NCBI RefSeq assembly: GCF_020884755.1
Contig: NZ_BPWE01000003.1
Location: forward strand, 124,001-188,000
Length of the DNA: 64,000 bases
Direction of reading: 5' to 3'
Origin: Bifidobacterium mizhiense
GTDB taxonomy: Bacteria > Actinomycetota > Actinomycetes > Actinomycetales > Bifidobacteriaceae
In this document: one piece after another, positions 1-64,000 of the stretch
Layout: each line of letters starts with the position of its first letter
Position numbering within the stretch: position 1 is the stretch's first letter
The notes under the pieces: generated by a model
Told to the model about the DNA's origin: nothing
The model's database searches: none
What the model saw: the letters and a program-made list of their open reading frames with translations, nothing else
Translations under genes and position numbers: made by a program

Positions 1-2
1 CC

Positions 3-2600
3 GTCACCGCCGCCGCCTCCAACAGCCAGGCTCTCATAGTGGACGCGGACGGGCAGACCTGGACCTGGGACACGAGCAACACCAGAAAAGCCAAGCCTGT
101 ACACATCAAACAAGACACCGAAATGCGCACCGTCCAAGTCCAAGCCTTTAGTAAAGGATTCCTGCTCTTGGATTCAAAGGGACAGCCCTGGTACCTGGCC
201 GATAGCGAGGCAAGCGTGACCCCAGTCGGCTTGCCGGACGGCGCCAAGGCCAGCCGGATCGCCGCTAACGAGGATCAGGCCATCATCGTCGGCAAGGACG
301 GCCGCGTCTGGGCGTGGCAGCCGGGCAGCAAGCCCACCCGCGTGGACGACGGAAGCCAGCAGTACGAGCAGGCCGCAAGCGCCGGCGGCAGGATCACCGC
401 CATCAGCAGGCAGGGCGGCATGCTCGCGTGGAGCCTGGACGGGCAGGGCCAGCCCGGCAAGCCAGCCAGAATCTACACCACGCAGGCGCCCATCCTGGAA
501 TCGGCCAGCCTGGACGGCCACGCATTGACGCTCACCAGGAGCAACGATGCCTGGCGGGCGGACATGCCCGTCCGCAAGCCGGGACAGGCCGCTATCCTTA
601 TCACTGGCAGGCAGGACGGGCAGCCTTTCGCCAGGAGCCTTGCGTACACGGTCGACCAGCCGCCGGCACGAGCTGCGGAACCAGGATCCGCGTTCACGGT
701 CCGCTTCGACACGGGAGGCGGAAGCCCGAAACCAGCAGACCAGACTGTCCCCGCCCCATACGGGAGGGCGAAACGCCCCTCCCCCGACCCTGTACGGGAA
801 GGCTTCCTGTTCGACGGCTGGTTCACCGGCGAGGTCGCCTACGATTTCAGCAGGCCCGTCGACAAGGACCTGACCCTGGCCGCCCACTGGACGCCGGCAA
901 GCCGGAACAGCAGGTGGAGCATCAGCCCTGATAAGGGCAGCCAGCTGGGCAGGGAACCCGCCACCATCACCCCGCCCGACAACGCCAGCCGGGGCATCAG
1001 ATTCAGCCAGATCAGCGGATCAACATACGACGGTAGTACTTCCTCTGGTTTTTCCTTGGCGGTGGGCAGCGACGGGAACGCCTACGCCTGGGGAGACAAC
1101 ACCTATGGCCAGCTCGGCAACGGGACAACAAGCTACAGCGGCCAGTCTACGCCGGTCATGGTGAGGAAGCCCGACCGCAGCACGTACCCGGACCTGCCAG
1201 CGGACTTCACCTACCTGCAGGTCAGCGCCGGAGCCTCTCATTCCCTGGCCCTGGGCAGCGACGGGAACGCCTACGCCTGGGGATACAACGACTCTGGCCG
1301 GCTCGGCGACGGGACGAGCACCGAGCGGCATGCGCCGGTCAGGGTGAAGACGCCCGACCGGAAGACGTACCCGGACCTGCCAGCGGACTTCACCTACCTG
1401 CAGGTCAGCGCCGGATACAATTATTCCCTGGCCGTGGGCAGCGACGGGAACGCCTACGCCTGGGGATACAACGGCAATGGCCGGCTCGGCGACGGGACGA
1501 GCACCGAGCGGCATGCGCCGGTCAGGGTGAAGACGCCCGACCGGAAGACGTACCCGGACCTGCCAGAGGATTTCACCTACCTGCAGGTCAGCGCAGGAGC
1601 CTCTCATTCCCTGGCCCTGGGCAGCGACGGCAACGTTTACGCCTGGGGATCCAACGGCAATGGCCAGCTCGGCGACGGGACAACCGTCAGCTACCGGGCT
1701 GCGCCGGTCAGGGTGAAGATGCCCGACCGGAAGACGTACCCGGACCTGCCAGCGGACTTCACCTACGTGCAGGTCAGCGCCGGAGGCAATTATTCGCTGG
1801 CCGTGGGCAGCGACGGGAACCCCTACGCATGGGGATGGAATATCGTTGGCGAGCTCGGCGACGGGACAACCATCGACCGGAATGCGCCGGTCAGGGTGAA
1901 GACGCCCGACCGCAACACTTACGTGCAGGTCAGCGCCGGATACGATCATTCGCTGGCCGTGGAAAGCAACGGATACGTATATGCCTGGGGATGCAACTTG
2001 TATGGCCAGCTCGGCAACAACGACAGCAGCCGCCCCAATGTGAATCGGGTTCCTGTGCGCGTGCGTGACCCCGCCAAACCTACTGATACGGGCAAAGGAC
2101 TGAAGGCCACACAGGTCAGCGGCGGATACCATCATTCGCTGGCCGTGGGCAGCGACGGGAACGCCTACGCATGGGGAAACAACCAGTATGGCCAGCTCGG
2201 CAACAACAGCATCCCCACAGGGGCAAGTAACACCAGAGCCAGGAGTCTTGTTCCTGTGCCGGTGTCGTTCAACCTGCAGCTGGTGATCACCGGCGTCAGA
2301 TTCGACCAGACCGCTGTATCAGGCCTGACGCGCGGTGATGGCAGCAGCGTGACCGTGACAACGCCCGCACACCAGCCGGGCACGGTCACGGTCAGCGTGG
2401 ACTACACGCTGGGCGGCGCACCCCAAACGCCGGACACCTCCCTCCGATACACGTACCTGCCTGCAGGCGTGCTCCCCCAGGCAGGCGGGGAAGGCATCCT
2501 GCTCGCCCTGGCCACGGGCATGACCGGCATGGGCGGGGTCCTGGCATCCCGCCGCCACCGGAAGGAAACACGCCGACTGGTTCACGCTTCGCACGAGTAA
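3..2600 (+). CDS. RCC1-repeat, InlB-repeat cell-wall-anchored surface protein (5' partial)
   Basis: The reading frame is open to the left edge (GTG at 39 is not needed as a start), so the N-terminus and any signal peptide lie outside the window. Residues of the first ~220 codons are degenerate RCC1-like blades (QTWTW, GRVWAW). An InlB B-repeat/Flg_new module follows at about 693-890 (FDTGGG ... GFLFDGWF). A series of RCC1 repeats covers about 1048-2210 (SLAVGSDGNAYAWG, YGQLGNG). The C-terminus has an LPQAG sortase-like motif at about 2457-2471, then a hydrophobic stretch and an RRHRKETRR tail. This is consistent with covalent anchoring to peptidoglycan and a beta-propeller displayed outside the cell, probably binding a host or glycan ligand; the ligand is unknown. 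LPQAG departs from canonical LPxTG (Ala for Thr), so sortase use is inferred. It stands alone, with no co-directional gene before a 328-base gap. Confidence 0.85.
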   Translation, partial: VTAAASNSQALIVDADGQTWTWDTSNTRKAKPVHIKQDTEMRTVQVQAFSKGFLLLDSKGQPWYLADSEASVTPVGLPDGAKASRIAANEDQAIIVGKDGRVWAWQPGSKPTRVDDGSQQYEQAASAGGRITAISRQGGMLAWSLDGQGQPGKPARIYTTQAPILESASLDGHALTLTRSNDAWRADMPVRKPGQAAILITGRQDGQPFARSLAYTVDQPPARAAEPGSAFTVRFDTGGGSPKPADQTVPAPYGRAKRPSPDPVREGFLFDGWFTGEVAYDFSRPVDKDLTLAAHWTPASRNSRWSISPDKGSQLGREPATITPPDNASRGIRFSQISGSTYDGSTSSGFSLAVGSDGNAYAWGDNTYGQLGNGTTSYSGQSTPVMVRKPDRSTYPDLPADFTYLQVSAGASHSLALGSDGNAYAWGYNDSGRLGDGTSTERHAPVRVKTPDRKTYPDLPADFTYLQVSAGYNYSLAVGSDGNAYAWGYNGNGRLGDGTSTERHAPVRVKTPDRKTYPDLPEDFTYLQVSAGASHSLALGSDGNVYAWGSNGNGQLGDGTTVSYRAAPVRVKMPDRKTYPDLPADFTYVQVSAGGNYSLAVGSDGNPYAWGWNIVGELGDGTTIDRNAPVRVKTPDRNTYVQVSAGYDHSLAVESNGYVYAWGCNLYGQLGNNDSSRPNVNRVPVRVRDPAKPTDTGKGLKATQVSGGYHHSLAVGSDGNAYAWGNNQYGQLGNNSIPTGASNTRARSLVPVPVSFNLQLVITGVRFDQTAVSGLTRGDGSSVTVTTPAHQPGTVTVSVDYTLGGAPQTPDTSLRYTYLPAGVLPQAGGEGILLALATGMTGMGGVLASRRHRKETRRLVHASHE
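1048..2210 (+). repeat. Tandem RCC1-coding repeats, period about 183-186 bp
   Basis: The codons for GKxxYPDLPADFTYLQVSAG recur at steps of 183 then 186 bases (for example gaagacgtac at 1361, 1544 and 1730), giving units of 61-62 residues. The two units covering about 1250-1600 are nearly identical at the DNA level, including the spacer with STERHAPVRVKTPDRK, which indicates recent duplication. Outer units have diverged and some lack the long spacer. The array codes for one protein and is not intergenic DNA. Confidence 0.85.
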
Positions 2601-2928
2601 GAGCGGCCGGGCGGCGTATCAATCCCCCCGCCCCCGGCCCTACATAGGGGGAGCAGGGAGGAAACGTGTCAATCAAGGCTCAACCCCAAGAGAGCCCGAC
2701 ACTTTCCTCCCGCGCCCCCACCACACTCCGTCCAGCCTGCAAAGTCTGGACCGCACATCAGGAGAGGGGCAACCGCCATGGCGGGATGTGGGCATGCAAC
2801 CACCCCGCCCTGGCGGCCATCCCCGCCTGATTCCAACCAGAGCAAACACCTGTTATATGGCCAAACCGGCCATGTAGAATTGAACAAGACGACCATCCCG
2901 CCACAGACGGGAAGACAAGGAGGAGCAG
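2601..2928. other. Intergenic region without a recognisable gene
   Basis: This 328-base gap separates the surface-protein gene from the BI-1 gene. I see no convincing coding frame; short frames on either strand have no ribosome binding site or family resemblance. The right-hand end carries the presumed promoter and a palindrome for the BI-1 gene. A C-rich and G-rich stretch just after the stop (about 2622-2652) could form a weak hairpin (ccccccg/ggggg) but has no T run. Confidence 0.5.
2855..2880 (+). promoter_or_regulatory. Inverted repeat overlapping a candidate -10 box upstream of the BI-1 gene
   Basis: ATGGCC (2857-2862) and GGCCAT (2868-2873) form a perfect 6-bp inverted repeat around AAACC, extending to 8 of 9 bp (tATATGGCC/GGCCATGTa). 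It abuts TAGAAT (2875-2880), a plausible -10 box 48 bases before the start codon. The -35 box is poor, so the element may be an operator or an activator site. No regulator is assigned. Confidence 0.35.
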
Positions 2929-3732
2929 ATGGCTTTCAACGGGAATCCGCGGCCGCAGGCCCCATACGGTCAGTACACACAGCAGCCGATGCCGACCATG
3001 CAGGGCGGTGAGCCCTACGGCATGGGCGCGCCCATCGACACCAACGCAGCATACAGCTTTGAAAAGGCGGAGCGGGTCTCCATGTCCCGCGCCTATGCGG
3101 AGATGGCGGTCGGCCTGCTGGTCACCGCCCTGACGGCCTACCTGACCGCCCGCACCGGACTGCTCCTGGCCTTCATGCAGGCCACGGGCACCCTGGGGTG
3201 GATCGGCATGGCCGTGGTCCAGGTGGCCTTCGCCATGATTCTGAGCTTCCGGGTTATGCGCATGCGCACCTCCACCGCCCGGGTCATGTTCTACCTCTAT
3301 GCGGCCCTGATGGGCTTCACCCTGAGCACCATCTTCATGACCTATTCCCTGCCCTCCATCATGCTGACCCTGGTGATCACCGCAGGCTTCTTCTTCGTCC
3401 TCAGCATGCTGGCGCTGACCACACGGCGCAACATGCTGGGCATGGGATCCATCTTCATGGCCGGCCTACTCATGCTGATCCTGGTCGAGGTGGTCATGCT
3501 CTTCCTGGCCCCCTCCAACACGGCCCTGCGCGTGGTCTCGGCCATCGGCATCATCATCTTCGCCGGCCTGACCATGTATGACGCCCAGCAGACCAGGGTC
3601 ATCTTCGCCACCTACCGCAGCCAGGGACCGGAGGCCATCAAGCGGGTCTCCATCCTCTGCGCCCTCAACCTCTACCTGGACTTCGTCAACCTCTTCCTCT
3701 ACATCCTGGATCTGGTCGGCGATCGCAACTGA
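2929..3732 (+). CDS. Bax inhibitor-1/YccA family membrane protein
   Basis: A 267-residue protein with a Pro/Gln/Gly-rich cytoplasmic N-terminus of about 40 residues followed by seven hydrophobic segments, the layout of BI-1/YccA (UPF0005) proteins. The C-terminal segment with GLTMYDAQQTRVIF and an acidic/basic pair before the last helix (LYLDFVNLFLYIL) is typical. Members form pH-sensitive calcium-leak channels (BsYetJ) or modulate FtsH (YccA); which applies here cannot be read from sequence. AGGAGG lies about 7 bases before ATG, supporting this start. It is monocistronic, followed by a terminator shared with the convergent aconitase gene. Confidence 0.9.
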   Translation: MAFNGNPRPQAPYGQYTQQPMPTMQGGEPYGMGAPIDTNAAYSFEKAERVSMSRAYAEMAVGLLVTALTAYLTARTGLLLAFMQATGTLGWIGMAVVQVAFAMILSFRVMRMRTSTARVMFYLYAALMGFTLSTIFMTYSLPSIMLTLVITAGFFFVLSMLALTTRRNMLGMGSIFMAGLLMLILVEVVMLFLAPSNTALRVVSAIGIIIFAGLTMYDAQQTRVIFATYRSQGPEAIKRVSILCALNLYLDFVNLFLYILDLVGDRN

Positions 3733-3741
3733 CAAAAAGAA

Positions 3742-3777
3742 CATCCCCGCCCCTGGCATTGGTGGCGGGGATTTTTG
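3742..3777. terminator. Bidirectional rho-independent terminator
   Basis: ATCCCCGCC (3743-3751) pairs perfectly with GGCGGGGAT (3764-3772), followed by a T run on the plus strand. AAAAAG precedes the stem, giving a T run on the minus strand too. It lies between the convergent BI-1 and aconitase genes and can serve both. Confidence 0.85.
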
Positions 3778-3782
3778 TATCT

Positions 3783-6515
<2,733 letters not shown>

Positions 6516-6625
6516 GCACCACCCCTTCCTTGGACGCTCGGGCCCTGCCCTGGCGCCCATGTGGACCGGCGGCGGGAGGACCCCAGGCCGTCAGTGACGC
6601 TTATCTGTGCTTGTGAGGTTCATTC

Positions 6626-9094
6626 TTAGCGCCCATGTGTTACCTGACGGATGTAACGTGCGCATGCCGGATAGCCCAGGACGGCCAGGACCATGAGCAG
6701 GGCTCCCACCAGGGCGAAGGCCACGGTGGCGGCCAGGGCCGGACCGGTGGGCAGGCTGATGGCGAAGAACCGTGCCACCACGGGGATCAGGGCCCCGATC
6801 ACCCCGGCTGCGGCGAAGAAGAGGACCAGCAGCCCCCTCCAGGAGCGCAGGGGCCGGGCCACCTGGGTCAGGACCAGCACGCCCATGCAGAAGAGGACGA
6901 TGGCGCAGACCGAACGCCAACGCCCCAGGTCGCCGGGCCGGGCCAGGTCCAGTCCCAGCAGGCCGGGCAGGCTCCAGGCCGCCGCCAGCACAATCAAGGC
7001 CGTGGCGATGCCCGAGGGCAGGGCGAAGGCGACCACCCGCTTGAGGAAGCCGGGCCGGTAGCGCCTGGTGTTGGGGGCCAGGGCCAGGAAGAAGGCCGGC
7101 GTGCCGATGGTCAGGGCGCCGATGTAGGTGATGTGCCGGGGCAGGTAGGGGAAGGGGATGCCGGTCAGGACCACGCCCAGGGAGATCAGGGCCGAGTAGA
7201 CGGTCTTGACCAGGAAAAGGCCGGCCACACGCTCCATGTTGGCCATGACCTGCCGGCCCCGGGCCACCACGTCGGGCAGGTGGGAGAAGCGCGAATCCAC
7301 CAGGACCAGCTGGGCCACGGCCTTGGTGGCGGCCGCCGCATTGCCCATGGCGATGCCCAGGTCAGCCTCTTTCAGGGCCAGGGAGTCGTTGACCCCGTCG
7401 CCGGTCATGGCCACCGTGTGGCCCTTCAGGTGCAGGGCCTGGACGATGGCCTTCTTCTGGTCGGGCAGGACCCGGCCCAGCACGTCCACATCCTCCAGGA
7501 CATCGGCCAGGGCTGCGGTGTCCTCGGGCAGCTGGCGGGCATCCATGGCCCTGGGTGCCCGGTCGCCGGTCAGGCCCACCTTGTTGGCGATGGCCGCCAC
7601 CGTGGCCGGGTTGTCGCCCGAGATGACCCGGCAGCGCACGCCCTGCTGGCGGAACCAGGCCAGGGTCTCGGCGGCGTCGTCGCGGATGTGCTCCGAGCAG
7701 GTGATCAGGGCCAGGGGCTTCAGGTTCCCGGGCAGGTCGGGGCTGCTGGTGAAGTAGTCAGGCTGGTCGGTGCCCGGGTACCCGTCGGGGGCGGCCAGCA
7801 TCAGCACCCGGTAGCCGCGGTCGGCCAGGTCGGCCACCTGCCGGTCCACCTGGGGCCAGCTGCCCGCCTGGGATGCCAGGAGCACCTCCGGGGCGCCGAA
7901 GTACCAGATTCTGCTGGACTGGTCGGCCACGGCGCTCCACTTGCGGGCCGAAGAAAAGGGCAGGCGGCTGACTGCCCTGCCCGGGCGCAGATCGTCCATC
8001 CCCTTGAGGATGGCCCGGCCGGTGGCGTTGGGGCTCTCCTCCGCGCAGACGTCCACCAGGGCCTGCCGCAGCTGCTGGGCCGGCAGGTCCTCGGCCAGCG
8101 GGTGCAGGTCATCGTAGACAATGCCCCCGTCGGTGATGGTGCCGGTCTTGTCCAGATTCAGGGCATCCACCCGGGCCAGGGTCTCCACGGACTCCATCTG
8201 TTGGACCAGGGTCTGGTGGCGGGCCAGGCGGATGGCGGCCAGGGCGAAGTTCAGGGAGGTCAGCAGGACCAGCCCCTCGGGGATCATGCCCACGACCCCG
8301 GCCACGGCGGACACCACGGCCTGCCGCCAGGCTCCGGTGGCCAGGGCCGTCTGGAAGCCGCCCACGGTCCGCATCTGGGTGAAGATGAGCAGCAGGCAGA
8401 GGGGAATGACCACTATGGTCATGACCTTGAGGATGGTGTTGATGCCCTCGTTCAGGTCGGAGTGGACCTTCTTGTAGACCTTGGCCTTGGCCATCAGCGT
8501 GGCGGCGTAGGAGTCGGCGCCCACGGCGGTCACCTGGGCCAGGGCCATGCCCGAGACGGCCGTGGAGCCCGAGTAGACCTGGTCCCCCGGCTTGTGCTTG
8601 ACCGTGCGCGATTCGCCGGTCAGCATGGACTCGTCCAGCTCCAGGCCGTAGGTGTCGATGATCTGCGCGTCGGCGGGCACCTGGTCCCCGGAGCGGATCC
8701 AGAGCAGATCCCCCTTGACGATGGCATCGTGGGGCACGGTCAGGTTGCGCCCATCCCTGCGCACCGTATAGTCGGAGGCCACCAGGATGGACAGCCCGTC
8801 CAGGGTGTGCTTGGCCTTGAGCTCGGTGGCCACGCCGATGCCGGTGTTGATGATGATGATCAGGCCGAAGACCGCGTCTTTCCACTGGCCGGTCAGCAGG
8901 ACCACCACCATGGCGGTCAGGATGATCCCGTTGAAGAGGGTGAAGACGTTGTCCCGGATGATCTGGCCCAGGCTGCGGGAGGTTTGGTCCTGGGAGACGT
9001 TGACCAGGCCCTGGGCCTTCAGCCGCTCCACCTCCTGGGAGCTCAGCCCCGGCCGGTCGGTGTCCGGAAAGCCTGTGTCCGCTGCTGTGCTCAT
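6626..9094 (-). CDS. P-type cation-transporting ATPase, CtpE-like
   Basis: An 822-residue P-type ATPase. The actuator TGES (MLTGESRTV), the phosphorylation site DKTGT (NLDKTGTITDGG) and the hinge TGDGVND motif (MTGDGVNDSLALKEADLG) are intact, with four N-terminal and about six C-terminal membrane segments. There is no heavy-metal-binding N-terminal domain and no CPx motif, so it is not a copper or zinc P1B pump. The N-terminus (GLSSQEVERLKAQG ... RDNVFTLFN) and short length resemble actinobacterial CtpE, implicated in calcium transport in mycobacteria; the ion here is inferred. A GAGGGG ribosome site precedes the ATG. The next gene upstream ends only 14 bases away, so co-transcription is likely. 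Confidence 0.9.
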   Translation of the reverse strand: MSTAADTGFPDTDRPGLSSQEVERLKAQGLVNVSQDQTSRSLGQIIRDNVFTLFNGIILTAMVVVLLTGQWKDAVFGLIIIINTGIGVATELKAKHTLDGLSILVASDYTVRRDGRNLTVPHDAIVKGDLLWIRSGDQVPADAQIIDTYGLELDESMLTGESRTVKHKPGDQVYSGSTAVSGMALAQVTAVGADSYAATLMAKAKVYKKVHSDLNEGINTILKVMTIVVIPLCLLLIFTQMRTVGGFQTALATGAWRQAVVSAVAGVVGMIPEGLVLLTSLNFALAAIRLARHQTLVQQMESVETLARVDALNLDKTGTITDGGIVYDDLHPLAEDLPAQQLRQALVDVCAEESPNATGRAILKGMDDLRPGRAVSRLPFSSARKWSAVADQSSRIWYFGAPEVLLASQAGSWPQVDRQVADLADRGYRVLMLAAPDGYPGTDQPDYFTSSPDLPGNLKPLALITCSEHIRDDAAETLAWFRQQGVRCRVISGDNPATVAAIANKVGLTGDRAPRAMDARQLPEDTAALADVLEDVDVLGRVLPDQKKAIVQALHLKGHTVAMTGDGVNDSLALKEADLGIAMGNAAAATKAVAQLVLVDSRFSHLPDVVARGRQVMANMERVAGLFLVKTVYSALISLGVVLTGIPFPYLPRHITYIGALTIGTPAFFLALAPNTRRYRPGFLKRVVAFALPSGIATALIVLAAAWSLPGLLGLDLARPGDLGRWRSVCAIVLFCMGVLVLTQVARPLRSWRGLLVLFFAAAGVIGALIPVVARFFAISLPTGPALAATVAFALVGALLMVLAVLGYPACARYIRQVTHGR

Positions 9095-9108
9095 CCTTGG
9101 CCCCCCTC

Positions 9109-9723
9109 TCAGTCGGCGCTCAGGCGCACGGCCATGATCCTTGCATGCGGTCCGTCGTCCACAATGGTCTGCAGAGCGTCAGCCAGCAAGGGCGCGTGTG
9201 GATGCCCGGCAGGATCCACCGGGTGAACCGTAGCCGCATAGTAGAGCCTACCTGGGTCAGGGGTCCAAGCCTTGGCGCTTTGAGCGAACTCTACCACAGG
9301 AATGCCCGCCTTCCGGGCTGCCTTCAGGGCCGGGGTCCAGTCGCCGGCTCCGGGTTGACGAATCAGAATCAGACTGACCCCGCGGTTGATGGCATCCTGC
9401 ACCCCATCCTGCTGATCGCTGGTGGACTGCGCCGAGGAGAAATAACCCTTCATGCGCTCCGCCTTCAAGGATGCCAGGATGCGGCTGTCAAGACCGGTAT
9501 CCGGGTCCTTGCCACCCTTCTGCGGGCATCCAATCAAAGCCACGAGCGTGTCGGAGCGATCCACGCCGTCGTGGGGCACGGTGCCCTCGTGCCAGGAGTC
9601 GCCCACGGCCCTGTCCTTGGGGGCGCATCCGGTCAGCGTGGGCAGGCCTGCCAGCAGGGCGACCGCCAGCAGTAGACCCGCCAGCCGCCTGACCACTGCC
9701 ACGATCCGCCCGGCGCGGCTCAT
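9109..9723 (-). CDS. Small lipoprotein with periplasmic-binding-protein-like fold
   Basis: A 204-residue protein with an N-terminal signal peptide (VVRRLAGLLLAVALLAG) ending in a lipobox LTGC, so it is expected to be a membrane-anchored lipoprotein. The mature part (DTLVALIGCPQ ... DAINRGVSLILIRQPG ... AARKAGIPVVEFAQ) resembles the N-terminal lobe of type I sugar-binding proteins of the LacI/RbsB kind, but a full binding protein has about 300 residues and two lobes. It may be a shortened derivative or a different alpha/beta fold. Its stop lies 14 bases from the ATPase start and its start abuts the RNA methyltransferase stop, so it sits inside an operon. Function unknown. Confidence 0.75.
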   Translation of the reverse strand: MSRAGRIVAVVRRLAGLLLAVALLAGLPTLTGCAPKDRAVGDSWHEGTVPHDGVDRSDTLVALIGCPQKGGKDPDTGLDSRILASLKAERMKGYFSSAQSTSDQQDGVQDAINRGVSLILIRQPGAGDWTPALKAARKAGIPVVEFAQSAKAWTPDPGRLYYAATVHPVDPAGHPHAPLLADALQTIVDDGPHARIMAVRLSAD

Positions 9724-9724
9724 G

Positions 9725-11020
9725 TCAGTGCTGCCTTCCCGCCGTGCGGGTGAAGACTGCCACGGTCTCCACGTGGTGGGTCATCGGGTAGATGTCAAAG
9801 GCCTCAAGGTGCTTGGGGCTGTAGCCCAGGGAGATCAGGGTGGCCGTATCCCTGGCCAGGCTGGTCGGGTCGCAGGCCACATAGATGATGGTCCCCGCCC
9901 CGCTGGCGGCCAGCAGCCGGCAGACTTGAGCCTTGGCGCCGGCCCTGGGCGGATCCAGCAGGATCAGGTCGGGATGGCCCAGCCCCTTGGGCGCACCGCC
10001 AGCCAGGACCTTGGCCACGTCCCCTCGCCGCAGGGCCACCCGGTCCAGTCCGGCCTGCTTCACGTTGTGTTTCGCGCTGGCAATGGCTCCAACGGATCCC
10101 TCCACAGCCAGGAGCCGGGCACGTCCGTCAGCCAGGGCAGCCAGGGGCAGGGTGAAGAGCCCTGATCCGCAGTAAAGATCCCAGATGACCGGTTCGGCAA
10201 CCCCGTCCAGGGCCTGCCTGGCCTGGTCCAGAACCGCCTTGGTCAGCACGACCGGTGCCTGACGGTGGACCTGCCAGAATCCGTCGGCCCGAACCTGGTA
10301 TTCAGGTCCTGCTCCGGCCTCCAACCGCTCCGTCAGCAGGCGGCTCCCCTGGCTCAGGCGGCCATCCACCAGCAGCGCGAAGTTGTCGCCGACCGGTCCC
10401 CCGTCGCGCGGCTGGGGCACAGCCAGGCGTATGCGGGCACCAGCAGGCAGGCCGCCCTCCCAGATGCCCAGTTCATCAGCCAGGTCCAGCAACTCCTGGG
10501 TGGCCAAGGGCATGGTCTGAATCGGCAGACGGTCATGCGAACCCCGACGGCGCATGGAGGGGCGTCCTTGGTCGTCAGCCACCAGCTCGATTCTGGTCCT
10601 CCAGTGCAGGCCACCCAGCTCCTCATCGCCCGGAACCCGAGCCACCGGCACTTGGACATCCACCCCGCCCAAGCGGGACATCTGCTGACCAATCAGATCA
10701 GCCTTCCAGGCCAGCTGACCGGGCAGACTGACGTGAATCAGATCGGCGCCACCCAGGCCACCTCCCCAGGCCAAGGGTCCAGCCAGGGGCCAGACGGGTT
10801 CGCGTCGGTCGGGGCTGGCTTCCAACACCTGGGTGACCTCGCCCGTGGCGAATCTGCCGGCCCGGCCATGAGGCTCGTCCAGGAGGACCTCCACCAGCTC
10901 CCCGGGCAGGGCGAAGCGGACGAAGACCACCCGACCGTCCTCCAGGTGGCTCACGCAACGGCCCTGGTCGGCATAGCGTTCGATGCGCAGACGAACCCTG
11001 GTCTCAGTCATGATCGGCAT
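9725..11020 (-). CDS. Class I SAM-dependent RNA (uracil-5-)methyltransferase, TrmA/RlmD family
   Basis: A 431-residue protein with an N-terminal TRAM domain (VRLRIERYADQGRCVSH) and a C-terminal Rossmann methyltransferase. The SAM-binding region is WDLYCGSGLFTLPLA, with LLDPPRAGAK and the family signature YVACDPTSLARD containing the catalytic cysteine that attacks uracil C6. Members make m5U in tRNA (T54) or 23S rRNA; actinobacterial members are usually annotated only as RNA methyltransferases, and the target is not decided here. The [4Fe-4S] cysteine set of RlmD is not obvious. AGGAGG lies 3 bases before ATG 11020 and 12 before an alternative ATG at 11011. The 5' end overlaps the DUF3159 gene, indicating translational coupling. 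Confidence 0.9.
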   Translation of the reverse strand: MPIMTETRVRLRIERYADQGRCVSHLEDGRVVFVRFALPGELVEVLLDEPHGRAGRFATGEVTQVLEASPDRREPVWPLAGPLAWGGGLGGADLIHVSLPGQLAWKADLIGQQMSRLGGVDVQVPVARVPGDEELGGLHWRTRIELVADDQGRPSMRRRGSHDRLPIQTMPLATQELLDLADELGIWEGGLPAGARIRLAVPQPRDGGPVGDNFALLVDGRLSQGSRLLTERLEAGAGPEYQVRADGFWQVHRQAPVVLTKAVLDQARQALDGVAEPVIWDLYCGSGLFTLPLAALADGRARLLAVEGSVGAIASAKHNVKQAGLDRVALRRGDVAKVLAGGAPKGLGHPDLILLDPPRAGAKAQVCRLLAASGAGTIIYVACDPTSLARDTATLISLGYSPKHLEAFDIYPMTHHVETVAVFTRTAGRQH

Positions 11021-11705
11021 GAACCTCCTGGTCGGTCTGAGCCTGGTCGGCCTGACGACGATGGTATGGGCCGCCGATCAGCAGCCAGCTGACCCAGATG
11101 CCCAGAGCAAACAGGGGCAGGCCCAGGATCAGGCGTGCGGCGCCAAGCAACCCGACGGAACCAGTCAGGTAGAGCGGCACCTGGATCAGCAGGCGCAGCG
11201 CGAAGACGGCGATCCAGACCTGGGTGGCCTGATTATAGGCCCGTACCAGTTCTGGCTCGCCCCGCCAGGAGGCCAGCCACTGCCTCCAGCCTGAGACGAC
11301 GGGCCGGCGCAGATACTCCACCAGCAGGCCGATGCCGGGCATCCGTGCCAGCAGCGAGGCGGCGAGCACAATGATCCAGAATCCGTTGGTCAAAAATCCT
11401 GGCAGGTAATAGTTGCGGGCATCCCGGGTCAGCCATGCGGCCACCAGGCAGATGCCCACCGAAAGCAGACCGGCCAGCGCCCCCAGAAAGGACTGCTGCT
11501 GGACCAGACGAATCAGCAGCTGCACGACTGCCAGGGCCGCTGAAACCTCCACGGTCAGCCCCAGACGGCCGGTCACCAGGAAGACAACCAGGAATACCAG
11601 CCCCGGCAGCAGGGATTCGACGATCCCCCGCCATCCGCCGATGGCCTCCATGACGGAGAAATCGTCGTCGGCCAGTGCTGCCAGCCCGGAGTGCTTCTGC
11701 TTCAC
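11004..11705 (-). CDS. DUF3159 family integral membrane protein
   Basis: A 233-residue protein with about six membrane segments (SLLPGLVFLVVFLV, LAGLLSVGICLVAAWL, FWIIVLAASLLA and others). It matches the actinobacterial DUF3159 family as I know it: a short charged N-terminus, an early GWRGIVESLLPGLVF block, and a region with RNYYLPGFLTNGFW. These genes usually sit beside DUF3710 genes and an RNA methyltransferase, exactly as here, but no biochemical role is established. Four bases separate it from the DUF3710 stop and it overlaps the methyltransferase start, so the three form one transcription unit. Confidence 0.85.
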   Translation of the reverse strand: MKQKHSGLAALADDDFSVMEAIGGWRGIVESLLPGLVFLVVFLVTGRLGLTVEVSAALAVVQLLIRLVQQQSFLGALAGLLSVGICLVAAWLTRDARNYYLPGFLTNGFWIIVLAASLLARMPGIGLLVEYLRRPVVSGWRQWLASWRGEPELVRAYNQATQVWIAVFALRLLIQVPLYLTGSVGLLGAARLILGLPLFALGIWVSWLLIGGPYHRRQADQAQTDQEVHADHD

Positions 11706-11709
11706 AGCC

Positions 11710-12528
11710 TTAGCGGACCTCCGAGAACATGGGTCCGCGCGACAGTGTGGTCTTCACCTCGGTCTGCTGGTCCGAGTCGAAGGGGCCCTCGGGCCTGCCG
11801 GGGATCTGCGCACTCTCATCGTCCTTGGACTCCGAGTCTTCGGCTTCTCCACGGCGCTGGTTGGGGGTGATGGGCGCATGCATGGGCACCAGGTCACGGG
11901 GAGCCAGGGGCTCATCGCCACGGACCACCACCAGGTCGGCCAGGTAGCCGTCGAGCACATCCTTCTCCTTGCCGCCCTTGGCTGCCGGGCCTGAGAAGAT
12001 GCCTCGCAGCATCCAGCGGGGTCCGTCGACGCCCACCACCCGGGTCACCAGGTTCTTGCCCTTGACCTTGACGGGCAGGGTCAGCTCCTTGCCGAAGACG
12101 CCGTCCACCTCCTTGCAGGAGGGGTTGGCCTTGAGCAGGTCGGCCCGGACCTCGTCCCAGAGGCCCAGGGACTTGGGGGCCGCGAAGGGCTCCAGCTCCA
12201 GACTGGAGGACCCGTAGGTGATGGTGGCTCCCAGCACGTCGCCGGTCTGCGAGTTGGCCTTGAGCCTCAGCTCGCTGCCCTTGAGGAAGGGCAGCATCAG
12301 GGCGCCGATGTCCAGGTACTCATCGGTGTCGGGGGCCTCGGAATCCAAACTGTCCCAGGGGCCTTTCCCGCTCTGCTCGGCTTCGTCCTGCTCCGCAGCC
12401 GTCTCATCACGGTCAGCCTGAGAGGTCTGGTCTGATTTCTCCGTGGACTTTTCAACGTCCTTGGACTCCTCGACGGCCTCCTCAGCCTGCTTCTTGGCGC
12501 GTTTCCTGCCGAAACCGAACAATCCCAT
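11710..12528 (-). CDS. DUF3710 family protein
   Basis: A 272-residue soluble protein. The first ~85 residues are a highly charged, low-complexity stretch (KKQAEEAVEESKDVEKS ... DETAAEQDEAEQ), probably disordered. The DUF3710 core follows, opening with YLDIGALMLPF and continuing with LGATITYGSSSLELEPFAAPK, and with RWMLRGIFSGPAA. It is the first gene of the DUF3710-DUF3159-RNA methyltransferase unit. The conserved association across actinobacteria suggests a shared role, perhaps at the membrane, but none is known. The C-terminal ~45 residues are also charged and poorly conserved-looking. Confidence 0.88.
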   Translation of the reverse strand: MGLFGFGRKRAKKQAEEAVEESKDVEKSTEKSDQTSQADRDETAAEQDEAEQSGKGPWDSLDSEAPDTDEYLDIGALMLPFLKGSELRLKANSQTGDVLGATITYGSSSLELEPFAAPKSLGLWDEVRADLLKANPSCKEVDGVFGKELTLPVKVKGKNLVTRVVGVDGPRWMLRGIFSGPAAKGGKEKDVLDGYLADLVVVRGDEPLAPRDLVPMHAPITPNQRRGEAEDSESKDDESAQIPGRPEGPFDSDQQTEVKTTLSRGPMFSEVR

Positions 12529-12565
12529 GATGCCTCATTTCCTTGTGAGTCTGTGCAAAGGATAC

Positions 12566-14563
12566 CTAGTCAAGACCCAGGCGCAGCTTGCCGCCGGGGA
12601 TGGCGTCCAGCAGATCCTTGGTGTACTGGCGCTGGGGGTGGTCGAAGACCTCGTCGGTGGTGGCGTGCTCCACCAGCCGGCCATGCTGCATGACCACCAC
12701 CTCGTCGGCGATCTGCCTGACCACGGCCAGATCGTGGGTGATGAACAGGTAGCTGAGCCCCTGCTCGGCCTGCAGGTCGTTGAGCAGCCGCAGCACCTGG
12801 TCCTGGACCAGCACATCCAGGGCGGAGACGGCCTCGTCGCAGATGATCACATCCGGATTCAGGGCCATGGCCCGGGCGATGGCGATGCGCTGACGCTGTC
12901 CGCCGGAGAGCTCGTTGGGGTAGCGCCCCATGACCGATTCAGGCATCTCCACCATGTCCAGCAGCTCCTTGACCCGCTTCTGCCGGGACTTGGCGTTGCC
13001 GATCTTGTGGATGCGCAGGGGCTCCTCGATGGAGCGGTAGATGGAGTACATGGGGTCCAGGGAGCCGTAGGGGTTCTGGAAGACCGGCTGCACGTGCCGG
13101 CGGAACTCCATGAGCTGACGGCTGCCGAAGCCGGCGATGTCCTGGCCCTCGTAGGTCACCAGGCCCGAGGTGGGCTTGAGCAAGTGCAGGACCATGTTGG
13201 CCACGGTGGACTTGCCGGAGCCGGACTCCCCCACGATGGCCAGGGTGGTCCCCCGCTTGACCGAGAAGGAGACGTCGTCCACAGCCTTGAACATCTCCTT
13301 GCGCCGGGGCAGCCTGAACTCGCGGGTCAGGTGCTCCACGGTGATGACGTGCTCGCTGCGCTCCAAGGTGCTCTCGCCCTTGACGTGATGCTCCAGCAGG
13401 TCTTCGGCATCCTGGCCGCGCTGCTTGGCGGAGATGATGCGCTGGGAGGCCAGCGAGGGCGCGGCCTGGACCAGCCGCTTGGTGTACGGGTGCTGGGGAT
13501 GCTGCAGGACCTCCAGGCTGGGCCCGGACTCCACCACCTGGCCCCGGTACATGACCACGATGTGCTGGGCGCGCTCGGCTGCCAGACCCAGGTCGTGGGT
13601 GATGAAGAGCACGGCGGTGCCCAGGGATTCGGTCAGGCTGCGCAGGTGGTCCAGAATCCGCTTCTGGACGGTCACATCAAGGGCGCTGGTGGGCTCGTCG
13701 GCAATCAGCAGGTCGGGCCGGGAGGCCAGGCCGATGGCGATCAGGGCGCGCTGGCGCATGCCGCCGGAGAACTCATGCGGATACTGTCGGGCCCTGGTGG
13801 CGGCCTCAGGCAGCCCGGCCTCGGACAGCAGGCCGGCGATGCGGTCGTCCATGTCCGAGCCGGTGACATGCTCCTTGGCCAGCGTCCAGGCCGCATCGTC
13901 ATCCACACCGGCGTCGATCAGGGACTTGGCCACGCCCCAACGGGTCTCGGAGCCCACATCCCACTCGGCCTTCAGGGCCTCCATGGTCTGGTCCACGTCA
14001 GCGACCCCGGCATCGCTCAGGGCCTGGCGGGCGGCCTGGAGCAGGCCGGGCAGGTCCTTGGAGGAGATGAAAAGCTCGTCGTCCGACTTCTTGAGCGTCA
14101 CCTCTTCGTCGCTGGCCAGGGCCTTGGCCAGCCGGGAGCGCTTCTCCCGGGAGACATCCATATGGTTGGCGGTCAGCGCCTCCTTGACCTGGGAGCCGAT
14201 GCGCCAGACCGGGTTCAGATTGCTCATGGGATCCTGCGGGACCAGGCCCACCTGGGAGCCGCGCAGCGCCTCGTAGTCCTTGCGGTCCAGGCCCACCAGC
14301 TCGCGGCCATTGAGCCGGATGCTGCCGCCGGTCACCTTGCCGGTGCCGGGCAGAAGACCCAGCACAGCCATGGCCGAGGTGGACTTGCCCGAGCCGGACT
14401 CCCCCACGATGGCCACCCACTGGCCGGGATAGACATTGAAGGAGGCGTCGCGAACTGCGTGGACGGTGCGCCCATCGGCGGTGAAGTCCACCTGCAGGTC
14501 CCGCACGTCGAGCAGAGGCTGCTGCTCCTGATTGGTGGTCATGTTCTTGTCTGCTTCAGTCAT
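12566..14563 (-). CDS. Oligopeptide ABC transporter, fused double ATPase subunit (OppDF type)
   Basis: A 665-residue protein with two ABC domains in one chain, equivalent to OppD and OppF. Domain 1 has Walker A GESGSGKSTSA, signature FSGGMRQRALIA and Walker B DLLIADEPTSALD; domain 2 has GESGSGKSTVAN, LSGGQRQRIAIA and DVIICDEAVSALD. Domain 1 contains an additional helical insert of roughly 90-100 residues between NLNPVWRIGSQVKEAL and the signature (about residues 125-225), rich in Asp, Glu and Ala, which typical OppD lacks. In domain 2 Walker B has DEAVSALD rather than DEPTSALD, a common OppF variant. GGAGGA just upstream supports the ATG. It is the last gene of the binding protein-permease-ATPase operon and powers peptide uptake. 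Confidence 0.93.
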   Translation of the reverse strand: MTEADKNMTTNQEQQPLLDVRDLQVDFTADGRTVHAVRDASFNVYPGQWVAIVGESGSGKSTSAMAVLGLLPGTGKVTGGSIRLNGRELVGLDRKDYEALRGSQVGLVPQDPMSNLNPVWRIGSQVKEALTANHMDVSREKRSRLAKALASDEEVTLKKSDDELFISSKDLPGLLQAARQALSDAGVADVDQTMEALKAEWDVGSETRWGVAKSLIDAGVDDDAAWTLAKEHVTGSDMDDRIAGLLSEAGLPEAATRARQYPHEFSGGMRQRALIAIGLASRPDLLIADEPTSALDVTVQKRILDHLRSLTESLGTAVLFITHDLGLAAERAQHIVVMYRGQVVESGPSLEVLQHPQHPYTKRLVQAAPSLASQRIISAKQRGQDAEDLLEHHVKGESTLERSEHVITVEHLTREFRLPRRKEMFKAVDDVSFSVKRGTTLAIVGESGSGKSTVANMVLHLLKPTSGLVTYEGQDIAGFGSRQLMEFRRHVQPVFQNPYGSLDPMYSIYRSIEEPLRIHKIGNAKSRQKRVKELLDMVEMPESVMGRYPNELSGGQRQRIAIARAMALNPDVIICDEAVSALDVLVQDQVLRLLNDLQAEQGLSYLFITHDLAVVRQIADEVVVMQHGRLVEHATTDEVFDHPQRQYTKDLLDAIPGGKLRLGLD

Positions 14564-14574
14564 GCTTCCTCCGC

Positions 14575-15579
14575 TCAGGCCGTTCTGCTCTTGGGATCCA
14601 ATGCATCCTTGACCGCGTCGCCCATCATGATGAAGGCCAGCACGGTGATGGCCAGGGCTGCGGAGGGATAGAAGAGGACCGAGGGGTTGGTGGTCAGGAG
14701 GTTCTGGGCCGTCGAGATGTCCCCGCCCCAGGAGACCACGGTGGAGGGCAGGCCGATGCCCAGGAAGCTCAGCGTGGCTTCAGAGACGATGTAGGTGCCC
14801 AGCGACATGGTGGCCATGACGATGACCGGGGCCAGGGAGTTGGGCATGATGTGCCGGAAGAGGTTGCGCAGGGGCGTGGAGCCCAGGGCCGTGGAAGCGG
14901 TGTTGAACTCCAGGTTCTTGGCCTCCAGGACGGCGCTGCGGGTGATGCGGGCCATGTTGACCCAGCCGAAGAGGGTCAGGGTCAGGATGATCTTCCACAG
15001 GGAGGTGGAGGTGCGGAACATCTGCAGGAGCACGATGGCGCCCAGGATCATGGGGATGGCGAAGAAGATGTCGGTGATGCGGCTGAGCACGGCGTCAACC
15101 CAGCCCCCGAAGAAACCGGCGATGGCGCCGATGAGGCCTCCGAAGACAGTGACCAGGATGGTGGTCATGATGCCGATGGCCACCGAGGTCCTTGCCCCGT
15201 GGATGACGCGGCTGTAGACGTCGCAGCCCTGCAGGTCGAAGCCGAAGGGGTGCCCGGGCCGGCCGGGCTCCAGGGAGTCGGACAGGCTGCAGGCCATGGG
15301 ATCCTGCCTGGCGAAGAGGTTGGGGAAGAGGGCCACCAGGATGACCACGATCGCCAGGATTGCGGAGATGATGAAGAGCGGGTTGCGCCTCAGGGTCTTC
15401 CAGGCGTCGGCCCACATGCTGGTGGGCGGCACGTCCTCATCCACCGAGTCCACCTCGCGCAAGGGCGTCTCCTCGATGGGGGCCACGAACCGCTCCTGGC
15501 CCGGCAGGGGGTCGGGGAAGTAGACGCGGGCCTGGCTTTCGTTCTGTTCGCTTGACTCGTTCATTGCCGTTTCACTCAT
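14575..15579 (-). CDS. Oligopeptide ABC transporter permease (OppC/DppC type)
   Basis: A 334-residue inner-membrane permease. It has an N-terminal cytoplasmic stretch of about 65 residues, the OppC_N helix (NPLFIISAILAIVVILVALF), a short extracytoplasmic loop, and the binding-protein-dependent transport domain with five more helices. The EAA loop that docks on the ATPase is ARITRSAVLEAKNLEFNTASTALG. The start at MSETAMNES is preferred to an upstream ATG at 15603 because GAGAGGGAC precedes it and the extra eight residues are not family-like; the upstream start would overlap the OppB gene by eight bases. It pairs with the OppB-type permease immediately before it. Confidence 0.93.
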   Translation of the reverse strand: MSETAMNESSEQNESQARVYFPDPLPGQERFVAPIEETPLREVDSVDEDVPPTSMWADAWKTLRRNPLFIISAILAIVVILVALFPNLFARQDPMACSLSDSLEPGRPGHPFGFDLQGCDVYSRVIHGARTSVAIGIMTTILVTVFGGLIGAIAGFFGGWVDAVLSRITDIFFAIPMILGAIVLLQMFRTSTSLWKIILTLTLFGWVNMARITRSAVLEAKNLEFNTASTALGSTPLRNLFRHIMPNSLAPVIVMATMSLGTYIVSEATLSFLGIGLPSTVVSWGGDISTAQNLLTTNPSVLFYPSAALAITVLAFIMMGDAVKDALDPKSRTA

Positions 15580-15595
15580 AGTCGGTCCCTCTCCC

Positions 15596-16522
15596 TCACG
15601 CATACCGGATCCGCGGATCGAGCACTGCGTAGAGCAGGTCGACCAGGAGGCTGGTGATGACGAAGATCAGGACCAGAATGGTCACGATGGAGACCACCAG
15701 GGTGCCTTCGCCCCTCAGGATGGCCTGGTAAAGGGTGTTGCCCACGCCCTGGATGTTGAAGATGCGCTCGGTGATCATGGCCCCGCCCATGAGTCCGCCG
15801 ATGTCGGCGCCCAGGTAGGTGACCACGGGGATCAGGGAGTTGCGCAGCACGTGCCGCACGATGACGGACCGGTTGCTCATGCCCTTGGCCCGGGCCGTGC
15901 GCACGTAGTCCTCGGAGATGTTGGAGGTGATCTCCGTCCTGGTCAGACGGATGATGGAAGCCATGGACACCGACCCCAGCACGATGGCCGGCATGAGCAG
16001 GTCAATGAAGCCCGGATTGGCCCCGGCGGTGGCTGGCAGCAGATGCCATTTGACGCCGAACAGGTACTGCAGGATGAAGCCGGTGACGAAGGTAGGCACC
16101 GAAATCAGCAGCAGGGAGAGGACCAGGATGATGTTGTCCGACCACTTGCCCTTGGTCAGGCCGCCGATGATGCCGAAGATCACGCCGAAGACGCCCTCGA
16201 AGACGAAGGCCATCAGGGCCAGCTTGATGGTCACCGGGAAGGCCCTGCCGATCACGCTGATCACGGGCTGGCCGGCGAAGGTGTTGCCGAAGTTCAGGGT
16301 CAGCGCGTTCTTCAGGAAGAGCACGTACTGCACGATGAAGGGCTTGTCGAGATTGTATTCCGAACGTATCTGTGCGGCAACGGCCTGATTGACCGGCTTG
16401 TCCCCGAACATGGCGGCCACGGGGTCGCCGGGAAGCGCGAAGACCAGCGCGTATATCAGCAGTGTCGTGCCGAGAACGACGGGGATCATCTGCAGAATAC
16501 GTCGCAGAAGATATTTTCCCAT
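15596..16522 (-). CDS. Oligopeptide ABC transporter permease (OppB/DppB type)
   Basis: A 308-residue permease with the usual opening MGKYLLRRILQMIPVVLGTT and six membrane helices. The EAA motif region is EDYVRTARAKGMSNRSVIVRH, and the C-terminus DLLYAVLDPRIRY is typical of OppB/DppB. It forms the translocation channel with the OppC-type subunit and hands transport energy to the fused ATPase. A 190-base spacer containing a strong hairpin separates it from the nearest binding-protein gene, so permease expression may be set lower than that of the binding proteins. Confidence 0.94.
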   Translation of the reverse strand: MGKYLLRRILQMIPVVLGTTLLIYALVFALPGDPVAAMFGDKPVNQAVAAQIRSEYNLDKPFIVQYVLFLKNALTLNFGNTFAGQPVISVIGRAFPVTIKLALMAFVFEGVFGVIFGIIGGLTKGKWSDNIILVLSLLLISVPTFVTGFILQYLFGVKWHLLPATAGANPGFIDLLMPAIVLGSVSMASIIRLTRTEITSNISEDYVRTARAKGMSNRSVIVRHVLRNSLIPVVTYLGADIGGLMGGAMITERIFNIQGVGNTLYQAILRGEGTLVVSIVTILVLIFVITSLLVDLLYAVLDPRIRYA

Positions 16523-16634
16523 CGGCTATTCTCCTTTGTCATCCGCGACCGGGATCGGCATGGGGATCGAGGCCGCCGCAAAAATTCTTGTTTGAGTCTA
16601 CCAGCACACCTCAACAGGGGTGCAAAGACACCAA

Positions 16635-16667
16635 GGCCGGCGCGGAGTGGATCCTTCCGTGCCGGCC
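16635..16667 (-). promoter_or_regulatory. Strong intercistronic hairpin between binding protein and permease genes
   Basis: GGCCGGCGCGGA (16635-16646) pairs with TCCGTGCCGGCC (16656-16667) over 12 bp with a single G-T pair and a 9-base loop. On the transcribed minus strand it is followed by only a weak T-rich stretch (TTGGTGTCTTTGC). It is best read as a partial terminator or RNA-stabilising stem at the 3' end of the binding-protein message, a known way to make more binding protein than permease. Confidence 0.6.
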
Positions 16668-16712
16668 CGGGCGATGTCAGCTGTCAGGTGCGGAATTCAG
16701 GCTCCCGTCACC

Positions 16713-18374
16713 TCACTTGCTGATGTTGTAGTAAGCAGGGACGCCCTTCCAGGTGAAGGAGAATCCTTGGATGTTCTTGGCGGCCACGCCGTTGGAGTTC
16801 TGGTAGTAGAGCGGGACTGCGGGCAGATCGCGGAAGAGCAGCTCCTCGGACTGCTGGTAGATCTTGTTGGCCTCGTCGATGCTCTTGGCGGAGGCTGCCT
16901 TGTCCATCAGGCCGTCGAACTCGGGGTTCTTGTAGTCGCCGTCGTTGGACCCGTTGCCGTTGGCTGCCGAGCTGGCGAAGTTGCTGGACAGGTAGCTCTC
17001 GGGCGAGGGGTAGTCAGGCTGCCAACCGGAGCGGAAGGCCGAGTCGGTGAACTTGCGGTTCTGCACGTTGGAGCGGAACTCGCTGAAGGTGGGCAGAGGG
17101 TTGCCTGCAGCCTGGATGCCCAGGGCGTTCTTGATGGAGTTGGTCACGGCGTCGTAGATCTCCTTGTGGGCGCCATCGGCGTTGTAGGCGATCTTGAAGG
17201 TGTCGCCCTCGCCCCATGGGGAGATCTTGTTGGCCTCGGCCCAGAGCTCCTTGGCCTTGGACGGGTTGTACTTGAGCACGTCGGATCCCTTGATGCTGGT
17301 TGAGTAGCCGGGGATGACGGGGGCGGTGAAGTCGTGGACCTCCTTGGCGGTTCCGGACAGCACCTTCTTGATGATGGTCGGCCGGTCGATGGCCATGGAG
17401 ATGGCCTGGCGACGGAGCTTGCCCTCCTGATCCTGGCCGAAGTGCTTCATGTAGGAGGGGATGGTGAACATCTGGATGACCGAGCCCGGGTCGTTGATGG
17501 CCTGGACCGTGTTATCGGTCTGGAAGGTCTTGCGAGCCGAGGCGGGCAGGGTGTCCAGCACATCCAGGTTGCCGGCCTGCACGTCGCGGTAGGCTGCGGT
17601 GGCATCGGTGTAGGCGCGGAACTCCACGCCGCCGTTCTTGACCTTGATGCCGCCCTTGTAAGCGGGATCCTTGACCAGCTTGATGGACTTGTTGTGCTCC
17701 CAGGACTGGAACTTGTAGGGTCCCACGGTCACCGGCTTCTCGCCGAAGGCCTTGGTGTCCTTGTAGAAGGACTCGGGCAGGGGCGCAAACGCGGTGTAGC
17801 CCACCTGGATGGGGAAGGTGGAGGAAGGCGAGGTCAGATCAACGGTGAAGGTCTTGTTGTCGATGACCTTGAGGCCGGACAGCTGGGCATCGCCAGGGGT
17901 GCCCTCCTTCTGCAGGTCGTCATAGCCCTTGATGTTGGCGAAGAAGCTGGAGCCCAGCTGCTTGTTGGCGATGTCGGCCGCCCAGGACCAGGCCTTGGTG
18001 AAGGACTGTGCGGTGACCGGGGTGCCGTCCGAGAACTTCCAGCCGTCGTTGATGGTCACGGTGTACTGGGTGTTGTCCTCGTTGGCCTTGATCTGCTTGG
18101 CGATCTCGTTGACCGGCTTGCCCTTGTCGTCAAAGCGGACCAGCTTGGAGAACATGACGTCGATGGGGTTGCCACCCCCCACCTCGTTGGTCATGCTGGG
18201 GATGAGCGGATTGGCCGGCTCAGGGTTGAAGACCGAGATGACGGCGTTCGAGCTGCCGCCGTTGCTCCCCTGGGCAGAGGAGCCGGATCCGCCGGATCCG
18301 CCGCAGGCGCCCAGCGTGAGCGCCATGACGCACAGTCCGGCGCCCGCAATGGTCAGGGCCGATTGCTTCTTCAT
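16713..18374 (-). CDS. Peptide ABC transporter substrate-binding lipoprotein (OppA type), copy 1
   Basis: A 553-residue family-5 solute-binding protein. The signal peptide (KKQSALTIAGAGLCVMALTLGAC) ends in a lipobox LGAC, followed by a Gly/Ser/Asn linker, so it is lipid-anchored outside the membrane. The SBP_bac_5 core contains YTVTINDGWKFSDGTPVTA and ISMAIDRPTIIKKVLSG, with the late block FRSGWQPDYPSPESYL. ATG 18372-18374 is chosen because AAAGGAAAG precedes it and it gives a clean signal peptide. It captures peptides for the downstream permeases. The neighbouring gene upstream is a close paralogue, so the operon carries two receptors for one transporter. Confidence 0.95.
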   Translation of the reverse strand: MKKQSALTIAGAGLCVMALTLGACGGSGGSGSSAQGSNGGSSNAVISVFNPEPANPLIPSMTNEVGGGNPIDVMFSKLVRFDDKGKPVNEIAKQIKANEDNTQYTVTINDGWKFSDGTPVTAQSFTKAWSWAADIANKQLGSSFFANIKGYDDLQKEGTPGDAQLSGLKVIDNKTFTVDLTSPSSTFPIQVGYTAFAPLPESFYKDTKAFGEKPVTVGPYKFQSWEHNKSIKLVKDPAYKGGIKVKNGGVEFRAYTDATAAYRDVQAGNLDVLDTLPASARKTFQTDNTVQAINDPGSVIQMFTIPSYMKHFGQDQEGKLRRQAISMAIDRPTIIKKVLSGTAKEVHDFTAPVIPGYSTSIKGSDVLKYNPSKAKELWAEANKISPWGEGDTFKIAYNADGAHKEIYDAVTNSIKNALGIQAAGNPLPTFSEFRSNVQNRKFTDSAFRSGWQPDYPSPESYLSSNFASSAANGNGSNDGDYKNPEFDGLMDKAASAKSIDEANKIYQQSEELLFRDLPAVPLYYQNSNGVAAKNIQGFSFTWKGVPAYYNISK

Positions 18375-18452
18375 ATATCTTGCTCTTTCCTTTGGTTGGT
18401 TTCCCGAACCGCCAGTCATCGACGGCGGTTTATGCCGTTTCCGGCACGATCA

Positions 18453-20132
18453 TTACTGGTCCTTGGACAGCTCCGAGAAGATCGGATAGCCATCCCAGCC
18501 CAGACGCATCCCATGAACCTTCTTGGCGGACGCGCCGATGTTGTTTCCATAATAGAGCGGAACCGCCGGCATGTCCTGTAGAAGGATCTCCTCAGCCTGC
18601 TGGAAGAGCCTGTTGGCTTCATCGGTGTCCTTGGCCTTGGCAGCCTGCTTCAGCAGGGCGTCGAACTTGGGGTTCTTGTAGTCGCCATCGTTGGATCCGT
18701 TGCCATCGGCCGCCGAGCTGGCGAAGTTGCTCATCAGATAGCTCTCAGGCGATGGGTAGTCGGGTGACCAGGAGGATCTGAAGGCCGCATCCGCGTAGAG
18801 GCGCTTTTTGATGTTGCCGCGGAACTCGCTGAAGGTGGGCACAGGAGTGGCCTCGGCCTTGATGCCCAGCGTATTCTTGATGGAGTTGGCCATGCCGTCG
18901 TAGAAGTCCTTGGCGCCGCCATCCGAACTGTACAGCATTTGGAAGCTCTTGTCGGCTGGCCACTTGCTGATGGCATCGGCCTTGGCCCAGTACTCCTTGG
19001 CCTTCCTGGCGTTGTACTTGAGGTTGTCCGAACCCTTGAGATCCTTGGCATAGCCTGGGATGGTCGGCGCGGTGAAGTCGGTGGGCTGCACGCCCAGACC
19101 GCCCAGGACCTTGTCGATCAGCATCTTCCGGTCAATGGCCATGGAGATGGCCAGGCGGCGCAGGTGGCCCTCCTGGTCCTGGCCGAAATGCTCCATGGTG
19201 GCGGGAATGGTGAACATCTGCAGGGTGGAGCCAGGCTTGTTATAACTCTGCACCATGCTGTCGGTCATGAACGTCTTGACAGCGGAGGTGGGGATCCTGT
19301 CGATCACATCCAGGTTGCCCGCCTGCACATCGGAATAGGCAGAATTCAAGTCAGTGTAGACCTTGTAGTCGATGCCGCCGTTCTGGACCTTGACCTCCCC
19401 GCCGTAGTCGTTGTTCTTGCGAAGCCTGATCATGGCGTTGTGCTGCCAGGACTCAAACGTGTAAGGACCCGAGCTGACCGGATTCTCCCCGTAGGCCTTG
19501 GGATCCTTGTAGAAGGACTCAGGCAGGGGCGCAAAAGAGGTATAGCCTACCTGAATGGGGAAGGTGGACGAGGGCGAAATGAGGTCTACGGTGAAGGTCT
19601 TGTCATCGATGACCTTCAATCCGGAGAACTGGGCATCCGCAGGCACGCCCTGCTTCTGCAGGTCATCAAAGCCCTTGATGTCAGAGAAAAAGCTGGCGTT
19701 CAGCTGGCCGTTGGACACATTGGCGCTCCAGGACCAGGCCCTGGTGAAGGACTTGGCGGTGATCGGGGTGCCATCCGAGAACTTGCGCCCGTCAACCAAG
19801 GTGACCTTGTACTGGGACATGTCGTCGTTGCCCTTGATCTCCGCGGCCAGATCGTTGTGGGCCTTGCCCTGATCGTCGAAGCGGATCAGCTTGGAGTTGA
19901 TGGCATCCACGACCTGCCCGCCGCAGCTTTCCGCAGTGCTGCTGGGAATGAGCGGGTTGGCCGGCTCGCACCCACGGACCGACACCACGGCGTTGTTGCT
20001 GGGCTGGCTGCTGGACGACTGCTCGGCACCCTCGGTATTGGTGCTGCTGCCTCCACTGCCGCAGCCGCTGGCCAAGAGCGCCAAGGCACAGATGGCGGCT
20101 GACGCCACCGTGAGCTGTGAACTCTTCTTCAT
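18453..20132 (-). CDS. Peptide ABC transporter substrate-binding lipoprotein (OppA type), copy 2
   Basis: A 559-residue paralogue of the next gene. The signal peptide (KKSSQLTVASAAICALALLA) ends in lipobox ASGC and is followed by a Ser/Thr/Glu/Gln linker. Its backbone blocks match copy 1 almost word for word (VTLVDGRKFSDGTPITA, ISMAIDRKMLIDKVLGG, FRSSWSPDYPSPESYL), but the regions lining the pocket differ, for example VRGCEPANPLIPS against FNPEPANPLIPS. An additional cysteine pair (GCEPAN and ESCGGQ) is seen here only and could form a disulfide. It is first in the operon, and its GGGAG site sits 8 bases from ATG. It probably differs from copy 1 in peptide preference. Confidence 0.94.
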   Translation of the reverse strand: MKKSSQLTVASAAICALALLASGCGSGGSSTNTEGAEQSSSSQPSNNAVVSVRGCEPANPLIPSSTAESCGGQVVDAINSKLIRFDDQGKAHNDLAAEIKGNDDMSQYKVTLVDGRKFSDGTPITAKSFTRAWSWSANVSNGQLNASFFSDIKGFDDLQKQGVPADAQFSGLKVIDDKTFTVDLISPSSTFPIQVGYTSFAPLPESFYKDPKAYGENPVSSGPYTFESWQHNAMIRLRKNNDYGGEVKVQNGGIDYKVYTDLNSAYSDVQAGNLDVIDRIPTSAVKTFMTDSMVQSYNKPGSTLQMFTIPATMEHFGQDQEGHLRRLAISMAIDRKMLIDKVLGGLGVQPTDFTAPTIPGYAKDLKGSDNLKYNARKAKEYWAKADAISKWPADKSFQMLYSSDGGAKDFYDGMANSIKNTLGIKAEATPVPTFSEFRGNIKKRLYADAAFRSSWSPDYPSPESYLMSNFASSAADGNGSNDGDYKNPKFDALLKQAAKAKDTDEANRLFQQAEEILLQDMPAVPLYYGNNIGASAKKVHGMRLGWDGYPIFSELSKDQ

Positions 20133-20205
20133 TCTTGCTGCTCCCTTTAGCTGGTTGCCAACATTGCGCCTATGATCCCGAAAGTCTTTGACTGATGTTC
20201 AAGCT

Positions 20206-20222
20206 AGAATACGCCATATTCT
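20206..20222. promoter_or_regulatory. Inverted repeat upstream of the peptide-transport operon
   Basis: AGAATA (20206-20211) and TATTCT (20217-20222) are perfect 6-bp arms around CGCCA, 74-90 bases before the first binding-protein gene and inside the gap before xerC. It may be an operator, or TATTCT may be part of a promoter; no good -35 was found at 17 bases. Confidence 0.3.
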
Positions 20223-20269
20223 GATACCAGGATGTTTCCCGAGACAAGTCGTATCTCATTTACCGGATC

Positions 20270-21202
20270 TCAGGCCCGGGGGAAAGCCTGCCTGTACCGG
20301 GCCCGCAACTGCTCGATGGAGACGTGGGTGTAGCGCTGGGTGGTCCGCAGGGAGGAATGGCCCAGCATCTCCTGAACCTCGCGCAGGTCGGCTCCCCCAT
20401 CCAGCATGTGCGTGGCGGCCGAGTGCCGCAGGGCATGGGGGGCGATGTCGGGCACCCCAGCCTGACCGGCCGCCTGATGGACCACCTTGCGGACCTGCCG
20501 TTGGCCAACCCTGCCGCCAAGCTGACCCAGGAAGAGGGCCTGACCTGCCTTGCGGGCCGATTTGGCCCTTGAGCCCGCCAGGACCGGCCGCCCCTCCCCC
20601 AGCCAGCGATCCAGAGCACGATCGGCGGGCAGGCCATAGGGCAGGACCCGCTCCTTGGAACCCTTGCCCAAGACCTTTACGGTGCGGCTGTGCCGGTTCA
20701 CGTCATCCAGGTCCAGCCCGCAGAGCTCGGCCACGCGCATGCCCGTGGCGTACAGCAGCTCCAGCATGGCCGCGTCCCGGACCTGCAGGGCCGCCTGGAC
20801 TTTCTGGTCCTCCCGGGGCTCGACCGGATCCTGGTCGACCGTATCCATCAGGGTGCGGGCCTGGTCGTGCGTCAGGACCCGTGGAAGGTGCTCGGACTGC
20901 TTGGGGCTGCTCAGGGCCAGGGTGGGGTCGGTCTTGATCCGGCCGTGCCGGCTCAGCCAGCCGAAGAAGGATCTCAATGCGGCCGTCTTCCGGGCCATGG
21001 TCGAGCGGGCGTGGGTGGCGGATTCGTGAGCCAGCCAGGACCTGATGGCGGCCAGGTCGATCTGCGCGGGGTCGTCGAAGCCGTGCAGATGCATCAGGTG
21101 CAGAAAGCCCGACAGGTCGGCCCGGTAGGAACGCACGGTGTTGGGACTCTTGCCTGCCACCCGGGAAAGATAGTCGGTGAAGTCCTGCAGATCCTGGTCC
21201 AC
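20270..21202 (-). CDS. xerC: Tyrosine recombinase XerC
   Basis: A 310-residue tyrosine recombinase with an N-terminal SAM-like core-binding domain (FTDYLSRVAGKSPNTVRSY) and a C-terminal catalytic domain. Active-site residues are visible: Arg in YATGMRVAEL, Lys in LGKGSKER, HALRH, the second His in LGHSSLRTTQRYTHV and the nucleophile Tyr in the same block. With XerD (also in this window) it resolves chromosome dimers at dif. The start is placed at GTG 21200-21202 (GTG GAC CAG), with AAGGGAG about 7 bases upstream; the longer TTG frame to 21241 has no matching ribosome site. A second recombinase gene lies 7 kb away, so both partners are core genes and not signs of a mobile element. Confidence 0.93.
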   Translation of the reverse strand: MDQDLQDFTDYLSRVAGKSPNTVRSYRADLSGFLHLMHLHGFDDPAQIDLAAIRSWLAHESATHARSTMARKTAALRSFFGWLSRHGRIKTDPTLALSSPKQSEHLPRVLTHDQARTLMDTVDQDPVEPREDQKVQAALQVRDAAMLELLYATGMRVAELCGLDLDDVNRHSRTVKVLGKGSKERVLPYGLPADRALDRWLGEGRPVLAGSRAKSARKAGQALFLGQLGGRVGQRQVRKVVHQAAGQAGVPDIAPHALRHSAATHMLDGGADLREVQEMLGHSSLRTTQRYTHVSIEQLRARYRQAFPRA

Positions 21203-21300
21203 TGCGGGCACTCCCTTCGCTTGGCTGTGCAGTATGTGCAATACAGTCTAGGCGTTTTCGCCCTCGTCGCAGCCGCAGGCGATACTGACCCCGGAGGTGG

Positions 21301-21579
21301 ATGGCCATGCGTTTGCCAGCAACCATACCGGCCGGAGCGCGGCTGGTGGTCAGGATTGCCTTGGGAGCAGATCCGGAGGACGGAAGGCCCAAGTTCCGAG
21401 ACTACGTGGGCCATGTGGTCGACTGGGACGGACATCAGCTGATCCTAGACAGGGACCCGGCGGCCAATGGGTCGCGTCCCGGGGAACGGGTGACCCTGCC
21501 AGCAGAAGACATGGTGGCCCTGAAGCCGGTCCCGGAACGCCGTTCGCCCCGTCCGGACCCACCTGATCTCAGTCGATGA
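21301..21579 (+). CDS. Small conserved-looking protein, possibly DUF6725-like
   Basis: A 92-residue protein between divergent xerC and convergent tyrA, preceded by GGAGGTGG. The first ATG is 3 bases and a second in-frame ATG at 21307 is 9 bases from GGAGG, so 21307 may be the real start. The sequence ARLVVRIALG ... FRDYVGHVVDWDGHQLILDRD ... GERVTLPAEDMVALKPVPE looks like a small SH3-like beta barrel of the type seen at the N-terminus of some actinobacterial acetyltransferases. I believe similar stand-alone proteins in bifidobacteria are filed as DUF6725, but this is from memory. The last 11 bases overlap the 3' end of tyrA on the other strand. Function unknown. Confidence 0.7.
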   Translation: MAMRLPATIPAGARLVVRIALGADPEDGRPKFRDYVGHVVDWDGHQLILDRDPAANGSRPGERVTLPAEDMVALKPVPERRSPRPDPPDLSR

Positions 21580-22678
21580 CCGGCGGGTGCAGCACCCGGG
21601 CACGGCTGGTGGTCAGGAAGGCCGAGACCTGCTCGCCGCGCAGGGCCGAATCCAGCAGCTCCTGCCGCCAGTTGCCCTCCTGCGGATCCAATTCAAGGTC
21701 GGTGGTGGGCATCGGCTCCTGGCCGGCCAGGGCAGCCTTGTAGCGCCGGAAGGGATCGGCCTGGAGGAAGAAGTCCCGGCGCTTTTCATCGGCCGCCGCA
21801 TCCTGGTCCCGCAAGAGAGAGGCCATGCCCTGCAGATTCTCGGCCAAGTCATCCAGAAGGTCGGCCACCTGGTCGGCGTTCTCCTCCACCATGGCCCGGG
21901 TCCGTTCCGGATCGGTCAGGGCCACCCGGGTCATGTCACGCCAGGATCCGGCCGCCAGAGCCGAGGCCACTCGGCGGTCAGGCGATCCGGTCAGCATGTT
22001 GGCCAGGGCGGTGGCCACCACATGGGGCATGTGCGAGATCAGCGCAGCGGCCCGGTCATGGGTGGCATCGTCCAGGGCGATCAGCCGGTTGCCCAGACCC
22101 TGGGTGACCATGTCGGCCACGGTCAGGAATCGGCTGTAATCCGTTTGTTCATCGACGCAGAGAGCCCAGAGGGCATCATCCAAGAGGGCCGGGTCCGAGT
22201 CCTCGTAACCTGAGCCCTCGCTGCCCGCCATAGGATGGGCGCCCACATACTGATCAGCCAGACCGGCCTGCTCGACCTGACGGCGGACCGGCCCCTTGAC
22301 ACTGCCCACGTCGGTCAGGGTGGTGCCTCGGGTCAGCACCGGAGCCAGGGCCTTGAGCACCTCGGGCATGGCCCGCAAGGGGGTGGCCAGCACCAGCACG
22401 TCTGCCTTGCCCTTGGCCAGCTCCTCCAGGGTGTCCACACAGTGGATCCCCTGGCTGCGGGCCTGCTCGTAGGGACGATCATTATGGTTCCATGCGATCA
22501 CGAACCGGCCCCGGGCGGCCAGGCGGCGGGCCAGCGATCCGCCGATCAGACCCAGCCCTGCCACGGCGATCTTGTGGGCCGAGGTCAGCACCGGCGAGGC
22601 GGCCATGCCTGCCATGGGGTGCATGTGCTCGGGACCTGACAGGTCCATGTGTGGAAAGGGTGCGGATTCATCTACCAT
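21569..22678 (-). CDS. tyrA: Prephenate dehydrogenase
   Basis: A 369-residue NAD(P)-dependent enzyme of tyrosine synthesis, oxidatively decarboxylating prephenate to 4-hydroxyphenylpyruvate. The Rossmann motif is AVAGLGLIGGSLARRLAARG; VLATPLRAMPEVL, TDVGSVKGPV and VGAHPMAGSEGSG are characteristic TyrA blocks. A ~35-residue N-terminal extension precedes the Rossmann fold. No ACT domain is evident at the C-terminus, so tyrosine feedback would have to use another site. AAGGAG lies 6 bases before ATG. Its start overlaps the pheA stop by seven bases, so the two branches of prephenate use are translated from one message. Confidence 0.95.
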   Translation of the reverse strand: MVDESAPFPHMDLSGPEHMHPMAGMAASPVLTSAHKIAVAGLGLIGGSLARRLAARGRFVIAWNHNDRPYEQARSQGIHCVDTLEELAKGKADVLVLATPLRAMPEVLKALAPVLTRGTTLTDVGSVKGPVRRQVEQAGLADQYVGAHPMAGSEGSGYEDSDPALLDDALWALCVDEQTDYSRFLTVADMVTQGLGNRLIALDDATHDRAAALISHMPHVVATALANMLTGSPDRRVASALAAGSWRDMTRVALTDPERTRAMVEENADQVADLLDDLAENLQGMASLLRDQDAAADEKRRDFFLQADPFRRYKAALAGQEPMPTTDLELDPQEGNWRQELLDSALRGEQVSAFLTTSRARVLHPPVID

Positions 22679-23658
22679 AACAACTCCTTGCTGATCGTCT
22701 CGGTATCGGGGTCCTCACCCCGGAAGGCCCCCGCCCTGGGCAGCATCCATTCACGGATGGGGGGCGCTGGATGCGGGGTGCGCGGATGGACCGCCAGGGT
22801 CTTGAGCCAGTCCCCCCTGTCCAGCAGGTCAGCCAGCACCTGATGCAGACCCTTCTGCCATGGTGCGGCGTCGATGCTGGCCACGAAGCTGTAGGTCCCG
22901 TCGTGCCCCTTGATGGGCCGGGACATGAATGAGGTCATGTTCAGGCCCGCATCGCGCAGACGGTCCAGCAGGTTGGCCAGCACGCCCGGCCCGGTATTCA
23001 GGGGAATGAAGGTGACGATGGACTCGAAATCCCCGCCCGGCGCCAGGCGGCGTGCCAGCCGGGCGGCCCGATCTCGGGGAGCCAGCAGAAGAAAGTCGGT
23101 GCGCGCACCCTGATAGTCCTGCACCTCACGCCGGTAGGTCTCCAGTCCGTAGAGGCTCCCGCATATGCGCGGCCCCAGAGCCACCTGGTCGGGGCCCAAG
23201 TCACGGCAGGCCGCAGCGTTGGAATTGGCCGGCACCGGATTGAGGCCGGTCTCTGCGATGAAGCCCTTGCACTGGGCCAGTCCATGGGGATGGGCGCCGA
23301 CCTGGCGCAAGGGGCCATGGTCAGCCCTGACGAAGGCGTCAAAGACAATGGGCAGGCGGACCATGCCGAAGCCCGCTACCGCCTGAGCATCGATCAGGGC
23401 ATCCATGTTGGGCACCACATGGCCCTCCACGTTGTTTTCCCAGGCCAGCACTCCCCAGCCTCGGCCCTCCTCCACGGAGGCCACAATGGCCGCCGCATCC
23501 GTGCAGGGGCGCAAGTCAGCCTGGCAGCCCAGCCTTGTCGCCATGAGGCTGGCGGCCTCAAGGGCGGCCTGATGGGTGAAGGTCCCCTCGGGACCCAGGA
23601 AGTGCAGGGGAATTCGGTCGGATGAAGTCGCCGGCCTCGCTGACGGGTCATGGCTCAT
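22672..23658 (-). CDS. pheA: Prephenate dehydratase
   Basis: A 328-residue enzyme converting prephenate to phenylpyruvate for phenylalanine synthesis. The N-terminal catalytic domain opens with LHFLGPEGTFTHQAALEA and includes NNVEGHVVPNMDAL and RTDFLLLAPRD, the TRD-like catalytic motif in the form RTD. A C-terminal ACT domain (TFIPLNTGPGVLANLLDRL ... MTSFMSRPIKG) carries the phenylalanine-binding region of the ESRP type, here SRP. ATG 23656-23658 is chosen because it gives the family N-terminus and overlaps the upstream stop as ATGA; a longer open frame upstream is non-homologous. It is the middle gene of membrane protein-pheA-tyrA. Confidence 0.95.
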   Translation of the reverse strand: MSHDPSARPATSSDRIPLHFLGPEGTFTHQAALEAASLMATRLGCQADLRPCTDAAAIVASVEEGRGWGVLAWENNVEGHVVPNMDALIDAQAVAGFGMVRLPIVFDAFVRADHGPLRQVGAHPHGLAQCKGFIAETGLNPVPANSNAAACRDLGPDQVALGPRICGSLYGLETYRREVQDYQGARTDFLLLAPRDRAARLARRLAPGGDFESIVTFIPLNTGPGVLANLLDRLRDAGLNMTSFMSRPIKGHDGTYSFVASIDAAPWQKGLHQVLADLLDRGDWLKTLAVHPRTPHPAPPIREWMLPRAGAFRGEDPDTETISKELLW

Positions 23659-24119
23659 GCGGATCGCCCCTGACGACGCAGGGGGCCATCGGCAAACCAG
23701 GAGGCCGGCAGACAGATGGCCAGGGTCTGGATCAGGACCAGCCCGCCCATCCAGAGGAAGACCGCATACTTGGCAAAGAATGTCGGGAAGTTGGCATAGG
23801 GCATGAGCACGTCGCCGCCGGGTCCGCGCATGGAGAGCAGCCAGACCACGACCGTCGAGGCCACCAGATGCAGGGCCAGACCCATGGTGCCGCTGTCGCA
23901 ACGGACCCACCAGGCAGCCAGGGCCACCAGCAGATAGGCCAGGACCATCCCCCAGGGCAGACCCTGAGCGGCCCCGGAGCGCTGGACCAGGGTCCCCAGC
24001 ACCCCCACCGCCAGGCCGATGGGCAGGCCCAGCAGGCAACGGAAGGCGCTGGCCTTGCCAGACTCCCCCGTCGAACGGGAGGGGGCTTGGTTCTTGGATT
24101 TGGAAACCTGAGACTTCAT
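23655..24119 (-). CDS. Hypothetical integral membrane protein
   Basis: A 154-residue protein with a basic, Ser-rich N-terminus and four hydrophobic helices (CLLGLPIGLAVGVLGTLV, MVLAYLLVALAAWWV, LHLVASTVVVWLLSM and FLWMGGLVLIQTLAICL). Its stop overlaps the pheA start as ATGA, so it is translated with the aromatic amino acid genes. The overall shape resembles small actinobacterial membrane proteins of the DUF6113 kind, but I cannot confirm that. Nothing in it suggests a catalytic role. Function unknown. Confidence 0.75.
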   Translation of the reverse strand: MKSQVSKSKNQAPSRSTGESGKASAFRCLLGLPIGLAVGVLGTLVQRSGAAQGLPWGMVLAYLLVALAAWWVRCDSGTMGLALHLVASTVVVWLLSMRGPGGDVLMPYANFPTFFAKYAVFLWMGGLVLIQTLAICLPASWFADGPLRRQGRSA

Positions 24120-24189
24120 GGGTTCCAGACTAGTCCGACCCGGTCACCGTGGGGCGGCCGGGTCGGACTGGTCTGATTGTGAGAGCAGC

Positions 24190-26109
24190 TTACTTCTTGT
24201 TGGCCCTGCGCTGACGGGCGTTCCACTTGTACCAGGCATCCCTGTCCAGGATGATCTTGCGCACACGGATGGACTCGGGGGTCACCTCCACGCACTCGTC
24301 ATCGTTGGCGAAGTCCAGGGACTCCTCCAGGCTCATGTCGATGGGCGGGGTCAGGGTCTCCAGCACGTCGGCGGTGGAGGAACGCATGTTGGTCATGTGC
24401 TTCTCCAGGGTGATGTTGATGTCCAGGTCGCCGGGCTTGTTGTTGATGCCCACGATCTGCCCCTCGTAGACAGGCGACTGTGGCTTGACGAAGAACTCGC
24501 CCCGGGCCTGGAGCTTCTGCATGGCGTAGGGGCTGGCCTTGCCGGAGCGGTCGGAGACCATGGATCCGTTCTGCCGGGTCTTGATGTCGCCCGCCCAGGG
24601 GGCGTAGCCGGCGGAGATTGAAGCGGAGATGCCGGTGCCGCGGGTGGCGGTCAGCAGGGCGGTGCGGAAGCCCAGCAGGCCACGGGAGGGCACGGTGAAC
24701 TGCATCCTGACCCAGCCGGAGCCGTGGTTGGTCATGGTCTCCATGCGGCCCTTGCGGTCGGCCATGAGCTGGGTGACCGCGCCCATGTACTCCTCGGGCA
24801 CGTCGATGGTGTCGGACTCCATGGGCTCCTGAAGCTTGCCGTCCACGGTCTTGGTGACCACCTGGGGGCGGCCCACGGTCAGCTCGTAGCCCTCCCGGCG
24901 CATCTGCTCGGCCAGGATGGCCAGGGCCAGCTCGCCACGGCCCTGGACCTCCCAGGCGTCAGGCCGGTCGGTGGGCAGCACCTTGATGGAGACATTGCCG
25001 ATCAGCTCGCGGTCCAGACGATCCTTGAGCATGCGGGCGGTCAGCTTGTGGTCCTTGCCCTCGGTGCCGGCCAGGGGGGAATCGTTGGTGCCGAAGGTCA
25101 TGGAGACGGCCGGGTCGTCCACGTGGATCAGCGGCAGGGGGCGGGGGTCGTCCTGGTCGACGATGGTCTCGCCGATCATGATGTCCTCCACGCCGGCCAC
25201 AGCAACGATGTCGCCGGGGCCGGCCTCCTCCACAGGGAAGCGCTGCAGGCCCTTGGTGCGCAGGATCTCGGTCAGCTTGAAGTTCTCGATGGATCCGTCC
25301 ACGCGCGACAGGCCGTACTGGCGGCCCTTGGTCAGGGTGCCGTTGTAGATGCGCACCAGGCCCAGACGGCCCAGGTAGTCGGAGGCGTCGATGTTGGTCA
25401 CATGGGCCTGCAGGGGGGCGCCCTCCTCGTATTCCGGTGCGGGAATGTTGGTCAGGATGGCCTCGAAGAGCGGCTCCAGGTCGTCGTTGTCGGGCACAGC
25501 GCCGTCGGCTGGCTGGTTGACGGAGGCCTTGCCGGCCTTGGCTGCGCAGTAGATGACCGGCAGGTCCAGGAGGGAATCCAGATCCAGATCCACTCCCTCC
25601 TCGCTCACGTCCTGGGCCAGGCCCAGGAGCAGATCGGTGGACTCGGAGACCACCTCGGAGATGCGGGCATCGGGCCGGTCGGTCTTGTTGATGACCAGAA
25701 TGACGGGCAGCTTGGCCTCCAGGGCCTTGCGCAGGACGAAGCGGGTCTGGGGCAGGGGCCCCTCGGAGGCGTCCACCAGCAGGACCACGCCGTCGACCAT
25801 GGAGATACCGCGCTCCACCTCGCCGCCGAAGTCGGCGTGGCCGGGGGTGTCCACCACGTTGATGGTGATGCCGTCGGGCTCGCCCAGCTTGGCGGCCAGG
25901 GGGCCTGTGTACTTGACGGCGGTGTTCTTGGCCAGGATGGTGATGCCCTTCTCCTTCTCCAGGTCGTTGGAGTCCATGACCCGGTCGGGCACCTCCTCCC
26001 GCTCGGAGAAGACGTGCGACTGCTGCAGCATGGCGTTGACCAGGGTGGTCTTGCCGTGGTCAACGTGTGCCACAATCGCCACATTTCGTATATCGCCGCG
26101 TACCGCCAT
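24190..26109 (-). CDS. typA: Ribosome-associated translational GTPase TypA/BipA
   Basis: A 639-residue translational GTPase. G-motifs are clear: AHVDHGKTTLV (G1), KGITILAKNTAV (G2 region), DTPGHADFGGEVER (G3) and NKTDRPDAR (G4). The EF-G-like domain V and the TypA-specific C-terminal domain follow (SRGLLGFRTALLTATRGTG ... YEGQIVGINNKPGDLDINI). BipA assists 50S assembly and stress-condition translation. The start is at MAVRGDIRN (ATG 26107-26109), preceded by GAGG; an in-frame extension to 26187 is not family-like, although ATG 26139 cannot be excluded. It is transcribed separately from scpB, with a 114-base gap. Confidence 0.95.
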   Translation of the reverse strand: MAVRGDIRNVAIVAHVDHGKTTLVNAMLQQSHVFSEREEVPDRVMDSNDLEKEKGITILAKNTAVKYTGPLAAKLGEPDGITINVVDTPGHADFGGEVERGISMVDGVVLLVDASEGPLPQTRFVLRKALEAKLPVILVINKTDRPDARISEVVSESTDLLLGLAQDVSEEGVDLDLDSLLDLPVIYCAAKAGKASVNQPADGAVPDNDDLEPLFEAILTNIPAPEYEEGAPLQAHVTNIDASDYLGRLGLVRIYNGTLTKGRQYGLSRVDGSIENFKLTEILRTKGLQRFPVEEAGPGDIVAVAGVEDIMIGETIVDQDDPRPLPLIHVDDPAVSMTFGTNDSPLAGTEGKDHKLTARMLKDRLDRELIGNVSIKVLPTDRPDAWEVQGRGELALAILAEQMRREGYELTVGRPQVVTKTVDGKLQEPMESDTIDVPEEYMGAVTQLMADRKGRMETMTNHGSGWVRMQFTVPSRGLLGFRTALLTATRGTGISASISAGYAPWAGDIKTRQNGSMVSDRSGKASPYAMQKLQARGEFFVKPQSPVYEGQIVGINNKPGDLDINITLEKHMTNMRSSTADVLETLTPPIDMSLEESLDFANDDECVEVTPESIRVRKIILDRDAWYKWNARQRRANKK

Positions 26110-26223
26110 CAAAACCTCATTCTCGTGAATGCTATCCATGCCTTCACCGGCTTGTCTGCCGGCTGGCTTGGTCCAGGAATTGGACAAACAGAGACAAGTG
26201 TAACCGCCTTGTGTGACAGGCGT

Positions 26224-26886
26224 TCACTCCTCCTCGCCCTGGGGTGAACCTTGGGCCGAATCCAGGGATTGGGGCTGTTCGGACAGCTCCTGGCGGGCCT
26301 GGGCCAGAGCCGAGTCCTCGTCTGGCAGGAAGGGGGCCAGAGAGGGCAGATCATCCAAGGATTGCAGGCCCATCCGCTCAAGGAAGAGGTCGGTGGTGAC
26401 CAGCAGCGCGGCATGGGTCTGCTCATCCAGGCCCTCCTCGCGAACCAGGCCTCGGACCAGCAGGGCCCGGATGACCCCATCCGAGTTGACCCCACGGATC
26501 TGGCCTACCTGGGCACGGGTCATGGGCTGGCGGTAGGCCACGATGGCCAGGGCCTCCAGGGCCGCCTGGGAGAGCCGAGCCGTCTGACCATCCTTGACGA
26601 AGGCCGCCACCACCGGCTGGTAGGCAGCCCGGCTGGTCAGTTGCCAGCCCCGTGCGGTCCGACGCAATTCGAATCCTCGGTCGCTATAGGACTCGGCCAG
26701 CGATTCCAGGGCGGCATTGACCGGCTCCGGATCCACAGCCAACACCCGGGAGAAGTCCTCTGCGGTCAGTGGCCGGTCCGTGGCCACCAGTATGGCCTCA
26801 AGACAGGCGGTCAGTCCGCCGGGAAAGTCCTGTACGTCAAAGTCCACATATTCGGGACGGGTGTCGGGAGCCGAGGTTTGGCTCAT
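26224..26886 (-). CDS. scpB: Segregation and condensation protein B
   Basis: A 220-residue winged-helix kleisin-associated protein that binds ScpA and SMC in the condensin complex. Typical blocks are LEAILVATDRPLTAEDFSRVL, GWQLTSRAAYQPVV and ALEALAIVAYRQPMTRAQVGQIRGVNSDGVIRALL. An acidic C-terminal tail follows. Its start overlaps the scpA stop as ATGA, so ScpA and ScpB are made from one message; smc itself is at 57-60.7 kb of this window. Confidence 0.95.
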   Translation of the reverse strand: MSQTSAPDTRPEYVDFDVQDFPGGLTACLEAILVATDRPLTAEDFSRVLAVDPEPVNAALESLAESYSDRGFELRRTARGWQLTSRAAYQPVVAAFVKDGQTARLSQAALEALAIVAYRQPMTRAQVGQIRGVNSDGVIRALLVRGLVREEGLDEQTHAALLVTTDLFLERMGLQSLDDLPSLAPFLPDEDSALAQARQELSEQPQSLDSAQGSPQGEEE

Positions 26887-27686
26887 GCGAAGTCCCCCTC
26901 ACTGATCAAGGCTGTTTCCGGCTCCTGGGTAGGCCCTACCCAGCGCAGGTAGAGCGGCTGGTAGGGGCCATCCTGACGGTACTGGATCAGCTCCTGCCTA
27001 AAGAAAATCAGCACGGCCAGGAATCGGGCCACCACCTGCGCCCGGCCCTTGGAGGAGGCGACCAGATCGGCGAAGGCCACCGGTTGCCCAGGCTGTACCA
27101 GCAGGGCTTGGCGAACCTGGTCAGCCTCCTTGTTCAGGTCGACCAGGGGCACGTGCAGCTGGTCCAGACGAACCTGGGAGGCCGGAGCGTTGACCAGGGC
27201 GTTGGCACAGAGCAGGGCCAGATCCTCCGGCTTCAGGGTCCAGACCAGATCAGGCAGCAGATGGGCCAGTTCGGGCTCCAGATGGCCGGGGTGCGGGTAG
27301 CGTCCCGAGTTGGCGGCCAGCCTGGCACGAAAGTCCTGCCCTGCCTGCTTGAAGGCCCGGTACTGCAGCAGCCTGGCGAAGAGCAGATCACGCTCCCGGA
27401 GGGCATCCATGGAGGCTTGGTCGCGCATGGACTCGTCCTCCACAGGCAGGAGGGCAGCGCTCTTGGCCTCCACCAGCACCGAGGCCACATCCAGAAAGGC
27501 ACTGGCCTGGTCCAGTCCTTGGCTGAAGTCCAGGGTGCGTACATAGTCAAGAAACTCGCCGGTGATGGAGGCCAGGGAGACCTCCGTCAGTGAGAGCTTG
27601 CGGTTGGCCAGCATGCCCAGCAGCAGGTCGAAGGGTCCCTGGTAGACGTCCAGGTCGACGGCGAAACCGTCCGCTGATCCGCTCAC
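26883..27686 (-). CDS. scpA: Segregation and condensation protein A
   Basis: A 267-residue kleisin. The N-terminus VDLDVYQGPFDLLLGMLANRK is the SMC-neck-binding helix typical of ScpA, followed by LTEVSLASITGEFLDYV and a C-terminal winged helix (VVARFLAVLIFFRQELIQYRQ) that contacts the SMC head. It overlaps the ParA gene upstream (ATGA) and scpB downstream (ATGA), making a tightly coupled parA-scpA-scpB run concerned with chromosome organisation. Confidence 0.95.
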   Translation of the reverse strand: MSGSADGFAVDLDVYQGPFDLLLGMLANRKLSLTEVSLASITGEFLDYVRTLDFSQGLDQASAFLDVASVLVEAKSAALLPVEDESMRDQASMDALRERDLLFARLLQYRAFKQAGQDFRARLAANSGRYPHPGHLEPELAHLLPDLVWTLKPEDLALLCANALVNAPASQVRLDQLHVPLVDLNKEADQVRQALLVQPGQPVAFADLVASSKGRAQVVARFLAVLIFFRQELIQYRQDGPYQPLYLRWVGPTQEPETALISEGDFA

Positions 27687-28522
27687 GCCACGATGCCGCG
27701 GGCGATCAGCTCCCGGGCGACCTCCCGATACTCCTTGGCCGTCTTGTGCTCGGGGGCGAACATGGTGATGGGTTCGCCGGCCACCGTGGCATCGGGCAGC
27801 TTGATGGATCGGCTGATGATGGAATGAAGAACCTTGCCCTTGAAGGCCTCGTAGATGCGCTGAAGCACCTCGTCCGAATGCAGGGTCTTGGTGTACATGG
27901 TGACCAGCACCCCGTAGATCTGCAGGTCGGGGTTGATGCGGCTGCGGACCTTCTCTATGGATTGCATGAGCAGGGCCACGCCGCGCAGGGCGAAGAACTC
28001 GGCCGCCACGGGAATGATGACCCCGTCCGCAGCAGTCAGCGCGTTGACGGTCAGCAGGCCGAGCGAGGGCTGGCAGTCGATGATGATGGCGTCATACTCC
28101 TGCCGCAGGGGCCGGATGGTAGCCGCCAGGGCCTGCTCACGGCCGACCTCGGTGACCAGCTGAATCTCGGCGGCCGACAGATCGATGTTGGCCGGGATGA
28201 TGTCCAGACCGTCGAAACGGGTGTGCCGGACCACCTCGTGAACATCCAGGGAGGTGTCGAACATGGCGGTGTAAATGGTGTTATCCACGCTGTTGGCATT
28301 GATGCCCAGACCCACGGTGGCCGCGCCCTGGGGGTCGAAGTCCACGATCAGCACCCGTCGCCCGTACTGGCACAGGGACCCGGCGATGTTGATGGATGAG
28401 GTGGTCTTGCCCACGCCGCCCTTTTGGTTGCACATGGCGAGAACACGGGCCGGGCCGTGCTGTTTCAAAGGCTCCGGGGCAGCGAACGTCTCATACTCGC
28501 GCCCTAACAAATCCGTAGGCAT
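27683..28522 (-). CDS. ParA/Soj-family chromosome partitioning ATPase
   Basis: A 279-residue deviant Walker A ATPase: CNQKGGVGKTTSSINIAG is the P-loop with the signature lysine, VDFDPQGAATVGLG follows, and IIDCQPSLGLLTVNALTAAD is Walker B. A short N-terminal extension of about 25 residues precedes the fold. No ParB gene is adjacent, and the chromosomal parAB locus normally sits near oriC, so this is a second, scpAB-linked ParA as found in many actinobacteria. It probably works with condensin loading and not with classical parS segregation. The downstream scpA start overlaps its stop. Confidence 0.92.
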   Translation of the reverse strand: MPTDLLGREYETFAAPEPLKQHGPARVLAMCNQKGGVGKTTSSINIAGSLCQYGRRVLIVDFDPQGAATVGLGINANSVDNTIYTAMFDTSLDVHEVVRHTRFDGLDIIPANIDLSAAEIQLVTEVGREQALAATIRPLRQEYDAIIIDCQPSLGLLTVNALTAADGVIIPVAAEFFALRGVALLMQSIEKVRSRINPDLQIYGVLVTMYTKTLHSDEVLQRIYEAFKGKVLHSIISRSIKLPDATVAGEPITMFAPEHKTAKEYREVARELIARGIVA

Positions 28523-28567
28523 GCTTCTACCCTATCAAGTTTCCGACCGCATTCGCGGGTTGGCGGG

Positions 28568-29497
28568 TCAGCGAGCACGAGGATGGGCCGTCTGGTAGGT
28601 CTCCATCAGGGCCTGCGGGCTGACGTGTGTGTAAATCTGGGTTGTGGTCACCGAGGCGTGGCCCAGCAGCTCCTGGACTGAACGCACATCGGCGCCTCCC
28701 TCCAGCAGATGAGTGGCGAAGGAGTGCCGCAGGGTGTGGGGGTGCAGGGGTCTGTTCAGGCCCGCCCGGCGTCCGGCATCCCTGACCACCTGCCAGACGG
28801 TCTGCCTGGTCAGCCGCTTGCCCCGCTTGTTGAGGAAGACGGCCCGCAGCTCCCTGCCCTTGGTGGCCCGATCGCACAGGCTGGACCGTCCCATATTCAG
28901 GTAGGCCTGCATGGCCTGGCAGGCGTAGGAGCCCATGGGTACCAGACGTTGCTTATCGCCCTTGCCGGTCAGACGGACCACCCGCTCGTTAAGGTCCATG
29001 TCCTCCAGATCGGTGCCGACGGCCTCCGAGACCCGGCAGCCGGTGGCGTACATGAACTCCAGCAGGGCCTTGTCCCGCAGGACCACCGGATCCTTGGACC
29101 CGCCCATGGCGGCCACATCCAGCAGCCGGGCCACCTGGTCCACGTCCAACACATCGGGCAGGGCCGAGGTGCCCTTGGGAGCCTTGACGGTACGAGAGAC
29201 ATCCTGGTCGGTCACCCCCTGCTTGAGGGCGAACCGGTGCCACTCATGGACGGCGGCCATCCTTCGGGAGCGGCTGGCTGGACTTTCATCGGCCAGATGG
29301 GCCAGGAAACCCTCCACATCGGCGGTCTTGATCTGTTCCAGGTTGGTGATGCCTCGAGCGGATAGCCAATTGATGTACATGGTCAGATCGGACTTATAGG
29401 CCTTGACCGTGGCAGGGGCTAGACCCCGCTCCAGCCCGGTATAGGCCACGAACTGATCCAGCAGGGCGGTCAGCCCCTCCTGATGATCACCGTCCAC
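28568..29497 (-). CDS. xerD: Tyrosine recombinase XerD
   Basis: A 309-residue recombinase, partner of XerC at dif. Catalytic residues are visible: Arg in YATGCRVSEAVG, Lys in LTGKGDKQR, HTLRHSFATHLLEGG and LGHASVTTTQIYTHVS with the Tyr nucleophile. The N-terminal domain has the expected FVAYTGLERGLAPATVKAYKSDL. The start is GTG (29495-29497) with GGAGG about 10 bases upstream. It lies 45 bases before the ParA gene in the same direction, so recombinase, ParA, ScpA and ScpB probably form one operon for chromosome resolution and segregation. Confidence 0.94.
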   Translation of the reverse strand: MDGDHQEGLTALLDQFVAYTGLERGLAPATVKAYKSDLTMYINWLSARGITNLEQIKTADVEGFLAHLADESPASRSRRMAAVHEWHRFALKQGVTDQDVSRTVKAPKGTSALPDVLDVDQVARLLDVAAMGGSKDPVVLRDKALLEFMYATGCRVSEAVGTDLEDMDLNERVVRLTGKGDKQRLVPMGSYACQAMQAYLNMGRSSLCDRATKGRELRAVFLNKRGKRLTRQTVWQVVRDAGRRAGLNRPLHPHTLRHSFATHLLEGGADVRSVQELLGHASVTTTQIYTHVSPQALMETYQTAHPRAR

Positions 29498-29606
29498 TAC
29501 CGCTTAACCTCCGGTTCTCTTCATCAGTGCTGGTCTGTAGGCCATATTCTAACGCTCCGCTCCCCTGTTTCCATGCTTCCGACGCGCTCGGTATTGCGGC
29601 GACCGC

Positions 29607-31403
29607 TCAAGAGACCTCCCGGATCAGCCCTTGGATCCCCTCTTGCTGAAGAATCCGTCGGTAGGGTCCGGCCTCCCTGCTGATGATCCTGTCGATGGCA
29701 TGCATGCCCAGCAGTTCCACCGGCGCATTGTCATCGGTCAATACTCTCCCCTCTGCATCCCCAACCGTGCTCAGACGGGAGCTGACCTGCTCCATCATCG
29801 CGGATAGGTCCGGATCAGGGCTGACCCTGACGGCAGCCTCCGCCAGCAGGTCGGAATGCGGATAGTCTCTCATGGCCGCCTTCTTGCCCTGGTTATCACC
29901 TTCTGATCCTGAGAAATCCTCAGAAGCAGGGCGGCGCGCAAAGAGCTCACGGTTGGTGGTCTGGGGCACATCGGCTGTCAGGATGGCATCGGATCCGAAG
30001 ACCCTGGTGATGGTATTGGTCAGGGCCGCATTGATGGATCCCTGACCGTCGTCGATCATGTTCATGTTGACCACCATGACCCCGCCCGGATTCAGGTGAT
30101 TCCTGACCAGGGTAAAGAACTCGGTGGAACTCATCTGGAAGGGGATGGTGATGTCCTGATAGGCATCGACCATGATCAGGTCGAAGCGCTGGCCACTGGC
30201 TACCAGCCAGGCTCGCCCGTCGTAGGTGGAAACCGGAATATCGGCGGGCTGATCAAAATACTTGATAGCCAGTTTGCTGATGGACTGATCGATCTCCACC
30301 CCCTGGATGGCCATCCGAGGATAGTACCGCCTCAGTTGCCGGGCGTAGGTCCCGGTCCCCATGCCCAGGATCAGAGCCGAGCGGGCCTGATCGGCCATGA
30401 GCGGTGCCGCCAGGGCCGTGTCGTAGTACATGCCGGTCATCCCGGGGTGCTTCATGGTCACCGATTGGACGCCGAAGAGGACGTTGGTGGAAAGGATGGT
30501 TCTGTCCGCAAGGGTTTTGACCTGCAGGTAGTTGTAGATGGACTCGCCCTCGTAGGTCAGGCCTTTCTCCCAGAAGGCGAACCCCGTCATCGGCGACAGG
30601 GCGGCCGAGACCACAAAGGCCACCGTGGCGATCAGGCAGGCCAGGCGATGCGCTTGGGATGAAAGAAAGTAGACCAAGGCCACCAGGAGCAGTATCCCGG
30701 AGAAGATCAGAAAGGTGACAAAGGTCCCCACGGCCGGGATGGTCACAAAGGTGGGTAGGAAGGTGCCCAGGATGGATCCCACCGTGTTGCAGGCGCTGAG
30801 CCGGCCGACCACCGAAGCGTTGTCATCCAAGGAGTCGGTGGCGCTCTTGACCAGTCCGGGGGTGATGGTGCCCAGGAGGAAGAGGGGCGGAACAAAGATG
30901 ATCAGGCAGGAGATGAAAGCCGCCAGGACCAGGAAGTTGGTGGAGACGGCCACAATCAACAGCCCCGAGATCAGGATGATCAGATACTTGCCGACCAGGG
31001 GGATCAGGGCAATCCAGACGGCCGCGGCCATAATGCACAGGTAGAGCCTGTCCGGGTCAGGGTTCCGGTCGGCCCAGCGGCCGCCGACGACGGCGCCCAA
31101 GGCCAGGGCGATCATGATGGTCCCGATGATGATGGTCCATACGATCTGGGAGGACGAGAAGTAAGGAGCCAGCAGGCGGGAGGCCCCCAGCTCAGCAGCC
31201 ATGACGGCCATCCCCGAGAAGAACTCCGTCACATAGAGAAAGATCCGCGACCGCAGGATGGGGCGCGACTGATTGATCCTGGCCAGCTTGGATCTACCGC
31301 TACTCGGTGATGGACTGGACTGGCCAGCCGATGCCGCCGATACAGCCGACACGTTTGCGCTGTGATCATCGTTCATGGCGGCTCCCGGCATCATTGTCGT
31401 CAA
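29607..31403 (-). CDS. Membrane-embedded spermidine-synthase-like protein (fused transporter-like/SAM domain)
   Basis: A 598-residue protein. About residues 50-280 hold several hydrophobic helices (FFSGMAVMAAELGASRLLAPYF, WTIIIGTIMIALALGAVVGG and more), like the MFS-type half of fused spermidine synthases. The C-terminal part is a spermidine-synthase/methyltransferase fold: LILGMGTGTYARQL, GVEIDQSISKLAIKYF, VSTYDGRAWL and DLIMVDAYQDITIPFQMSSTEFF. No S-adenosylmethionine decarboxylase or other polyamine gene is nearby, so aminopropyl transfer is uncertain; it may be a SAM-dependent transferase with another substrate. The N-terminal ~45 residues are Ser/Ala-rich and probably disordered. An alternative start is MNDDHSANV nine codons in. 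Confidence 0.85.
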   Translation of the reverse strand: MTTMMPGAAMNDDHSANVSAVSAASAGQSSPSPSSGRSKLARINQSRPILRSRIFLYVTEFFSGMAVMAAELGASRLLAPYFSSSQIVWTIIIGTIMIALALGAVVGGRWADRNPDPDRLYLCIMAAAVWIALIPLVGKYLIILISGLLIVAVSTNFLVLAAFISCLIIFVPPLFLLGTITPGLVKSATDSLDDNASVVGRLSACNTVGSILGTFLPTFVTIPAVGTFVTFLIFSGILLLVALVYFLSSQAHRLACLIATVAFVVSAALSPMTGFAFWEKGLTYEGESIYNYLQVKTLADRTILSTNVLFGVQSVTMKHPGMTGMYYDTALAAPLMADQARSALILGMGTGTYARQLRRYYPRMAIQGVEIDQSISKLAIKYFDQPADIPVSTYDGRAWLVASGQRFDLIMVDAYQDITIPFQMSSTEFFTLVRNHLNPGGVMVVNMNMIDDGQGSINAALTNTITRVFGSDAILTADVPQTTNRELFARRPASEDFSGSEGDNQGKKAAMRDYPHSDLLAEAAVRVSPDPDLSAMMEQVSSRLSTVGDAEGRVLTDDNAPVELLGMHAIDRIISREAGPYRRILQQEGIQGLIREVS

Positions 31404-31441
31404 TCAACTTACCGTCCCGCTGAGGAATGGTCAAATATGCA

Positions 31442-31470
31442 AAGAACCCCGCGAAAGGCGAGGTTCTTGA
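31442..31470 (-). terminator. Probable terminator of the infC-rpmI-rplT operon
   Basis: AAGAACC (31442-31448) pairs with GGTTCTT (31462-31468), with the inner CGC/GCG pairing strengthening the stem. It lies 25 bases downstream of the rplT stop on the minus strand. The following bases (TGCATATTTGACC) have only a short T content, so termination may be moderate. Confidence 0.65.
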
Positions 31471-31493
31471 AATGCGGTGTTCGGGTCCGCTGA

Positions 31494-31877
31494 TCAGGCA
31501 GCGACCGGAGCGTTCACATCGGCAGGCAGGGCCTTCTTGGCCTCAGCCACGATGGCGTTGAAGGTGTCGATGTCGTTGACAACCAGGTCGGCCAGGGCGC
31601 GACGGTCCAGCTCGATGCCGGCCAGGCGCAGCCCCTGGATGAAGCGGTTGTAGGTGATTCCCTGGGCGCGGCATCCGGCGTTGATGCGCTGGATCCACAG
31701 CTTGCGGAAGTCACCCTTGCGGGCCTTGCGGTCCCGGAAGTTGTATGTATATGAATGAAGCAGCTGCTCCTTGGCCTTGCGGTAGAGACGGGAGCGCTGG
31801 CCACGGTAGCCTGACGCCCGCTCCAGGACGACCCGACGCTTCTTATGCGCGTTGACTGCCCGCTTGACTCGTGCCAT
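31494..31877 (-). CDS. rplT: 50S ribosomal protein L20
   Basis: A 127-residue protein with the L20 signature ([15 protein letters not shown] ... [26 protein letters not shown]) and the later block [25 protein letters not shown]20 binds 23S rRNA early in 50S assembly and in several bacteria represses its own operon. It is third in infC-rpmI-rplT, 48 bases after rpmI. Confidence 0.98.
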
Positions 31878-31925
31878 AGATATTCCTCAGCTTTCTAAAA
31901 TCTCACTCGACGCGACAGCACCCGC

Positions 31926-32120
31926 TCAGCGGGCCAGCATCCTCTTCATGTTCTTGGACTGGGTCGGAGCGAGCACCTCGTCAGTGGACAGGTGACGACG
32001 CTTCTTGGCCGACTTGTGCTCCAGATTGTGGCGCATACCGGTCCCGGCGTGCATGAGCTTGCCCGAACCCGTGGCCCGGACGCGCTTGGATGCGGCGGAG
32101 TTACTTTTCATCTTCGGCAT
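31926..32120 (-). CDS. rpmI: 50S ribosomal protein L35
   Basis: A 64-residue protein with the L35 signature [21 protein letters not shown] and [14 protein letters not shown]. Its start overlaps the end of infC by 20 bases, so the two are translationally coupled. Normal length for the family. Confidence 0.98.
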
Positions 32121-32769
32121 TGCTGCCCTCCTTGGATTTCATCTGCTTGGGAGAAGTATTGTTGTCGGCCTTGGCAGCCAGATGGGCCGCCTGACGGGCC
32201 TTGCGCTCGGCACGGGCCTGGCCGCCCCGCCGACGCTGCTCGGACTGGGTGTGGACCTTCTTGCCCTTGGGCGACAGGGTCATGATGATGTTGCGCCCCT
32301 CCTGCTTGGGGGCAAACTCGATGGAGCCCAGATCCGCGACGTCGTCAGCCAGCTTACGCAGGAGCTCCACGCCGCCGATGGGCCGGGACTGCTCGCGCCC
32401 ACGCAGCATGATGGTGACCTTGACCTTGTCTCCGGCGGACAGGAAGCGGCGCACGTGCCCCTCCTTGACCTCGAAGTCGTGGTCGTCGATCTTCAATCTG
32501 AAGCGGATCTCCTTGATCTCCGACATGCTCTGATTGCGGCGCGCCTCACGAGCCTTGATCTTCTCGTTGTATTTGAACTTGCCGTAATCAATGAGCTTGG
32601 CGACCGGAGGCTTGGCCTTGGGCGCAACCTCGACCAGGTCAAGGTTGGCCTCCTTGGCCAGGTTGAGGGCGACGGAGGTCGCAATGATTCCCACCTGTTC
32701 GCCGTTGGGCCCGATCAGGCGTACCTGAGACACTCGTATATCGTCGTTAATCCTTGGTTCGTCGCTAAT
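32101..32769 (-). CDS. infC: Translation initiation factor IF-3 with a probable AUU start codon
   Basis: IF-3 prevents subunit joining and checks start-codon choice. The N-domain ([14 protein letters not shown] ... [25 protein letters not shown]), linker ([26 protein letters not shown]) and C-domain ([16 protein letters not shown]) are complete, plus a ~45-residue basic C-terminal tail. The conserved IF-3 opening [12 protein letters not shown] lies upstream of the first conventional start (GTG 32731-32733). The frame is closed by TGA eight codons farther upstream, and no ATG, GTG or TTG lies between. AAGGAG sits 5 bases from ATT (32767-32769) and 2 bases from ATC (32770-32772). AUU is the infC start in E. 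coli, where it allows IF-3 autorepression, so ATT is chosen, giving 222 residues. First gene of the operon. Confidence 0.95.
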
Positions 32770-32876
32770 GATGACTCCTTCTCAAATACCACAACATCCA
32801 CTGCCTGCAGCCGATCCACATGAGTCCAGACGAAAAGACCATCGCTGTAAACGACGCGCTTCCGCGTTCATGAGCG

Positions 32877-32936
32877 ATTCTGTAGAATACAACAGAATAT
32901 CGCCACTCCTCGAACCCGAAGTCATAAGAGACTTCC
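32877..32936 (-). promoter_or_regulatory. infC leader region with two inverted repeats
   Basis: Between the TPI-like gene and infC lie 233 non-coding bases. ATTCTGT (32877-32883) and ACAGAAT (32892-32898) form perfect 7-bp arms with an 8-base spacer. GAAGTC (32918-32923) and GACTTC (32930-32935) form perfect 6-bp arms with a 6-base loop. TATTCT sequences in this stretch could be -10 boxes on the minus strand, but no clean -35 was found. The arrangement suits either a promoter-operator or a structured leader controlling the IF-3/L35/L20 operon. Confidence 0.4.
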
Positions 32937-33002
32937 AGGTGGGTCACCCGCTTTCTTGATTGCTCAAGCCGTTGGACATATTAGCACAATGCCGATAAGC
33001 GG

Positions 33003-33779
33003 TCAACTCTGACCGTTCTGGACCTCCGAGTCCTGGCTGATCAGGCGCCAGGCCTCTTTCACGACTTCCAGGAAAGCAGCGGGATCATGCGCGAAACGGC
33101 CTAGAAAGACCCCATCGACAGCTGGCCATAGCTCAGTCAACAATCCCGGAGCAGCGGCCCCTCCATATATGAGCGACAAATTGTGGCATTGGGGGCCAAG
33201 CTTGTTTTTGATAATCGAACATACCTCTTGGACGTATTCAACTGGAGCGGGGCGGGAAGCTCCGACGGCCCAGACGGGTTCATATGCAATCCAGGCTGGA
33301 AGGTCAGGCTTCTCACCCAGCCCCATTTCGATCTGTTTTAAGCAATAATCAGCGGCTGCCTCAGGACCGTGGTTGCTAAGCTCACCCACACACAGCAGGG
33401 GTGTCAATCCATTGCGCCAGCATGCACGAACCTTCCGCCCGATGAGTTCATCATCTTCCCCATACAGGCGACGGCGTTCCTCATGCCCCACTTCGGCCAC
33501 GGTCACACCCAGATCAAAAGCATCCCGGGGCGAGACCTCTCCAGTAAACGGGCCACGATCTTGATCGCATACATCCTGAATACCAAGATGAACATCCGTG
33601 GACAGCAGGGCCTGCCCAGCCTGCTCCACCGTAAGGTAATCCGGCAAAACCGCCATGGTCACCTTGTCCAGTGGAAGGGCTGAGGCATTGAGAAGATCGG
33701 CTAATCGTCGACAATATGCCAGTGTCTGTTTTCTTGTAAAATACATTTTCAGGCTTATAGCTACAATCGGCTTGTTCAT
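33003..33779 (-). CDS. Triosephosphate-isomerase homologue, probable tetrulose-phosphate isomerase (EryH/LerI type)
   Basis: A 258-residue TIM-barrel protein. TPI catalytic residues are kept: Lys11 (SLKMY), His99 (VGHEERRR) and Glu167 (YEPVWAVG). The family's near-invariant NWKMN is replaced by SLKMY, and the phosphate-loop GTG by GAS, so the site around carbon 1 and the phosphate differs from true TPI. Homologues of this type (TpiA2/EryH in Brucella, LerI in mycobacteria) isomerise tetrulose phosphates in erythritol or erythrulose use. Its place beside an RpiB homologue and a DhaK-type kinase supports that reading; a second TPI for DHAP is the alternative. ATG 33777-33779 is chosen over a GTG three codons upstream. 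Last gene of the island. Confidence 0.82.
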   Translation of the reverse strand: MNKPIVAISLKMYFTRKQTLAYCRRLADLLNASALPLDKVTMAVLPDYLTVEQAGQALLSTDVHLGIQDVCDQDRGPFTGEVSPRDAFDLGVTVAEVGHEERRRLYGEDDELIGRKVRACWRNGLTPLLCVGELSNHGPEAAADYCLKQIEMGLGEKPDLPAWIAYEPVWAVGASRPAPVEYVQEVCSIIKNKLGPQCHNLSLIYGGAAAPGLLTELWPAVDGVFLGRFAHDPAAFLEVVKEAWRLISQDSEVQNGQS

Positions 33780-33829
33780 CTTCCCCACTCTGCGCTATTA
33801 AAATTGACTATCTGCTGCCCACGGATTCA

Positions 33830-34270
33830 TCATTGCTGATGAAGCTCAAATTCGCGGATGCGCGCCACCTTCGGGCCACTTCTGGAATCAGGATCGAACT
33901 CACTGTCCAGATAGGCCCTTAACAGAGATTTGGCTGTTTCTGGTCCCAGAACCTGAGCACCCATGGCGATGATGTTCGCATCATTGCTACGGCGGGCACG
34001 CTCGGCTTGATATATGTCCGATACGCAGGCGCAATAGGCTCCCGGCACCTTATTGGCCGAGATCGAAACGCCTAGACCCGTCCCGCAAAGCAGGACACCT
34101 CGATCCGCTTCGCCCCTAACCACGGACTGCGCAAGGGCTATGGCCACGTTGGCGTAGATCGGATCATCGGTAGGAAAATCGATCACCTCGTGACCTAGAC
34201 GTCTTGCCTCCTCCATGAGCACATTCTTCAACCCTGCAGCATTAGGATCGGCTCCAAACGCCAGTCTCAT
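33830..34270 (-). CDS. RpiB/LacAB-family isomerase, probable erythrose/erythrulose 4-phosphate isomerase (EryI/DerI type)
   Basis: A 146-residue RpiB-fold protein. The catalytic Cys62 in LLCGTGLGVSISANK matches E. coli RpiB Cys66. Two departures are visible by ungapped alignment: His10 of the DH motif is Pro9 (GADPN), and His99, the residue proposed to open the ribose ring, is Ser95 (RRSNDAN). Tetrose 4-phosphates cannot form a furanose ring, so loss of the ring-opening histidine fits a tetrulose/tetrose 4-phosphate isomerase and argues against ribose 5-phosphate as substrate. AAGGAAAGG precedes ATG. Neighbours are the TPI homologue 50 bases downstream and the GntP permease upstream. Canonical RpiB or LacAB-like activity remains possible. 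Confidence 0.85.
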   Translation of the reverse strand: MRLAFGADPNAAGLKNVLMEEARRLGHEVIDFPTDDPIYANVAIALAQSVVRGEADRGVLLCGTGLGVSISANKVPGAYCACVSDIYQAERARRSNDANIIAMGAQVLGPETAKSLLRAYLDSEFDPDSRSGPKVARIREFELHQQ

Positions 34271-34321
34271 TATCTTTCACCTTTCCTTGAATCTCGAATA
34301 TCGACGTAGCGGGCTAGCGGC

Positions 34322-35665
34322 CTATACCACAACGCCTATGACGGCATCCACCAGCAGCAGAGCAATCAGACCTACCACCGATTGGACAGTCACCAGGAAG
34401 CTCCATGTCTTCAGCGTCTGAGGAACGGTCATGTCCAGATACTCCTGGAAGAGCCAGAAGGCGCCGTCATTTACATGAGAGAAGATCATCGCGCCTACGG
34501 CGATGGCCAACACAGCCAGCGCCTTATGCAAATCATCTGCTTGCGCGACCATGGGAGCCACGATGCCCGCCGCAGCGGCCACAGCGACCGTGCCGGATCC
34601 AAGAGCGACTCGGAAGAGCGCAGCGATCAGCCAGGCCAACAGAACGGTGGGAATGGCCCACTTGGCAGTGGTTGTCGCTATTTGATCGCTCAGACCAGTG
34701 CTCTGCAGCATTTCCTTAAGGCCACCGCCTGCGCCAATGATCAGCAGAACATTGACCACACCTTTGAGACTGGTCTTGCTCTGACTCAACGTCTTCTTGG
34801 CGGTCATACCCGAGCCGAGCCCCAGGAAGATCAACGCGTACAAGGCCGACAGGAGCAAGGCGACCACTGTATTGCCAAAGAATTGCGTAATCACATAACC
34901 GATGGAACCCTTGGAGAAGACTGCCTTGCCAATGGTGCCGATGATCAGCAGAACCGGAGCCAGCAAAACCGAAGGCAGTGATTTGAGTATGCCGGGAGCC
35001 TGTGCCAGGTCGTCGTCCTTGGTGGCGTACTCAGAGCCGTCGCTTACCTGATAACGAAGGTAGTACCGTTGCATGAGCTTGGGGAACAGCCAGACACCGG
35101 CCGCGAACACAGGAATGCAGATTACGATGCCGATCATGGACACCAGCCCAAGATCCACCCCGATCGCTCCTGCACCGATGACGGTTGCAGGGCCGGGAGG
35201 AAGCAGACCATGGGCGGTCATCATACCGGCGGCCATAGGAATGGCTACGTAAAGCGCACTGGTATGAGTCCTCTTAGCCACAGAGAACACAATTGGAATG
35301 AGGAGCACGAAGGTGACCTCAAACAAATTGGGCAATTCGATGATCAAAGCCACCAAACCCACAGCAAGAGGGATCAAAGCCTTCTTGCTCTTGCCCACGA
35401 TCACGTTGGCTATGCGTTCGGCTCCGCCACTGCTGACGAGCATCCCACCGATGATGGCTCCCAAACCTATCACGATACCGGTGGTGGACAGCTGAGAACC
35501 GAACCCCGTAGTAAAGGATTTGACGGTCTTCTCCGTGCCCAGGCCATTGACCAAACCAAGGCCCAAAGATGAGATGATGAGCGCCACAAAGGGATGCAGT
35601 TTGCAGTACACAATCAGAACTATTAAAACAATGATGGCGGCAATGCCGCTGAGAACTGGAAGCAT
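34322..35665 (-). CDS. GntP-family acid-sugar permease
   Basis: A 447-residue transporter with about 12-14 hydrophobic helices, the length and spacing of the gluconate:H+ symporter family. Typical blocks are GFGSQLSTTGIVIGLGAIIGGMLV, MTAHGLLPPGPATVIG, and the C-terminal region HVNDGAFWLFQEYLDMTVPQTLKTWS, which is a GntP hallmark. Characterised members carry gluconate, idonate, fructuronate, tetronates or D-serine, so an organic acid is the expected cargo. The start at MLPVLSG is supported by AAGGAAAG; an in-frame upstream extension to 35728 is not family-like. It is the only transporter of the island. Confidence 0.9.
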   Translation of the reverse strand: MLPVLSGIAAIIVLIVLIVYCKLHPFVALIISSLGLGLVNGLGTEKTVKSFTTGFGSQLSTTGIVIGLGAIIGGMLVSSGGAERIANVIVGKSKKALIPLAVGLVALIIELPNLFEVTFVLLIPIVFSVAKRTHTSALYVAIPMAAGMMTAHGLLPPGPATVIGAGAIGVDLGLVSMIGIVICIPVFAAGVWLFPKLMQRYYLRYQVSDGSEYATKDDDLAQAPGILKSLPSVLLAPVLLIIGTIGKAVFSKGSIGYVITQFFGNTVVALLLSALYALIFLGLGSGMTAKKTLSQSKTSLKGVVNVLLIIGAGGGLKEMLQSTGLSDQIATTTAKWAIPTVLLAWLIAALFRVALGSGTVAVAAAAGIVAPMVAQADDLHKALAVLAIAVGAMIFSHVNDGAFWLFQEYLDMTVPQTLKTWSFLVTVQSVVGLIALLLVDAVIGVVV

Positions 35666-35801
35666 GACACTCTTTCCTTGAATGTATGACCAAAAGACGG
35701 CCCCGAAATCAAGAGGATGCCGGGGCACGTCGAACAGTCAGGCGAATGGATCACATCCGTTGTCGATCCTCTTCACCTGACAGTCGGTAAGATCTTGACG
35801 A

Positions 35802-36797
35802 TCAGCGATTGACCCTGCTTGATCCGATAGCGCAGGCAATGTTGAAGGCATTCTGGCTTGAAGTGATGTTGGCCTTGTTCTTTCCAACCAGATCGAATGC
35901 CGTTCCATGAGCAGGCGTATCTATGAAGACAGGAAGACCGCCTTGGACAGTGACTCCACCGTCAAAGCCCATCAGCTTTATAGCGATCTGGCCCTGATCG
36001 TGGTACATCGTCACGACACCGTCATACCGGTCCTTGGCGCCGATAAATATGGTGTCAGCCGAATAGGTTCCCTCCACGTTAATACCGGCCTGCCGAGCCT
36101 GTTCGATACCAGGACGAATGATGTCAATCTCCTCGCGGCCAAAAATACCGTTCTCGCCATTATGGGGGTTCAAAGCGCAAACGCCAAGGCGGGGTTCGGC
36201 TATGCCCGAGTCATGCAACAAGTTGTGCAGCAGAGTGATTGCGCTGACCACACCATCCTTGGTGATACGGCCCGGCACGTCCTTGAGTCCCATGTGACTG
36301 GTCACTCTTGAAGTCCACAATCCTGGAATGATATTGATTTCACTCGTAAATCCATCGAAGTCCAATTTCTTGGCAAACCAACGGAGCTCGTCGAGTTCGT
36401 TCATGCCGCCCAGGTGCAGGCTGGTCTTGTTCAGCGGCATGAAGACCATGGCTTCGATTTTGCCGTCTCGCGCTAGATCAAGTCCGCGACTGAGCTGATG
36501 CAGTGCGCGCTCGCCGGCTTCCTTGGATGTTTGCTTGATAGGGATAGCGGTTTCAGGCAGCGAATGGTCGTCGAGAACGGCTACCGCATCATCATTGGGT
36601 TGATCAGCAATGGGGACTTCCAGACCGGCTTTCTCGGCCGCGGACTCCACCTCAACCCTGTCAGCCAAAACATAGATGTCAGCGGACTTGCGGTTTTTGG
36701 GATCAGCGAGCAACCTGACGCCAAGTTCAGGGCCGATGCCGGCCGGATCGCCGAACGTCATGGCAATACGTGGTTTTGTTGATGCATTTGCACTCAT
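35802..36797 (-). CDS. PdxA-family oxidative decarboxylase (PdxA2-like, catabolic)
   Basis: A 331-residue member of the isocitrate/isopropylmalate-dehydrogenase superfamily. GDPAGIGPE (16-24) and the three metal-binding histidines His168 (SHMGLKD), His212 (NPHNGENG) and His266 (YHDQGQIAIK) align with E. coli PdxA His166/211/266, so catalysis should be intact: NAD-dependent oxidation next to a carboxylate followed by CO2 loss. PdxA makes a pyridoxal precursor, but no other gene of that route is here, and PdxA2 homologues act on D-threonate or D-erythronate 4-phosphate to give DHAP. The setting favours a catabolic role on a phosphorylated sugar acid. NPHNGENG differs from the usual NPHAGEGG. 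AAAGGAG lies 6 bases before ATG. Confidence 0.85.
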   Translation of the reverse strand: MSANASTKPRIAMTFGDPAGIGPELGVRLLADPKNRKSADIYVLADRVEVESAAEKAGLEVPIADQPNDDAVAVLDDHSLPETAIPIKQTSKEAGERALHQLSRGLDLARDGKIEAMVFMPLNKTSLHLGGMNELDELRWFAKKLDFDGFTSEINIIPGLWTSRVTSHMGLKDVPGRITKDGVVSAITLLHNLLHDSGIAEPRLGVCALNPHNGENGIFGREEIDIIRPGIEQARQAGINVEGTYSADTIFIGAKDRYDGVVTMYHDQGQIAIKLMGFDGGVTVQGGLPVFIDTPAHGTAFDLVGKNKANITSSQNAFNIACAIGSSRVNR

Positions 36798-36871
36798 ATG
36801 TACTCCTTTGTTGGATATGGTGTTGGTTTATTTCCCCAAATCTTTGACCGATTGGTTCATCGTTTCGAAGG

Positions 36872-37801
36872 TCACGGCCGGGAAAGCAGTTTCTGCAGGT
36901 ATTCAGCGTTGTGAGCGCAGACGGATAGAACATCGCCTCCGTAGTGCTCACAGATGAACATGCCCTGGTACCCGCAGCTTTGGGCATAATGGACCGCCCA
37001 ACGGTAATCGATGATGCCGTCACGCAAGGTTGTGGGTATAGCAACTTGCCAGGAACCGTCAGGGGCTTCGTCGCGCTGGTAGTTCTTCAGATGCCAGTAG
37101 ACCGCATATGGAAGCGTCTTCCGATAGGTTTCGCGCCAATCATCGATCCGCCGGTGCAGGCGGACCAGGTTGCCCACGTCAGGATTGAGGCCCACGTTGG
37201 GCAGGCCTACTTCGGATACGAAACGAACGGCGGAGTCAGCGCGGCCCAGATAGGTGTCCTCATACATCTCCAAGGACATGACCATTCCTGCGTCATTAGC
37301 ATGCCGACCCAGCTCTCTGATTCTGCGCACCGCGGTCTGCCAGCGCTCAGGGTCGTCAGGCGGATCCACCGGACCTTGCCCCAACCAGAACCAAAAGGCC
37401 TTGCGCTGTGAGGAGTTCAAGGGCTGATGCAGTCCGGTTGAAAAGACTTTCATACCCATCTCTGCCGCAGCGTCAATGCTGGCGTGCGCATAGGCCAGAT
37501 TGTTCTGCCCGATTCCCGGCTGAATGACGCTGGCGCGCTGCACATGCAAGGAGGGCAATTCAACCCCGCAGCCGTGTGCAGTCTCCACCAATTCATGCCT
37601 CCTTGCAGGAGTCATATCCGCCGGCCTGATCCAGGCATCCGACAGTTCGGCGTAATGGAAACCGGCGCCTGCTATCGCTGTGAAAACCTTGGCCCAATCG
37701 CTTGGGTCGGCCTTGGTCATCGATCTACCGTCCGCTGCTTGCAGAGGCGCTCCATTCAGGCAGGTGGCAATCACTGGCTTATCGGTCACGGCCGCACTCA
37801 T
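36872..37801 (-). CDS. Sugar phosphate isomerase/epimerase (xylose-isomerase-like TIM barrel)
   Basis: A 309-residue TIM-barrel protein of the AP-endonuclease-2/xylose-isomerase-like superfamily. Candidate metal ligands and catalytic residues follow the family pattern: Glu178 (SLEMYED), Asp208 (NPDVGN), His237 (WHLKNYQ) and Glu285 (CEHYGGD). Family members isomerise or epimerise sugars and sugar phosphates; the Brucella tetrulose-phosphate racemase EryC and hydroxypyruvate isomerase belong here. The exact reaction cannot be read from the sequence. Its ATG overlaps the kinase stop (ATGA), so the two are translationally coupled and probably act in succession. Spacing to the PdxA-like gene is 74 bases. 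Confidence 0.82.
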   Translation of the reverse strand: MSAAVTDKPVIATCLNGAPLQAADGRSMTKADPSDWAKVFTAIAGAGFHYAELSDAWIRPADMTPARRHELVETAHGCGVELPSLHVQRASVIQPGIGQNNLAYAHASIDAAAEMGMKVFSTGLHQPLNSSQRKAFWFWLGQGPVDPPDDPERWQTAVRRIRELGRHANDAGMVMSLEMYEDTYLGRADSAVRFVSEVGLPNVGLNPDVGNLVRLHRRIDDWRETYRKTLPYAVYWHLKNYQRDEAPDGSWQVAIPTTLRDGIIDYRWAVHYAQSCGYQGMFICEHYGGDVLSVCAHNAEYLQKLLSRP

Positions 37802-39564
37802 GAGAGCACCACCTTGTCGGCATTGGACTGTTCTTGGCTGGCCAAATCGTTCAGTACGGGACTTACAGCTTGGACAATCATGGCGAATGAGACCGCTCCT
37901 GGGTCTGGGGTACCCAGATCCTTGCTGCCATGGGCTTTGGCACGACCCTTCTTGGGGAGCATATCGGCTGTCTCCTCAGCCCCATGGCGAGCAGCTTCTG
38001 CGGCGCGGCTCCAAGTGTTTGCCAGCGAATCACCGCCGCTGGTAAAAGCCTGCACGAAAGGATGCACGGCATCGATCATGGTCTTGTCTCCCGGTTTCGC
38101 TCCGCCAAACTCCATTAGCTGCTTGTCAGCGTCGCGCCAGCCCTCAGCAATCTCCTCCTTGCCAGGTCTCGATGAATCGGAGAGATGACCTGCCAGGGAT
38201 GTAAGCAATTCACCCCAGAGCGCTCCTGACGTGCCGCCTGCCTTATCGGCCCAGGCTTCAGCCGCTTGTTTCAATGCAGTTCGACAACCGGACCCAGTTG
38301 CTATTGCTTCATCTGCAGCTTTTGACGCTGCTTCAGCACCGCGCTGCATGCCGAGGCCATGATCCCCGTCACCCGCCACCGCATCTATTCGTCCCAGATA
38401 ATCCACGTTGTCGTTAACGCATTGCATCACAGTGTGCATGATTCTGGCCAGGCTTTGAGCAGCCTGTTTTGACTCCGGAGTGGCCTGCTCTTCTTTTTCG
38501 GTCGGACCGTCCTCCTGCGCGGACACTTGGGCATCTATATCAGTCTGGCTGGAATCTACATGATTACCCAAATGCAAAGCCGGCGTCTCTGCGGAAGCAC
38601 ACCAAAGGGGCTCCAAGTCCTCATCCAGCCAGCACAAGGAAAGCGACAATCCGCTCATATCAAAACTGGTGCAAAACTCCCCCACCAGAGGTTGGATCAA
38701 TTGCAGACCCAGCTGTGACAGATGTCGTTGGACAGCATCGTATACGGCAAAGAGCTCATCAGACTTAAGAGCGCCCAAGCCGTTAAGAATGGGAGCCACA
38801 TGCGCCCCATGCATTTGACGGTCCTCAGGTCTTTCATCCATGAGGCGCCGGACCAGCAGATCCGCCAAACCATCGATAGTAGGCCGATCTGTTTGACCGA
38901 TTCCAGGCTCTCCATGAATGCCGAGCCCTAGCGACATACGGCCTTCAGGGACACTGAACAGTGGTTTGTCCGACCCGGGCAGTGTGCATCCGGAAAATGC
39001 CACACCCAGGCTTCGTGTGCAAGCATTAGCACGTATAGCCAAGGCTTCCACAGAATCCAGGTCCATTCCGGCCGCACAAGCGGCTCCGGCGATTTTGAAA
39101 ACCGCCATATCGCCCGCTATTCCTCGGCGTTCCTGGATTCGATCCGGAGGGGCGGAATACAGATCATCAGTAACCGGCAGAACCCGTACATCATGGCCCT
39201 CAGCACGAAGCGTGCGTGCAGCCTGGTTGAAATTCAACCGATCCCCCTCGTAGTTGCCGAAGATGAGAATTATGCCTCGCCCTTGATCGGCTCGACGGCA
39301 AACATCAACAACCTGCCTGGCGGATGGAGATGCGAAAATATTGCCCTGCACGGCCGCATGAGCCATGCCCGGCCCCACGAGTCCCGCGAATGCCGGATAG
39401 TGCCCCATGCCTCCGCCGATTACCAGCGCAACCTGATCATTCCTGGAACGTGTAGAACGAATCACGCCACCCGGGCATGCCTTGACATACCCAGGATTGG
39501 CCTGGACGAATCCTCTGATCGATTCCGTTGCGAATTCACCGACATCATCAATCCGACACGCCAT
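37798..39564 (-). CDS. Dihydroxyacetone-kinase-family fused DhaK-DhaL kinase
   Basis: A 588-residue ATP-dependent ketose kinase. The DhaK half (1-335) has GGGMGHYP with His55, NYEGD with Asp108, and GLGIHGEPG with His217, the residue that binds a ketone covalently as a hemiaminal. An acidic Ser/Gln/Glu linker (about 335-375) follows. The DhaL half has DAVAGDGDHGLGM with the three Mg-binding aspartates 394, 399 and 401, then GTSGALWGELL. Because the ADP-binding DhaL is fused, it needs no PTS partner. Relatives phosphorylate dihydroxyacetone, L- or D-erythrulose and other short ketoses; erythrulose fits the RpiB and TPI homologues here. GAGAGG lies about 11 bases upstream. First gene of the island operon. 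Confidence 0.88.
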   Translation of the reverse strand: MACRIDDVGEFATESIRGFVQANPGYVKACPGGVIRSTRSRNDQVALVIGGGMGHYPAFAGLVGPGMAHAAVQGNIFASPSARQVVDVCRRADQGRGIILIFGNYEGDRLNFNQAARTLRAEGHDVRVLPVTDDLYSAPPDRIQERRGIAGDMAVFKIAGAACAAGMDLDSVEALAIRANACTRSLGVAFSGCTLPGSDKPLFSVPEGRMSLGLGIHGEPGIGQTDRPTIDGLADLLVRRLMDERPEDRQMHGAHVAPILNGLGALKSDELFAVYDAVQRHLSQLGLQLIQPLVGEFCTSFDMSGLSLSLCWLDEDLEPLWCASAETPALHLGNHVDSSQTDIDAQVSAQEDGPTEKEEQATPESKQAAQSLARIMHTVMQCVNDNVDYLGRIDAVAGDGDHGLGMQRGAEAASKAADEAIATGSGCRTALKQAAEAWADKAGGTSGALWGELLTSLAGHLSDSSRPGKEEIAEGWRDADKQLMEFGGAKPGDKTMIDAVHPFVQAFTSGGDSLANTWSRAAEAARHGAEETADMLPKKGRAKAHGSKDLGTPDPGAVSFAMIVQAVSPVLNDLASQEQSNADKVVLS

Positions 39565-39611
39565 CGTGCGCAGTCCTCTCTGTCCTCGAGCTCTTCACCC
39601 GCAAAGTTGGT

Positions 39612-39637
39612 GAGCCCAGGAGCATGACACTGGGCTC
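39612..39637 (-). promoter_or_regulatory. Leader hairpin upstream of the island operon
   Basis: GAGCCCAG (39612-39619) and CTGGGCTC (39630-39637) form a perfect 8-bp stem with a 10-base loop, 48 bases before the kinase start codon. On the minus (transcribed) strand no T run follows, so it is a leader stem and not a terminator. On the plus strand it is followed by TTCTGTTTTTC, but no plus-strand gene needs a terminator here. Confidence 0.45.
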
Positions 39638-39679
39638 TTCTGTTTTTCAGAACCGTTTCAGGACATCGCCATCCCTTGC

Positions 39680-39795
39680 GGTATTTTCAGTGATAGCAAA
39701 AATACCCATCAAAAGCGAATGCTTTATGCATTAATGGTGATATTCAGCATGAAATACCAGATATTTGTGGGAATATTTTCATTTATCAGGTATTT
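39680..39795. promoter_or_regulatory. GGTATTT/AAATACC repeat cluster, candidate SorC-regulator operators
   Basis: Within the 383-base AT-rich gap (39565-39947) the heptamer GGTATTT occurs four times in alternating orientation: GGTATTTT 39680-39687, AAAATACC 39699-39706, AAATACC 39752-39758 and GGTATTT 39789-39795. The first two form a perfect 8-bp inverted repeat with an 11-base spacer. On the minus strand a TTGATG (39707-39712) directly precedes this palindrome and could be a -35 box, placing the operator over the promoter. No other gene is seen in the gap. The natural binder is the adjacent SorC-family protein. Confidence 0.5.
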
Positions 39796-39947
39796 ATTGG
39801 TTTCGAATAAATGAAACAAGATGCTGTATGAACAGCCAAACATTTGGGCATAGCCCTGCAGAGAACAGGTTGATCAGTCTATAAAATCCACCACAATTCA
39901 GACCATGCCGCGATGCACGTCTGTATTTGTGTGTGGAGAACTATCGC

Positions 39948-40907
39948 CTACTGCCGGACCAGATGTGCTGCCGTCGTCTGGTCGATGACCAGGTGAGTAA
40001 CCAAGCCGGCATTAAGAGCCGTAGTCAAGGCTTGAACCTTGTTTTCATCGGCTACGATGAACAGACGAGTCGGCACCCTGAGCAATTCCTCTCGGCTCAG
40101 CCCAGTCGACCTTTTATTGATGGCCAAATCACGCATGCTGCCGTCGCTGCGGTAGAAGGTGGAGGTCACATCCCCCACTACATGCTCACGCTTGAGCTCT
40201 TCTCGATCATGACGGGACAGTACTCCCGGACTAAACAAGGGGCTGGGCGTGGCCCCATACGGAGTGCCGACAGAGGTTATGATCAGATCCAAGGAACGCC
40301 GCAATTCCAGCATCTGACGAATGCTGGTCTCCTTCCACATCATCTCACGAGTTTCACTGGAATCGAAGATTGCAGGGGCGGGGAACAAATGAACTTGAGC
40401 GTCATATGCGGTGCCAAAGCGAGTGAGAATCTGGGTAAAATAATTTTCCCCGAAGGAAAGTGTATTCCCGAAACCATGAAGCTGCAGAATCTCAACACCC
40501 GATAGATGCTTGGGTATCAGCTGAAGGGAGAGAGATTCTATAGTTCGGCCCCACGCCACCCCGATGACCGTATCGGAATTGACCATCTTCCAAATCTGCG
40601 ATTGAGCGGCATCTCCTACGGCAACCCTCCGCCTGGTAGCATCCAATATCTCACCAGTACCCACAACAACTGCATGGATATGGAACTCCTCCTCAAGATG
40701 ATGCCTCAGCTCGAGCGCCGAGTCCTCCTGCCGATTGACGGTGAACTCAATGATGTGGCGACGTTTCGCTTCAGACAGCAGACGCGAGACAGTTGACGTG
40801 GACACATCAAGCTCTCTTGCCACGGCTGCGACTTTCATGCCGTGCACCCAATAGAGTTCAGCGGCATCCGCCATCCTGCTTCTGGCAACATCAGGGCGTA
40901 AAGCCAT
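39948..40907 (-). CDS. SorC/DeoR-type sugar-binding transcriptional regulator
   Basis: A 319-residue regulator. Residues ~12-50 form a helix-turn-helix (AELYWVHGMKVAAVARELDVSTSTVSRLLSEAKRR). The rest is a SorC sugar-binding domain with the RpiA-like ligand fold (SDTVIGVAWGRTIESL, LHGFGNTLSFGENY, LFIVADENKVQALTTAL). SorC proteins are released or activated by a phosphorylated sugar; EryD of the Brucella erythritol operon belongs to this family. It lies upstream of and in the same direction as the island operon, with the GGTATTT repeat cluster between them, so local control is likely. The effector is probably a pathway intermediate such as a tetrulose phosphate. Confidence 0.88.
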   Translation of the reverse strand: MALRPDVARSRMADAAELYWVHGMKVAAVARELDVSTSTVSRLLSEAKRRHIIEFTVNRQEDSALELRHHLEEEFHIHAVVVGTGEILDATRRRVAVGDAAQSQIWKMVNSDTVIGVAWGRTIESLSLQLIPKHLSGVEILQLHGFGNTLSFGENYFTQILTRFGTAYDAQVHLFPAPAIFDSSETREMMWKETSIRQMLELRRSLDLIITSVGTPYGATPSPLFSPGVLSRHDREELKREHVVGDVTSTFYRSDGSMRDLAINKRSTGLSREELLRVPTRLFIVADENKVQALTTALNAGLVTHLVIDQTTAAHLVRQ

Positions 40908-40957
40908 GGAGGGTACCCCCTTATCCAGCTCTGTGAAGCTGTTTCAAGGGTACCGCG

Positions 40958-42847
40958 TTATTTTCCGAGATCTTGAAGCCCAGGTTTGGTCCCGTCGTGG
41001 ATGAAATAGACGTCATACCAGGTCAGGAAGGAGTAGACGGTCCAGATCTTGCGACGGGCGTCGTTGCGCTTGGCGTAGTTGTCGTCCAGCATGCGCAGCA
41101 GGGCCTCCTGGTCGAAGAACTCGGACACCCAGTCCTGTTCGAACATGCTGCGGACCAGCCGGTAGTAACGCTCCTGATGCAGCCAGTCCCGGATGGGCAC
41201 AGGGAAGCCCAGCTTCTCCCTGGCTGACCACTCCCGGGGAATATGGCGGTCGGCAGCCTTGCGGAAGGCGAACTTGGTGTTCTGATCAGTGATCAGATAT
41301 TTGGTGGGCACTTTCTCGGCCACATCCATGAGCTTGCGATCCAGGAGTGGCACCCGCAGCTCCAGGGAGTGGGCCATGGTCATCTTGTCGGCCTTGAGCA
41401 GGATGTCCCCGGGCATCCACTGATGGATGTCCAGGTACTGCTTCTTCTTGAGCTCGGACAGGCTGCGCCCCTTGAGCCGGGCATAGATTCGTCCAGTGAT
41501 CTCAGAGACACGGGGGGCCTTGCGGTAGGCCGGCTTGAGCAGCCTGCCGGCCTCGTCCTCGTCGAAGACCTTGGCCTGGCCGATGAAGCTCTCCTCAGCG
41601 GGGGCCAGGTTGGCATACAGGTGCCAGGCCCCGTGGAAGTGCTTGCCCTTGGCCCAGCGTCCGATGGCATACCGGGCCTTACGTGGCAGTCGGCCCAGGA
41701 GGCGGGTGACATCTTTGATGATGCGCGAGCGCGTATGCACGCCGTAGTCTACGTAACCTGCGAAGAGCTCATCGGCGCCCTCCCCGCTCAGGACCACGCG
41801 CAGGTCCCGGCTGGCCAGCTCGGAAAGGAAGAAGAGCGGCACGCAGGAGGGGTTGGAGTCAGGTTCGTCCATGTACCACTGAATCTGTGGGAAGTAGCTG
41901 AAGGCCTGGTCGCCGTCCAGGGACTCGGTGGTGTTGTTGAGCTTGAGTATGGAGGCCAGCTCGCCGGCCTGGTCGGACTCGTTGTAGGTCCCCTTGCCGA
42001 AGCCGATTGAATAGGTGTGCCGGGGGCGTGCCAGGGCTGCGACATAGCTGGAGTCCACCCCGGAGGAGAGGAAGGAGCCCACCTCCACATCGGCCACCTG
42101 GTGGGCCTTGACTGAATCCTGGACGGTCTGGTCAATGGAGTCGACCAGGTCCTTCAGATCCTGCTTGCTCTCGCCAAAGGCCGGGTCGTAATACTGGTGG
42201 ATGTCCATCTTCCCGTCCCGGAAGGTGAACCAATGGCCCTCAGGAAGCTTGAATACGCCCTTGAAGAAGGTCTCGGGAAGCGCCGGGTACTGGAAGGTCA
42301 TGTAAGGACGCAGGGCCTGGGTGTTGAGCTCCTTGTGGAAGTCCGGATGCTGCAGGAGGCTCTTGATCTCCGAGGCATACATGAAGGTGCCGCCCATCTG
42401 GGCGTAATAGAAGGGCTTGATGCCGAAGTGGTCCCGGGCCCCGAACAGCTCGCCGCGTCCCCGGTCCCAGATGACGAAGGCGAACATGCCGCGCAGGCGG
42501 TTGACCACCTCGTGACCCCACTGCTCGTAGCCGTGCAGGATGACCTCGGTGTCGGACTCGGTAGAGAAGGTATGTCCCAGGTCGATCAGCTGGCGGCGCA
42601 GTTCACGGTAGTTGTAGATCTCCCCGTTCATGGTGATGGCCATAGAGGAGTCCTCGTTGAAGATGGGCTGGTCACCGCCCTGCAGGTCGATGATGCTCAG
42701 GCGCCGAAAACCCAGAGCCACCCGCCCATCAACGAAATGCCCCTCATTGTCGGGGCCTCGGTGGGCAATGATGTCCGTCATCCGCTTGAGCACGGCCGTT
42801 TTTTCCTCGGCAGAGGTGTCGTTGACGAACCCAGCAATTCCGCACAT
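40958..42847 (-). CDS. asnB: Asparagine synthase (glutamine-hydrolysing)
   Basis: A 629-residue class II amidotransferase making asparagine from aspartate, ATP and glutamine. The start is placed at the second ATG (42845-42847): this makes the nucleophile Cys2 (MCGIAGF) N-terminal after Met removal, and AAGGAG is 8 bases away against only 2 for the upstream ATG at 42853. The glutaminase domain has HRGPDNEGHF and MNGEIYNYRELR; the synthetase domain has the pyrophosphatase motif SSGVDSSYVAAL and VLSGEGADELFAGY. Codon use returns to the G/C-ending pattern here, marking the right border of the island. Confidence 0.96.
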   Translation of the reverse strand: MCGIAGFVNDTSAEEKTAVLKRMTDIIAHRGPDNEGHFVDGRVALGFRRLSIIDLQGGDQPIFNEDSSMAITMNGEIYNYRELRRQLIDLGHTFSTESDTEVILHGYEQWGHEVVNRLRGMFAFVIWDRGRGELFGARDHFGIKPFYYAQMGGTFMYASEIKSLLQHPDFHKELNTQALRPYMTFQYPALPETFFKGVFKLPEGHWFTFRDGKMDIHQYYDPAFGESKQDLKDLVDSIDQTVQDSVKAHQVADVEVGSFLSSGVDSSYVAALARPRHTYSIGFGKGTYNESDQAGELASILKLNNTTESLDGDQAFSYFPQIQWYMDEPDSNPSCVPLFFLSELASRDLRVVLSGEGADELFAGYVDYGVHTRSRIIKDVTRLLGRLPRKARYAIGRWAKGKHFHGAWHLYANLAPAEESFIGQAKVFDEDEAGRLLKPAYRKAPRVSEITGRIYARLKGRSLSELKKKQYLDIHQWMPGDILLKADKMTMAHSLELRVPLLDRKLMDVAEKVPTKYLITDQNTKFAFRKAADRHIPREWSAREKLGFPVPIRDWLHQERYYRLVRSMFEQDWVSEFFDQEALLRMLDDNYAKRNDARRKIWTVYSFLTWYDVYFIHDGTKPGLQDLGK

Positions 42848-42987
42848 TGGCATGACTCCTTATCGATCCACCAGCAGTCCACAATAGCCCAAAAGGGCAA
42901 CAGGAAACAGACGGGCCTCACATATATGTGGACTACGCCGGAACCCCATGGGTGAGAAGCTCCGGCGTGTCACTGGAGGCAGAACGG

Positions 42988-43965
42988 TCAACGACCGGCT
43001 TGGTCTACCAGGGGCAGGTAGTCTCCGTAACCCTCCTGTTCCATCCGGTCCCGCGGCACGAACCGCAGGGCGGCGGAGTTCATGCAGTAGCGCTGCCCGC
43101 CACGGTCAGCCGGACCGTCGTCGAAAACATGTCCCAGATGGATGCCAGTCTGTGCCGTCCGTACCTCGATCCGGGGCCGGCCCAGCAGCTTGTAGTCCTT
43201 GCGGCTGACCAGCAGGTCGGGATCGATGGGCTTGGTGAATGCCGGCCAGCCGCAGCCCGAGTCGTACTTGTCCGCCGAGGAGAAGAGCGGCTGCCCGCTG
43301 ACCACGTCCACATAGATGCCCGGACGGAATTCCCCGTCGTAGGCGTTGGTGAAGGGCCGTTCGGTGGCCGAGTGCTGGGTGACCTCGTAGCTTTCAGGGT
43401 CCAGGGACCAGATGCGCTCGATGTAGCGCTGGCGGGAGGCGGCGTTGGCTATGGCCTCCAGAGGAATGTGGCAGTATCCGCCGGGGTTCTTGAGCAGGTA
43501 GTCCTGGTGGGACTCCTCAGCCGGATAGAAGTTGATCAGGGCCTCCACCTGCACAGCGGGATGACGGCCGGTCCTTCCCTCCAGCTCCTCCAGGGCGCGC
43601 CGAAAGACGGGCTCCTCCTGCTCGCGATGCTCGGGATCCCAGTAGAGGCCGCTGCGATACTGCCTGCCCCGGTCGTTGCCCTGCCGATCCACCGAGAAGG
43701 GGTCGATCAGATCCAACAGAAGCAGGGTCAGGGTCCGCAGACTGACCGTCTGGGGATCATAGGTCAATCGCACGCTCTCCACGGCGTCGGTGACACCGCT
43801 GCAGACCTGCTCATAGTTGGGGTTGGGTACTGTGGACTGGGCGTATCCCACCTGGGTGTCGATAATCCCGTCCACCTCCTGGAAGAACCGCTCAATGCCC
43901 CAGAAGCATCCCCCCGCCAGTACGACCGTGGCCGGGTTGTTGGTCGAAATCTTGTTCTTGTCCAT
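42988..43965 (-). CDS. msrAB: Fused peptide-methionine (S)- and (R)-sulfoxide reductase MsrA-MsrB
   Basis: A 325-residue bifunctional repair enzyme reducing both methionine sulfoxide stereoisomers. The MsrA domain has the catalytic [11 protein letters not shown] at residues ~19-29 and YHEDYLLKNP-type sequence ([17 protein letters not shown]). The MsrB domain has [22 protein letters not shown] in the form [11 protein letters not shown], and the catalytic cysteine in [11 protein letters not shown]. The MsrB zinc CxxC pairs of free-standing enzymes are not evident. ATG 43963-43965 has an ideal GAGGAGGAATC ribosome site; a 49-codon in-frame extension upstream is not homologous. No signal peptide, so it acts in the cytoplasm. 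Confidence 0.95.
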
Positions 43966-44139
43966 GATTCCTCCTCGCATACCGGTGCCTATCGCTAGGT
44001 TCAACAGGAGCGGGAGAGCGCCTATTCCACTCCTGCCCCGTCTTGACAGCCTTCTCACATTGTCGACTGGCCTATCCCCGCGGCGCGAGAGGGGATTATC
44101 ATTGCTGACCATTCCCTAAAAGAAGTCAGGAGGCGGGTC

Positions 44140-44877
44140 ATGCTGCGAGCGCAGGAAGAGGTAGACGAAGATGCGGAGCCCTCCGGGACCATCCTGGGCT
44201 CCCTGGCTGCGGCCTTCCCACGGACCCTTCCCATCATGGCCGGTTTCCTGGTGCTGGGGATCTCCTATGGTTTTCTGATGACCAGCCGTGGCTTCCCGGT
44301 GATCTACCCGCTGGCCATGAGCGCCCTGATCTACGCCGGGTCCATGGAGTTCGTGACCGTGGACCTGCTCATGTCCACCTTCAATCCCTGGGGCGCGCTG
44401 CTGCTGACCCTGATGGTCAATGCGCGCCACCTCTTCTACGGTCTGGCCATGCTGCCGGTCTTTCGAGGGACGGGCCGGAAGAAGCCCTATCTGATCTTCG
44501 GCATGTGCGATGAGACCTTCGCCCTGGAATCGGCCGATCCTCACCCGGCCGGGACCGACAAGGGCTGGTACCTCTTCTTCGTCACCCTGCTCAACCAGAT
44601 CTACTGGGTGGGCGGCGCCACCCTGGGCGCTGTGCTGGGCAATCTGGCCAACTTCGACACCAAGGGGCTGGATTTCGTCCTGACCGCCATGTTCCTGGTC
44701 CTCTTTCTGGAGCAGTGGCGTCAGGCCGAGGCCCGCCTGCCTGCCATAATTGGTCTGCTGGCCTCCCTCGCCTGCCTGCTGGTCTTCGGGCCTGACCGGT
44801 TCATCATCCCGTCCATGGTGGTCATCCTGGCCATCTTCATCCTCTTGGACTTCCACAGCCAGAGGGAGGCCTCATGA
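44140..44877 (+). CDS. azlC: Branched-chain amino acid exporter large subunit, AzlC family
   Basis: A 245-residue membrane protein with eight or so hydrophobic segments and the AzlC blocks FPRTLPIMAGFLVLGISYGFL, ALIYAGSMEFVTVDLL and LTLMVNARHLFYGLAML. AzlC with AzlD exports branched-chain amino acids and their analogues. AGGAGG precedes ATG 44140. Its stop overlaps the azlD start as ATGA, giving equimolar translation. Confidence 0.93.
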   Translation: MLRAQEEVDEDAEPSGTILGSLAAAFPRTLPIMAGFLVLGISYGFLMTSRGFPVIYPLAMSALIYAGSMEFVTVDLLMSTFNPWGALLLTLMVNARHLFYGLAMLPVFRGTGRKKPYLIFGMCDETFALESADPHPAGTDKGWYLFFVTLLNQIYWVGGATLGAVLGNLANFDTKGLDFVLTAMFLVLFLEQWRQAEARLPAIIGLLASLACLLVFGPDRFIIPSMVVILAIFILLDFHSQREAS

Positions 44878-45230
44878 CCACCACGCAGCAACTGATCACC
44901 ATAGGCATTGTGGTCCTGGGAACCATGGCCACCAGATTCCTGCCCTTCATCATCTGGCCGGAGGGGCGTCGGCCACCGGCCCTGGTGACCAGGCTGGGAC
45001 GTCTGCTGCCAGCCGCCGTCATGGGACTGCTGGTGGTCTATTCGCTCCGGCACACCAACCTGGTCGGAGGCGACCACGGGATCTATGAAGCCCTGGCTCT
45101 GCTGGTCACGACCCTGGTCCACCTGCGCTGGCGAAACATGATGGTCAGCATCGCCTGCGGGACCCTGACCTACATGGCCCTGGTACAGGGGTGGCTGACC
45201 TTCCTGGTCGGTCTGGCTGGTCTGGGATGA
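44874..45230 (+). CDS. azlD: Branched-chain amino acid exporter small subunit, AzlD family
   Basis: A 118-residue protein with four hydrophobic helices and typical AzlD sequence (TIGIVVLGTMATRFLPFIIW, RLGRLLPAAVMGLLVVYSL, HLRWRNMMVSIACGTLTYM). It forms the exporter with AzlC immediately upstream. The thiamine pyrophosphokinase frame begins within its stop codon (ATGA at 45227-45230). Confidence 0.92.
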   Translation: MTTTQQLITIGIVVLGTMATRFLPFIIWPEGRRPPALVTRLGRLLPAAVMGLLVVYSLRHTNLVGGDHGIYEALALLVTTLVHLRWRNMMVSIACGTLTYMALVQGWLTFLVGLAGLG

Positions 45231-46030
45231 TGGAGGCGCCTCCAAGGGACGAGCGCAGAAAGAAGACTCTTATGCAGGATGACGGTCAGTCGGGCGAGAC
45301 TGTCCAGGCGCCGCTCTGCCGGATCTGGGGTGCCGGACAGTATTTCGGACAAGAGATGGCACGCGGCGGACAGGCCCTGGTCGTCGCGGCGGACGGCGGA
45401 CTTGAGCCGGCCCTGGAGCACGGGGACGAGCCCGAACTGGTCGTGGGCGACTTCGACTCCCTGCCCGCCGGCAGCCGAAAGCTGCGTACAGACATTCCCC
45501 GTCGGGTCCTGCCTGCCGAAAAGGACGACACGGACCTGCTGGCTGCGGTCAAGGTGGGCTGGCGACGGGGCTGCCGACGATTCCTTATATATGGTGGCCT
45601 GGGCGGACGCATGGACCACACGCTGGCCAACCTGAACCTGATCCATCTGATCGCCGCCAGCGGGGGCCGCGCCGAACTCTGGGGCCAGGGAATGCTGGTC
45701 ACGGCCCTCGGCCCCGGAAGCCTGGATTTTCCCGCCTGGGACTGCCCGCCCAAGTCCATGGTCTCCGTCCTGGCGGCCGATGACCAGGCCCTGGGCGTGG
45801 TTGAGCAGGGTCTCAAATACCAGACGGACGGCATGACCATGACCAACCAGCAGGTGACCGGCGTCAGCAACGAGTTCCTGCCCGGCGCACCGGCCCACAT
45901 AGGCCTGAAACAGGGAACAGTGTTCGTCACCTACCCCACTTCGGCGCCCCAGCCGGTCTGGAGCACCAGACTGGAACCCAGGGCCGACCTGGGCTCCCTG
46001 GAGACCCGTCCCTCCCGGCGTCTGGCTTGA
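45227..46030 (+). CDS. Thiamine pyrophosphokinase
   Basis: A protein of 267 residues (252 if it starts at ATG 45272) that transfers pyrophosphate from ATP to thiamine, giving the cofactor of phosphoketolase and transketolase, both central to the bifid shunt. TPK blocks are ALVVAADGGLEPALEHGDEPELVVGDFDSLP, EKDDTDLLAAVKVG and GGLGGRMDHTLANLNLI. The C-terminal thiamine-binding domain is less typical but retains SVLAADDQALGV. The ATGA overlap with azlD favours 45227; the 45272 start has a weak AAAGAAG site and fits the family N-terminus better, so the start is unresolved. Confidence 0.88.
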   Translation: MMEAPPRDERRKKTLMQDDGQSGETVQAPLCRIWGAGQYFGQEMARGGQALVVAADGGLEPALEHGDEPELVVGDFDSLPAGSRKLRTDIPRRVLPAEKDDTDLLAAVKVGWRRGCRRFLIYGGLGGRMDHTLANLNLIHLIAASGGRAELWGQGMLVTALGPGSLDFPAWDCPPKSMVSVLAADDQALGVVEQGLKYQTDGMTMTNQQVTGVSNEFLPGAPAHIGLKQGTVFVTYPTSAPQPVWSTRLEPRADLGSLETRPSRRLA

Positions 46031-46073
46031 GCCTCAATTTTGACTTCAAACTCCACTTTGGAAAGGAAAAACT

Positions 46074-46478
46074 ATGACAGCATCACCTACAGCCCAGCAC
46101 CCGCTCTTCATCTGCTACAGCCGCTGCTCCACCTGCGCCAAGGCGCGCACCTGGCTGCGTGACCACAATGTGGACTTCACCGAGCGCGACATCAAGGAGG
46201 ACCGCCCTACCCAGGAGGAACTGACCGAATGGCTGAAGCTGAGCGGACTGCCCGTTCGACGATTCTTCAATACCTCTGGTCAGGCCTATCGCAGCCAGGG
46301 CTTAAGCAAACGCCTGCCACAGATGGACACAGACCAGGCTCTGCAGCTGTTGGCCACCGACGGCATGCTGGTCAAGCGTCCCATCCTGCTGGATGGTCGG
46401 CGTGTCCTGGTCGGATTCCGTCAGCAGCAGTGGGAGGATTGGCTGGCCGATACGAACGAAAATTCTCACAATTCATGA
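46074..46478 (+). CDS. ArsC/Spx/YffB-family thioredoxin-fold protein
   Basis: A 134-residue protein with the thioredoxin-fold opening LFICYSRCSTCAKARTWLRD containing a CxxC (CSTC) and the following VDFTERDIKEDRPTQEEL. Further family blocks are RRFFNTSGQAYRSQGL and DGMLVKRPILLDG with the conserved Arg-Pro. True ArsC enzymes have one essential Cys with three arginines; Spx has CxxC and binds RNA polymerase. The CxxC and size are compatible with a YffB- or Spx-like reductase or regulator, and arsenate reduction is not demonstrated. It stands 43 bases after the thiamine pyrophosphokinase gene; AAAGGAAAA precedes ATG. Confidence 0.85.
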   Translation: MTASPTAQHPLFICYSRCSTCAKARTWLRDHNVDFTERDIKEDRPTQEELTEWLKLSGLPVRRFFNTSGQAYRSQGLSKRLPQMDTDQALQLLATDGMLVKRPILLDGRRVLVGFRQQQWEDWLADTNENSHNS

Positions 46479-46557
46479 TCGTTTTGTTGCGCAAACAAAC
46501 AACAAAACCTACCAATTTTTTTGTTCGTTTTTTCCTTGGCAGAACCCGCGTTATCGC

Positions 46558-46585
46558 TTGCTAGAAGTACACAGGGTTCTATAAA
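46558..46585 (+). promoter_or_regulatory. Candidate promoter of the glyceraldehyde-3-phosphate dehydrogenase gene
   Basis: TTGCTA (46558-46563) and TATAAA (46580-46585) are separated by 16 bases, and transcription would start about 75 bases before the ATG at 46668. Two T runs just upstream (46516-46523, 46528-46533) may also terminate readthrough from the ArsC-like gene. Confidence 0.5.
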
Positions 46586-46607
46586 CTATGAGATGTTATC
46601 AGTAATC

Positions 46608-46647
46608 GGCCATATACGGTCCGGTAATTTTTGTGCTGTATACGGCC
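46608..46647 (+). promoter_or_regulatory. Inverted repeat in the gap leader
   Basis: GGCCATATAC (46608-46617) and GTATACGGCC (46638-46647) match as an inverted repeat at 9 of 10 positions, with a 20-base spacer containing a T-rich centre. It lies between the candidate promoter and the ribosome site (AAGGGAGA), a place suited to a roadblock repressor or a structured leader for this very highly expressed glycolytic gene. Confidence 0.45.
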
Positions 46648-46667
46648 AATCTCCAAGGGAGAATTGA

Positions 46668-47723
46668 ATGACAGTAAAGATTGGCATCAACGGATTCGGA
46701 CGTATCGGTCGTCTGGCCTTCCGGCGCATCTTTGAGCTCCAGGCCCGTGGCGGCGACGCCTCCAACATCGAGGTTGCCGCCATCAACGATCTGACCACCC
46801 CGGCCATTCTGGCCTATCTGCTCAAGTACGACAGCACCCAGGGCACCTTCCGTCACGACGACGGCACCAATGTCTCGGTCACCTCCACCGACACCGCCAT
46901 CGTGGTGGACGGGAAGGAGATTCCGGTCTACGCCGAGAAGGACGCCAACAACATTCCCTGGGTCAAGAACGACGGCGTGGACTACGTGCTGGAGTGCACC
47001 GGCTTCTACACCTCCTCTGAGAAGGCCCAGGCCCACCTGAACGCCGGAGCCAAGAAGGTCCTGATCTCGGCCCCCGCCAAGGACGACACCACACCCACCG
47101 TGGTCTACGGCGTCAACCAGGAGACCCTGAAGCCCTCCGACAAGATCATCTCCGCCGGCTCCTGCACCACCGGCTCCCTGGCCGCCATGGTCAAGATGCT
47201 GGATGACAACTTCGGCATCCGCATCGGCTACATGACCACCATCCACGCCTACACCGGCTCCCAGATGCTGCTGGACGGCCCCAAGGGCAACAAGCCGCGC
47301 AACACCCGCGCCGCCGCCATCAACACCATCGAGCACTCCACCGGCGCCGCCAAGGCCATCGGCAAGGTTGTTCCCTCCGTTGACGGCAAGCTGCAGGGCC
47401 ATGCACAGCGTGTGGCCGTTCCCTCCGGCTCTGTCACCGAGCTGACCTGCGTCCTGGACAAGAAGGTCACCGTCGACGAGATCAACGACGCCGCCAAGAA
47501 GGCCTTCGAGGGCAAGGACTACTTCGGTTACAACGACGAGGGCATCGTCTCCTCCGACGTGATCGGCGACACCCACGGTGGCATCTTCGATCCCACCCAG
47601 ACCGATGTCAACACCTACGGTGACGACCAGCTGGTCCGCACCGTTGCCTTCTACGACAACGAGTACGGCTTCACCAGCAACATGATCCGCACCCTGCTCT
47701 ACTTCGCTGAATTGGGCGACTGA
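46668..47723 (+). CDS. gap: Glyceraldehyde-3-phosphate dehydrogenase (type I)
   Basis: A 351-residue NAD-dependent enzyme of glycolysis and the bifid shunt. [18 protein letters not shown] is the NAD-binding start; the catalytic Cys lies in [13 protein letters not shown], where most GAPDHs have SCTTNxLAP, and the [13 protein letters not shown] block holds the catalytic His-side loop. The Asn-to-Gly and Pro-to-Ala changes after the active cysteine are notable but fit what I recall of other bifidobacterial enzymes. AAGGGAGA precedes ATG. Codon use is extremely biased to C-ending codons, as expected for an abundant protein. It is followed by two hairpins (47730-47746 and 47758-47787). Confidence 0.97.
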
Positions 47724-47757
47724 GCATCCGGCCGGTTTATCCGGCCATAGCGATTAT

Positions 47758-47790
47758 GGGGTCCGCCTCCCTACGGGGGCGGGCCCCTTG
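47758..47790 (+). terminator. Terminator hairpin after gap
   Basis: GGGGTCCGCCTCC (47758-47770) pairs with GGGGGCGGGCCCC (47775-47787) over 13 positions including two G-T pairs, around loop CTAC, followed by TTGCTT. A smaller perfect stem GGCCGG-TTTAT-CCGGCC (47730-47746) lies just before it. They separate gap from the convergent dedA-like gene and could act in both directions. Confidence 0.65.
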
Positions 47791-47797
47791 CTTATCA

Positions 47798-48394
47798 TTA
47801 GCGCTTCCGTGTGAGCGCCCGCATGGCCAGGTCGCAGACCAGCCCGACGACCATACCCGCCAGAAAACCGATGGCCATGACGGCCAGAGGGTTGTTTTCC
47901 AGCCAGGAGGCGGCCAGGTACCCCAAGGTCCACATGTAGATGGACCAGAGCAGACCGGCCAGGGCAGCCAGGGGCAGGTAACGGCTGAGCGGGTACCGCG
48001 CCGCCCCGGCCGTCAGATTGACCACGGTCCGGCCCGAGGGCACGAACCGCGAGGCCAGCGTGAAGAATCCGCCTCCCCGCAGCAGGGCCCTATGGGCCCA
48101 TGAGGTCACTGCCTTGCCTGCGGCACCACGAAAGACGGCCAGACGATTCAGCGGTACCAGCCGCCCCAGCCCATAGGTACAGGCATCGCCGCCTGCGAAG
48201 GCCAGGGCGCATACCACAAAGACCAAAACAGGCAGGGGTCGTCCCGAGGCCCGAAAGGCCGAAGCCGTAGCCAGGACCATGAGCTCCGTGGGTATGGGAA
48301 TGATCAACGCATCCAAAAAGGCGGCCAGGAAGAGTACGGCCAGCCCCCAGCCGCCCGTCACCGCATCGAGCAGCCAGGCATTGACAGCGGTCAT
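47798..48394 (-). CDS. DedA-family membrane protein
   Basis: A 198-residue protein with DedA (SNARE-associated/VTT) features: FLDALIIPIPTELMVLATASAF with the amphipathic proline region, GGDACTYGLGRLV (the conserved Gly-rich segment), and FVPSGRTVVNLTAGAARYPLSRYLPLAALAGLLWSIYMWTLGY containing the RFVPSGRT/G motif. DedA proteins act as lipid (undecaprenyl phosphate or phosphatidylethanolamine) transporters in several bacteria. The acidic residue and arginine of the active core are present. It is convergent with gap and divergent from ybaK. Confidence 0.92.
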   Translation of the reverse strand: MTAVNAWLLDAVTGGWGLAVLFLAAFLDALIIPIPTELMVLATASAFRASGRPLPVLVFVVCALAFAGGDACTYGLGRLVPLNRLAVFRGAAGKAVTSWAHRALLRGGGFFTLASRFVPSGRTVVNLTAGAARYPLSRYLPLAALAGLLWSIYMWTLGYLAASWLENNPLAVMAIGFLAGMVVGLVCDLAMRALTRKR

Positions 48395-48470
48395 GGACCA
48401 CCCTTTCCGCGCAATGGCGCCAAAGACACCCCTCAGACTACCAAAACGGTCAGTACCTTAGCATGGAGTC

Positions 48471-48977
48471 ATGAGCAAGAAGAAGCGGGCGGACTCGGAT
48501 GCCGCGACCCCGGCCATGGCCCAGCTGGAGCGTCTGGGAGTTCCCTTCACCATCCACGAGTATCAACACAATGCCGACCACATGGACCAGGGCTACGGCA
48601 TTGAGGCCGCCAAAAAGCTGGGCCTGGACCCGCGCACGGTCTACAAGACCCTGATGGCCGACACGGGCAAGGAACGGGTCATCGGCATTGTTCCGGTGAC
48701 CGGCCACCTGAACCTCAAACACCTGGCGGCTGCCGTGGGCGCCAAGAAGGCCCGCATGGCCGACAAGGCCCAGGCAGAACGAGAGAGCGGATACGTCCTG
48801 GGAGGCATATCGCCTTTCGGGCAACGCACTGCACACATCACCGTACTGGATCAAGGCGCCCTGGAATTCGACACCATCATGGTCTCCGGCGGCAAGCGCG
48901 GCATCAGCCTGGGTCTGGACCCGCGGGACCTGATCCGTGTTCTCAAGGCCAAGACCGCCCCGCTGGCCACCGACTGA
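48471..48977 (+). CDS. ybaK: Cys-tRNA(Pro)/Cys-tRNA(Cys) deacylase, YbaK type
   Basis: A 168-residue trans-editing protein of the YbaK/ProX family that hydrolyses cysteine misattached to tRNA(Pro). Conserved features are PFTIHEYQHN, GLDPRTVYKTLMAD with the key lysine of the TVYKTL block, HLNLKHLAAAVGAKKARMAD and YVLGGISPFGQRTAHITVLD. Length is normal. It is convergent with ispH, whose stop codon lies four bases beyond its own. Confidence 0.95.
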   Translation: MSKKKRADSDAATPAMAQLERLGVPFTIHEYQHNADHMDQGYGIEAAKKLGLDPRTVYKTLMADTGKERVIGIVPVTGHLNLKHLAAAVGAKKARMADKAQAERESGYVLGGISPFGQRTAHITVLDQGALEFDTIMVSGGKRGISLGLDPRDLIRVLKAKTAPLATD

Positions 48978-48981
48978 GAGA

Positions 48982-50049
48982 TTAGCGCTGAGGCTGTGGA
49001 GCCTTCCTGGACGCCCTTGCGGAGCGCAGAGCAGCCGGCAGGACGAAGTGCATATGTTCGTCGACCGCCCGAGCCCGGGTCACCTGGGTGAACCCTCGGG
49101 AAGCCAGAGTCTCCAGCACCCCTTGAACCAGGTTCTCGGGAACCGAAGCACCCGAGGTGAGACCCACCGAATCCATGCCCTGCAGCCAGGCCGGATCCAG
49201 CTCGCCCGCATCGTCGACCCGGTGGGCCCTGCGCTCACCCTGACCGGGAAAGCGCATATCCAAGGCCTGACGGGCCACCTCGACCAGGCGCACCGAATTG
49301 GAGGAGTTGGCCGACCCCACCACAATCATGCAGTCCGCCTGGCCGGACACCAGCTTGACCGCCTGCTGCCTGTTTTGCGTGGCGTAGCAGATATCGGAGC
49401 CTGGGGGCTCCTCTATCCAGGGGAAGCGTCGACGCAGGGCCGCAGCCAGGTCGGCTGTCTCGTCCAGGCTCAGGGTGGTTTGGGTCAGCATGACCAGGGG
49501 CGTGTCCGGTCCGAAGTCCAAGGCCTCGATATCGGCCACATGCTCGACCAGATGAACCCGGTCCGGGGCCTCCCCCATGACTCCCACAGCTTCGTCGTGC
49601 CCCCGATGTCCTATGTAAATAATCCGGTAGCCGTCGCGAACGAAGCGCTGGACCTCCCGGTGAACCTTGCTGACCAGGGGGCATGAGGCATCGACCACAC
49701 GCATCCCCCGCCGCCGGGCCTCCTTGACGACCGAGGGGGCAATTCCATGGGCCGAGAAGACCACGGGAACCCCGGCACGGACGGCCTGGTCGGGAATCTG
49801 GTCCAGCTCGTCCACGAACACAGCCCCACGCCGGGACAGGTCCTCGACCACATGCCGGTTGTGGACTATTTGCCGACGCACATATACCGGGGGCAGATCC
49901 TGGTGGGGGTTGTCCGCATCCAGAATGGTCTGCACGGTCTGGATGGCACGGTCCACCCCCGCGCAGAACCCGCGCGGATCAGCCAGGATGACCCGTCCAT
50001 GCCCCTGCGGGGTCGGCTGTTCGCACACGGTGGTCCGAAATCCTGCCAC
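48982..50049 (-). CDS. ispH: 4-hydroxy-3-methylbut-2-enyl diphosphate reductase
   Basis: A 355-residue last enzyme of the MEP isoprenoid pathway. The three [4Fe-4S] cysteines are visible in DPRGFCAGVDRAI, VDASCPLVSKVHREV and SDICYATQNRQQAV. HVVEDLSRRGAVFVDELDQIP, SAHGIAPSV and GLTSGASVPENLVQGVL are family blocks. It has a ~17-residue N-terminal extension and a basic C-terminal tail. The gene is divergent from the aldose epimerase gene. Confidence 0.96.
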   Translation of the reverse strand: MAGFRTTVCEQPTPQGHGRVILADPRGFCAGVDRAIQTVQTILDADNPHQDLPPVYVRRQIVHNRHVVEDLSRRGAVFVDELDQIPDQAVRAGVPVVFSAHGIAPSVVKEARRRGMRVVDASCPLVSKVHREVQRFVRDGYRIIYIGHRGHDEAVGVMGEAPDRVHLVEHVADIEALDFGPDTPLVMLTQTTLSLDETADLAAALRRRFPWIEEPPGSDICYATQNRQQAVKLVSGQADCMIVVGSANSSNSVRLVEVARQALDMRFPGQGERRAHRVDDAGELDPAWLQGMDSVGLTSGASVPENLVQGVLETLASRGFTQVTRARAVDEHMHFVLPAALRSARASRKAPQPQR

Positions 50050-50221
50050 TGCCGCTCCTTATCAACGTCCATCCGGATGCTCCCGGACATTGCAAGACCA
50101 TGGTAGAAAGCCAGAGCGGCCCACGGTAGTCCATCCGCCACTCTTTCACCAAGAAGCCAAGACCACCAAGGCGCTAGGATGGTGGCGTACCAAGCATCAA
50201 CGGCACTATGGAAGTGGGAGC

Positions 50222-51190
50222 ATGCATACGAACGAGATGATGGGCGGGGCCGTGCCCCGGACAGGGCAGCAGTACAGCATCCGTCACGGGGACTACGAGG
50301 CAGTGGTGACCGAGCTGGGAGCCATCCTGCGCGTCCTGAAATACCAGGGAAAGGACCTGCTGGCCTCATTCGACCCGGATGGAACCGTACCCTGCAGCAA
50401 CGGGAACGTCCTGGTCCCCTTCCCCAACCGGATCGAGGACGGCACCTACGACTTCCAGGGCCACACCTACACCCTGCCCATCGACGAGCACGACCGGCGC
50501 ACCGCCATCCACGGCTACGGATACCGCGCCTACTGGCACCTGCAGGTCCTGGCCGAGGACTCCGTCAGCCTCTCCTGGCGGGTGCCCGACATGGCCGGAT
50601 ACCCCTTCGACGTGGTGGTCACCGTCACCTACACCCTGGACGACCAGGGGCTGACCATGACCACCCGGGCCCTGAATCTGGGCGACGAGGCTGCACCTTG
50701 GGCCTTCGGCATCCACCCCTGGCTGTCCAATGGCAAGCAGGGCGTCGGTGACCAGATCCAGAAGGACAACGCCCCCTGCACCCTGTCCATCCCCTGCCGC
50801 ACCCACGTAGTGGTCGACCCGGACAGGCTGCTGCCCACCGGCACCGAACCTGTCCAGGGACGGACCGATCTGCGTCAGGGCCTTGTGCTGGGCGAGGATG
50901 TGGTCTTCGACGACGCATGGACCGATGTGGAGCGGGACGACGACGGCACCTGCTCAGCCTGGTTCACCAGGCCGGACGGCATCCGCATTCAGCTCTGGGG
51001 CGATGAGACCATCACCTCCTGGCAGGTCTGCACCGGGACCGGCTTCGACGCCGGCATGCGCCCGGCCGGCGTTGCCGTGGAGCCCATGACCGCCTACGCC
51101 AACGCCTTCAGAACCGGCCGGAACCTGGTCATTCTGCAGCCAGCCGCCGTCTACACCACCCAGGTGGGATACCGGGCACAACAGCTCTGA
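50222..51190 (+). CDS. Aldose 1-epimerase family protein
   Basis: A 322-residue galactose-mutarotase-like protein that interconverts alpha and beta sugar anomers. Typical sites are FPNRIEDGTYDFQG, the catalytic histidine in RTAIHGYGYR, FGIHPWLSNG with the second His, DDAWTDVER and the catalytic Glu in GVAVEPMTAYANAF. The start ATG 50222 has GGGAG upstream; a longer in-frame stretch reaches back to 49667 across ispH and is not used. Members of this subgroup are often annotated GalM-like with unknown sugar; no sugar-specific neighbour fixes it. Confidence 0.9.
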   Translation: MHTNEMMGGAVPRTGQQYSIRHGDYEAVVTELGAILRVLKYQGKDLLASFDPDGTVPCSNGNVLVPFPNRIEDGTYDFQGHTYTLPIDEHDRRTAIHGYGYRAYWHLQVLAEDSVSLSWRVPDMAGYPFDVVVTVTYTLDDQGLTMTTRALNLGDEAAPWAFGIHPWLSNGKQGVGDQIQKDNAPCTLSIPCRTHVVVDPDRLLPTGTEPVQGRTDLRQGLVLGEDVVFDDAWTDVERDDDGTCSAWFTRPDGIRIQLWGDETITSWQVCTGTGFDAGMRPAGVAVEPMTAYANAFRTGRNLVILQPAAVYTTQVGYRAQQL

Positions 51191-51203
51191 GCGGACCGTC
51201 CGG

Positions 51204-51233
51204 TCGACAAAGGTCACCCCGGTGTGCGATAAT
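51204..51233 (+). promoter_or_regulatory. Promoter of the bL37 gene
   Basis: TCGACA (51204-51209) and GATAAT (51228-51233) each match consensus at five of six positions and are 18 bases apart, with an extended TGTGC before the -10 box. Transcription would begin about 35-40 bases before the bL37 start. Confidence 0.65.
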
Positions 51234-51275
51234 CGGCAAGGCTTATAGGTTCATCAGTAGCAAAGGAGTCCAATC

Positions 51276-51350
51276 ATGGGCATGCGCGGACGCAAGCGCA
51301 GGGATCGCCGCAAGAAGGCCGCCAACCACGGCAAGAGGCCGAACACCTGA
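51276..51350 (+). CDS. Large-subunit ribosomal protein bL37 (24 residues)
   Basis: A 24-residue, extremely basic peptide: MGMRGRKRRDRRKKAAN followed by HGKRPNT. It matches the actinobacterial bL37 pattern (xxKRGRKxRDRxxxANHGKRPN) first recognised in mycobacterial ribosome structures, and is often annotated as an AURKAIP1/COX24-domain protein. AAAGGAG lies 7 bases before ATG, a near-consensus promoter lies upstream and a strong terminator follows, so it is a complete one-gene unit. Gene finders easily miss it because of its length. Confidence 0.9.
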   Translation: MGMRGRKRRDRRKKAANHGKRPNT

Positions 51351-51357
51351 TCGTCTG

Positions 51358-51384
51358 CCCCGGCACCAATGGTGCCGGGGTTTT
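51358..51384 (+). terminator. Rho-independent terminator of the bL37 gene
   Basis: CCCCGGCACC (51358-51367) and GGTGCCGGGG (51371-51380) form a perfect 10-bp stem with a 3-base loop followed by TTTT. It lies 8 bases after the bL37 stop. Confidence 0.9.
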
Positions 51385-51479
51385 GCATATGTGCATAAAA
51401 AAAAACCATAGTCGCATACGCATGACCATGATTCCAGCAATAGCCTGAATAGCCAGGCACTGAACCTACTTGACTTTAT

Positions 51480-51767
51480 CTACTTGTCCGTATTGCGATC
51501 CGGAGTCCCCTGCTCCAGCTCATCCATCTGATCGAACATATGCCTGAGCCGATCCAGCAGACAGTCCGGCGCGCACTCGGGGCGCAGATACCGGCGCAAC
51601 TCCTCGATGACCATGCGCTCCCGATCGTCGCAGCAGGATTCCGGGTCGAAACAGTCGCTGGGATCCACGCAGGAGGCATCCCGATAGATGCGCAGGCTGG
51701 TGTGGGACACCCTGACGGAGCCGCCGTCATCGTAGGCGTAGTGACTCATCTCCACGCGTCCGTCCAT
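51480..51767 (-). CDS. Cys-rich small protein linked to an ECF sigma factor, possible divergent anti-sigma factor
   Basis: A 95-residue acidic protein with six clustered cysteines: SCVDPSDCFDPESCCDD, then LRRYLRPECAPDCLLDRL. It lies 39 bases downstream of the SigR/SigH-like gene, the position normally held by the zinc anti-sigma factor RsrA. The canonical HxxxCxxC zinc motif is absent; YLRPECAPDC occupies a comparable place with Cys spaced CxxxC. Helical ends (RMVIEELRRYL, HMFDQMDELEQ) would suit a sigma-binding helix. I do not recognise a family. The start is uncertain (ATG 51767 with AGGAG very close; GTG 51779 and ATG 51749 are alternatives). Confidence 0.6.
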   Translation of the reverse strand: MDGRVEMSHYAYDDGGSVRVSHTSLRIYRDASCVDPSDCFDPESCCDDRERMVIEELRRYLRPECAPDCLLDRLRHMFDQMDELEQGTPDRNTDK

Positions 51768-51806
51768 GCTCCTGCCCACTTCCTGGTACCCGATCTTCGG
51801 GGGCCC

Positions 51807-52556
51807 TCAGTGCCCCTTGGTGCTGATCTCTTTTTTTATACTAGGCCTGGCAGCACCAGCACCATGTCGTTCCGCTGAGGGCTTGCCTGCAGCACCGCGC
51901 CCCTGCTGGTAGCCGCGCTCCTGGGCATATCGCTCCAGCTCCTGGCGCAACTGCGAGCGCGCACGGTTCAGCCGGCTCATGACCGTGCCGATCTTGATGC
52001 CCTCCTCATCGGCCACCTGCTGATAGCTCTTGCCGTCGATGGCAGCATCGATGAAGACCCGTCGGCGTTCCGGGCTGAGCCGGTTCAGGGCGGCCATGAT
52101 CTCCTCAGGGGCGAAGGTCTCCATGTACTCCTGCTCGGCGGATTTGAGCCCCTCCGACCCGTGCTCCGAAGCCGAATAAATGTCCCAATCGTTGTACTCG
52201 CCCGTCGAGTCGTTGGCCCTTTGGGGGCGCCGCTTGGCCTTGTGGTACTGGTTGAAGTAGGCGTTGCGTTCGATGGTGGTCATCCAGGCCTCAAAGTTGC
52301 TGCCGGGCTGGAAGCGGTCGAAAGCCTTGAATCCGCGCTCGAAGGTATCCTGAACCAGATCCTGGGCGTCCTCCGGATTGTTGGTCAGACGCATGGCCTG
52401 GCGGTACAGCACATCCACCGCAGGCATGGCCAGGGCCTCGAATTGACGTTTTCTGCTTTCGAGTTCGCTGGTATCTGCCACACTCCTATTGTGCCATCCC
52501 CCCTCGCCCGTGGCGGTTTCGGCCCGTTCGCGGGCCGGTCGGTCCTCGGTTACCAT
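51807..52556 (-). CDS. ECF RNA polymerase sigma factor, SigR/SigH-like
   Basis: A 249-residue sigma-70 family group 4 factor. Region 2 is AVDVLYRQAMRLTNNPEDAQDLVQDTFERGFKAFDRF, with FEAWMTTIERNAYFNQYHKAKR for region 2.4. Region 4 is LNRLSPERRRVFIDAAIDGKSYQQVADEEGIKIGTVMSRLNRARSQLRQEL. It resembles actinobacterial SigR/SigH, which govern thiol-oxidative stress. A ~35-residue basic, low-complexity tail is unusual. The true start may be GTG 52479-52481 (MADTSELESRK), which gives the family N-terminus, although its AGGAG is only one base away. The Cys-rich downstream protein is a candidate regulator. It is divergent from the exonuclease gene. Confidence 0.9.
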   Translation of the reverse strand: MVTEDRPARERAETATGEGGWHNRSVADTSELESRKRQFEALAMPAVDVLYRQAMRLTNNPEDAQDLVQDTFERGFKAFDRFQPGSNFEAWMTTIERNAYFNQYHKAKRRPQRANDSTGEYNDWDIYSASEHGSEGLKSAEQEYMETFAPEEIMAALNRLSPERRRVFIDAAIDGKSYQQVADEEGIKIGTVMSRLNRARSQLRQELERYAQERGYQQGRGAAGKPSAERHGAGAARPSIKKEISTKGH

Positions 52557-52580
52557 AATGACGAAGGAGAAATCACGCTT

Positions 52581-53339
52581 ATGGAAAACACCGAGTACAC
52601 AAGCATGGAGCAGGCGCTTGCGTCAGCCCCGCAACAGGAGGGGTCGACACGCCTAGGGGACTCCTGGCTTCTGGGGTTCGACACCGAGACCACGGGTACC
52701 AGACCGGGCAAGGACGGCATTGTTTCGGCCAGCCTGGTTCTGCGCGACCCGACCAAGGGCTACGCAGGGGATGTCGTAGCCACCTGGATAGTCAATCCGC
52801 ACCGGCATATCAGCAAGGGGGCCAGCCGGGTCAACGGATTCACCGATGAACAGCTGGCCACCGAGGGCATGGAGCCTGAGCTGGCCACCGAGCAGATGGC
52901 CGTGTTCATTGCCCGCGCCCAGGACAAGCGCATCCCCCTGCTGGCCTACAACGCGCCCTTTGACGTGCAGATGCTGGATGGGGACATCGCCCACTGGTGC
53001 GCGGAGTCGGTCAAGCCTCTGAGCGAGGGGGATCTGCTGGTGGTTGACCCCCTGGTCCTGGACAGGGAGATCTCCCACCGGTCGGGCCGCCGCACCCTGG
53101 GGCTGACCAGTGAGTACTACGGCGTCATCCCCCATGGCAACTTCCACAATGCCACAGCGGATACGGTGGCGGCCGTGGACCTGATCAAGCCCATGACCAC
53201 CCTCTTCCCCCAGGTGGCCCGAATCACCATGGACTCGCTTATGGACTGGCAGCGGCAGGCGCAGGCCAAGTGGCGGGATCAGTTCAACCAGCACCTAATC
53301 TCCCAGGGGCGCCGTCCGGTCACCGATTCCTGGCTCTGA
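52581..53339 (+). CDS. DnaQ-like 3'-5' exonuclease
   Basis: A 252-residue DEDDh exonuclease: ExoI DxE in GFDTETTGTRPG, ExoII in LAYNAPFDVQMLDGD, and ExoIII HxAxxD in FHNATADTVAAVDL. It resembles stand-alone DNA polymerase III epsilon-like proteins common in actinobacteria and may act in proofreading, repair or small nucleotide turnover; no polymerase-binding clamp motif was recognised. AAGGAGA lies 10 bases before ATG 52581; the longer open frame to 52161 runs antisense to the sigma gene and is not used. Confidence 0.9.
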   Translation: MENTEYTSMEQALASAPQQEGSTRLGDSWLLGFDTETTGTRPGKDGIVSASLVLRDPTKGYAGDVVATWIVNPHRHISKGASRVNGFTDEQLATEGMEPELATEQMAVFIARAQDKRIPLLAYNAPFDVQMLDGDIAHWCAESVKPLSEGDLLVVDPLVLDREISHRSGRRTLGLTSEYYGVIPHGNFHNATADTVAAVDLIKPMTTLFPQVARITMDSLMDWQRQAQAKWRDQFNQHLISQGRRPVTDSWL

Positions 53340-53513
53340 AGCTCAGCTCCAAGGCCGATCCACTTCCTGCTTTTTGCCCATTCAGTCAAGGGGTCGTCGA
53401 ATCGCCCTGCCCTCGCCTGGAGGCGGTTTAGACTTGTACCTGGTCTCGATCGGGGTCACCAATCGGGCAGGAACAAGTTATGTGACAAACCTACAGACAA
53501 GGGGGAAGCCGGC

Positions 53514-55082
53514 ATGGCGCTGACGATGGCTTCAACTCTGGAGCTGCTGCGCAAACATCATCAACTGCGCGAGGTGATCCAGGGCGACCAGTGGACCTTG
53601 AATACTCCAGAAGACACCCAGTCATCCAAGCCCTTCACCGACATCACCTACGACACCCGCCAGGCTGGACCTGGCAGCCTGCTCTTCTGCAAGGGACACT
53701 TCCTGCCCGAATATCTGGATGCCTGCGATCCCGAGGGTCCACAGGCCTACGTGGCCCAGCAGGATCTGTCCGCCCACACCAAAGCCCCGGGGATCATCGT
53801 CAACGACGTGCGCAAGTCCATGAGCCTGCTGGCCGCTGCTTTTTACGGGTATCCCCAGGAGCAGCTGACACTGGTGGGAATCACCGGTACCAAGGGCAAG
53901 ACCACCACCGCCTACTTCCTGCAGGCCATGCTGGGCAAGATCTCCGGAGGCCGCGCCGCCCTGCTCTCCTCAGTGGACAACTGTCTGGACGGCCGGCACT
54001 ACGAAGAATCCCAGCTGACCACACCCGAATCGCTGGATCTCTTTCGGATGATGCGCCAGGCGGCAGACGCGGGCATGCACTACCTGGTCATGGAGGTCTC
54101 TTCCCAGGCCTACAAGGTGGACCGCGTCTACGGGCTGACATTCGACCTGGGGGCATTCCTGAACATCTCCCCCGACCACATCAGCCCCATCGAACACCCC
54201 AGCTTCGAGGATTACTTCTACTGCAAGCGCCGCATAACCTACAACAGCCGGCAGCTGGTCCTGGGAGCCGATGCGCGCGGAGCCGACCTGATTCGTCAGG
54301 ATGCCCGCGCCGCCGGCATTCCGGTGACCACATTCGGCGATGGAACCCGACAGGCCGATTTCCTGGTTCGCAAGGCTCCCGGCCAGGGCGACGACTACCT
54401 GATAGGACCCGCCGGCGGAGCCATGAGGCCAGTCAGCCTGTCCATGGACGGGGATTTCAACGCCCTGAACGCGGCCGCTGCCCTGGCCATGCTGACCCGT
54501 CTGGGTCTGGAGCCCGACGCCGACGCATTCCGGGCCATGGGGAGCGTCAGGATCGCCGGCAGGATGGAACGATTCAAGGCCGACAACCGAGTGGTCTACG
54601 TCGATTACGCCCACAACAAGGCCTCGGTCACCGCCCTGCTGGATTTTGTGGACGAGCGCTACGGCGAGCGCAAGCCCCTGATTACCCTGGTCTCCGGTTC
54701 CGCTGGCGGCAAGGCCATCGACCGCAGGGAGGGCATCGTCAGCGCCGCCCAGAACCGCGTCGACCGGCTGATCCTGACCGCCGACGACGAGGAGGGGGAG
54801 AACGCAGATCAGGTGGATCGCCAGATGCTGGGCTTCGTGACCAACCCAAGCCTGGATGCCAGCATCGTTCCGGACAGGGTCCAGGCCATCCAGCAGGCCC
54901 TGGGGGATCCGGGCCAGCCAGGGGACCGTCTGCGCGTCACGCTGGTCATCGGCAAGGGTGAGGAACGCTGGTTCAAGACGGACGACGGCCACGTGCCCTA
55001 TGAGGGCGATGACCACGTGGTGGCGCGCCTGCTGGGCACGGAAAGCTACAACCTGGGAGCCACCGGCGCAGCCCGGGGATGA
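53514..55082 (+). CDS. MurE-type Mur ligase (UDP-MurNAc-L-Ala-D-Glu:diamino acid ligase, probably Lys/Orn)
   Basis: A 522-residue Mur ligase. The N-domain has ITYDTRQAGPGSLLFCKG, the central ATPase domain GITGTKGKTTTAYFLQAM, then TTPESLDLFRMM and MEVSSQAYKVDRVYGLTFDLGAFLNISPDH, and the C-domain DYAHNKASVTALLDF. These are MurE hallmarks. The DAP-selecting DNPR motif is absent; the equivalent stretch reads LTADDEEGENADQV, so lysine or ornithine, as in bifidobacterial peptidoglycan, is inferred. The next two genes provide a probable D-aspartate cross-bridge, making a three-gene peptidoglycan cassette. AGGGGG precedes ATG. Confidence 0.88.
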   Translation: MALTMASTLELLRKHHQLREVIQGDQWTLNTPEDTQSSKPFTDITYDTRQAGPGSLLFCKGHFLPEYLDACDPEGPQAYVAQQDLSAHTKAPGIIVNDVRKSMSLLAAAFYGYPQEQLTLVGITGTKGKTTTAYFLQAMLGKISGGRAALLSSVDNCLDGRHYEESQLTTPESLDLFRMMRQAADAGMHYLVMEVSSQAYKVDRVYGLTFDLGAFLNISPDHISPIEHPSFEDYFYCKRRITYNSRQLVLGADARGADLIRQDARAAGIPVTTFGDGTRQADFLVRKAPGQGDDYLIGPAGGAMRPVSLSMDGDFNALNAAAALAMLTRLGLEPDADAFRAMGSVRIAGRMERFKADNRVVYVDYAHNKASVTALLDFVDERYGERKPLITLVSGSAGGKAIDRREGIVSAAQNRVDRLILTADDEEGENADQVDRQMLGFVTNPSLDASIVPDRVQAIQQALGDPGQPGDRLRVTLVIGKGEERWFKTDDGHVPYEGDDHVVARLLGTESYNLGATGAARG

Positions 55083-55168
55083 CGATCCCGACAGGACCCT
55101 AAGATGGAAAGCCAAATGCCCCGCGGCAGGGCGGGGCGCACGAGCACATGGTAGGTGGTTTCATACAG

Positions 55169-56413
55169 ATGCAAGAATTCCAACCGGTCATACTGGGCAG
55201 CGATATCAACGCCTACGGCATGGCGCGCGCTTTTCATGAGGTCTATGGACTGGTCTCCACCGCCTTCGCCCACCAGCAGCTCTCCCCCACCAAGTACAGC
55301 AGGATCATCGACGTGCACCTGGTGCCGGATTTCGCCAATCCCAAGGTCTTTGTGCCGGCCCTGAACGACTGGGCCGACGCCTATCACCGGGACCACCCGG
55401 GAGCCACCCTGCTCCTGCTGCCCTGCGGGGACACCTACGCCAACCTGCTGGATGAGTTCGGCGATCCCCTGCGCGAACGGTTCGTCTTCAACGCCATTGA
55501 TGCCAAGCTCAACCGCGCCCTCTCGCTCAAGTCCTCCTTCTATGAACTCTGTGACCGCTACGATCTGCCCCATCCGCAGACCGTCTCGGTGGATGCCGAC
55601 GATGTGAAGGCGGGTCGCCACCGGAACCTGCCCTTCGACTACCCGGTGGCCATGAAGCCTGCCGACAGCGACGAGTGGCTGGGCATCGACTTCCCCGGCA
55701 GGAAGAAGGCCTTCATCTTCAGCAACCCTGAAGAGCTGGACACCATGATCCGCAGGTCCTACCAGGCCGGGTACACCTCGAAAATGGTCATCCAGGACTT
55801 CGTGCCTGGGGGCGATGACAACATGAGGGTGCTCAACGCCTATGTGGACCGCCACCACCGGGTGCGCATGATGTTCCTGGGACACCCGCTGCTTGAGGAC
55901 CCCACCCCCGAGGCCGTGGGCAACTACGCAGCCATTATGCCCGACTACAACCAGGATATCTTCGACCGGATCAAGGCCTTCCTTGAGGACATCAACTACA
56001 GCGGTGTGGCCAACTTCGACATGAAGTACGATCCGCGCGACGGCGTCTACAAGCTCTTCGAGATCAATCTGCGCCAGGGCCGCAGCAGCTACGTGGTCAC
56101 CCTGAACGGCTTCAACCTGGCCCGCTACTTCGTGGACGACCTGGTTCTGGACACCCCCTTCAACGGACGCACCGTCTTCGGCCGGGGGCATCGCCTCTGG
56201 ATGGAGATTCCCAAGGACATCTTCCGCAAATACTGCGCCGAATCCGAGGACAAGCGACAGGCCATGGCCATGATTCGCCGCGGAGACTGGGGCACCACTC
56301 TGGAGTACAGTAAGGACCGCAACTTCAAGCGCTGGCTGCTGATTCGACACATGTTTTCCATCTATCGGCGTCGTTACCGGCGCTACTTCCGTGACAAGAG
56401 GACACTGGCATGA
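55169..56413 (+). CDS. ATP-grasp ligase, probable D-aspartate ligase for the peptidoglycan cross-bridge
   Basis: A 414-residue ATP-grasp carboxylate-amine ligase. The N-terminal part (VILGSDINAYGMARAFHEVYG) is the preATP-grasp fold, followed by the lysine strand DYPVAMKPADSDEW and the metal-binding end GVANFDMKYDPRDGVYKLFEINLRQGRSSY with Asp, Glu and Asn ligands. Overall shape fits the Aslfm family that adds D-Asp to the side chain of the third stem residue in Enterococcus faecium and Lactococcus. Next to a MurE ligase and an Asp/Glu racemase whose start overlaps its stop (ATGA), the role is strongly suggested. MQEFQPV is preferred (AGGTGG about 10 bases upstream) over ATG 55148. The C-terminus is very basic (YRRRYRRYFRDKR), perhaps membrane-associating. 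Confidence 0.8.
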   Translation: MQEFQPVILGSDINAYGMARAFHEVYGLVSTAFAHQQLSPTKYSRIIDVHLVPDFANPKVFVPALNDWADAYHRDHPGATLLLLPCGDTYANLLDEFGDPLRERFVFNAIDAKLNRALSLKSSFYELCDRYDLPHPQTVSVDADDVKAGRHRNLPFDYPVAMKPADSDEWLGIDFPGRKKAFIFSNPEELDTMIRRSYQAGYTSKMVIQDFVPGGDDNMRVLNAYVDRHHRVRMMFLGHPLLEDPTPEAVGNYAAIMPDYNQDIFDRIKAFLEDINYSGVANFDMKYDPRDGVYKLFEINLRQGRSSYVVTLNGFNLARYFVDDLVLDTPFNGRTVFGRGHRLWMEIPKDIFRKYCAESEDKRQAMAMIRRGDWGTTLEYSKDRNFKRWLLIRHMFSIYRRRYRRYFRDKRTLA

Positions 56414-57153
56414 GAAACTTCTTCGTCGTCCTGGGCGGCATGGGCACACTGGCCACCGAGAGCTTCGTGCGGGTGCTGGACCGGATGACCGGGGCGCACA
56501 AGGACCAGGACTTTCTGGACTATGTGGTCTTCAACCACGCCACCGTGCCCGACCGCACCGAGTTCATCCTGGGCCGCAGCAAGGATGATCCCTTCCCCTA
56601 TCTGGCCGAGGATGTGCGCCAGGCCACAGCCATGGGTGCCTCCTTCATGGTCATGGCCTGCAACACCGCCCATCAGATTCTGCCCAGGCTCCAGGCCCTG
56701 ACCCCGGTCCCTATTTTGGACATGCCCCAGGCCACCATCGACTGGGCTGACCGGCACTATCCGGCGAAATCCCATCCGCGCATGGGGTACATGGGCACCG
56801 AGGGGTCCCGCCATGCCGCCATCTACCAGGGCCCGGCCGACAGCGCCGGTTACCAGCTGGTGGACCCGGACCAGGCCCTGCAGGATCGTGTGAGCGCACT
56901 GATCTACGACGACGTCAAGGAAGGGCGACTGGACAAGGACCGCTACCTGGGCGTTCTCGATGCCTTCCTGAATGACTACCACTGTGACTCGGTCCTGCTG
57001 GGCTGCACCGAGCTCTCAGTGCTCAACGAGGTCTACCCCATGCCACAGCTGCCCATCGTGGACTCCCAAGCCGTTTTGGCAGAGGTCACCCTTGATCGGG
57101 CTCGGGCTCTTCGCGGCCGGGGCGATTCGGATCCTTCAGCCGCTGGGAGATGA
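56410..57153 (+). CDS. Aspartate/glutamate racemase family protein, probable aspartate racemase
   Basis: A 247-residue cofactor-independent racemase. The two catalytic cysteines are in VMACNTAHQILPRL and LLGCTELSVLNE, with the N-terminal GGMGTLATESFVRVLDR and DYVVFNHATVPDRTEFIL typical of aspartate racemases of the YgeA/RacD kind. Translationally coupled to the ATP-grasp gene (ATGA), it would supply D-Asp for that ligase; a MurI-like glutamate racemase role is less likely in this setting. The last 68 bases overlap the 3' end of smc on the other strand, so both C-termini are encoded by the same DNA. Confidence 0.87.
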   Translation: MRNFFVVLGGMGTLATESFVRVLDRMTGAHKDQDFLDYVVFNHATVPDRTEFILGRSKDDPFPYLAEDVRQATAMGASFMVMACNTAHQILPRLQALTPVPILDMPQATIDWADRHYPAKSHPRMGYMGTEGSRHAAIYQGPADSAGYQLVDPDQALQDRVSALIYDDVKEGRLDKDRYLGVLDAFLNDYHCDSVLLGCTELSVLNEVYPMPQLPIVDSQAVLAEVTLDRARALRGRGDSDPSAAGR

Positions 57154-60100
57154 CGGCCGTCACCCCGTCCCCCCGCATGGTGACCCCGTAGAGGGCGTCG
57201 GCAATGCCCATGGTCCGCTGCTGGTGGGTGATGATGATCAGCTGGGCATGCTCCCGCAACTGCTCGAAGGCCTTGAGCAGCCTGGTCAGGTTCACATCGT
57301 CCAGGGCGGCCTCGACCTCGTCCATGACGTAGAAGGGGCTGGGCCGGGCCGTGAAGATGGCCAGGAGCAGGGCCAGGGCTGTCAGCGACCGCTCCCCGCC
57401 CGAGAGCAGGGAGAGCCGACGGACCTTCTTGCCGGCCGGACTGGCCTCGACCAGAACCCCTGTGGTCAGCAGGTCGTCCGGGTCCTCCAGCCGCAGCCGC
57501 CCGCGCCCGCCGGGGAAGAGGGTGGCGAAGATGCGTTCGAAGGCCTGGGCGGTGTCGTCGAAGGCCTCCTTGAAGACCGTGACCATGGTCGAATCCAGAT
57601 CCTTGACCAGGGCCATCAGATCGTCCCGGGACCCGATCACATCCTGACGCTGCTCGTGCAGGTAGCGGTTGCGGGACTCCAGGGCCTCGTATTCCTCGGT
57701 GGCCAGCGGGTTGACCTTACCCAGGGCTGCCAGGTCCCGCTTGGCCTTGGCCAGCCGCTTCTCCTGCTCACCGCGCTGGTAGGGCACCGTTTTGAAGGCT
57801 GACGAATCTGCATCTTCATCTTCCGTCGCCTCCTGGTCCAGGGGCACCGGATTGCCCTCGTCATCCAGGACGGGCACCGGACGATCGGGGCCGTATTCGC
57901 GGATCAGCTCCTCAGGCTCCATGCCCAGGTCATCCTGGATGCGCTGGCGCAGGCGACCGTCTTCGCCAGCCAGGCGCTCCCGCTCCAGATCCAGACCGTG
58001 CTCATCCTGGCGCAGACCGGCCACCTTGGGTTCCAGATCGTCCCTGCTGGCCCGCAGATCGGTCAGCTCCTTGTCGTGGGCCGAAGCCTTGGCCCTGAGC
58101 TGATCCCGGCGGCGGGCCGCATGCTCCATCCTCCCCTTGATCAGCTGGGCCAGCAGGTCGGCCCTGAGCGCGATCAGCCCCAAGGAGGCCATGCCGGCCT
58201 TGCGACGACGGTTTTCCTCGCCTATCCGCTGACGATGACGCTCGGCCTGGTCGGCCTGATCCCGCAGCAGATCAATCTGCCGCAGCAGAGAGGCATGCAG
58301 CCGGTCGCTCTCCGTCCAGGTCAGCTTGGCCTCCATCTCGGCGGCGCGGGCCTGGTCCAGGGCCGTCTCCAATTCATGCTGCCGGTCTTCCATGCCCTCC
58401 GGGTCATCCGGATCAGAATTCCCATCCTCCTGGGCATGGGCCAGGCCGGCTTTCAGGTCTTCCAGTTTGAGTTCGTGGGTGCGCACCTGGTCACGCACCT
58501 GGGTCAGCCGGTCATCCAGATCCTTGACCCCGGCCTGGGCCCGATCCGACTCCTTGCGTGCCGTTGCCAGATCTCGGGCTGCCTGCTCGGCCTTGACCCG
58601 GGCCTCGGTGCACCGGTTGCGCGCCTCCTGCAGCTTCTGCTCGGCCTGCTCAAGGGCGGCACGGGCCGCATCCATCTGCGGTTGCAGCGTCCGGGATTCA
58701 TCCTGGAGGGCCTCCACCTGTGCCAGGGCCTTATCCCTGCGTGCAGTCAACGCCAAGTCACTGGTGGCCGGAGCGGATCCGCCTACAGCACCAACCCGGT
58801 CGTAGAGGTCGCCCTGGCGGGTCAGCGCCTGCTGCCATCCGTCCTCCAGGGCAAGCCGGGCCTGATCGGCGTCATCGACGGCAGCTGTCAAGGCCAGCAG
58901 ACTGCGGACAGCCCCCAGCACTCCCTGGGCCTGGTCAGGATCGGCAGGATGCTCCCGCAGATCCACCAGGTCGGCGGCCGACCTCCAGGGACCATTGCCG
59001 GGTCGTATGTCTGCCCCCTTGAGCGGGCCTGATGCCGAGATCAGCGCGGCGCGTCCCAGACGGTCCCGGCGTGCCCGCTCCAGGGTCTGGTCGACCGCCT
59101 GGCCATCCTTGGCCACCAGGGCCGAGGCATAGTCATGCAAGGCCTGGGCCAGGGGCTCCTCCCAGCCAGCCTCCACTCGGACGAAGTCGGTCAGTACACC
59201 CAGCAGGGCCGGATCCCCCGCCTGGGACAGGGCCTCGCCGGTGCCGCGATGATCCAGCGTGTCCGCCAGGGCATCGGCCTTGGCCTGGGCCGATATGGCA
59301 TCGGATTGAATACGGCGTTCGCGCTCCTGGAGGTCGTTGAGCCTGCTTCGGGCCTGATCCCTGACCTGACCTGCCTGATCCAGGGCCTGTCTGCCATCCT
59401 GGTCAGAACCTTCCTCCTGGCTGTCCAGGTCCCGTACCCGGTTCCTGGCCCGCTCTAGACTCTCCTTGAGCTGATCCTGCTGACGGGTCAGGTCACGCTC
59501 GCGCTGCCTGGAAAGTTCCAGGGCCGATTCCTCCTTGGCCACCAGCTGCGCCAGATCGCCCAGCCGAGCCTGCCGCTTTCTGGCCGCCTGCCGCAGCTCG
59601 GTCATGGTCTGCCGGTGTGCGGCCAGCCGCCGCTCCAGATCCGCACGGGCTTGAACGCGGCCATCCAGGGCGATCCGATCGGCTCCAACCTGGGCCTCCT
59701 CCTGATCGGCCTGACCCTTGAGCTCGTCGGCCCGCCGCCTGAGCACCCCGGGGTCCTGCCCCTGGTCGGTCACCATGCCGGCCTGCAACGAACGACTGCG
59801 CTCCCTGGCCAATGATGCCAAGGAACCGGCTCGCTCACCCAGCTTGGTCAGGTCGTTCCACTGCTGGTTGACAGCCTCCAGAGCCGGGCTGGACTGTCGA
59901 TCCAGCCCCTCCAGCTGTTCGATGCGCAGCTTGACCCTGGTCAGATCCTCCTGCCCGCGAGCCAGCTGCCCCCGAGTCTCTGCCATCTGCGAGCGCAGGT
60001 TCTCCAGCTTTTTCTGCGAGGTCAGAGCATCGTCGGCATGGATGCGGGCCTGGGCATCCCGCAGGCTGACTTGGATCATGTCGGCTCGGCGGGAGACCTT

Positions 60101-60727
60101 GGCCTGGCGGCCCAGAGGCCCCAGCTGCCGATGAATCTCGCCGATCAGGTCATCCAGACGAGACAGGTTGGCCTCGGTGTTGGCCAGCTTGTGCAGGGCC
60201 CGTTCCTTGCGCTTGCGGTGCTTGAGGATGCCGGCCGCCTCCTCGATGAAGGCCCGATGGCCGGCCGGATCAGCCCGCAGGATGGCATCCAGCCGACCCT
60301 GACCGACAATCACATGCATCTGCTGGCCCAGCCCGGTGTCGCTGAGCAGCTCCTGGATGTCCAGCAGGCGGCAGTCTGACCCGTTGATGGCATATTCGGA
60401 TCCGCCGTTGCGGTAGATGGTCCGGCTGATGGTCACCTCGGTGTAGTCGATGTCCAAGGTCCGATCAGTGTTGTCGATGGTCAGGGTGACCTGAGCCCGG
60501 CCCAGTGGCGGCCTGGAGGAGGTGCCGGCGAAAATCACGTCCTCCATGGATCCGCCGCGCAGGCTCTTGGCCCCCTGCTCGCCCATGACCCAGGCCAGGG
60601 CGTCGACGATGTTGGATTTGCCTGATCCGTTGGGGCCCACCACAGCGGTGATGCCCGGCTCGAAGCGCAGGGTGGTGGCCGAGGCGAAGGACTTGAAGCC
60701 CTTGAGGGTCAGCTCCTTGAGATACAT
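57086..60727 (-). CDS. smc: Chromosome segregation SMC protein
   Basis: A 1213-residue condensin ATPase. The N-terminal head has Walker A GPNGSGKSNIVDALAWVMGEQ, followed by a long coiled coil (residues ~170-490), a hinge (about 510-640, GEALSQAGDPALLGVLTDFV ... GRAALISAS), a second coiled coil and a C-terminal head with signature LSGGERSLTALALLLA and Walker B FYVMDEVEAALDD. With ScpA and ScpB encoded elsewhere in this window it compacts and segregates the chromosome. Its ATG shares one base with the folC stop (TGATG), so it is coupled to folC. Its final 68 bases overlap the racemase gene in convergent orientation. Confidence 0.97.
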   Translation of the reverse strand: MYLKELTLKGFKSFASATTLRFEPGITAVVGPNGSGKSNIVDALAWVMGEQGAKSLRGGSMEDVIFAGTSSRPPLGRAQVTLTIDNTDRTLDIDYTEVTISRTIYRNGGSEYAINGSDCRLLDIQELLSDTGLGQQMHVIVGQGRLDAILRADPAGHRAFIEEAAGILKHRKRKERALHKLANTEANLSRLDDLIGEIHRQLGPLGRQAKVSRRADMIQVSLRDAQARIHADDALTSQKKLENLRSQMAETRGQLARGQEDLTRVKLRIEQLEGLDRQSSPALEAVNQQWNDLTKLGERAGSLASLARERSRSLQAGMVTDQGQDPGVLRRRADELKGQADQEEAQVGADRIALDGRVQARADLERRLAAHRQTMTELRQAARKRQARLGDLAQLVAKEESALELSRQRERDLTRQQDQLKESLERARNRVRDLDSQEEGSDQDGRQALDQAGQVRDQARSRLNDLQERERRIQSDAISAQAKADALADTLDHRGTGEALSQAGDPALLGVLTDFVRVEAGWEEPLAQALHDYASALVAKDGQAVDQTLERARRDRLGRAALISASGPLKGADIRPGNGPWRSAADLVDLREHPADPDQAQGVLGAVRSLLALTAAVDDADQARLALEDGWQQALTRQGDLYDRVGAVGGSAPATSDLALTARRDKALAQVEALQDESRTLQPQMDAARAALEQAEQKLQEARNRCTEARVKAEQAARDLATARKESDRAQAGVKDLDDRLTQVRDQVRTHELKLEDLKAGLAHAQEDGNSDPDDPEGMEDRQHELETALDQARAAEMEAKLTWTESDRLHASLLRQIDLLRDQADQAERHRQRIGEENRRRKAGMASLGLIALRADLLAQLIKGRMEHAARRRDQLRAKASAHDKELTDLRASRDDLEPKVAGLRQDEHGLDLERERLAGEDGRLRQRIQDDLGMEPEELIREYGPDRPVPVLDDEGNPVPLDQEATEDEDADSSAFKTVPYQRGEQEKRLAKAKRDLAALGKVNPLATEEYEALESRNRYLHEQRQDVIGSRDDLMALVKDLDSTMVTVFKEAFDDTAQAFERIFATLFPGGRGRLRLEDPDDLLTTGVLVEASPAGKKVRRLSLLSGGERSLTALALLLAIFTARPSPFYVMDEVEAALDDVNLTRLLKAFEQLREHAQLIIITHQQRTMGIADALYGVTMRGDGVTAVISQRLKDPNRPGREEPEPDQG

Positions 60728-62148
60728 CAGGCGCGCTCCGCCTTAGGTTTGGCCAGATCGGGATTGGGACGCTCGGCCAGCAGGGTACGGGCGTCTCCAG
60801 CGGTGACGAAGCTACCGCAGATCAGCACCCCGCGCCCATAGCCCACCCCGGTCTGGTCCTCGCTGTCGACCATATCGACGGCCGTCTGGATGGCATCGGG
60901 CATCCGGTCGCGACGGACCACCCTGTCGGGCCCGAAGACCCGCACGGCGACCCGTTCCAGATCTTCGGCGGGCATGACCCGACCCTTCCAGGAGTTTTCG
61001 GTGACCACAACGCTGTCCAGCACGGGTTCCAACAGGCCCAGATAGTCCTCCACCTGCTTGTCGGCCATCATGGAAATCACACCCACCAGCTGCTTGAAGT
61101 CGTAGTTCTCCTCGATGGCCGAGCGCAGGGACTGGGCCGCGTTCAGGTTGTGCCCGCCATCGATGATGATGGTGGGCGAGGTACGCACCTGCTCGATCCG
61201 TCCGGGGATGCGCACCTGACTCAAGGCCTCGGCCACCAGATCCTGGTCCAGAGCCCCGTTGACAGGGATGACCGTCTCAGCCGCGGCCAGGGCTGCCAGA
61301 GCGTTGTGGGCCTGGTGCTCTCCGAACTTATCGATGGGCACATCCTTGTAGAGTCCCTGCGGCGTGCGCAGCGTGGCCACCTGGCCGCCCACTGCGGGCA
61401 TACGGGAAACGACCTCCAGCTCGTTGCCGTCCCTCAGCAGGGTGGGGGCGCCCTGCTCGCGCACGGCCTGCTCGATGATGGGCATGACGGCCTCCTCATG
61501 CGGCTGGGCGCCGACGATGACCGTGGACTTGGGCTTGATGATCCCGGCCTTCTCCCCTGCAATCTGCTCGACCGTATTCCCCAGCCACTGCATATGGTCC
61601 ATGTCCACCGGTCCGATGATGGCGGCATCGCCATCGAGGACGTTGGTGGCATCCCAGCGGCCGCCCATCCCCACCTCGACGATGGCCACGTCCACGGGGG
61701 CATCGGCGAAGGCCCAGACGGCCATGGCGGTCAGGACCTCGAAGAAGCTCATGGGAGCCCTGCCCTGCTGGGCGAAGCGGTCGTCCACCATGGCAATGAA
61801 ATCCTCGATCTGCTGGTAGAGGTCTACGAAGTCCTCGTCTGAGAGCTCCTTGCCGTCGATGGCGATCCGCTCGTTGATCCGCTCCAGGTGGGGCGATGTA
61901 TAGAGCCCGGTGCGCAGACCGTAGGCCCGCACCAGAGCCTCGGCCATCCGCGCCGTGGACCCCTTGCCGTTGGTACCGGTGACGTGAATGACCCTGAAGC
62001 TGTGCTCAGGATGACCCAGCAGGTCCAGCATCATCCCCATCCTGTCCAGGTCCAGGTTGGGGCTGTCATGCTCGGTGGGACGCGCCATGATGGCCCGCTC
62101 GACATCGCGAATATTCTGACCCTTGCTGTTGGGGTGTTCGAATGACAT
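60727..62148 (-). CDS. folC: Folylpolyglutamate synthase / dihydrofolate synthase
   Basis: A 473-residue Mur-ligase-fold enzyme. The P-loop is VIHVTGTNGKGSTARMAEAL, followed by GLYTSPHLERINERI, VAIVEVGMGGRWDATNVLD, GPVDMDHMQWLGNTVEQIAGEKAGIIK and IIIDGGHNLNAAQSL. It adds glutamate to dihydropteroate or folates. It precedes and is coupled to smc, a common bifidobacterial arrangement, although the two functions are unrelated. Divergent from pepP. Confidence 0.95.
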   Translation of the reverse strand: MSFEHPNSKGQNIRDVERAIMARPTEHDSPNLDLDRMGMMLDLLGHPEHSFRVIHVTGTNGKGSTARMAEALVRAYGLRTGLYTSPHLERINERIAIDGKELSDEDFVDLYQQIEDFIAMVDDRFAQQGRAPMSFFEVLTAMAVWAFADAPVDVAIVEVGMGGRWDATNVLDGDAAIIGPVDMDHMQWLGNTVEQIAGEKAGIIKPKSTVIVGAQPHEEAVMPIIEQAVREQGAPTLLRDGNELEVVSRMPAVGGQVATLRTPQGLYKDVPIDKFGEHQAHNALAALAAAETVIPVNGALDQDLVAEALSQVRIPGRIEQVRTSPTIIIDGGHNLNAAQSLRSAIEENYDFKQLVGVISMMADKQVEDYLGLLEPVLDSVVVTENSWKGRVMPAEDLERVAVRVFGPDRVVRRDRMPDAIQTAVDMVDSEDQTGVGYGRGVLICGSFVTAGDARTLLAERPNPDLAKPKAERA

Positions 62149-62303
62149 ATTCTGCCTGCGCCTCCTGCTGGCTGTGGATGCTTCCCGCCTATTCTATGCG
62201 CCACCGACCCCGATTGAGGGCCGGAACAGCCGACTGTCACATCGGCCGAACGCACTACCATGGAACCAACATAGTCAGAACCGGAATCTCAAGGAGGCTG
62301 GAC

Positions 62304-63905
62304 GTGACCGCATCCGCACAGGAGCATCTACAAGGAGACACTGATCCCAAGAACGTGGACCTGGATGAGCAGAACATGGAAGACCGGGTGAACAACCGCA
62401 CCCTGCGCCCCAACTCCCCCGCCTTCCAGAAGTTCATGACCACCGGGTGGCAGGCCCAGGAGCCGCAGATCGAGCCACTGGAGTCCAGCAAATATACTGA
62501 GCGCCGCCTGCGTGAACTGGGTCAGCGTTTCCCTGGTGAACGACTGGTCATCCCTGCCGGATCCTACAAGACCCGAAACAACGACAACGACTACGCCTTC
62601 CGCCCAGACACCACCTTTGCCTACTACACGGGCCTGGGCGAGGACTACGAACCCGGCGCCATTCTGGTCCTGGACCCGGTGGACCCCGACAGCCCGGAGG
62701 CCGCCAAGGGGCTGACGCATACCCCCGAGCTCTTCGTCCATCCCCGGGCCGATCAGTCCACCCGCGACTACTACAGGTCCTCCCAGTACGGGGAGTACTG
62801 GGTGGGTCCCCGGGCCGGGCTGCGGGAGCTGGCCATCATGACCGGCATCCCCACCAAGGACATCGCCTCCTTCCCTGATGCCATCGCCAAGGATCTGGGG
62901 CCGGACCAGGGAGCGGTCAAGATGCGGGTAATCCGCACTGCCGACCAGGAGGTCTTGAATCAGGTGGAGGCCGCCCGCAAGGCCAACGGCATCGGTGGTC
63001 CGGACCGCAACGAGGAGGCCGACGACAAGCTCGAAGAGTTCACCTCCGAGGCCCGCATGATCAAGGACGACTACGAGGTGGGCGAGATGCGCAAGGCCAT
63101 CGCCGCCACCAAGGACGGATTCGACCGGATTCTGACCCACCTGCCCCAGGTGGTAGGCAAGCCCCGTTCCGAGCGGATGCTGGAGGGCGTTTTCAATGCC
63201 AACGCCCGCGAGAAGGGCAACGACGTGGGCTACGGTTCCATCATCGCCTCGGGCAAGCACGCTCCTATCCTGCACTGGATGCGCAATGACGGAACGGTCC
63301 AGAAGGGCGACCTGCTCCTGATCGACGCTGGCGTGGAGGTCAACAGCCTCTACACGGCCGACATCACCCGCACCTTCCCCGTAGGCGGCACCTTCAGCCC
63401 GCTGCAGAAGCGGATCTACCAGACCGTGCTCAAGGCCCAGCAGGCCGGATTCGAAGCAGCCAAGCCCGGCGCCACCTACTCGGACATCCACCATGCCGTC
63501 ATGCGGGTACTGGCTGAAACTTTGCACGAGTGGGGCATCCTCAAGGTCAGCGTGGAGGAGTCCCTCTCCCCCCAGGGCCAGCAGCACCGGCGCTGGCACG
63601 CCTGCGGATGCGCCCACCACCTGGGTCTGGACGTGCACGACTGCGCGGAGGCCAGGTACGAGTCCTACCAGGGCGCGCCCATCACCCCCGGGATGATCTT
63701 CACCATCGAGCCCGGACTCTACTTCAAGGAGAACGACCTGCTGGTGCCTCCGGAGTTCCGCGGCATCGGCGTGCGCGTGGAGGACGACGTGCTCATGACC
63801 GAGCAGGGACCCCAGTGGCTGTCTGCCGGCATCCCCAAGACCGTCGAAGAGGTGGAGGCCTGGATGGCGCAGCGGGCCGCACTGGCCGACCCGGACAGGG
63901 ACTGA
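62304..63905 (+). CDS. pepP: Xaa-Pro aminopeptidase (aminopeptidase P family)
   Basis: A 533-residue metallopeptidase removing N-terminal residues before proline. The N-domain is a creatinase-like fold with RLVIPAGSYKTRNNDNDYAFRPDTTFAYYTGL. The pita-bread catalytic domain shows all five metal ligands: LLIDAGVEVNSLYTADITRTFP (two Asp), HHLGLDVHD (His), FTIEPGLYF (Glu) and GVRVEDDVLMT (Glu). An insert of charged residues (about 230-260, ANGIGGPDRNEEADDKLEEF) separates the domains. The start is GTG 62304-62306, because AAGGAGG lies 6 bases upstream; a 54-codon longer frame to 62142 overlaps folC and is not supported. It probably finishes breakdown of peptides imported by OppA-type transporters. 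Confidence 0.94.
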   Translation: MTASAQEHLQGDTDPKNVDLDEQNMEDRVNNRTLRPNSPAFQKFMTTGWQAQEPQIEPLESSKYTERRLRELGQRFPGERLVIPAGSYKTRNNDNDYAFRPDTTFAYYTGLGEDYEPGAILVLDPVDPDSPEAAKGLTHTPELFVHPRADQSTRDYYRSSQYGEYWVGPRAGLRELAIMTGIPTKDIASFPDAIAKDLGPDQGAVKMRVIRTADQEVLNQVEAARKANGIGGPDRNEEADDKLEEFTSEARMIKDDYEVGEMRKAIAATKDGFDRILTHLPQVVGKPRSERMLEGVFNANAREKGNDVGYGSIIASGKHAPILHWMRNDGTVQKGDLLLIDAGVEVNSLYTADITRTFPVGGTFSPLQKRIYQTVLKAQQAGFEAAKPGATYSDIHHAVMRVLAETLHEWGILKVSVEESLSPQGQQHRRWHACGCAHHLGLDVHDCAEARYESYQGAPITPGMIFTIEPGLYFKENDLLVPPEFRGIGVRVEDDVLMTEQGPQWLSAGIPKTVEEVEAWMAQRAALADPDRD

Positions 63906-63908
63906 TGT

Positions 63909-64000
63909 ATGCCCACTCCTGACTTCGTGCTCAGACTGCGCCGGTCCATAGGCCATGACCTGCTCTGGCTGAACGGTGTGACGGCCTTCGTCAGCGATGA
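63909..64000 (+). CDS. Nudix hydrolase N-terminus (3' partial)
   Basis: ATG 63909 opens a frame that runs off the window: MPTPDFVLRLRRSIGHD, continuing LLWLNGVTAFVSD. This matches the beginning of actinobacterial Nudix hydrolases (IGHDxLWLxGVTAVVxD), just ahead of the Nudix box, which lies outside. It starts four bases after the pepP stop, so the two are probably co-transcribed. No catalytic residues are visible here. Confidence 0.7.
   Translation, partial: MPTPDFVLRLRRSIGHDLLWLNGVTAFVSD

Follow-up and report, generated by a model that had tools for sequence, protein, structure and literature searches.

The window analysed here, a 64,000-nucleotide stretch of Bifidobacterium mizhiense DNA, carries a seven-gene operon that was acquired and is conserved as a unit, and that probably encodes the uptake and fermentation of an unphosphorylated C5 sugar acid via erythrulose to erythrose 4-phosphate. 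Most likely, a known kind of erythrulose back end has been joined to acid-oxidising enzymes in a combination not found described; no published description of this enzyme combination or pathway appeared among the matches listed, most subscription journals lying outside the scope of the search. The observed basis of the proposal is the gene content, the conservation of the unit, residue changes in the PdxA and RpiB homologues, alternative dehydrogenases and a kinase-first sister operon. If true, it would give bifidobacteria a nutrient class not known for them that feeds the bifid shunt directly at erythrose 4-phosphate, reveal what the 5tnv TIM-barrel family does and extend PdxA, which textbooks present as an enzyme of phosphorylated substrates, to free sugar acids.

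The ORF list of the window has seven intact ORFs at 33003-40907, all on the minus strand, and their Pfam names agree with the earlier note, which described six co-directional genes behind a SorC regulator between infC and asnB (both flank names are from that note and fit the sequence).

40958-42853, upstream of the island: asnB
39948..40907, minus strand: sugar-responsive regulator of the SorC family, with which the island begins (Sugar-bind domain PF04198 at 174 bits in Pfam; 61% identity with locus L005)
39565..39947, minus strand: intergenic region upstream of dhaKL, a possible promoter/operator, with two imperfect palindromes
37798..39564, minus strand: ATP-dependent ketose kinase, a DhaK-DhaL fusion proposed to act on erythrulose like LerK (Dak1 344 bits, Dak2 167 bits)
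36872..37801, minus strand: xylose-isomerase-like TIM barrel (5tnv family), proposed to decarboxylate a 3-oxo-C5 acid or, in the rival view, to epimerise erythrulose (AP_endonuc_2 85 bits)
35802..36797, minus strand: dehydrogenase of the PdxA family that lacks the phosphate-type substrate residues and is proposed to oxidise the free acid at C3 (PdxA 266 bits)
34322..35728, minus strand: GntP-family sugar-acid:H+ symporter, proposed acid importer (GntP_permease 401 bits; TIGR00791 366 bits, cut-off 293)
33830..34270, minus strand: RpiB-family isomerase in which Ser replaces the ring-opening His, proposed to act like DerI on D-erythrulose 4-phosphate (LacAB_rpiB 135 bits)
33003..33788, minus strand: divergent member of the TPI family, proposed to isomerise erythrulose phosphate like LerI/EryH (TIM 173 bits)
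32101-32733, downstream of the island: infC

The DhaKL and TIM-barrel genes overlap by 4 bp and the gaps that follow measure 74, 73, 51 and 41 bp. The inverted repeats upstream of dhaKL (39752-39763/39784-39795 and 39777-39786/39807-39816) lie in a region that is mostly retained in loci L027 and L028 and not in L005. Codons ending in G or C are indeed fewer than in the flanks, with GC3 values of 0.54-0.67 in the seven island genes against a mean of 0.833 (s.d. 0.054, lowest 0.715) in 39 flank ORFs. Family scans of the seven island proteins gave no match to DUF1537, lactonase or RuBisCO-like families, in line with the earlier view that this is not a DUF1537 or RuBisCO-like pathway.

A genome search for the same gene combination, as had been suggested, found the seven genes identical in kind and order in L005, a Bifidobacteriaceae MAG, at 52-74% identity and in a different genomic place. 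No match to asnB, infC, rplT or msrAB was found within the 14.5-kb stretch of L005, and since the identical gene order occurs there without the flanking genes of the window, the set is more than a chance neighbourhood. A scan of genome contigs for relatives returned one. Within the genus, 20 loci around infC were examined from 23 genomes that hold neither an intact nor a decayed copy of the island; asnB adjoins infC with the island absent in six, and msrAB and infC are present with no asnB match in the other 14, one of which keeps a SorC relic of 112 residues. Because these relatives possess the infC region without the seven genes, the locus is regarded as an island.

In the proposed pathway GntP would import the acid, and the PdxA-family enzyme would use NAD+ to oxidise it at the C3 hydroxyl; the 5tnv-type TIM barrel would decarboxylate the resulting 3-oxo acid to erythrulose (alternatively, PdxA would decarboxylate and the TIM barrel epimerise). 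DhaKL would then phosphorylate erythrulose, the TPI homologue would shift the carbonyl to yield D-erythrulose 4-phosphate, and the RpiB homologue with Ser99 would convert this to D-erythrose 4-phosphate for the bifid shunt, with SorC sensing a pathway intermediate. We infer each of these reactions, as well as the C5 length, the TIM-barrel step and the identity of the acid. The earlier reading of the island as an acid to erythrose 4-phosphate pathway is supported for the likely acid substrate and the likely end product, but not for phosphorylation before PdxA, as the kinase probably comes last.

The back end of this pathway resembles the known route from erythrulose to erythrose 4-phosphate, with predicted activities, in that a DhaK-type kinase and TPI and RpiB homologues are together in one operon as in the LerK/LerI/DerI module. 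Position 99, occupied by the ring-opening His in true RpiB, is Ser in the window, L005, curated DerI and the Erwinia cluster, and in all 70 linked RpiBs that cover the site (73 loci have RpiB). This curated DerI is the Rhizobium etli RpiB (L217), which matches the DerI model at 254.9 bits (cut-off 240). Among 30 actinobacterial RpiB control loci (3.4 kb each), His99 was found in 28/28 without TIM barrel, DhaKL or TPI in the stretch, and Ser99 in the remaining two, both linked. A C4 phosphate forms no ring of the kind that the His of RpiB opens. The best match of the window RpiB is the DerI model at 142.9 bits, under its cut-off of 240, and the general RpiB model PRK05571 scores 141.1 bits, over its cut-off of 135. 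Since this RpiB has Ser99, erythrose 4-phosphate is the likely end product, as first suggested. The NWK motif of the island TPI reads SLK. It counts against the reading that the window RpiB is the only one in the genome, and in its favour that the genome encodes a phosphoketolase; housekeeping roles for RpiB and TPI are unlikely given the Ser99 pattern and the presence of a second TPI (291 bits) and RpiA elsewhere in the genome.

The TIM barrel has its structure-family match in 5tnv (E 2.4e-71), which also ranks first in a fold comparison with a weak AlphaFold model (two-row alignment, pLDDT 61), and residues E178, D208, K239, R243 and E285 are invariant in 23/23 aligned sequences. Of 396 genomes sampled from the order of the window, 99 encode a member of the 5tnv TIM-barrel family. 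Across 97 TIM-barrel loci, which are related within one order and therefore do not give independent counts, 84 have a beta-hydroxy-acid-type dehydrogenase (65 3HCDH, 11 PdxA, 1 Iso_dh and 7 more HIBADH type only; HIBADH counts are from a second query, the first having matched fewer loci), 7 have the FMN type only and 6 have none of these dehydrogenases. PdxA and 3HCDH are never found together (0/97), and this distribution favours a pathway in which the acid is oxidised at its beta-hydroxyl; the types are not fully exclusive, as an HIBADH or FMN-dependent type is also present in 12 of the 65 3HCDH loci and 4 of the 11 PdxA loci. In these 11 the gap between PdxA and TIM barrel has a median of 3.6 kb, and in only one does it not exceed 300 bp. 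GntP, TctA or D-galactonate-type MFS carriers were matched in 46 loci and none of the three in 51, and the acid-carrier matches in those 46, together with GntP in the operon itself, make an acid the likely substrate, as the earlier note had it. Orthology of the 3HCDH dehydrogenase to L-gulonate 3-dehydrogenase is not supported, as many CoA dehydrogenases outscore the lambda-crystallins 3f3s (115.6 bits) and 3ado (109.4). A precedent for the step from C5 acid to erythrulose is the pig L-gulonate 3-dehydrogenase, described as converting D-xylonate to D-erythrulose (PMC6201911).

The order of phosphorylation and oxidation is informed by the PdxA homologue, which in E. coli numbering has E136, L137, T283 and I292 and retains H166, H211, H266 and K274. 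In 16/16 linked PdxAs (the unreadable row L054b left out) H136, T137 and R292 are replaced, with the three metal His and K274 kept, while all eight controls presumed to act on phosphates (E. coli pdxA, one enterobacterial pdxA, four beside DUF1537-type kinases, L254 and L056) retain H136, T137 and R292, and a tree splits the PdxA clades with support of 1.000. These three residues are also lost in a PdxA adjoining an aromatic dioxygenase. The change of N283 to T is not diagnostic, as T283 is shared by the PdxA of the sister operon, and an AlphaFold model of the window PdxA was poor (two-row alignment, pLDDT 39). Because the phosphate-type substrate residues are lost in its clade, PdxA probably oxidises the free acid, with DhaKL phosphorylating erythrulose afterwards. 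The idea in the earlier note that PdxA decarboxylates an acid phosphate to a tetrulose phosphate, for which DhaKL or another kinase would first have to phosphorylate the acid, is improbable and was rejected for the window operon. PdxA2 beside DUF1537 does act in this way, and such a layout is seen within the genus, where two of 27 genomes have a sister operon SorC-MFS-DUF1537 type-PdxA(H,T,R)-RpiB(Ser99)-TPI; however, besides the residue replacements in the window PdxA and its 15 linked relatives, family scans of the seven proteins found no acid kinase, and DhaK-type kinases act on His-bound ketoses. The kinase therefore probably acts first in the sister operon with its phosphate-type PdxA, going by these residues, and last in the window operon, and with both operons in a single genus, a swap in the order of phosphorylation and decarboxylation could be studied on a well-matched pair. 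A role of PdxA in pyridoxal phosphate synthesis next to unrelated genes is largely contradicted and very improbable; the window PdxA is the sole PdxA of the genome, but its substrate residues are changed, 22 of 27 genus genomes are without a PdxA match and the gene order is kept elsewhere. The 4-hydroxythreonine-4-phosphate site is not kept and TIGR00557 scores 241.5 bits, under the cut-off of 290.35.

A possible but less favoured explanation is that oxidation and decarboxylation of the C5 acid are both the work of PdxA, and that the TIM barrel acts as a 3-epimerase converting D- to L-erythrulose for DhaKL and TPI. PdxA enzymes are known for oxidative decarboxylation, the nearest characterised relatives of the barrel are D-psicose/D-tagatose 3-epimerases, and DhaKL is in the stretch at 76/97 loci, within 300 bp in 43. 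Against this, 12/97 loci, 11 with a stretch of at least 17 kb, pair the TIM barrel with 3HCDH and have none of DhaKL, RpiB and TPI, and in four loci an HIBADH gene separates the TIM barrel from DhaKL as their direct neighbour, linking the barrel to the step of the dehydrogenase. Moreover, enzymes of the 3HCDH and HIBADH types are usually non-decarboxylating. Also possible but less favoured is a branched substrate (apionate or isoapionate) degraded by a D-apionate pathway with PdxA replacing ApnO. Erwinia L222 does cluster SorC, RpiB, DhaKL, TPI, a TIM barrel and an ApnO-type PGDH_C dehydrogenase (the domain was scanned in its R. etli homologue), and C3 oxidation and decarboxylation of isoapionate would chemically give erythrulose too; yet ApnO, OiaK and OiaX are absent among the seven proteins, the window TIM barrel is in another clade, and linked locus L041 (GH39, sugar-binding protein, aldo-keto reductase, SDR) weakly suggests a linear pentose. 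With 20% identity to the window barrel, the Erwinia protein, which we take to be OiaC, scores 8.6 bits against the profile of the window family; close OiaC orthology is thus unsupported and decarboxylase activity is not transferable by homology. Conserved K239 was dropped as a decarboxylase mark, since the Erwinia barrel and many relatives have H-x-K too. Returning to the free-acid, kinase-last pathway, its extension to a widespread route is tentative and falls short of an even chance: free C5 acids would be oxidised at C3 by interchangeable PdxA, 3HCDH, HIBADH or Iso_dh types, the 5tnv barrels would form a new family of 3-oxo-acid decarboxylases, and erythrulose would be turned into erythrose 4-phosphate; bifidobacteria might use, among such acids, plant pentonates or the L-xylonate or L-lyxonate formed when vitamin C is degraded.

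Among known systems, erythritol/threitol catabolism (EryC/H/I; LerK/LerI/DerI) shares the DhaK kinase and the TPI and RpiB homologues, whereas the window has an acid carrier and PdxA instead of polyol enzymes, Pfam finding no polyol kinase or polyol dehydrogenase among the seven proteins. For the breakdown of L-ascorbate, Stack et al. (2020) reportedly described a PdxA-family 2-carboxy-L-lyxonate decarboxylase, and loci L052 and L053, whose PdxAs share the residue pattern and clade of the window PdxA, presumably represent this cluster; both have an MR_MLE dehydratase, with a DHDPS family member in L052 and a beta-propeller in L053. In contrast, Pfam found no propeller enzyme, lactonases or lyxonate dehydratase among the seven island proteins, and the window back end would make erythrose 4-phosphate. 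The DUF1537 and PdxA2 pathways for threonate and erythronate, reported by Zhang et al. (2016), are alike in their PdxA-family beta-hydroxy-acid dehydrogenase and acid uptake, but the window operon is without DUF1537, its PdxA is without phosphate-type residues and TPI and RpiB are extra. The D-apiose RuBisCO-like pathway of R. etli (OiaX, OiaK, DerI) shares the terminal tpi and rpiB pair and RpiB Ser99, and differs in its DUF1537-type OiaK kinase, placed first, and the RuBisCO-like decarboxylase OiaX, neither of which was matched among the seven proteins. The D-apionate pathway via ApnO and OiaC, reportedly ending in L-erythrulose (Carter et al., 2018), differs in that the window has PdxA for ApnO (no PGDH_C match among the seven proteins), a TIM barrel of another clade and GntP for MFS. 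It is alike in its SorC, DhaKL, TPI and RpiB homologues and in the course from C5 acid to 3-oxo acid, erythrulose and erythrose 4-phosphate, with window proteins sharing 52% (DhaKL), 46% (RpiB), 40% (TPI) and 23% (SorC) identity with those of Erwinia L222.

The island (33003–40907, minus strand) comprises seven intact open reading frames running in one direction between asnB and infC, and family-model scans returned the assignments made in an earlier note: SorC, DhaKL, a xylose-isomerase-like TIM barrel, PdxA, GntP, RpiB and TPI homologues. Its placement and its fewer G/C-ending codons were also as described there, GC3 being 0.54–0.67 in all seven genes versus a mean of 0.833 for 39 flank ORFs (s.d. 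0.054, minimum 0.715). Tight gene spacing (the DhaKL and TIM-barrel genes overlap by 4 bp, and the four following gaps measure 74, 73, 51 and 41 bp) would be compatible with a single transcript after the 383-bp leader, which contains two imperfect palindromes. A phosphoketolase is encoded in the same genome, whose nearest named relative is a Bifidobacteriaceae MAG (L005), and both features fit a bifidobacterium.

The TIM barrel belongs to the family of 5tnv (E 2.4e-71), a solved structure whose title says no more than xylose-isomerase-like TIM barrel and magnesium. Its profile matched 99 of the 396 genomes sampled from the order, and a single-sequence search matched 19 of 394 from the class, the source genome being counted in both. 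From other genomes 97 loci were retrieved (17 of 18 class matches and 80 of 92 new order places; 93 stretches of at least 17 kb), with DhaKL, RpiB and TPI in the same stretch in 76, 73 and 69 respectively. A 3HCDH-type dehydrogenase was present in 65 loci, PdxA in 11, an Iso_dh type in one and none of the three in 20, while PdxA and 3HCDH never occurred together (0/97; Fisher p 1.3e-6, kinship ignored). Those 20 held a HIBADH type (seven, the gene lying exactly between TIM barrel and DhaKL in four), an FMN-dependent type alone (seven) or none (six). Against strict exclusion, an extra HIBADH or FMN type accompanied 3HCDH in 12 of its 65 loci and PdxA in 4 of its 11, and PdxA lay within 300 bp of the TIM barrel in just one of those 11. 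Overall, 84 of the 97 loci carried a β-hydroxy-acid-type dehydrogenase, and the predicted common denominator is acid oxidation at the β position. Because the TIM barrel is tied to a dehydrogenase even in 12 loci lacking DhaKL, RpiB and TPI (one a 3.2-kb contig), we lean towards decarboxylation rather than epimerisation as its putative reaction. GntP, TctA or a D-galactonate-type MFS was matched in 46 of the 97 loci and none of these in the other 51; rhizobial loci combined the TIM barrel with PdxA, TctABC and DhaKL. In L034 (3138–10543), TctA/SBP genes and an isopropylmalate/tartrate-dehydrogenase-like gene lie near the TIM barrel, and no DhaKL, RpiB or TPI was found in the stretch.

The earlier note suggested that PdxA may act on an acid phosphate, a reading not supported by alignment to E. 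coli PdxA, whose numbering is used here, with residue roles as assigned in UniProt. The phosphate-type residues His136, Thr137 and Arg292 were replaced in all 16 PdxAs from TIM-barrel loci (the window, the Bifidobacteriaceae MAG L005, L024, L025, the first L054 copy and 11 actinobacterial loci), which carried Glu at 136, Leu/Ile/Met at 137, Thr at 283 and Ile/Leu/Val at 292, with His166, His211, His266 and Lys274 retained throughout. The three residues were present in all eight controls (two pdxA genes, four next to DUF1537-type kinases, L254 and L056), with Asn at 283 in seven and Ser in one. The PdxA of L057, next to an aromatic dioxygenase, has Tyr, Pro, Ala and Phe at the four positions, and a tree separated the window clade from it and from the controls with support of 1.000. 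The window pattern recurred in L052, L053 and L055, in which no TIM-barrel match was found. An MR_MLE dehydratase adjoins PdxA in L052 and L053, accompanied by a DHDPS-family protein in the former and a β-propeller in the latter, a make-up resembling the L-ascorbate pathway, whose PdxA reportedly acts on free 2-carboxy-L-lyxonate. Taken together, the residue pattern, clade split and ascorbate-type relatives indicate that the island PdxA probably uses an unphosphorylated acid, which would explain the absence of an acid kinase and place DhaKL after decarboxylation.

The island TPI and RpiB need not be housekeeping enzymes, since the genome has a second TPI (291 bits versus 173 bits for the island copy) and an RpiA, the island RpiB being its sole RpiB. 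The top curated model for this RpiB was DerI, D-erythrulose-4-phosphate isomerase (142.9 bits, under the cut-off of 240), and the general model PRK05571 scored 141.1 bits, above its cut-off of 135; the R. etli RpiB (L217), neighbour to an OiaX (785; cut-off 700), reached 254.9 bits to DerI, above the cut-off. Ser replaces E. coli His99 in the island RpiB, in those of L005, R. etli, Erwinia and two further plasmids, and in all 70 that span the site among TIM-barrel loci. Among 30 control actinobacterial RpiB loci of 3.4 kb each, His99 was found in 28/28 lacking TIM barrel, DhaKL or TPI and Ser99 in the two linked loci. As a four-carbon phosphate is unable to form the ring opened by His99 of true RpiBs, the loss of this His is the pattern that a tetrose-phosphate isomerase, the activity proposed here, would show. 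The island TPI retains the Lys, His and Glu motifs, and where the genome's other TPI has NWK, the TPIs of the island, Erwinia and L005 have SLK and that of R. etli has SFK. A Cryobacterium plasmid cluster (L218, 3280–11227) with aldolase, HAD, DhaL, DhaK, aquaporin, TPI, Ser99 RpiB and split transketolase genes perhaps represents another erythrulose-type pathway.

Two genomes of the genus without the window's TIM barrel, G003 and G008, carry a SorC-MFS-DUF1537 type-PdxA-RpiB-TPI operon, a kinase-first counterpart of the window operon:
L265 (G003), 3451–9762, sister operon
L266 (G008), 3480–9778, sister operon

The kinase-then-PdxA order suggested earlier is the apparent order of this operon and probably not that of the window. 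Identities to the window were 54% (SorC), 69% (RpiB) and 54–56% (TPI), the PdxA has His136, Thr137 and Arg292, the RpiB carries Ser99, and DhaKL, TIM barrel and GntP were unmatched within 11.5 kb. In models run on G003, the kinase best matched D-threonate kinase (181 bits, below 450) and the PdxA scored 473 bits, above the PRK03743 cut-off of 470; the kinase match and MFS frame are shorter in G008. Because the last two enzymes match, erythrose 4-phosphate is the probable end point of either operon, with phosphorylation first in the sister and last in the window.

L005 has all seven genes in identical order (52–74% identity), with no match to asnB, infC, rplT or msrAB within its 14.5 kb. The full-length TIM-barrel gene was found in 3 of 27 genus genomes, the window's included, and as a fragment in one more. 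G019 and G011 hold intact operons with the same genomic site and gene order, and G025 a decayed copy:
L029 (G025), 6200–14865, decayed island with upstream genes broken and ~3 kb of other sequence inside GntP

In this copy SorC and GntP are fragmented, DhaKL has eight stops, the TIM barrel is a fragment and no PdxA match was found; RpiB and TPI, 100% and 98% identical to the window's, have open reading frames. Among 20 other genus infC loci fetched out of 23, asnB adjoins infC without the island in six, and no asnB match lay between msrAB and infC in 14. One of the latter, from the more distant member G001, retains in this interval a 112-residue SorC relic (L131, 1929–2264; 73% identity to the window SorC). 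This patchy pattern suggests either repeated gain and loss of the island or an ancestral island that many lineages have since lost.

In comparison with known systems, the Erwinia cluster L222 (rpiB, MFS, DhaKL, TPI, TIM barrel, ApnO-type, SorC) is similar to the apionate route that runs via OiaC and erythrulose; it has its back end in common with the window (identities: DhaKL 52%, RpiB 46%, TPI 40%), whereas the acid-handling enzymes differ. Candidate acids for the island are a linear pentonate or apionate/isoapionate, either of which would yield erythrulose by C3 oxidation and decarboxylation. The locus L041 (1654–13287) encodes a GH39-family hydrolase, aldo-keto reductase, sugar-binding protein, SDR, 3HCDH, TIM barrel, DhaKL, RpiB and TPI, a set that hints at an acid possibly derived from a glycoside-borne pentose. 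The available text of a regulon survey of ten Bifidobacterium genomes (PMC4746261) reports an L-xylonate operon with a different regulator in B. bifidum and does not describe the window operon. In the available portion of PMC6201911, pig L-gulonate 3-dehydrogenase converts D-xylonate to D-erythrulose, which is carried onward to D-erythrulose 4-phosphate, and this would provide an animal precedent for the island's overall chemistry.
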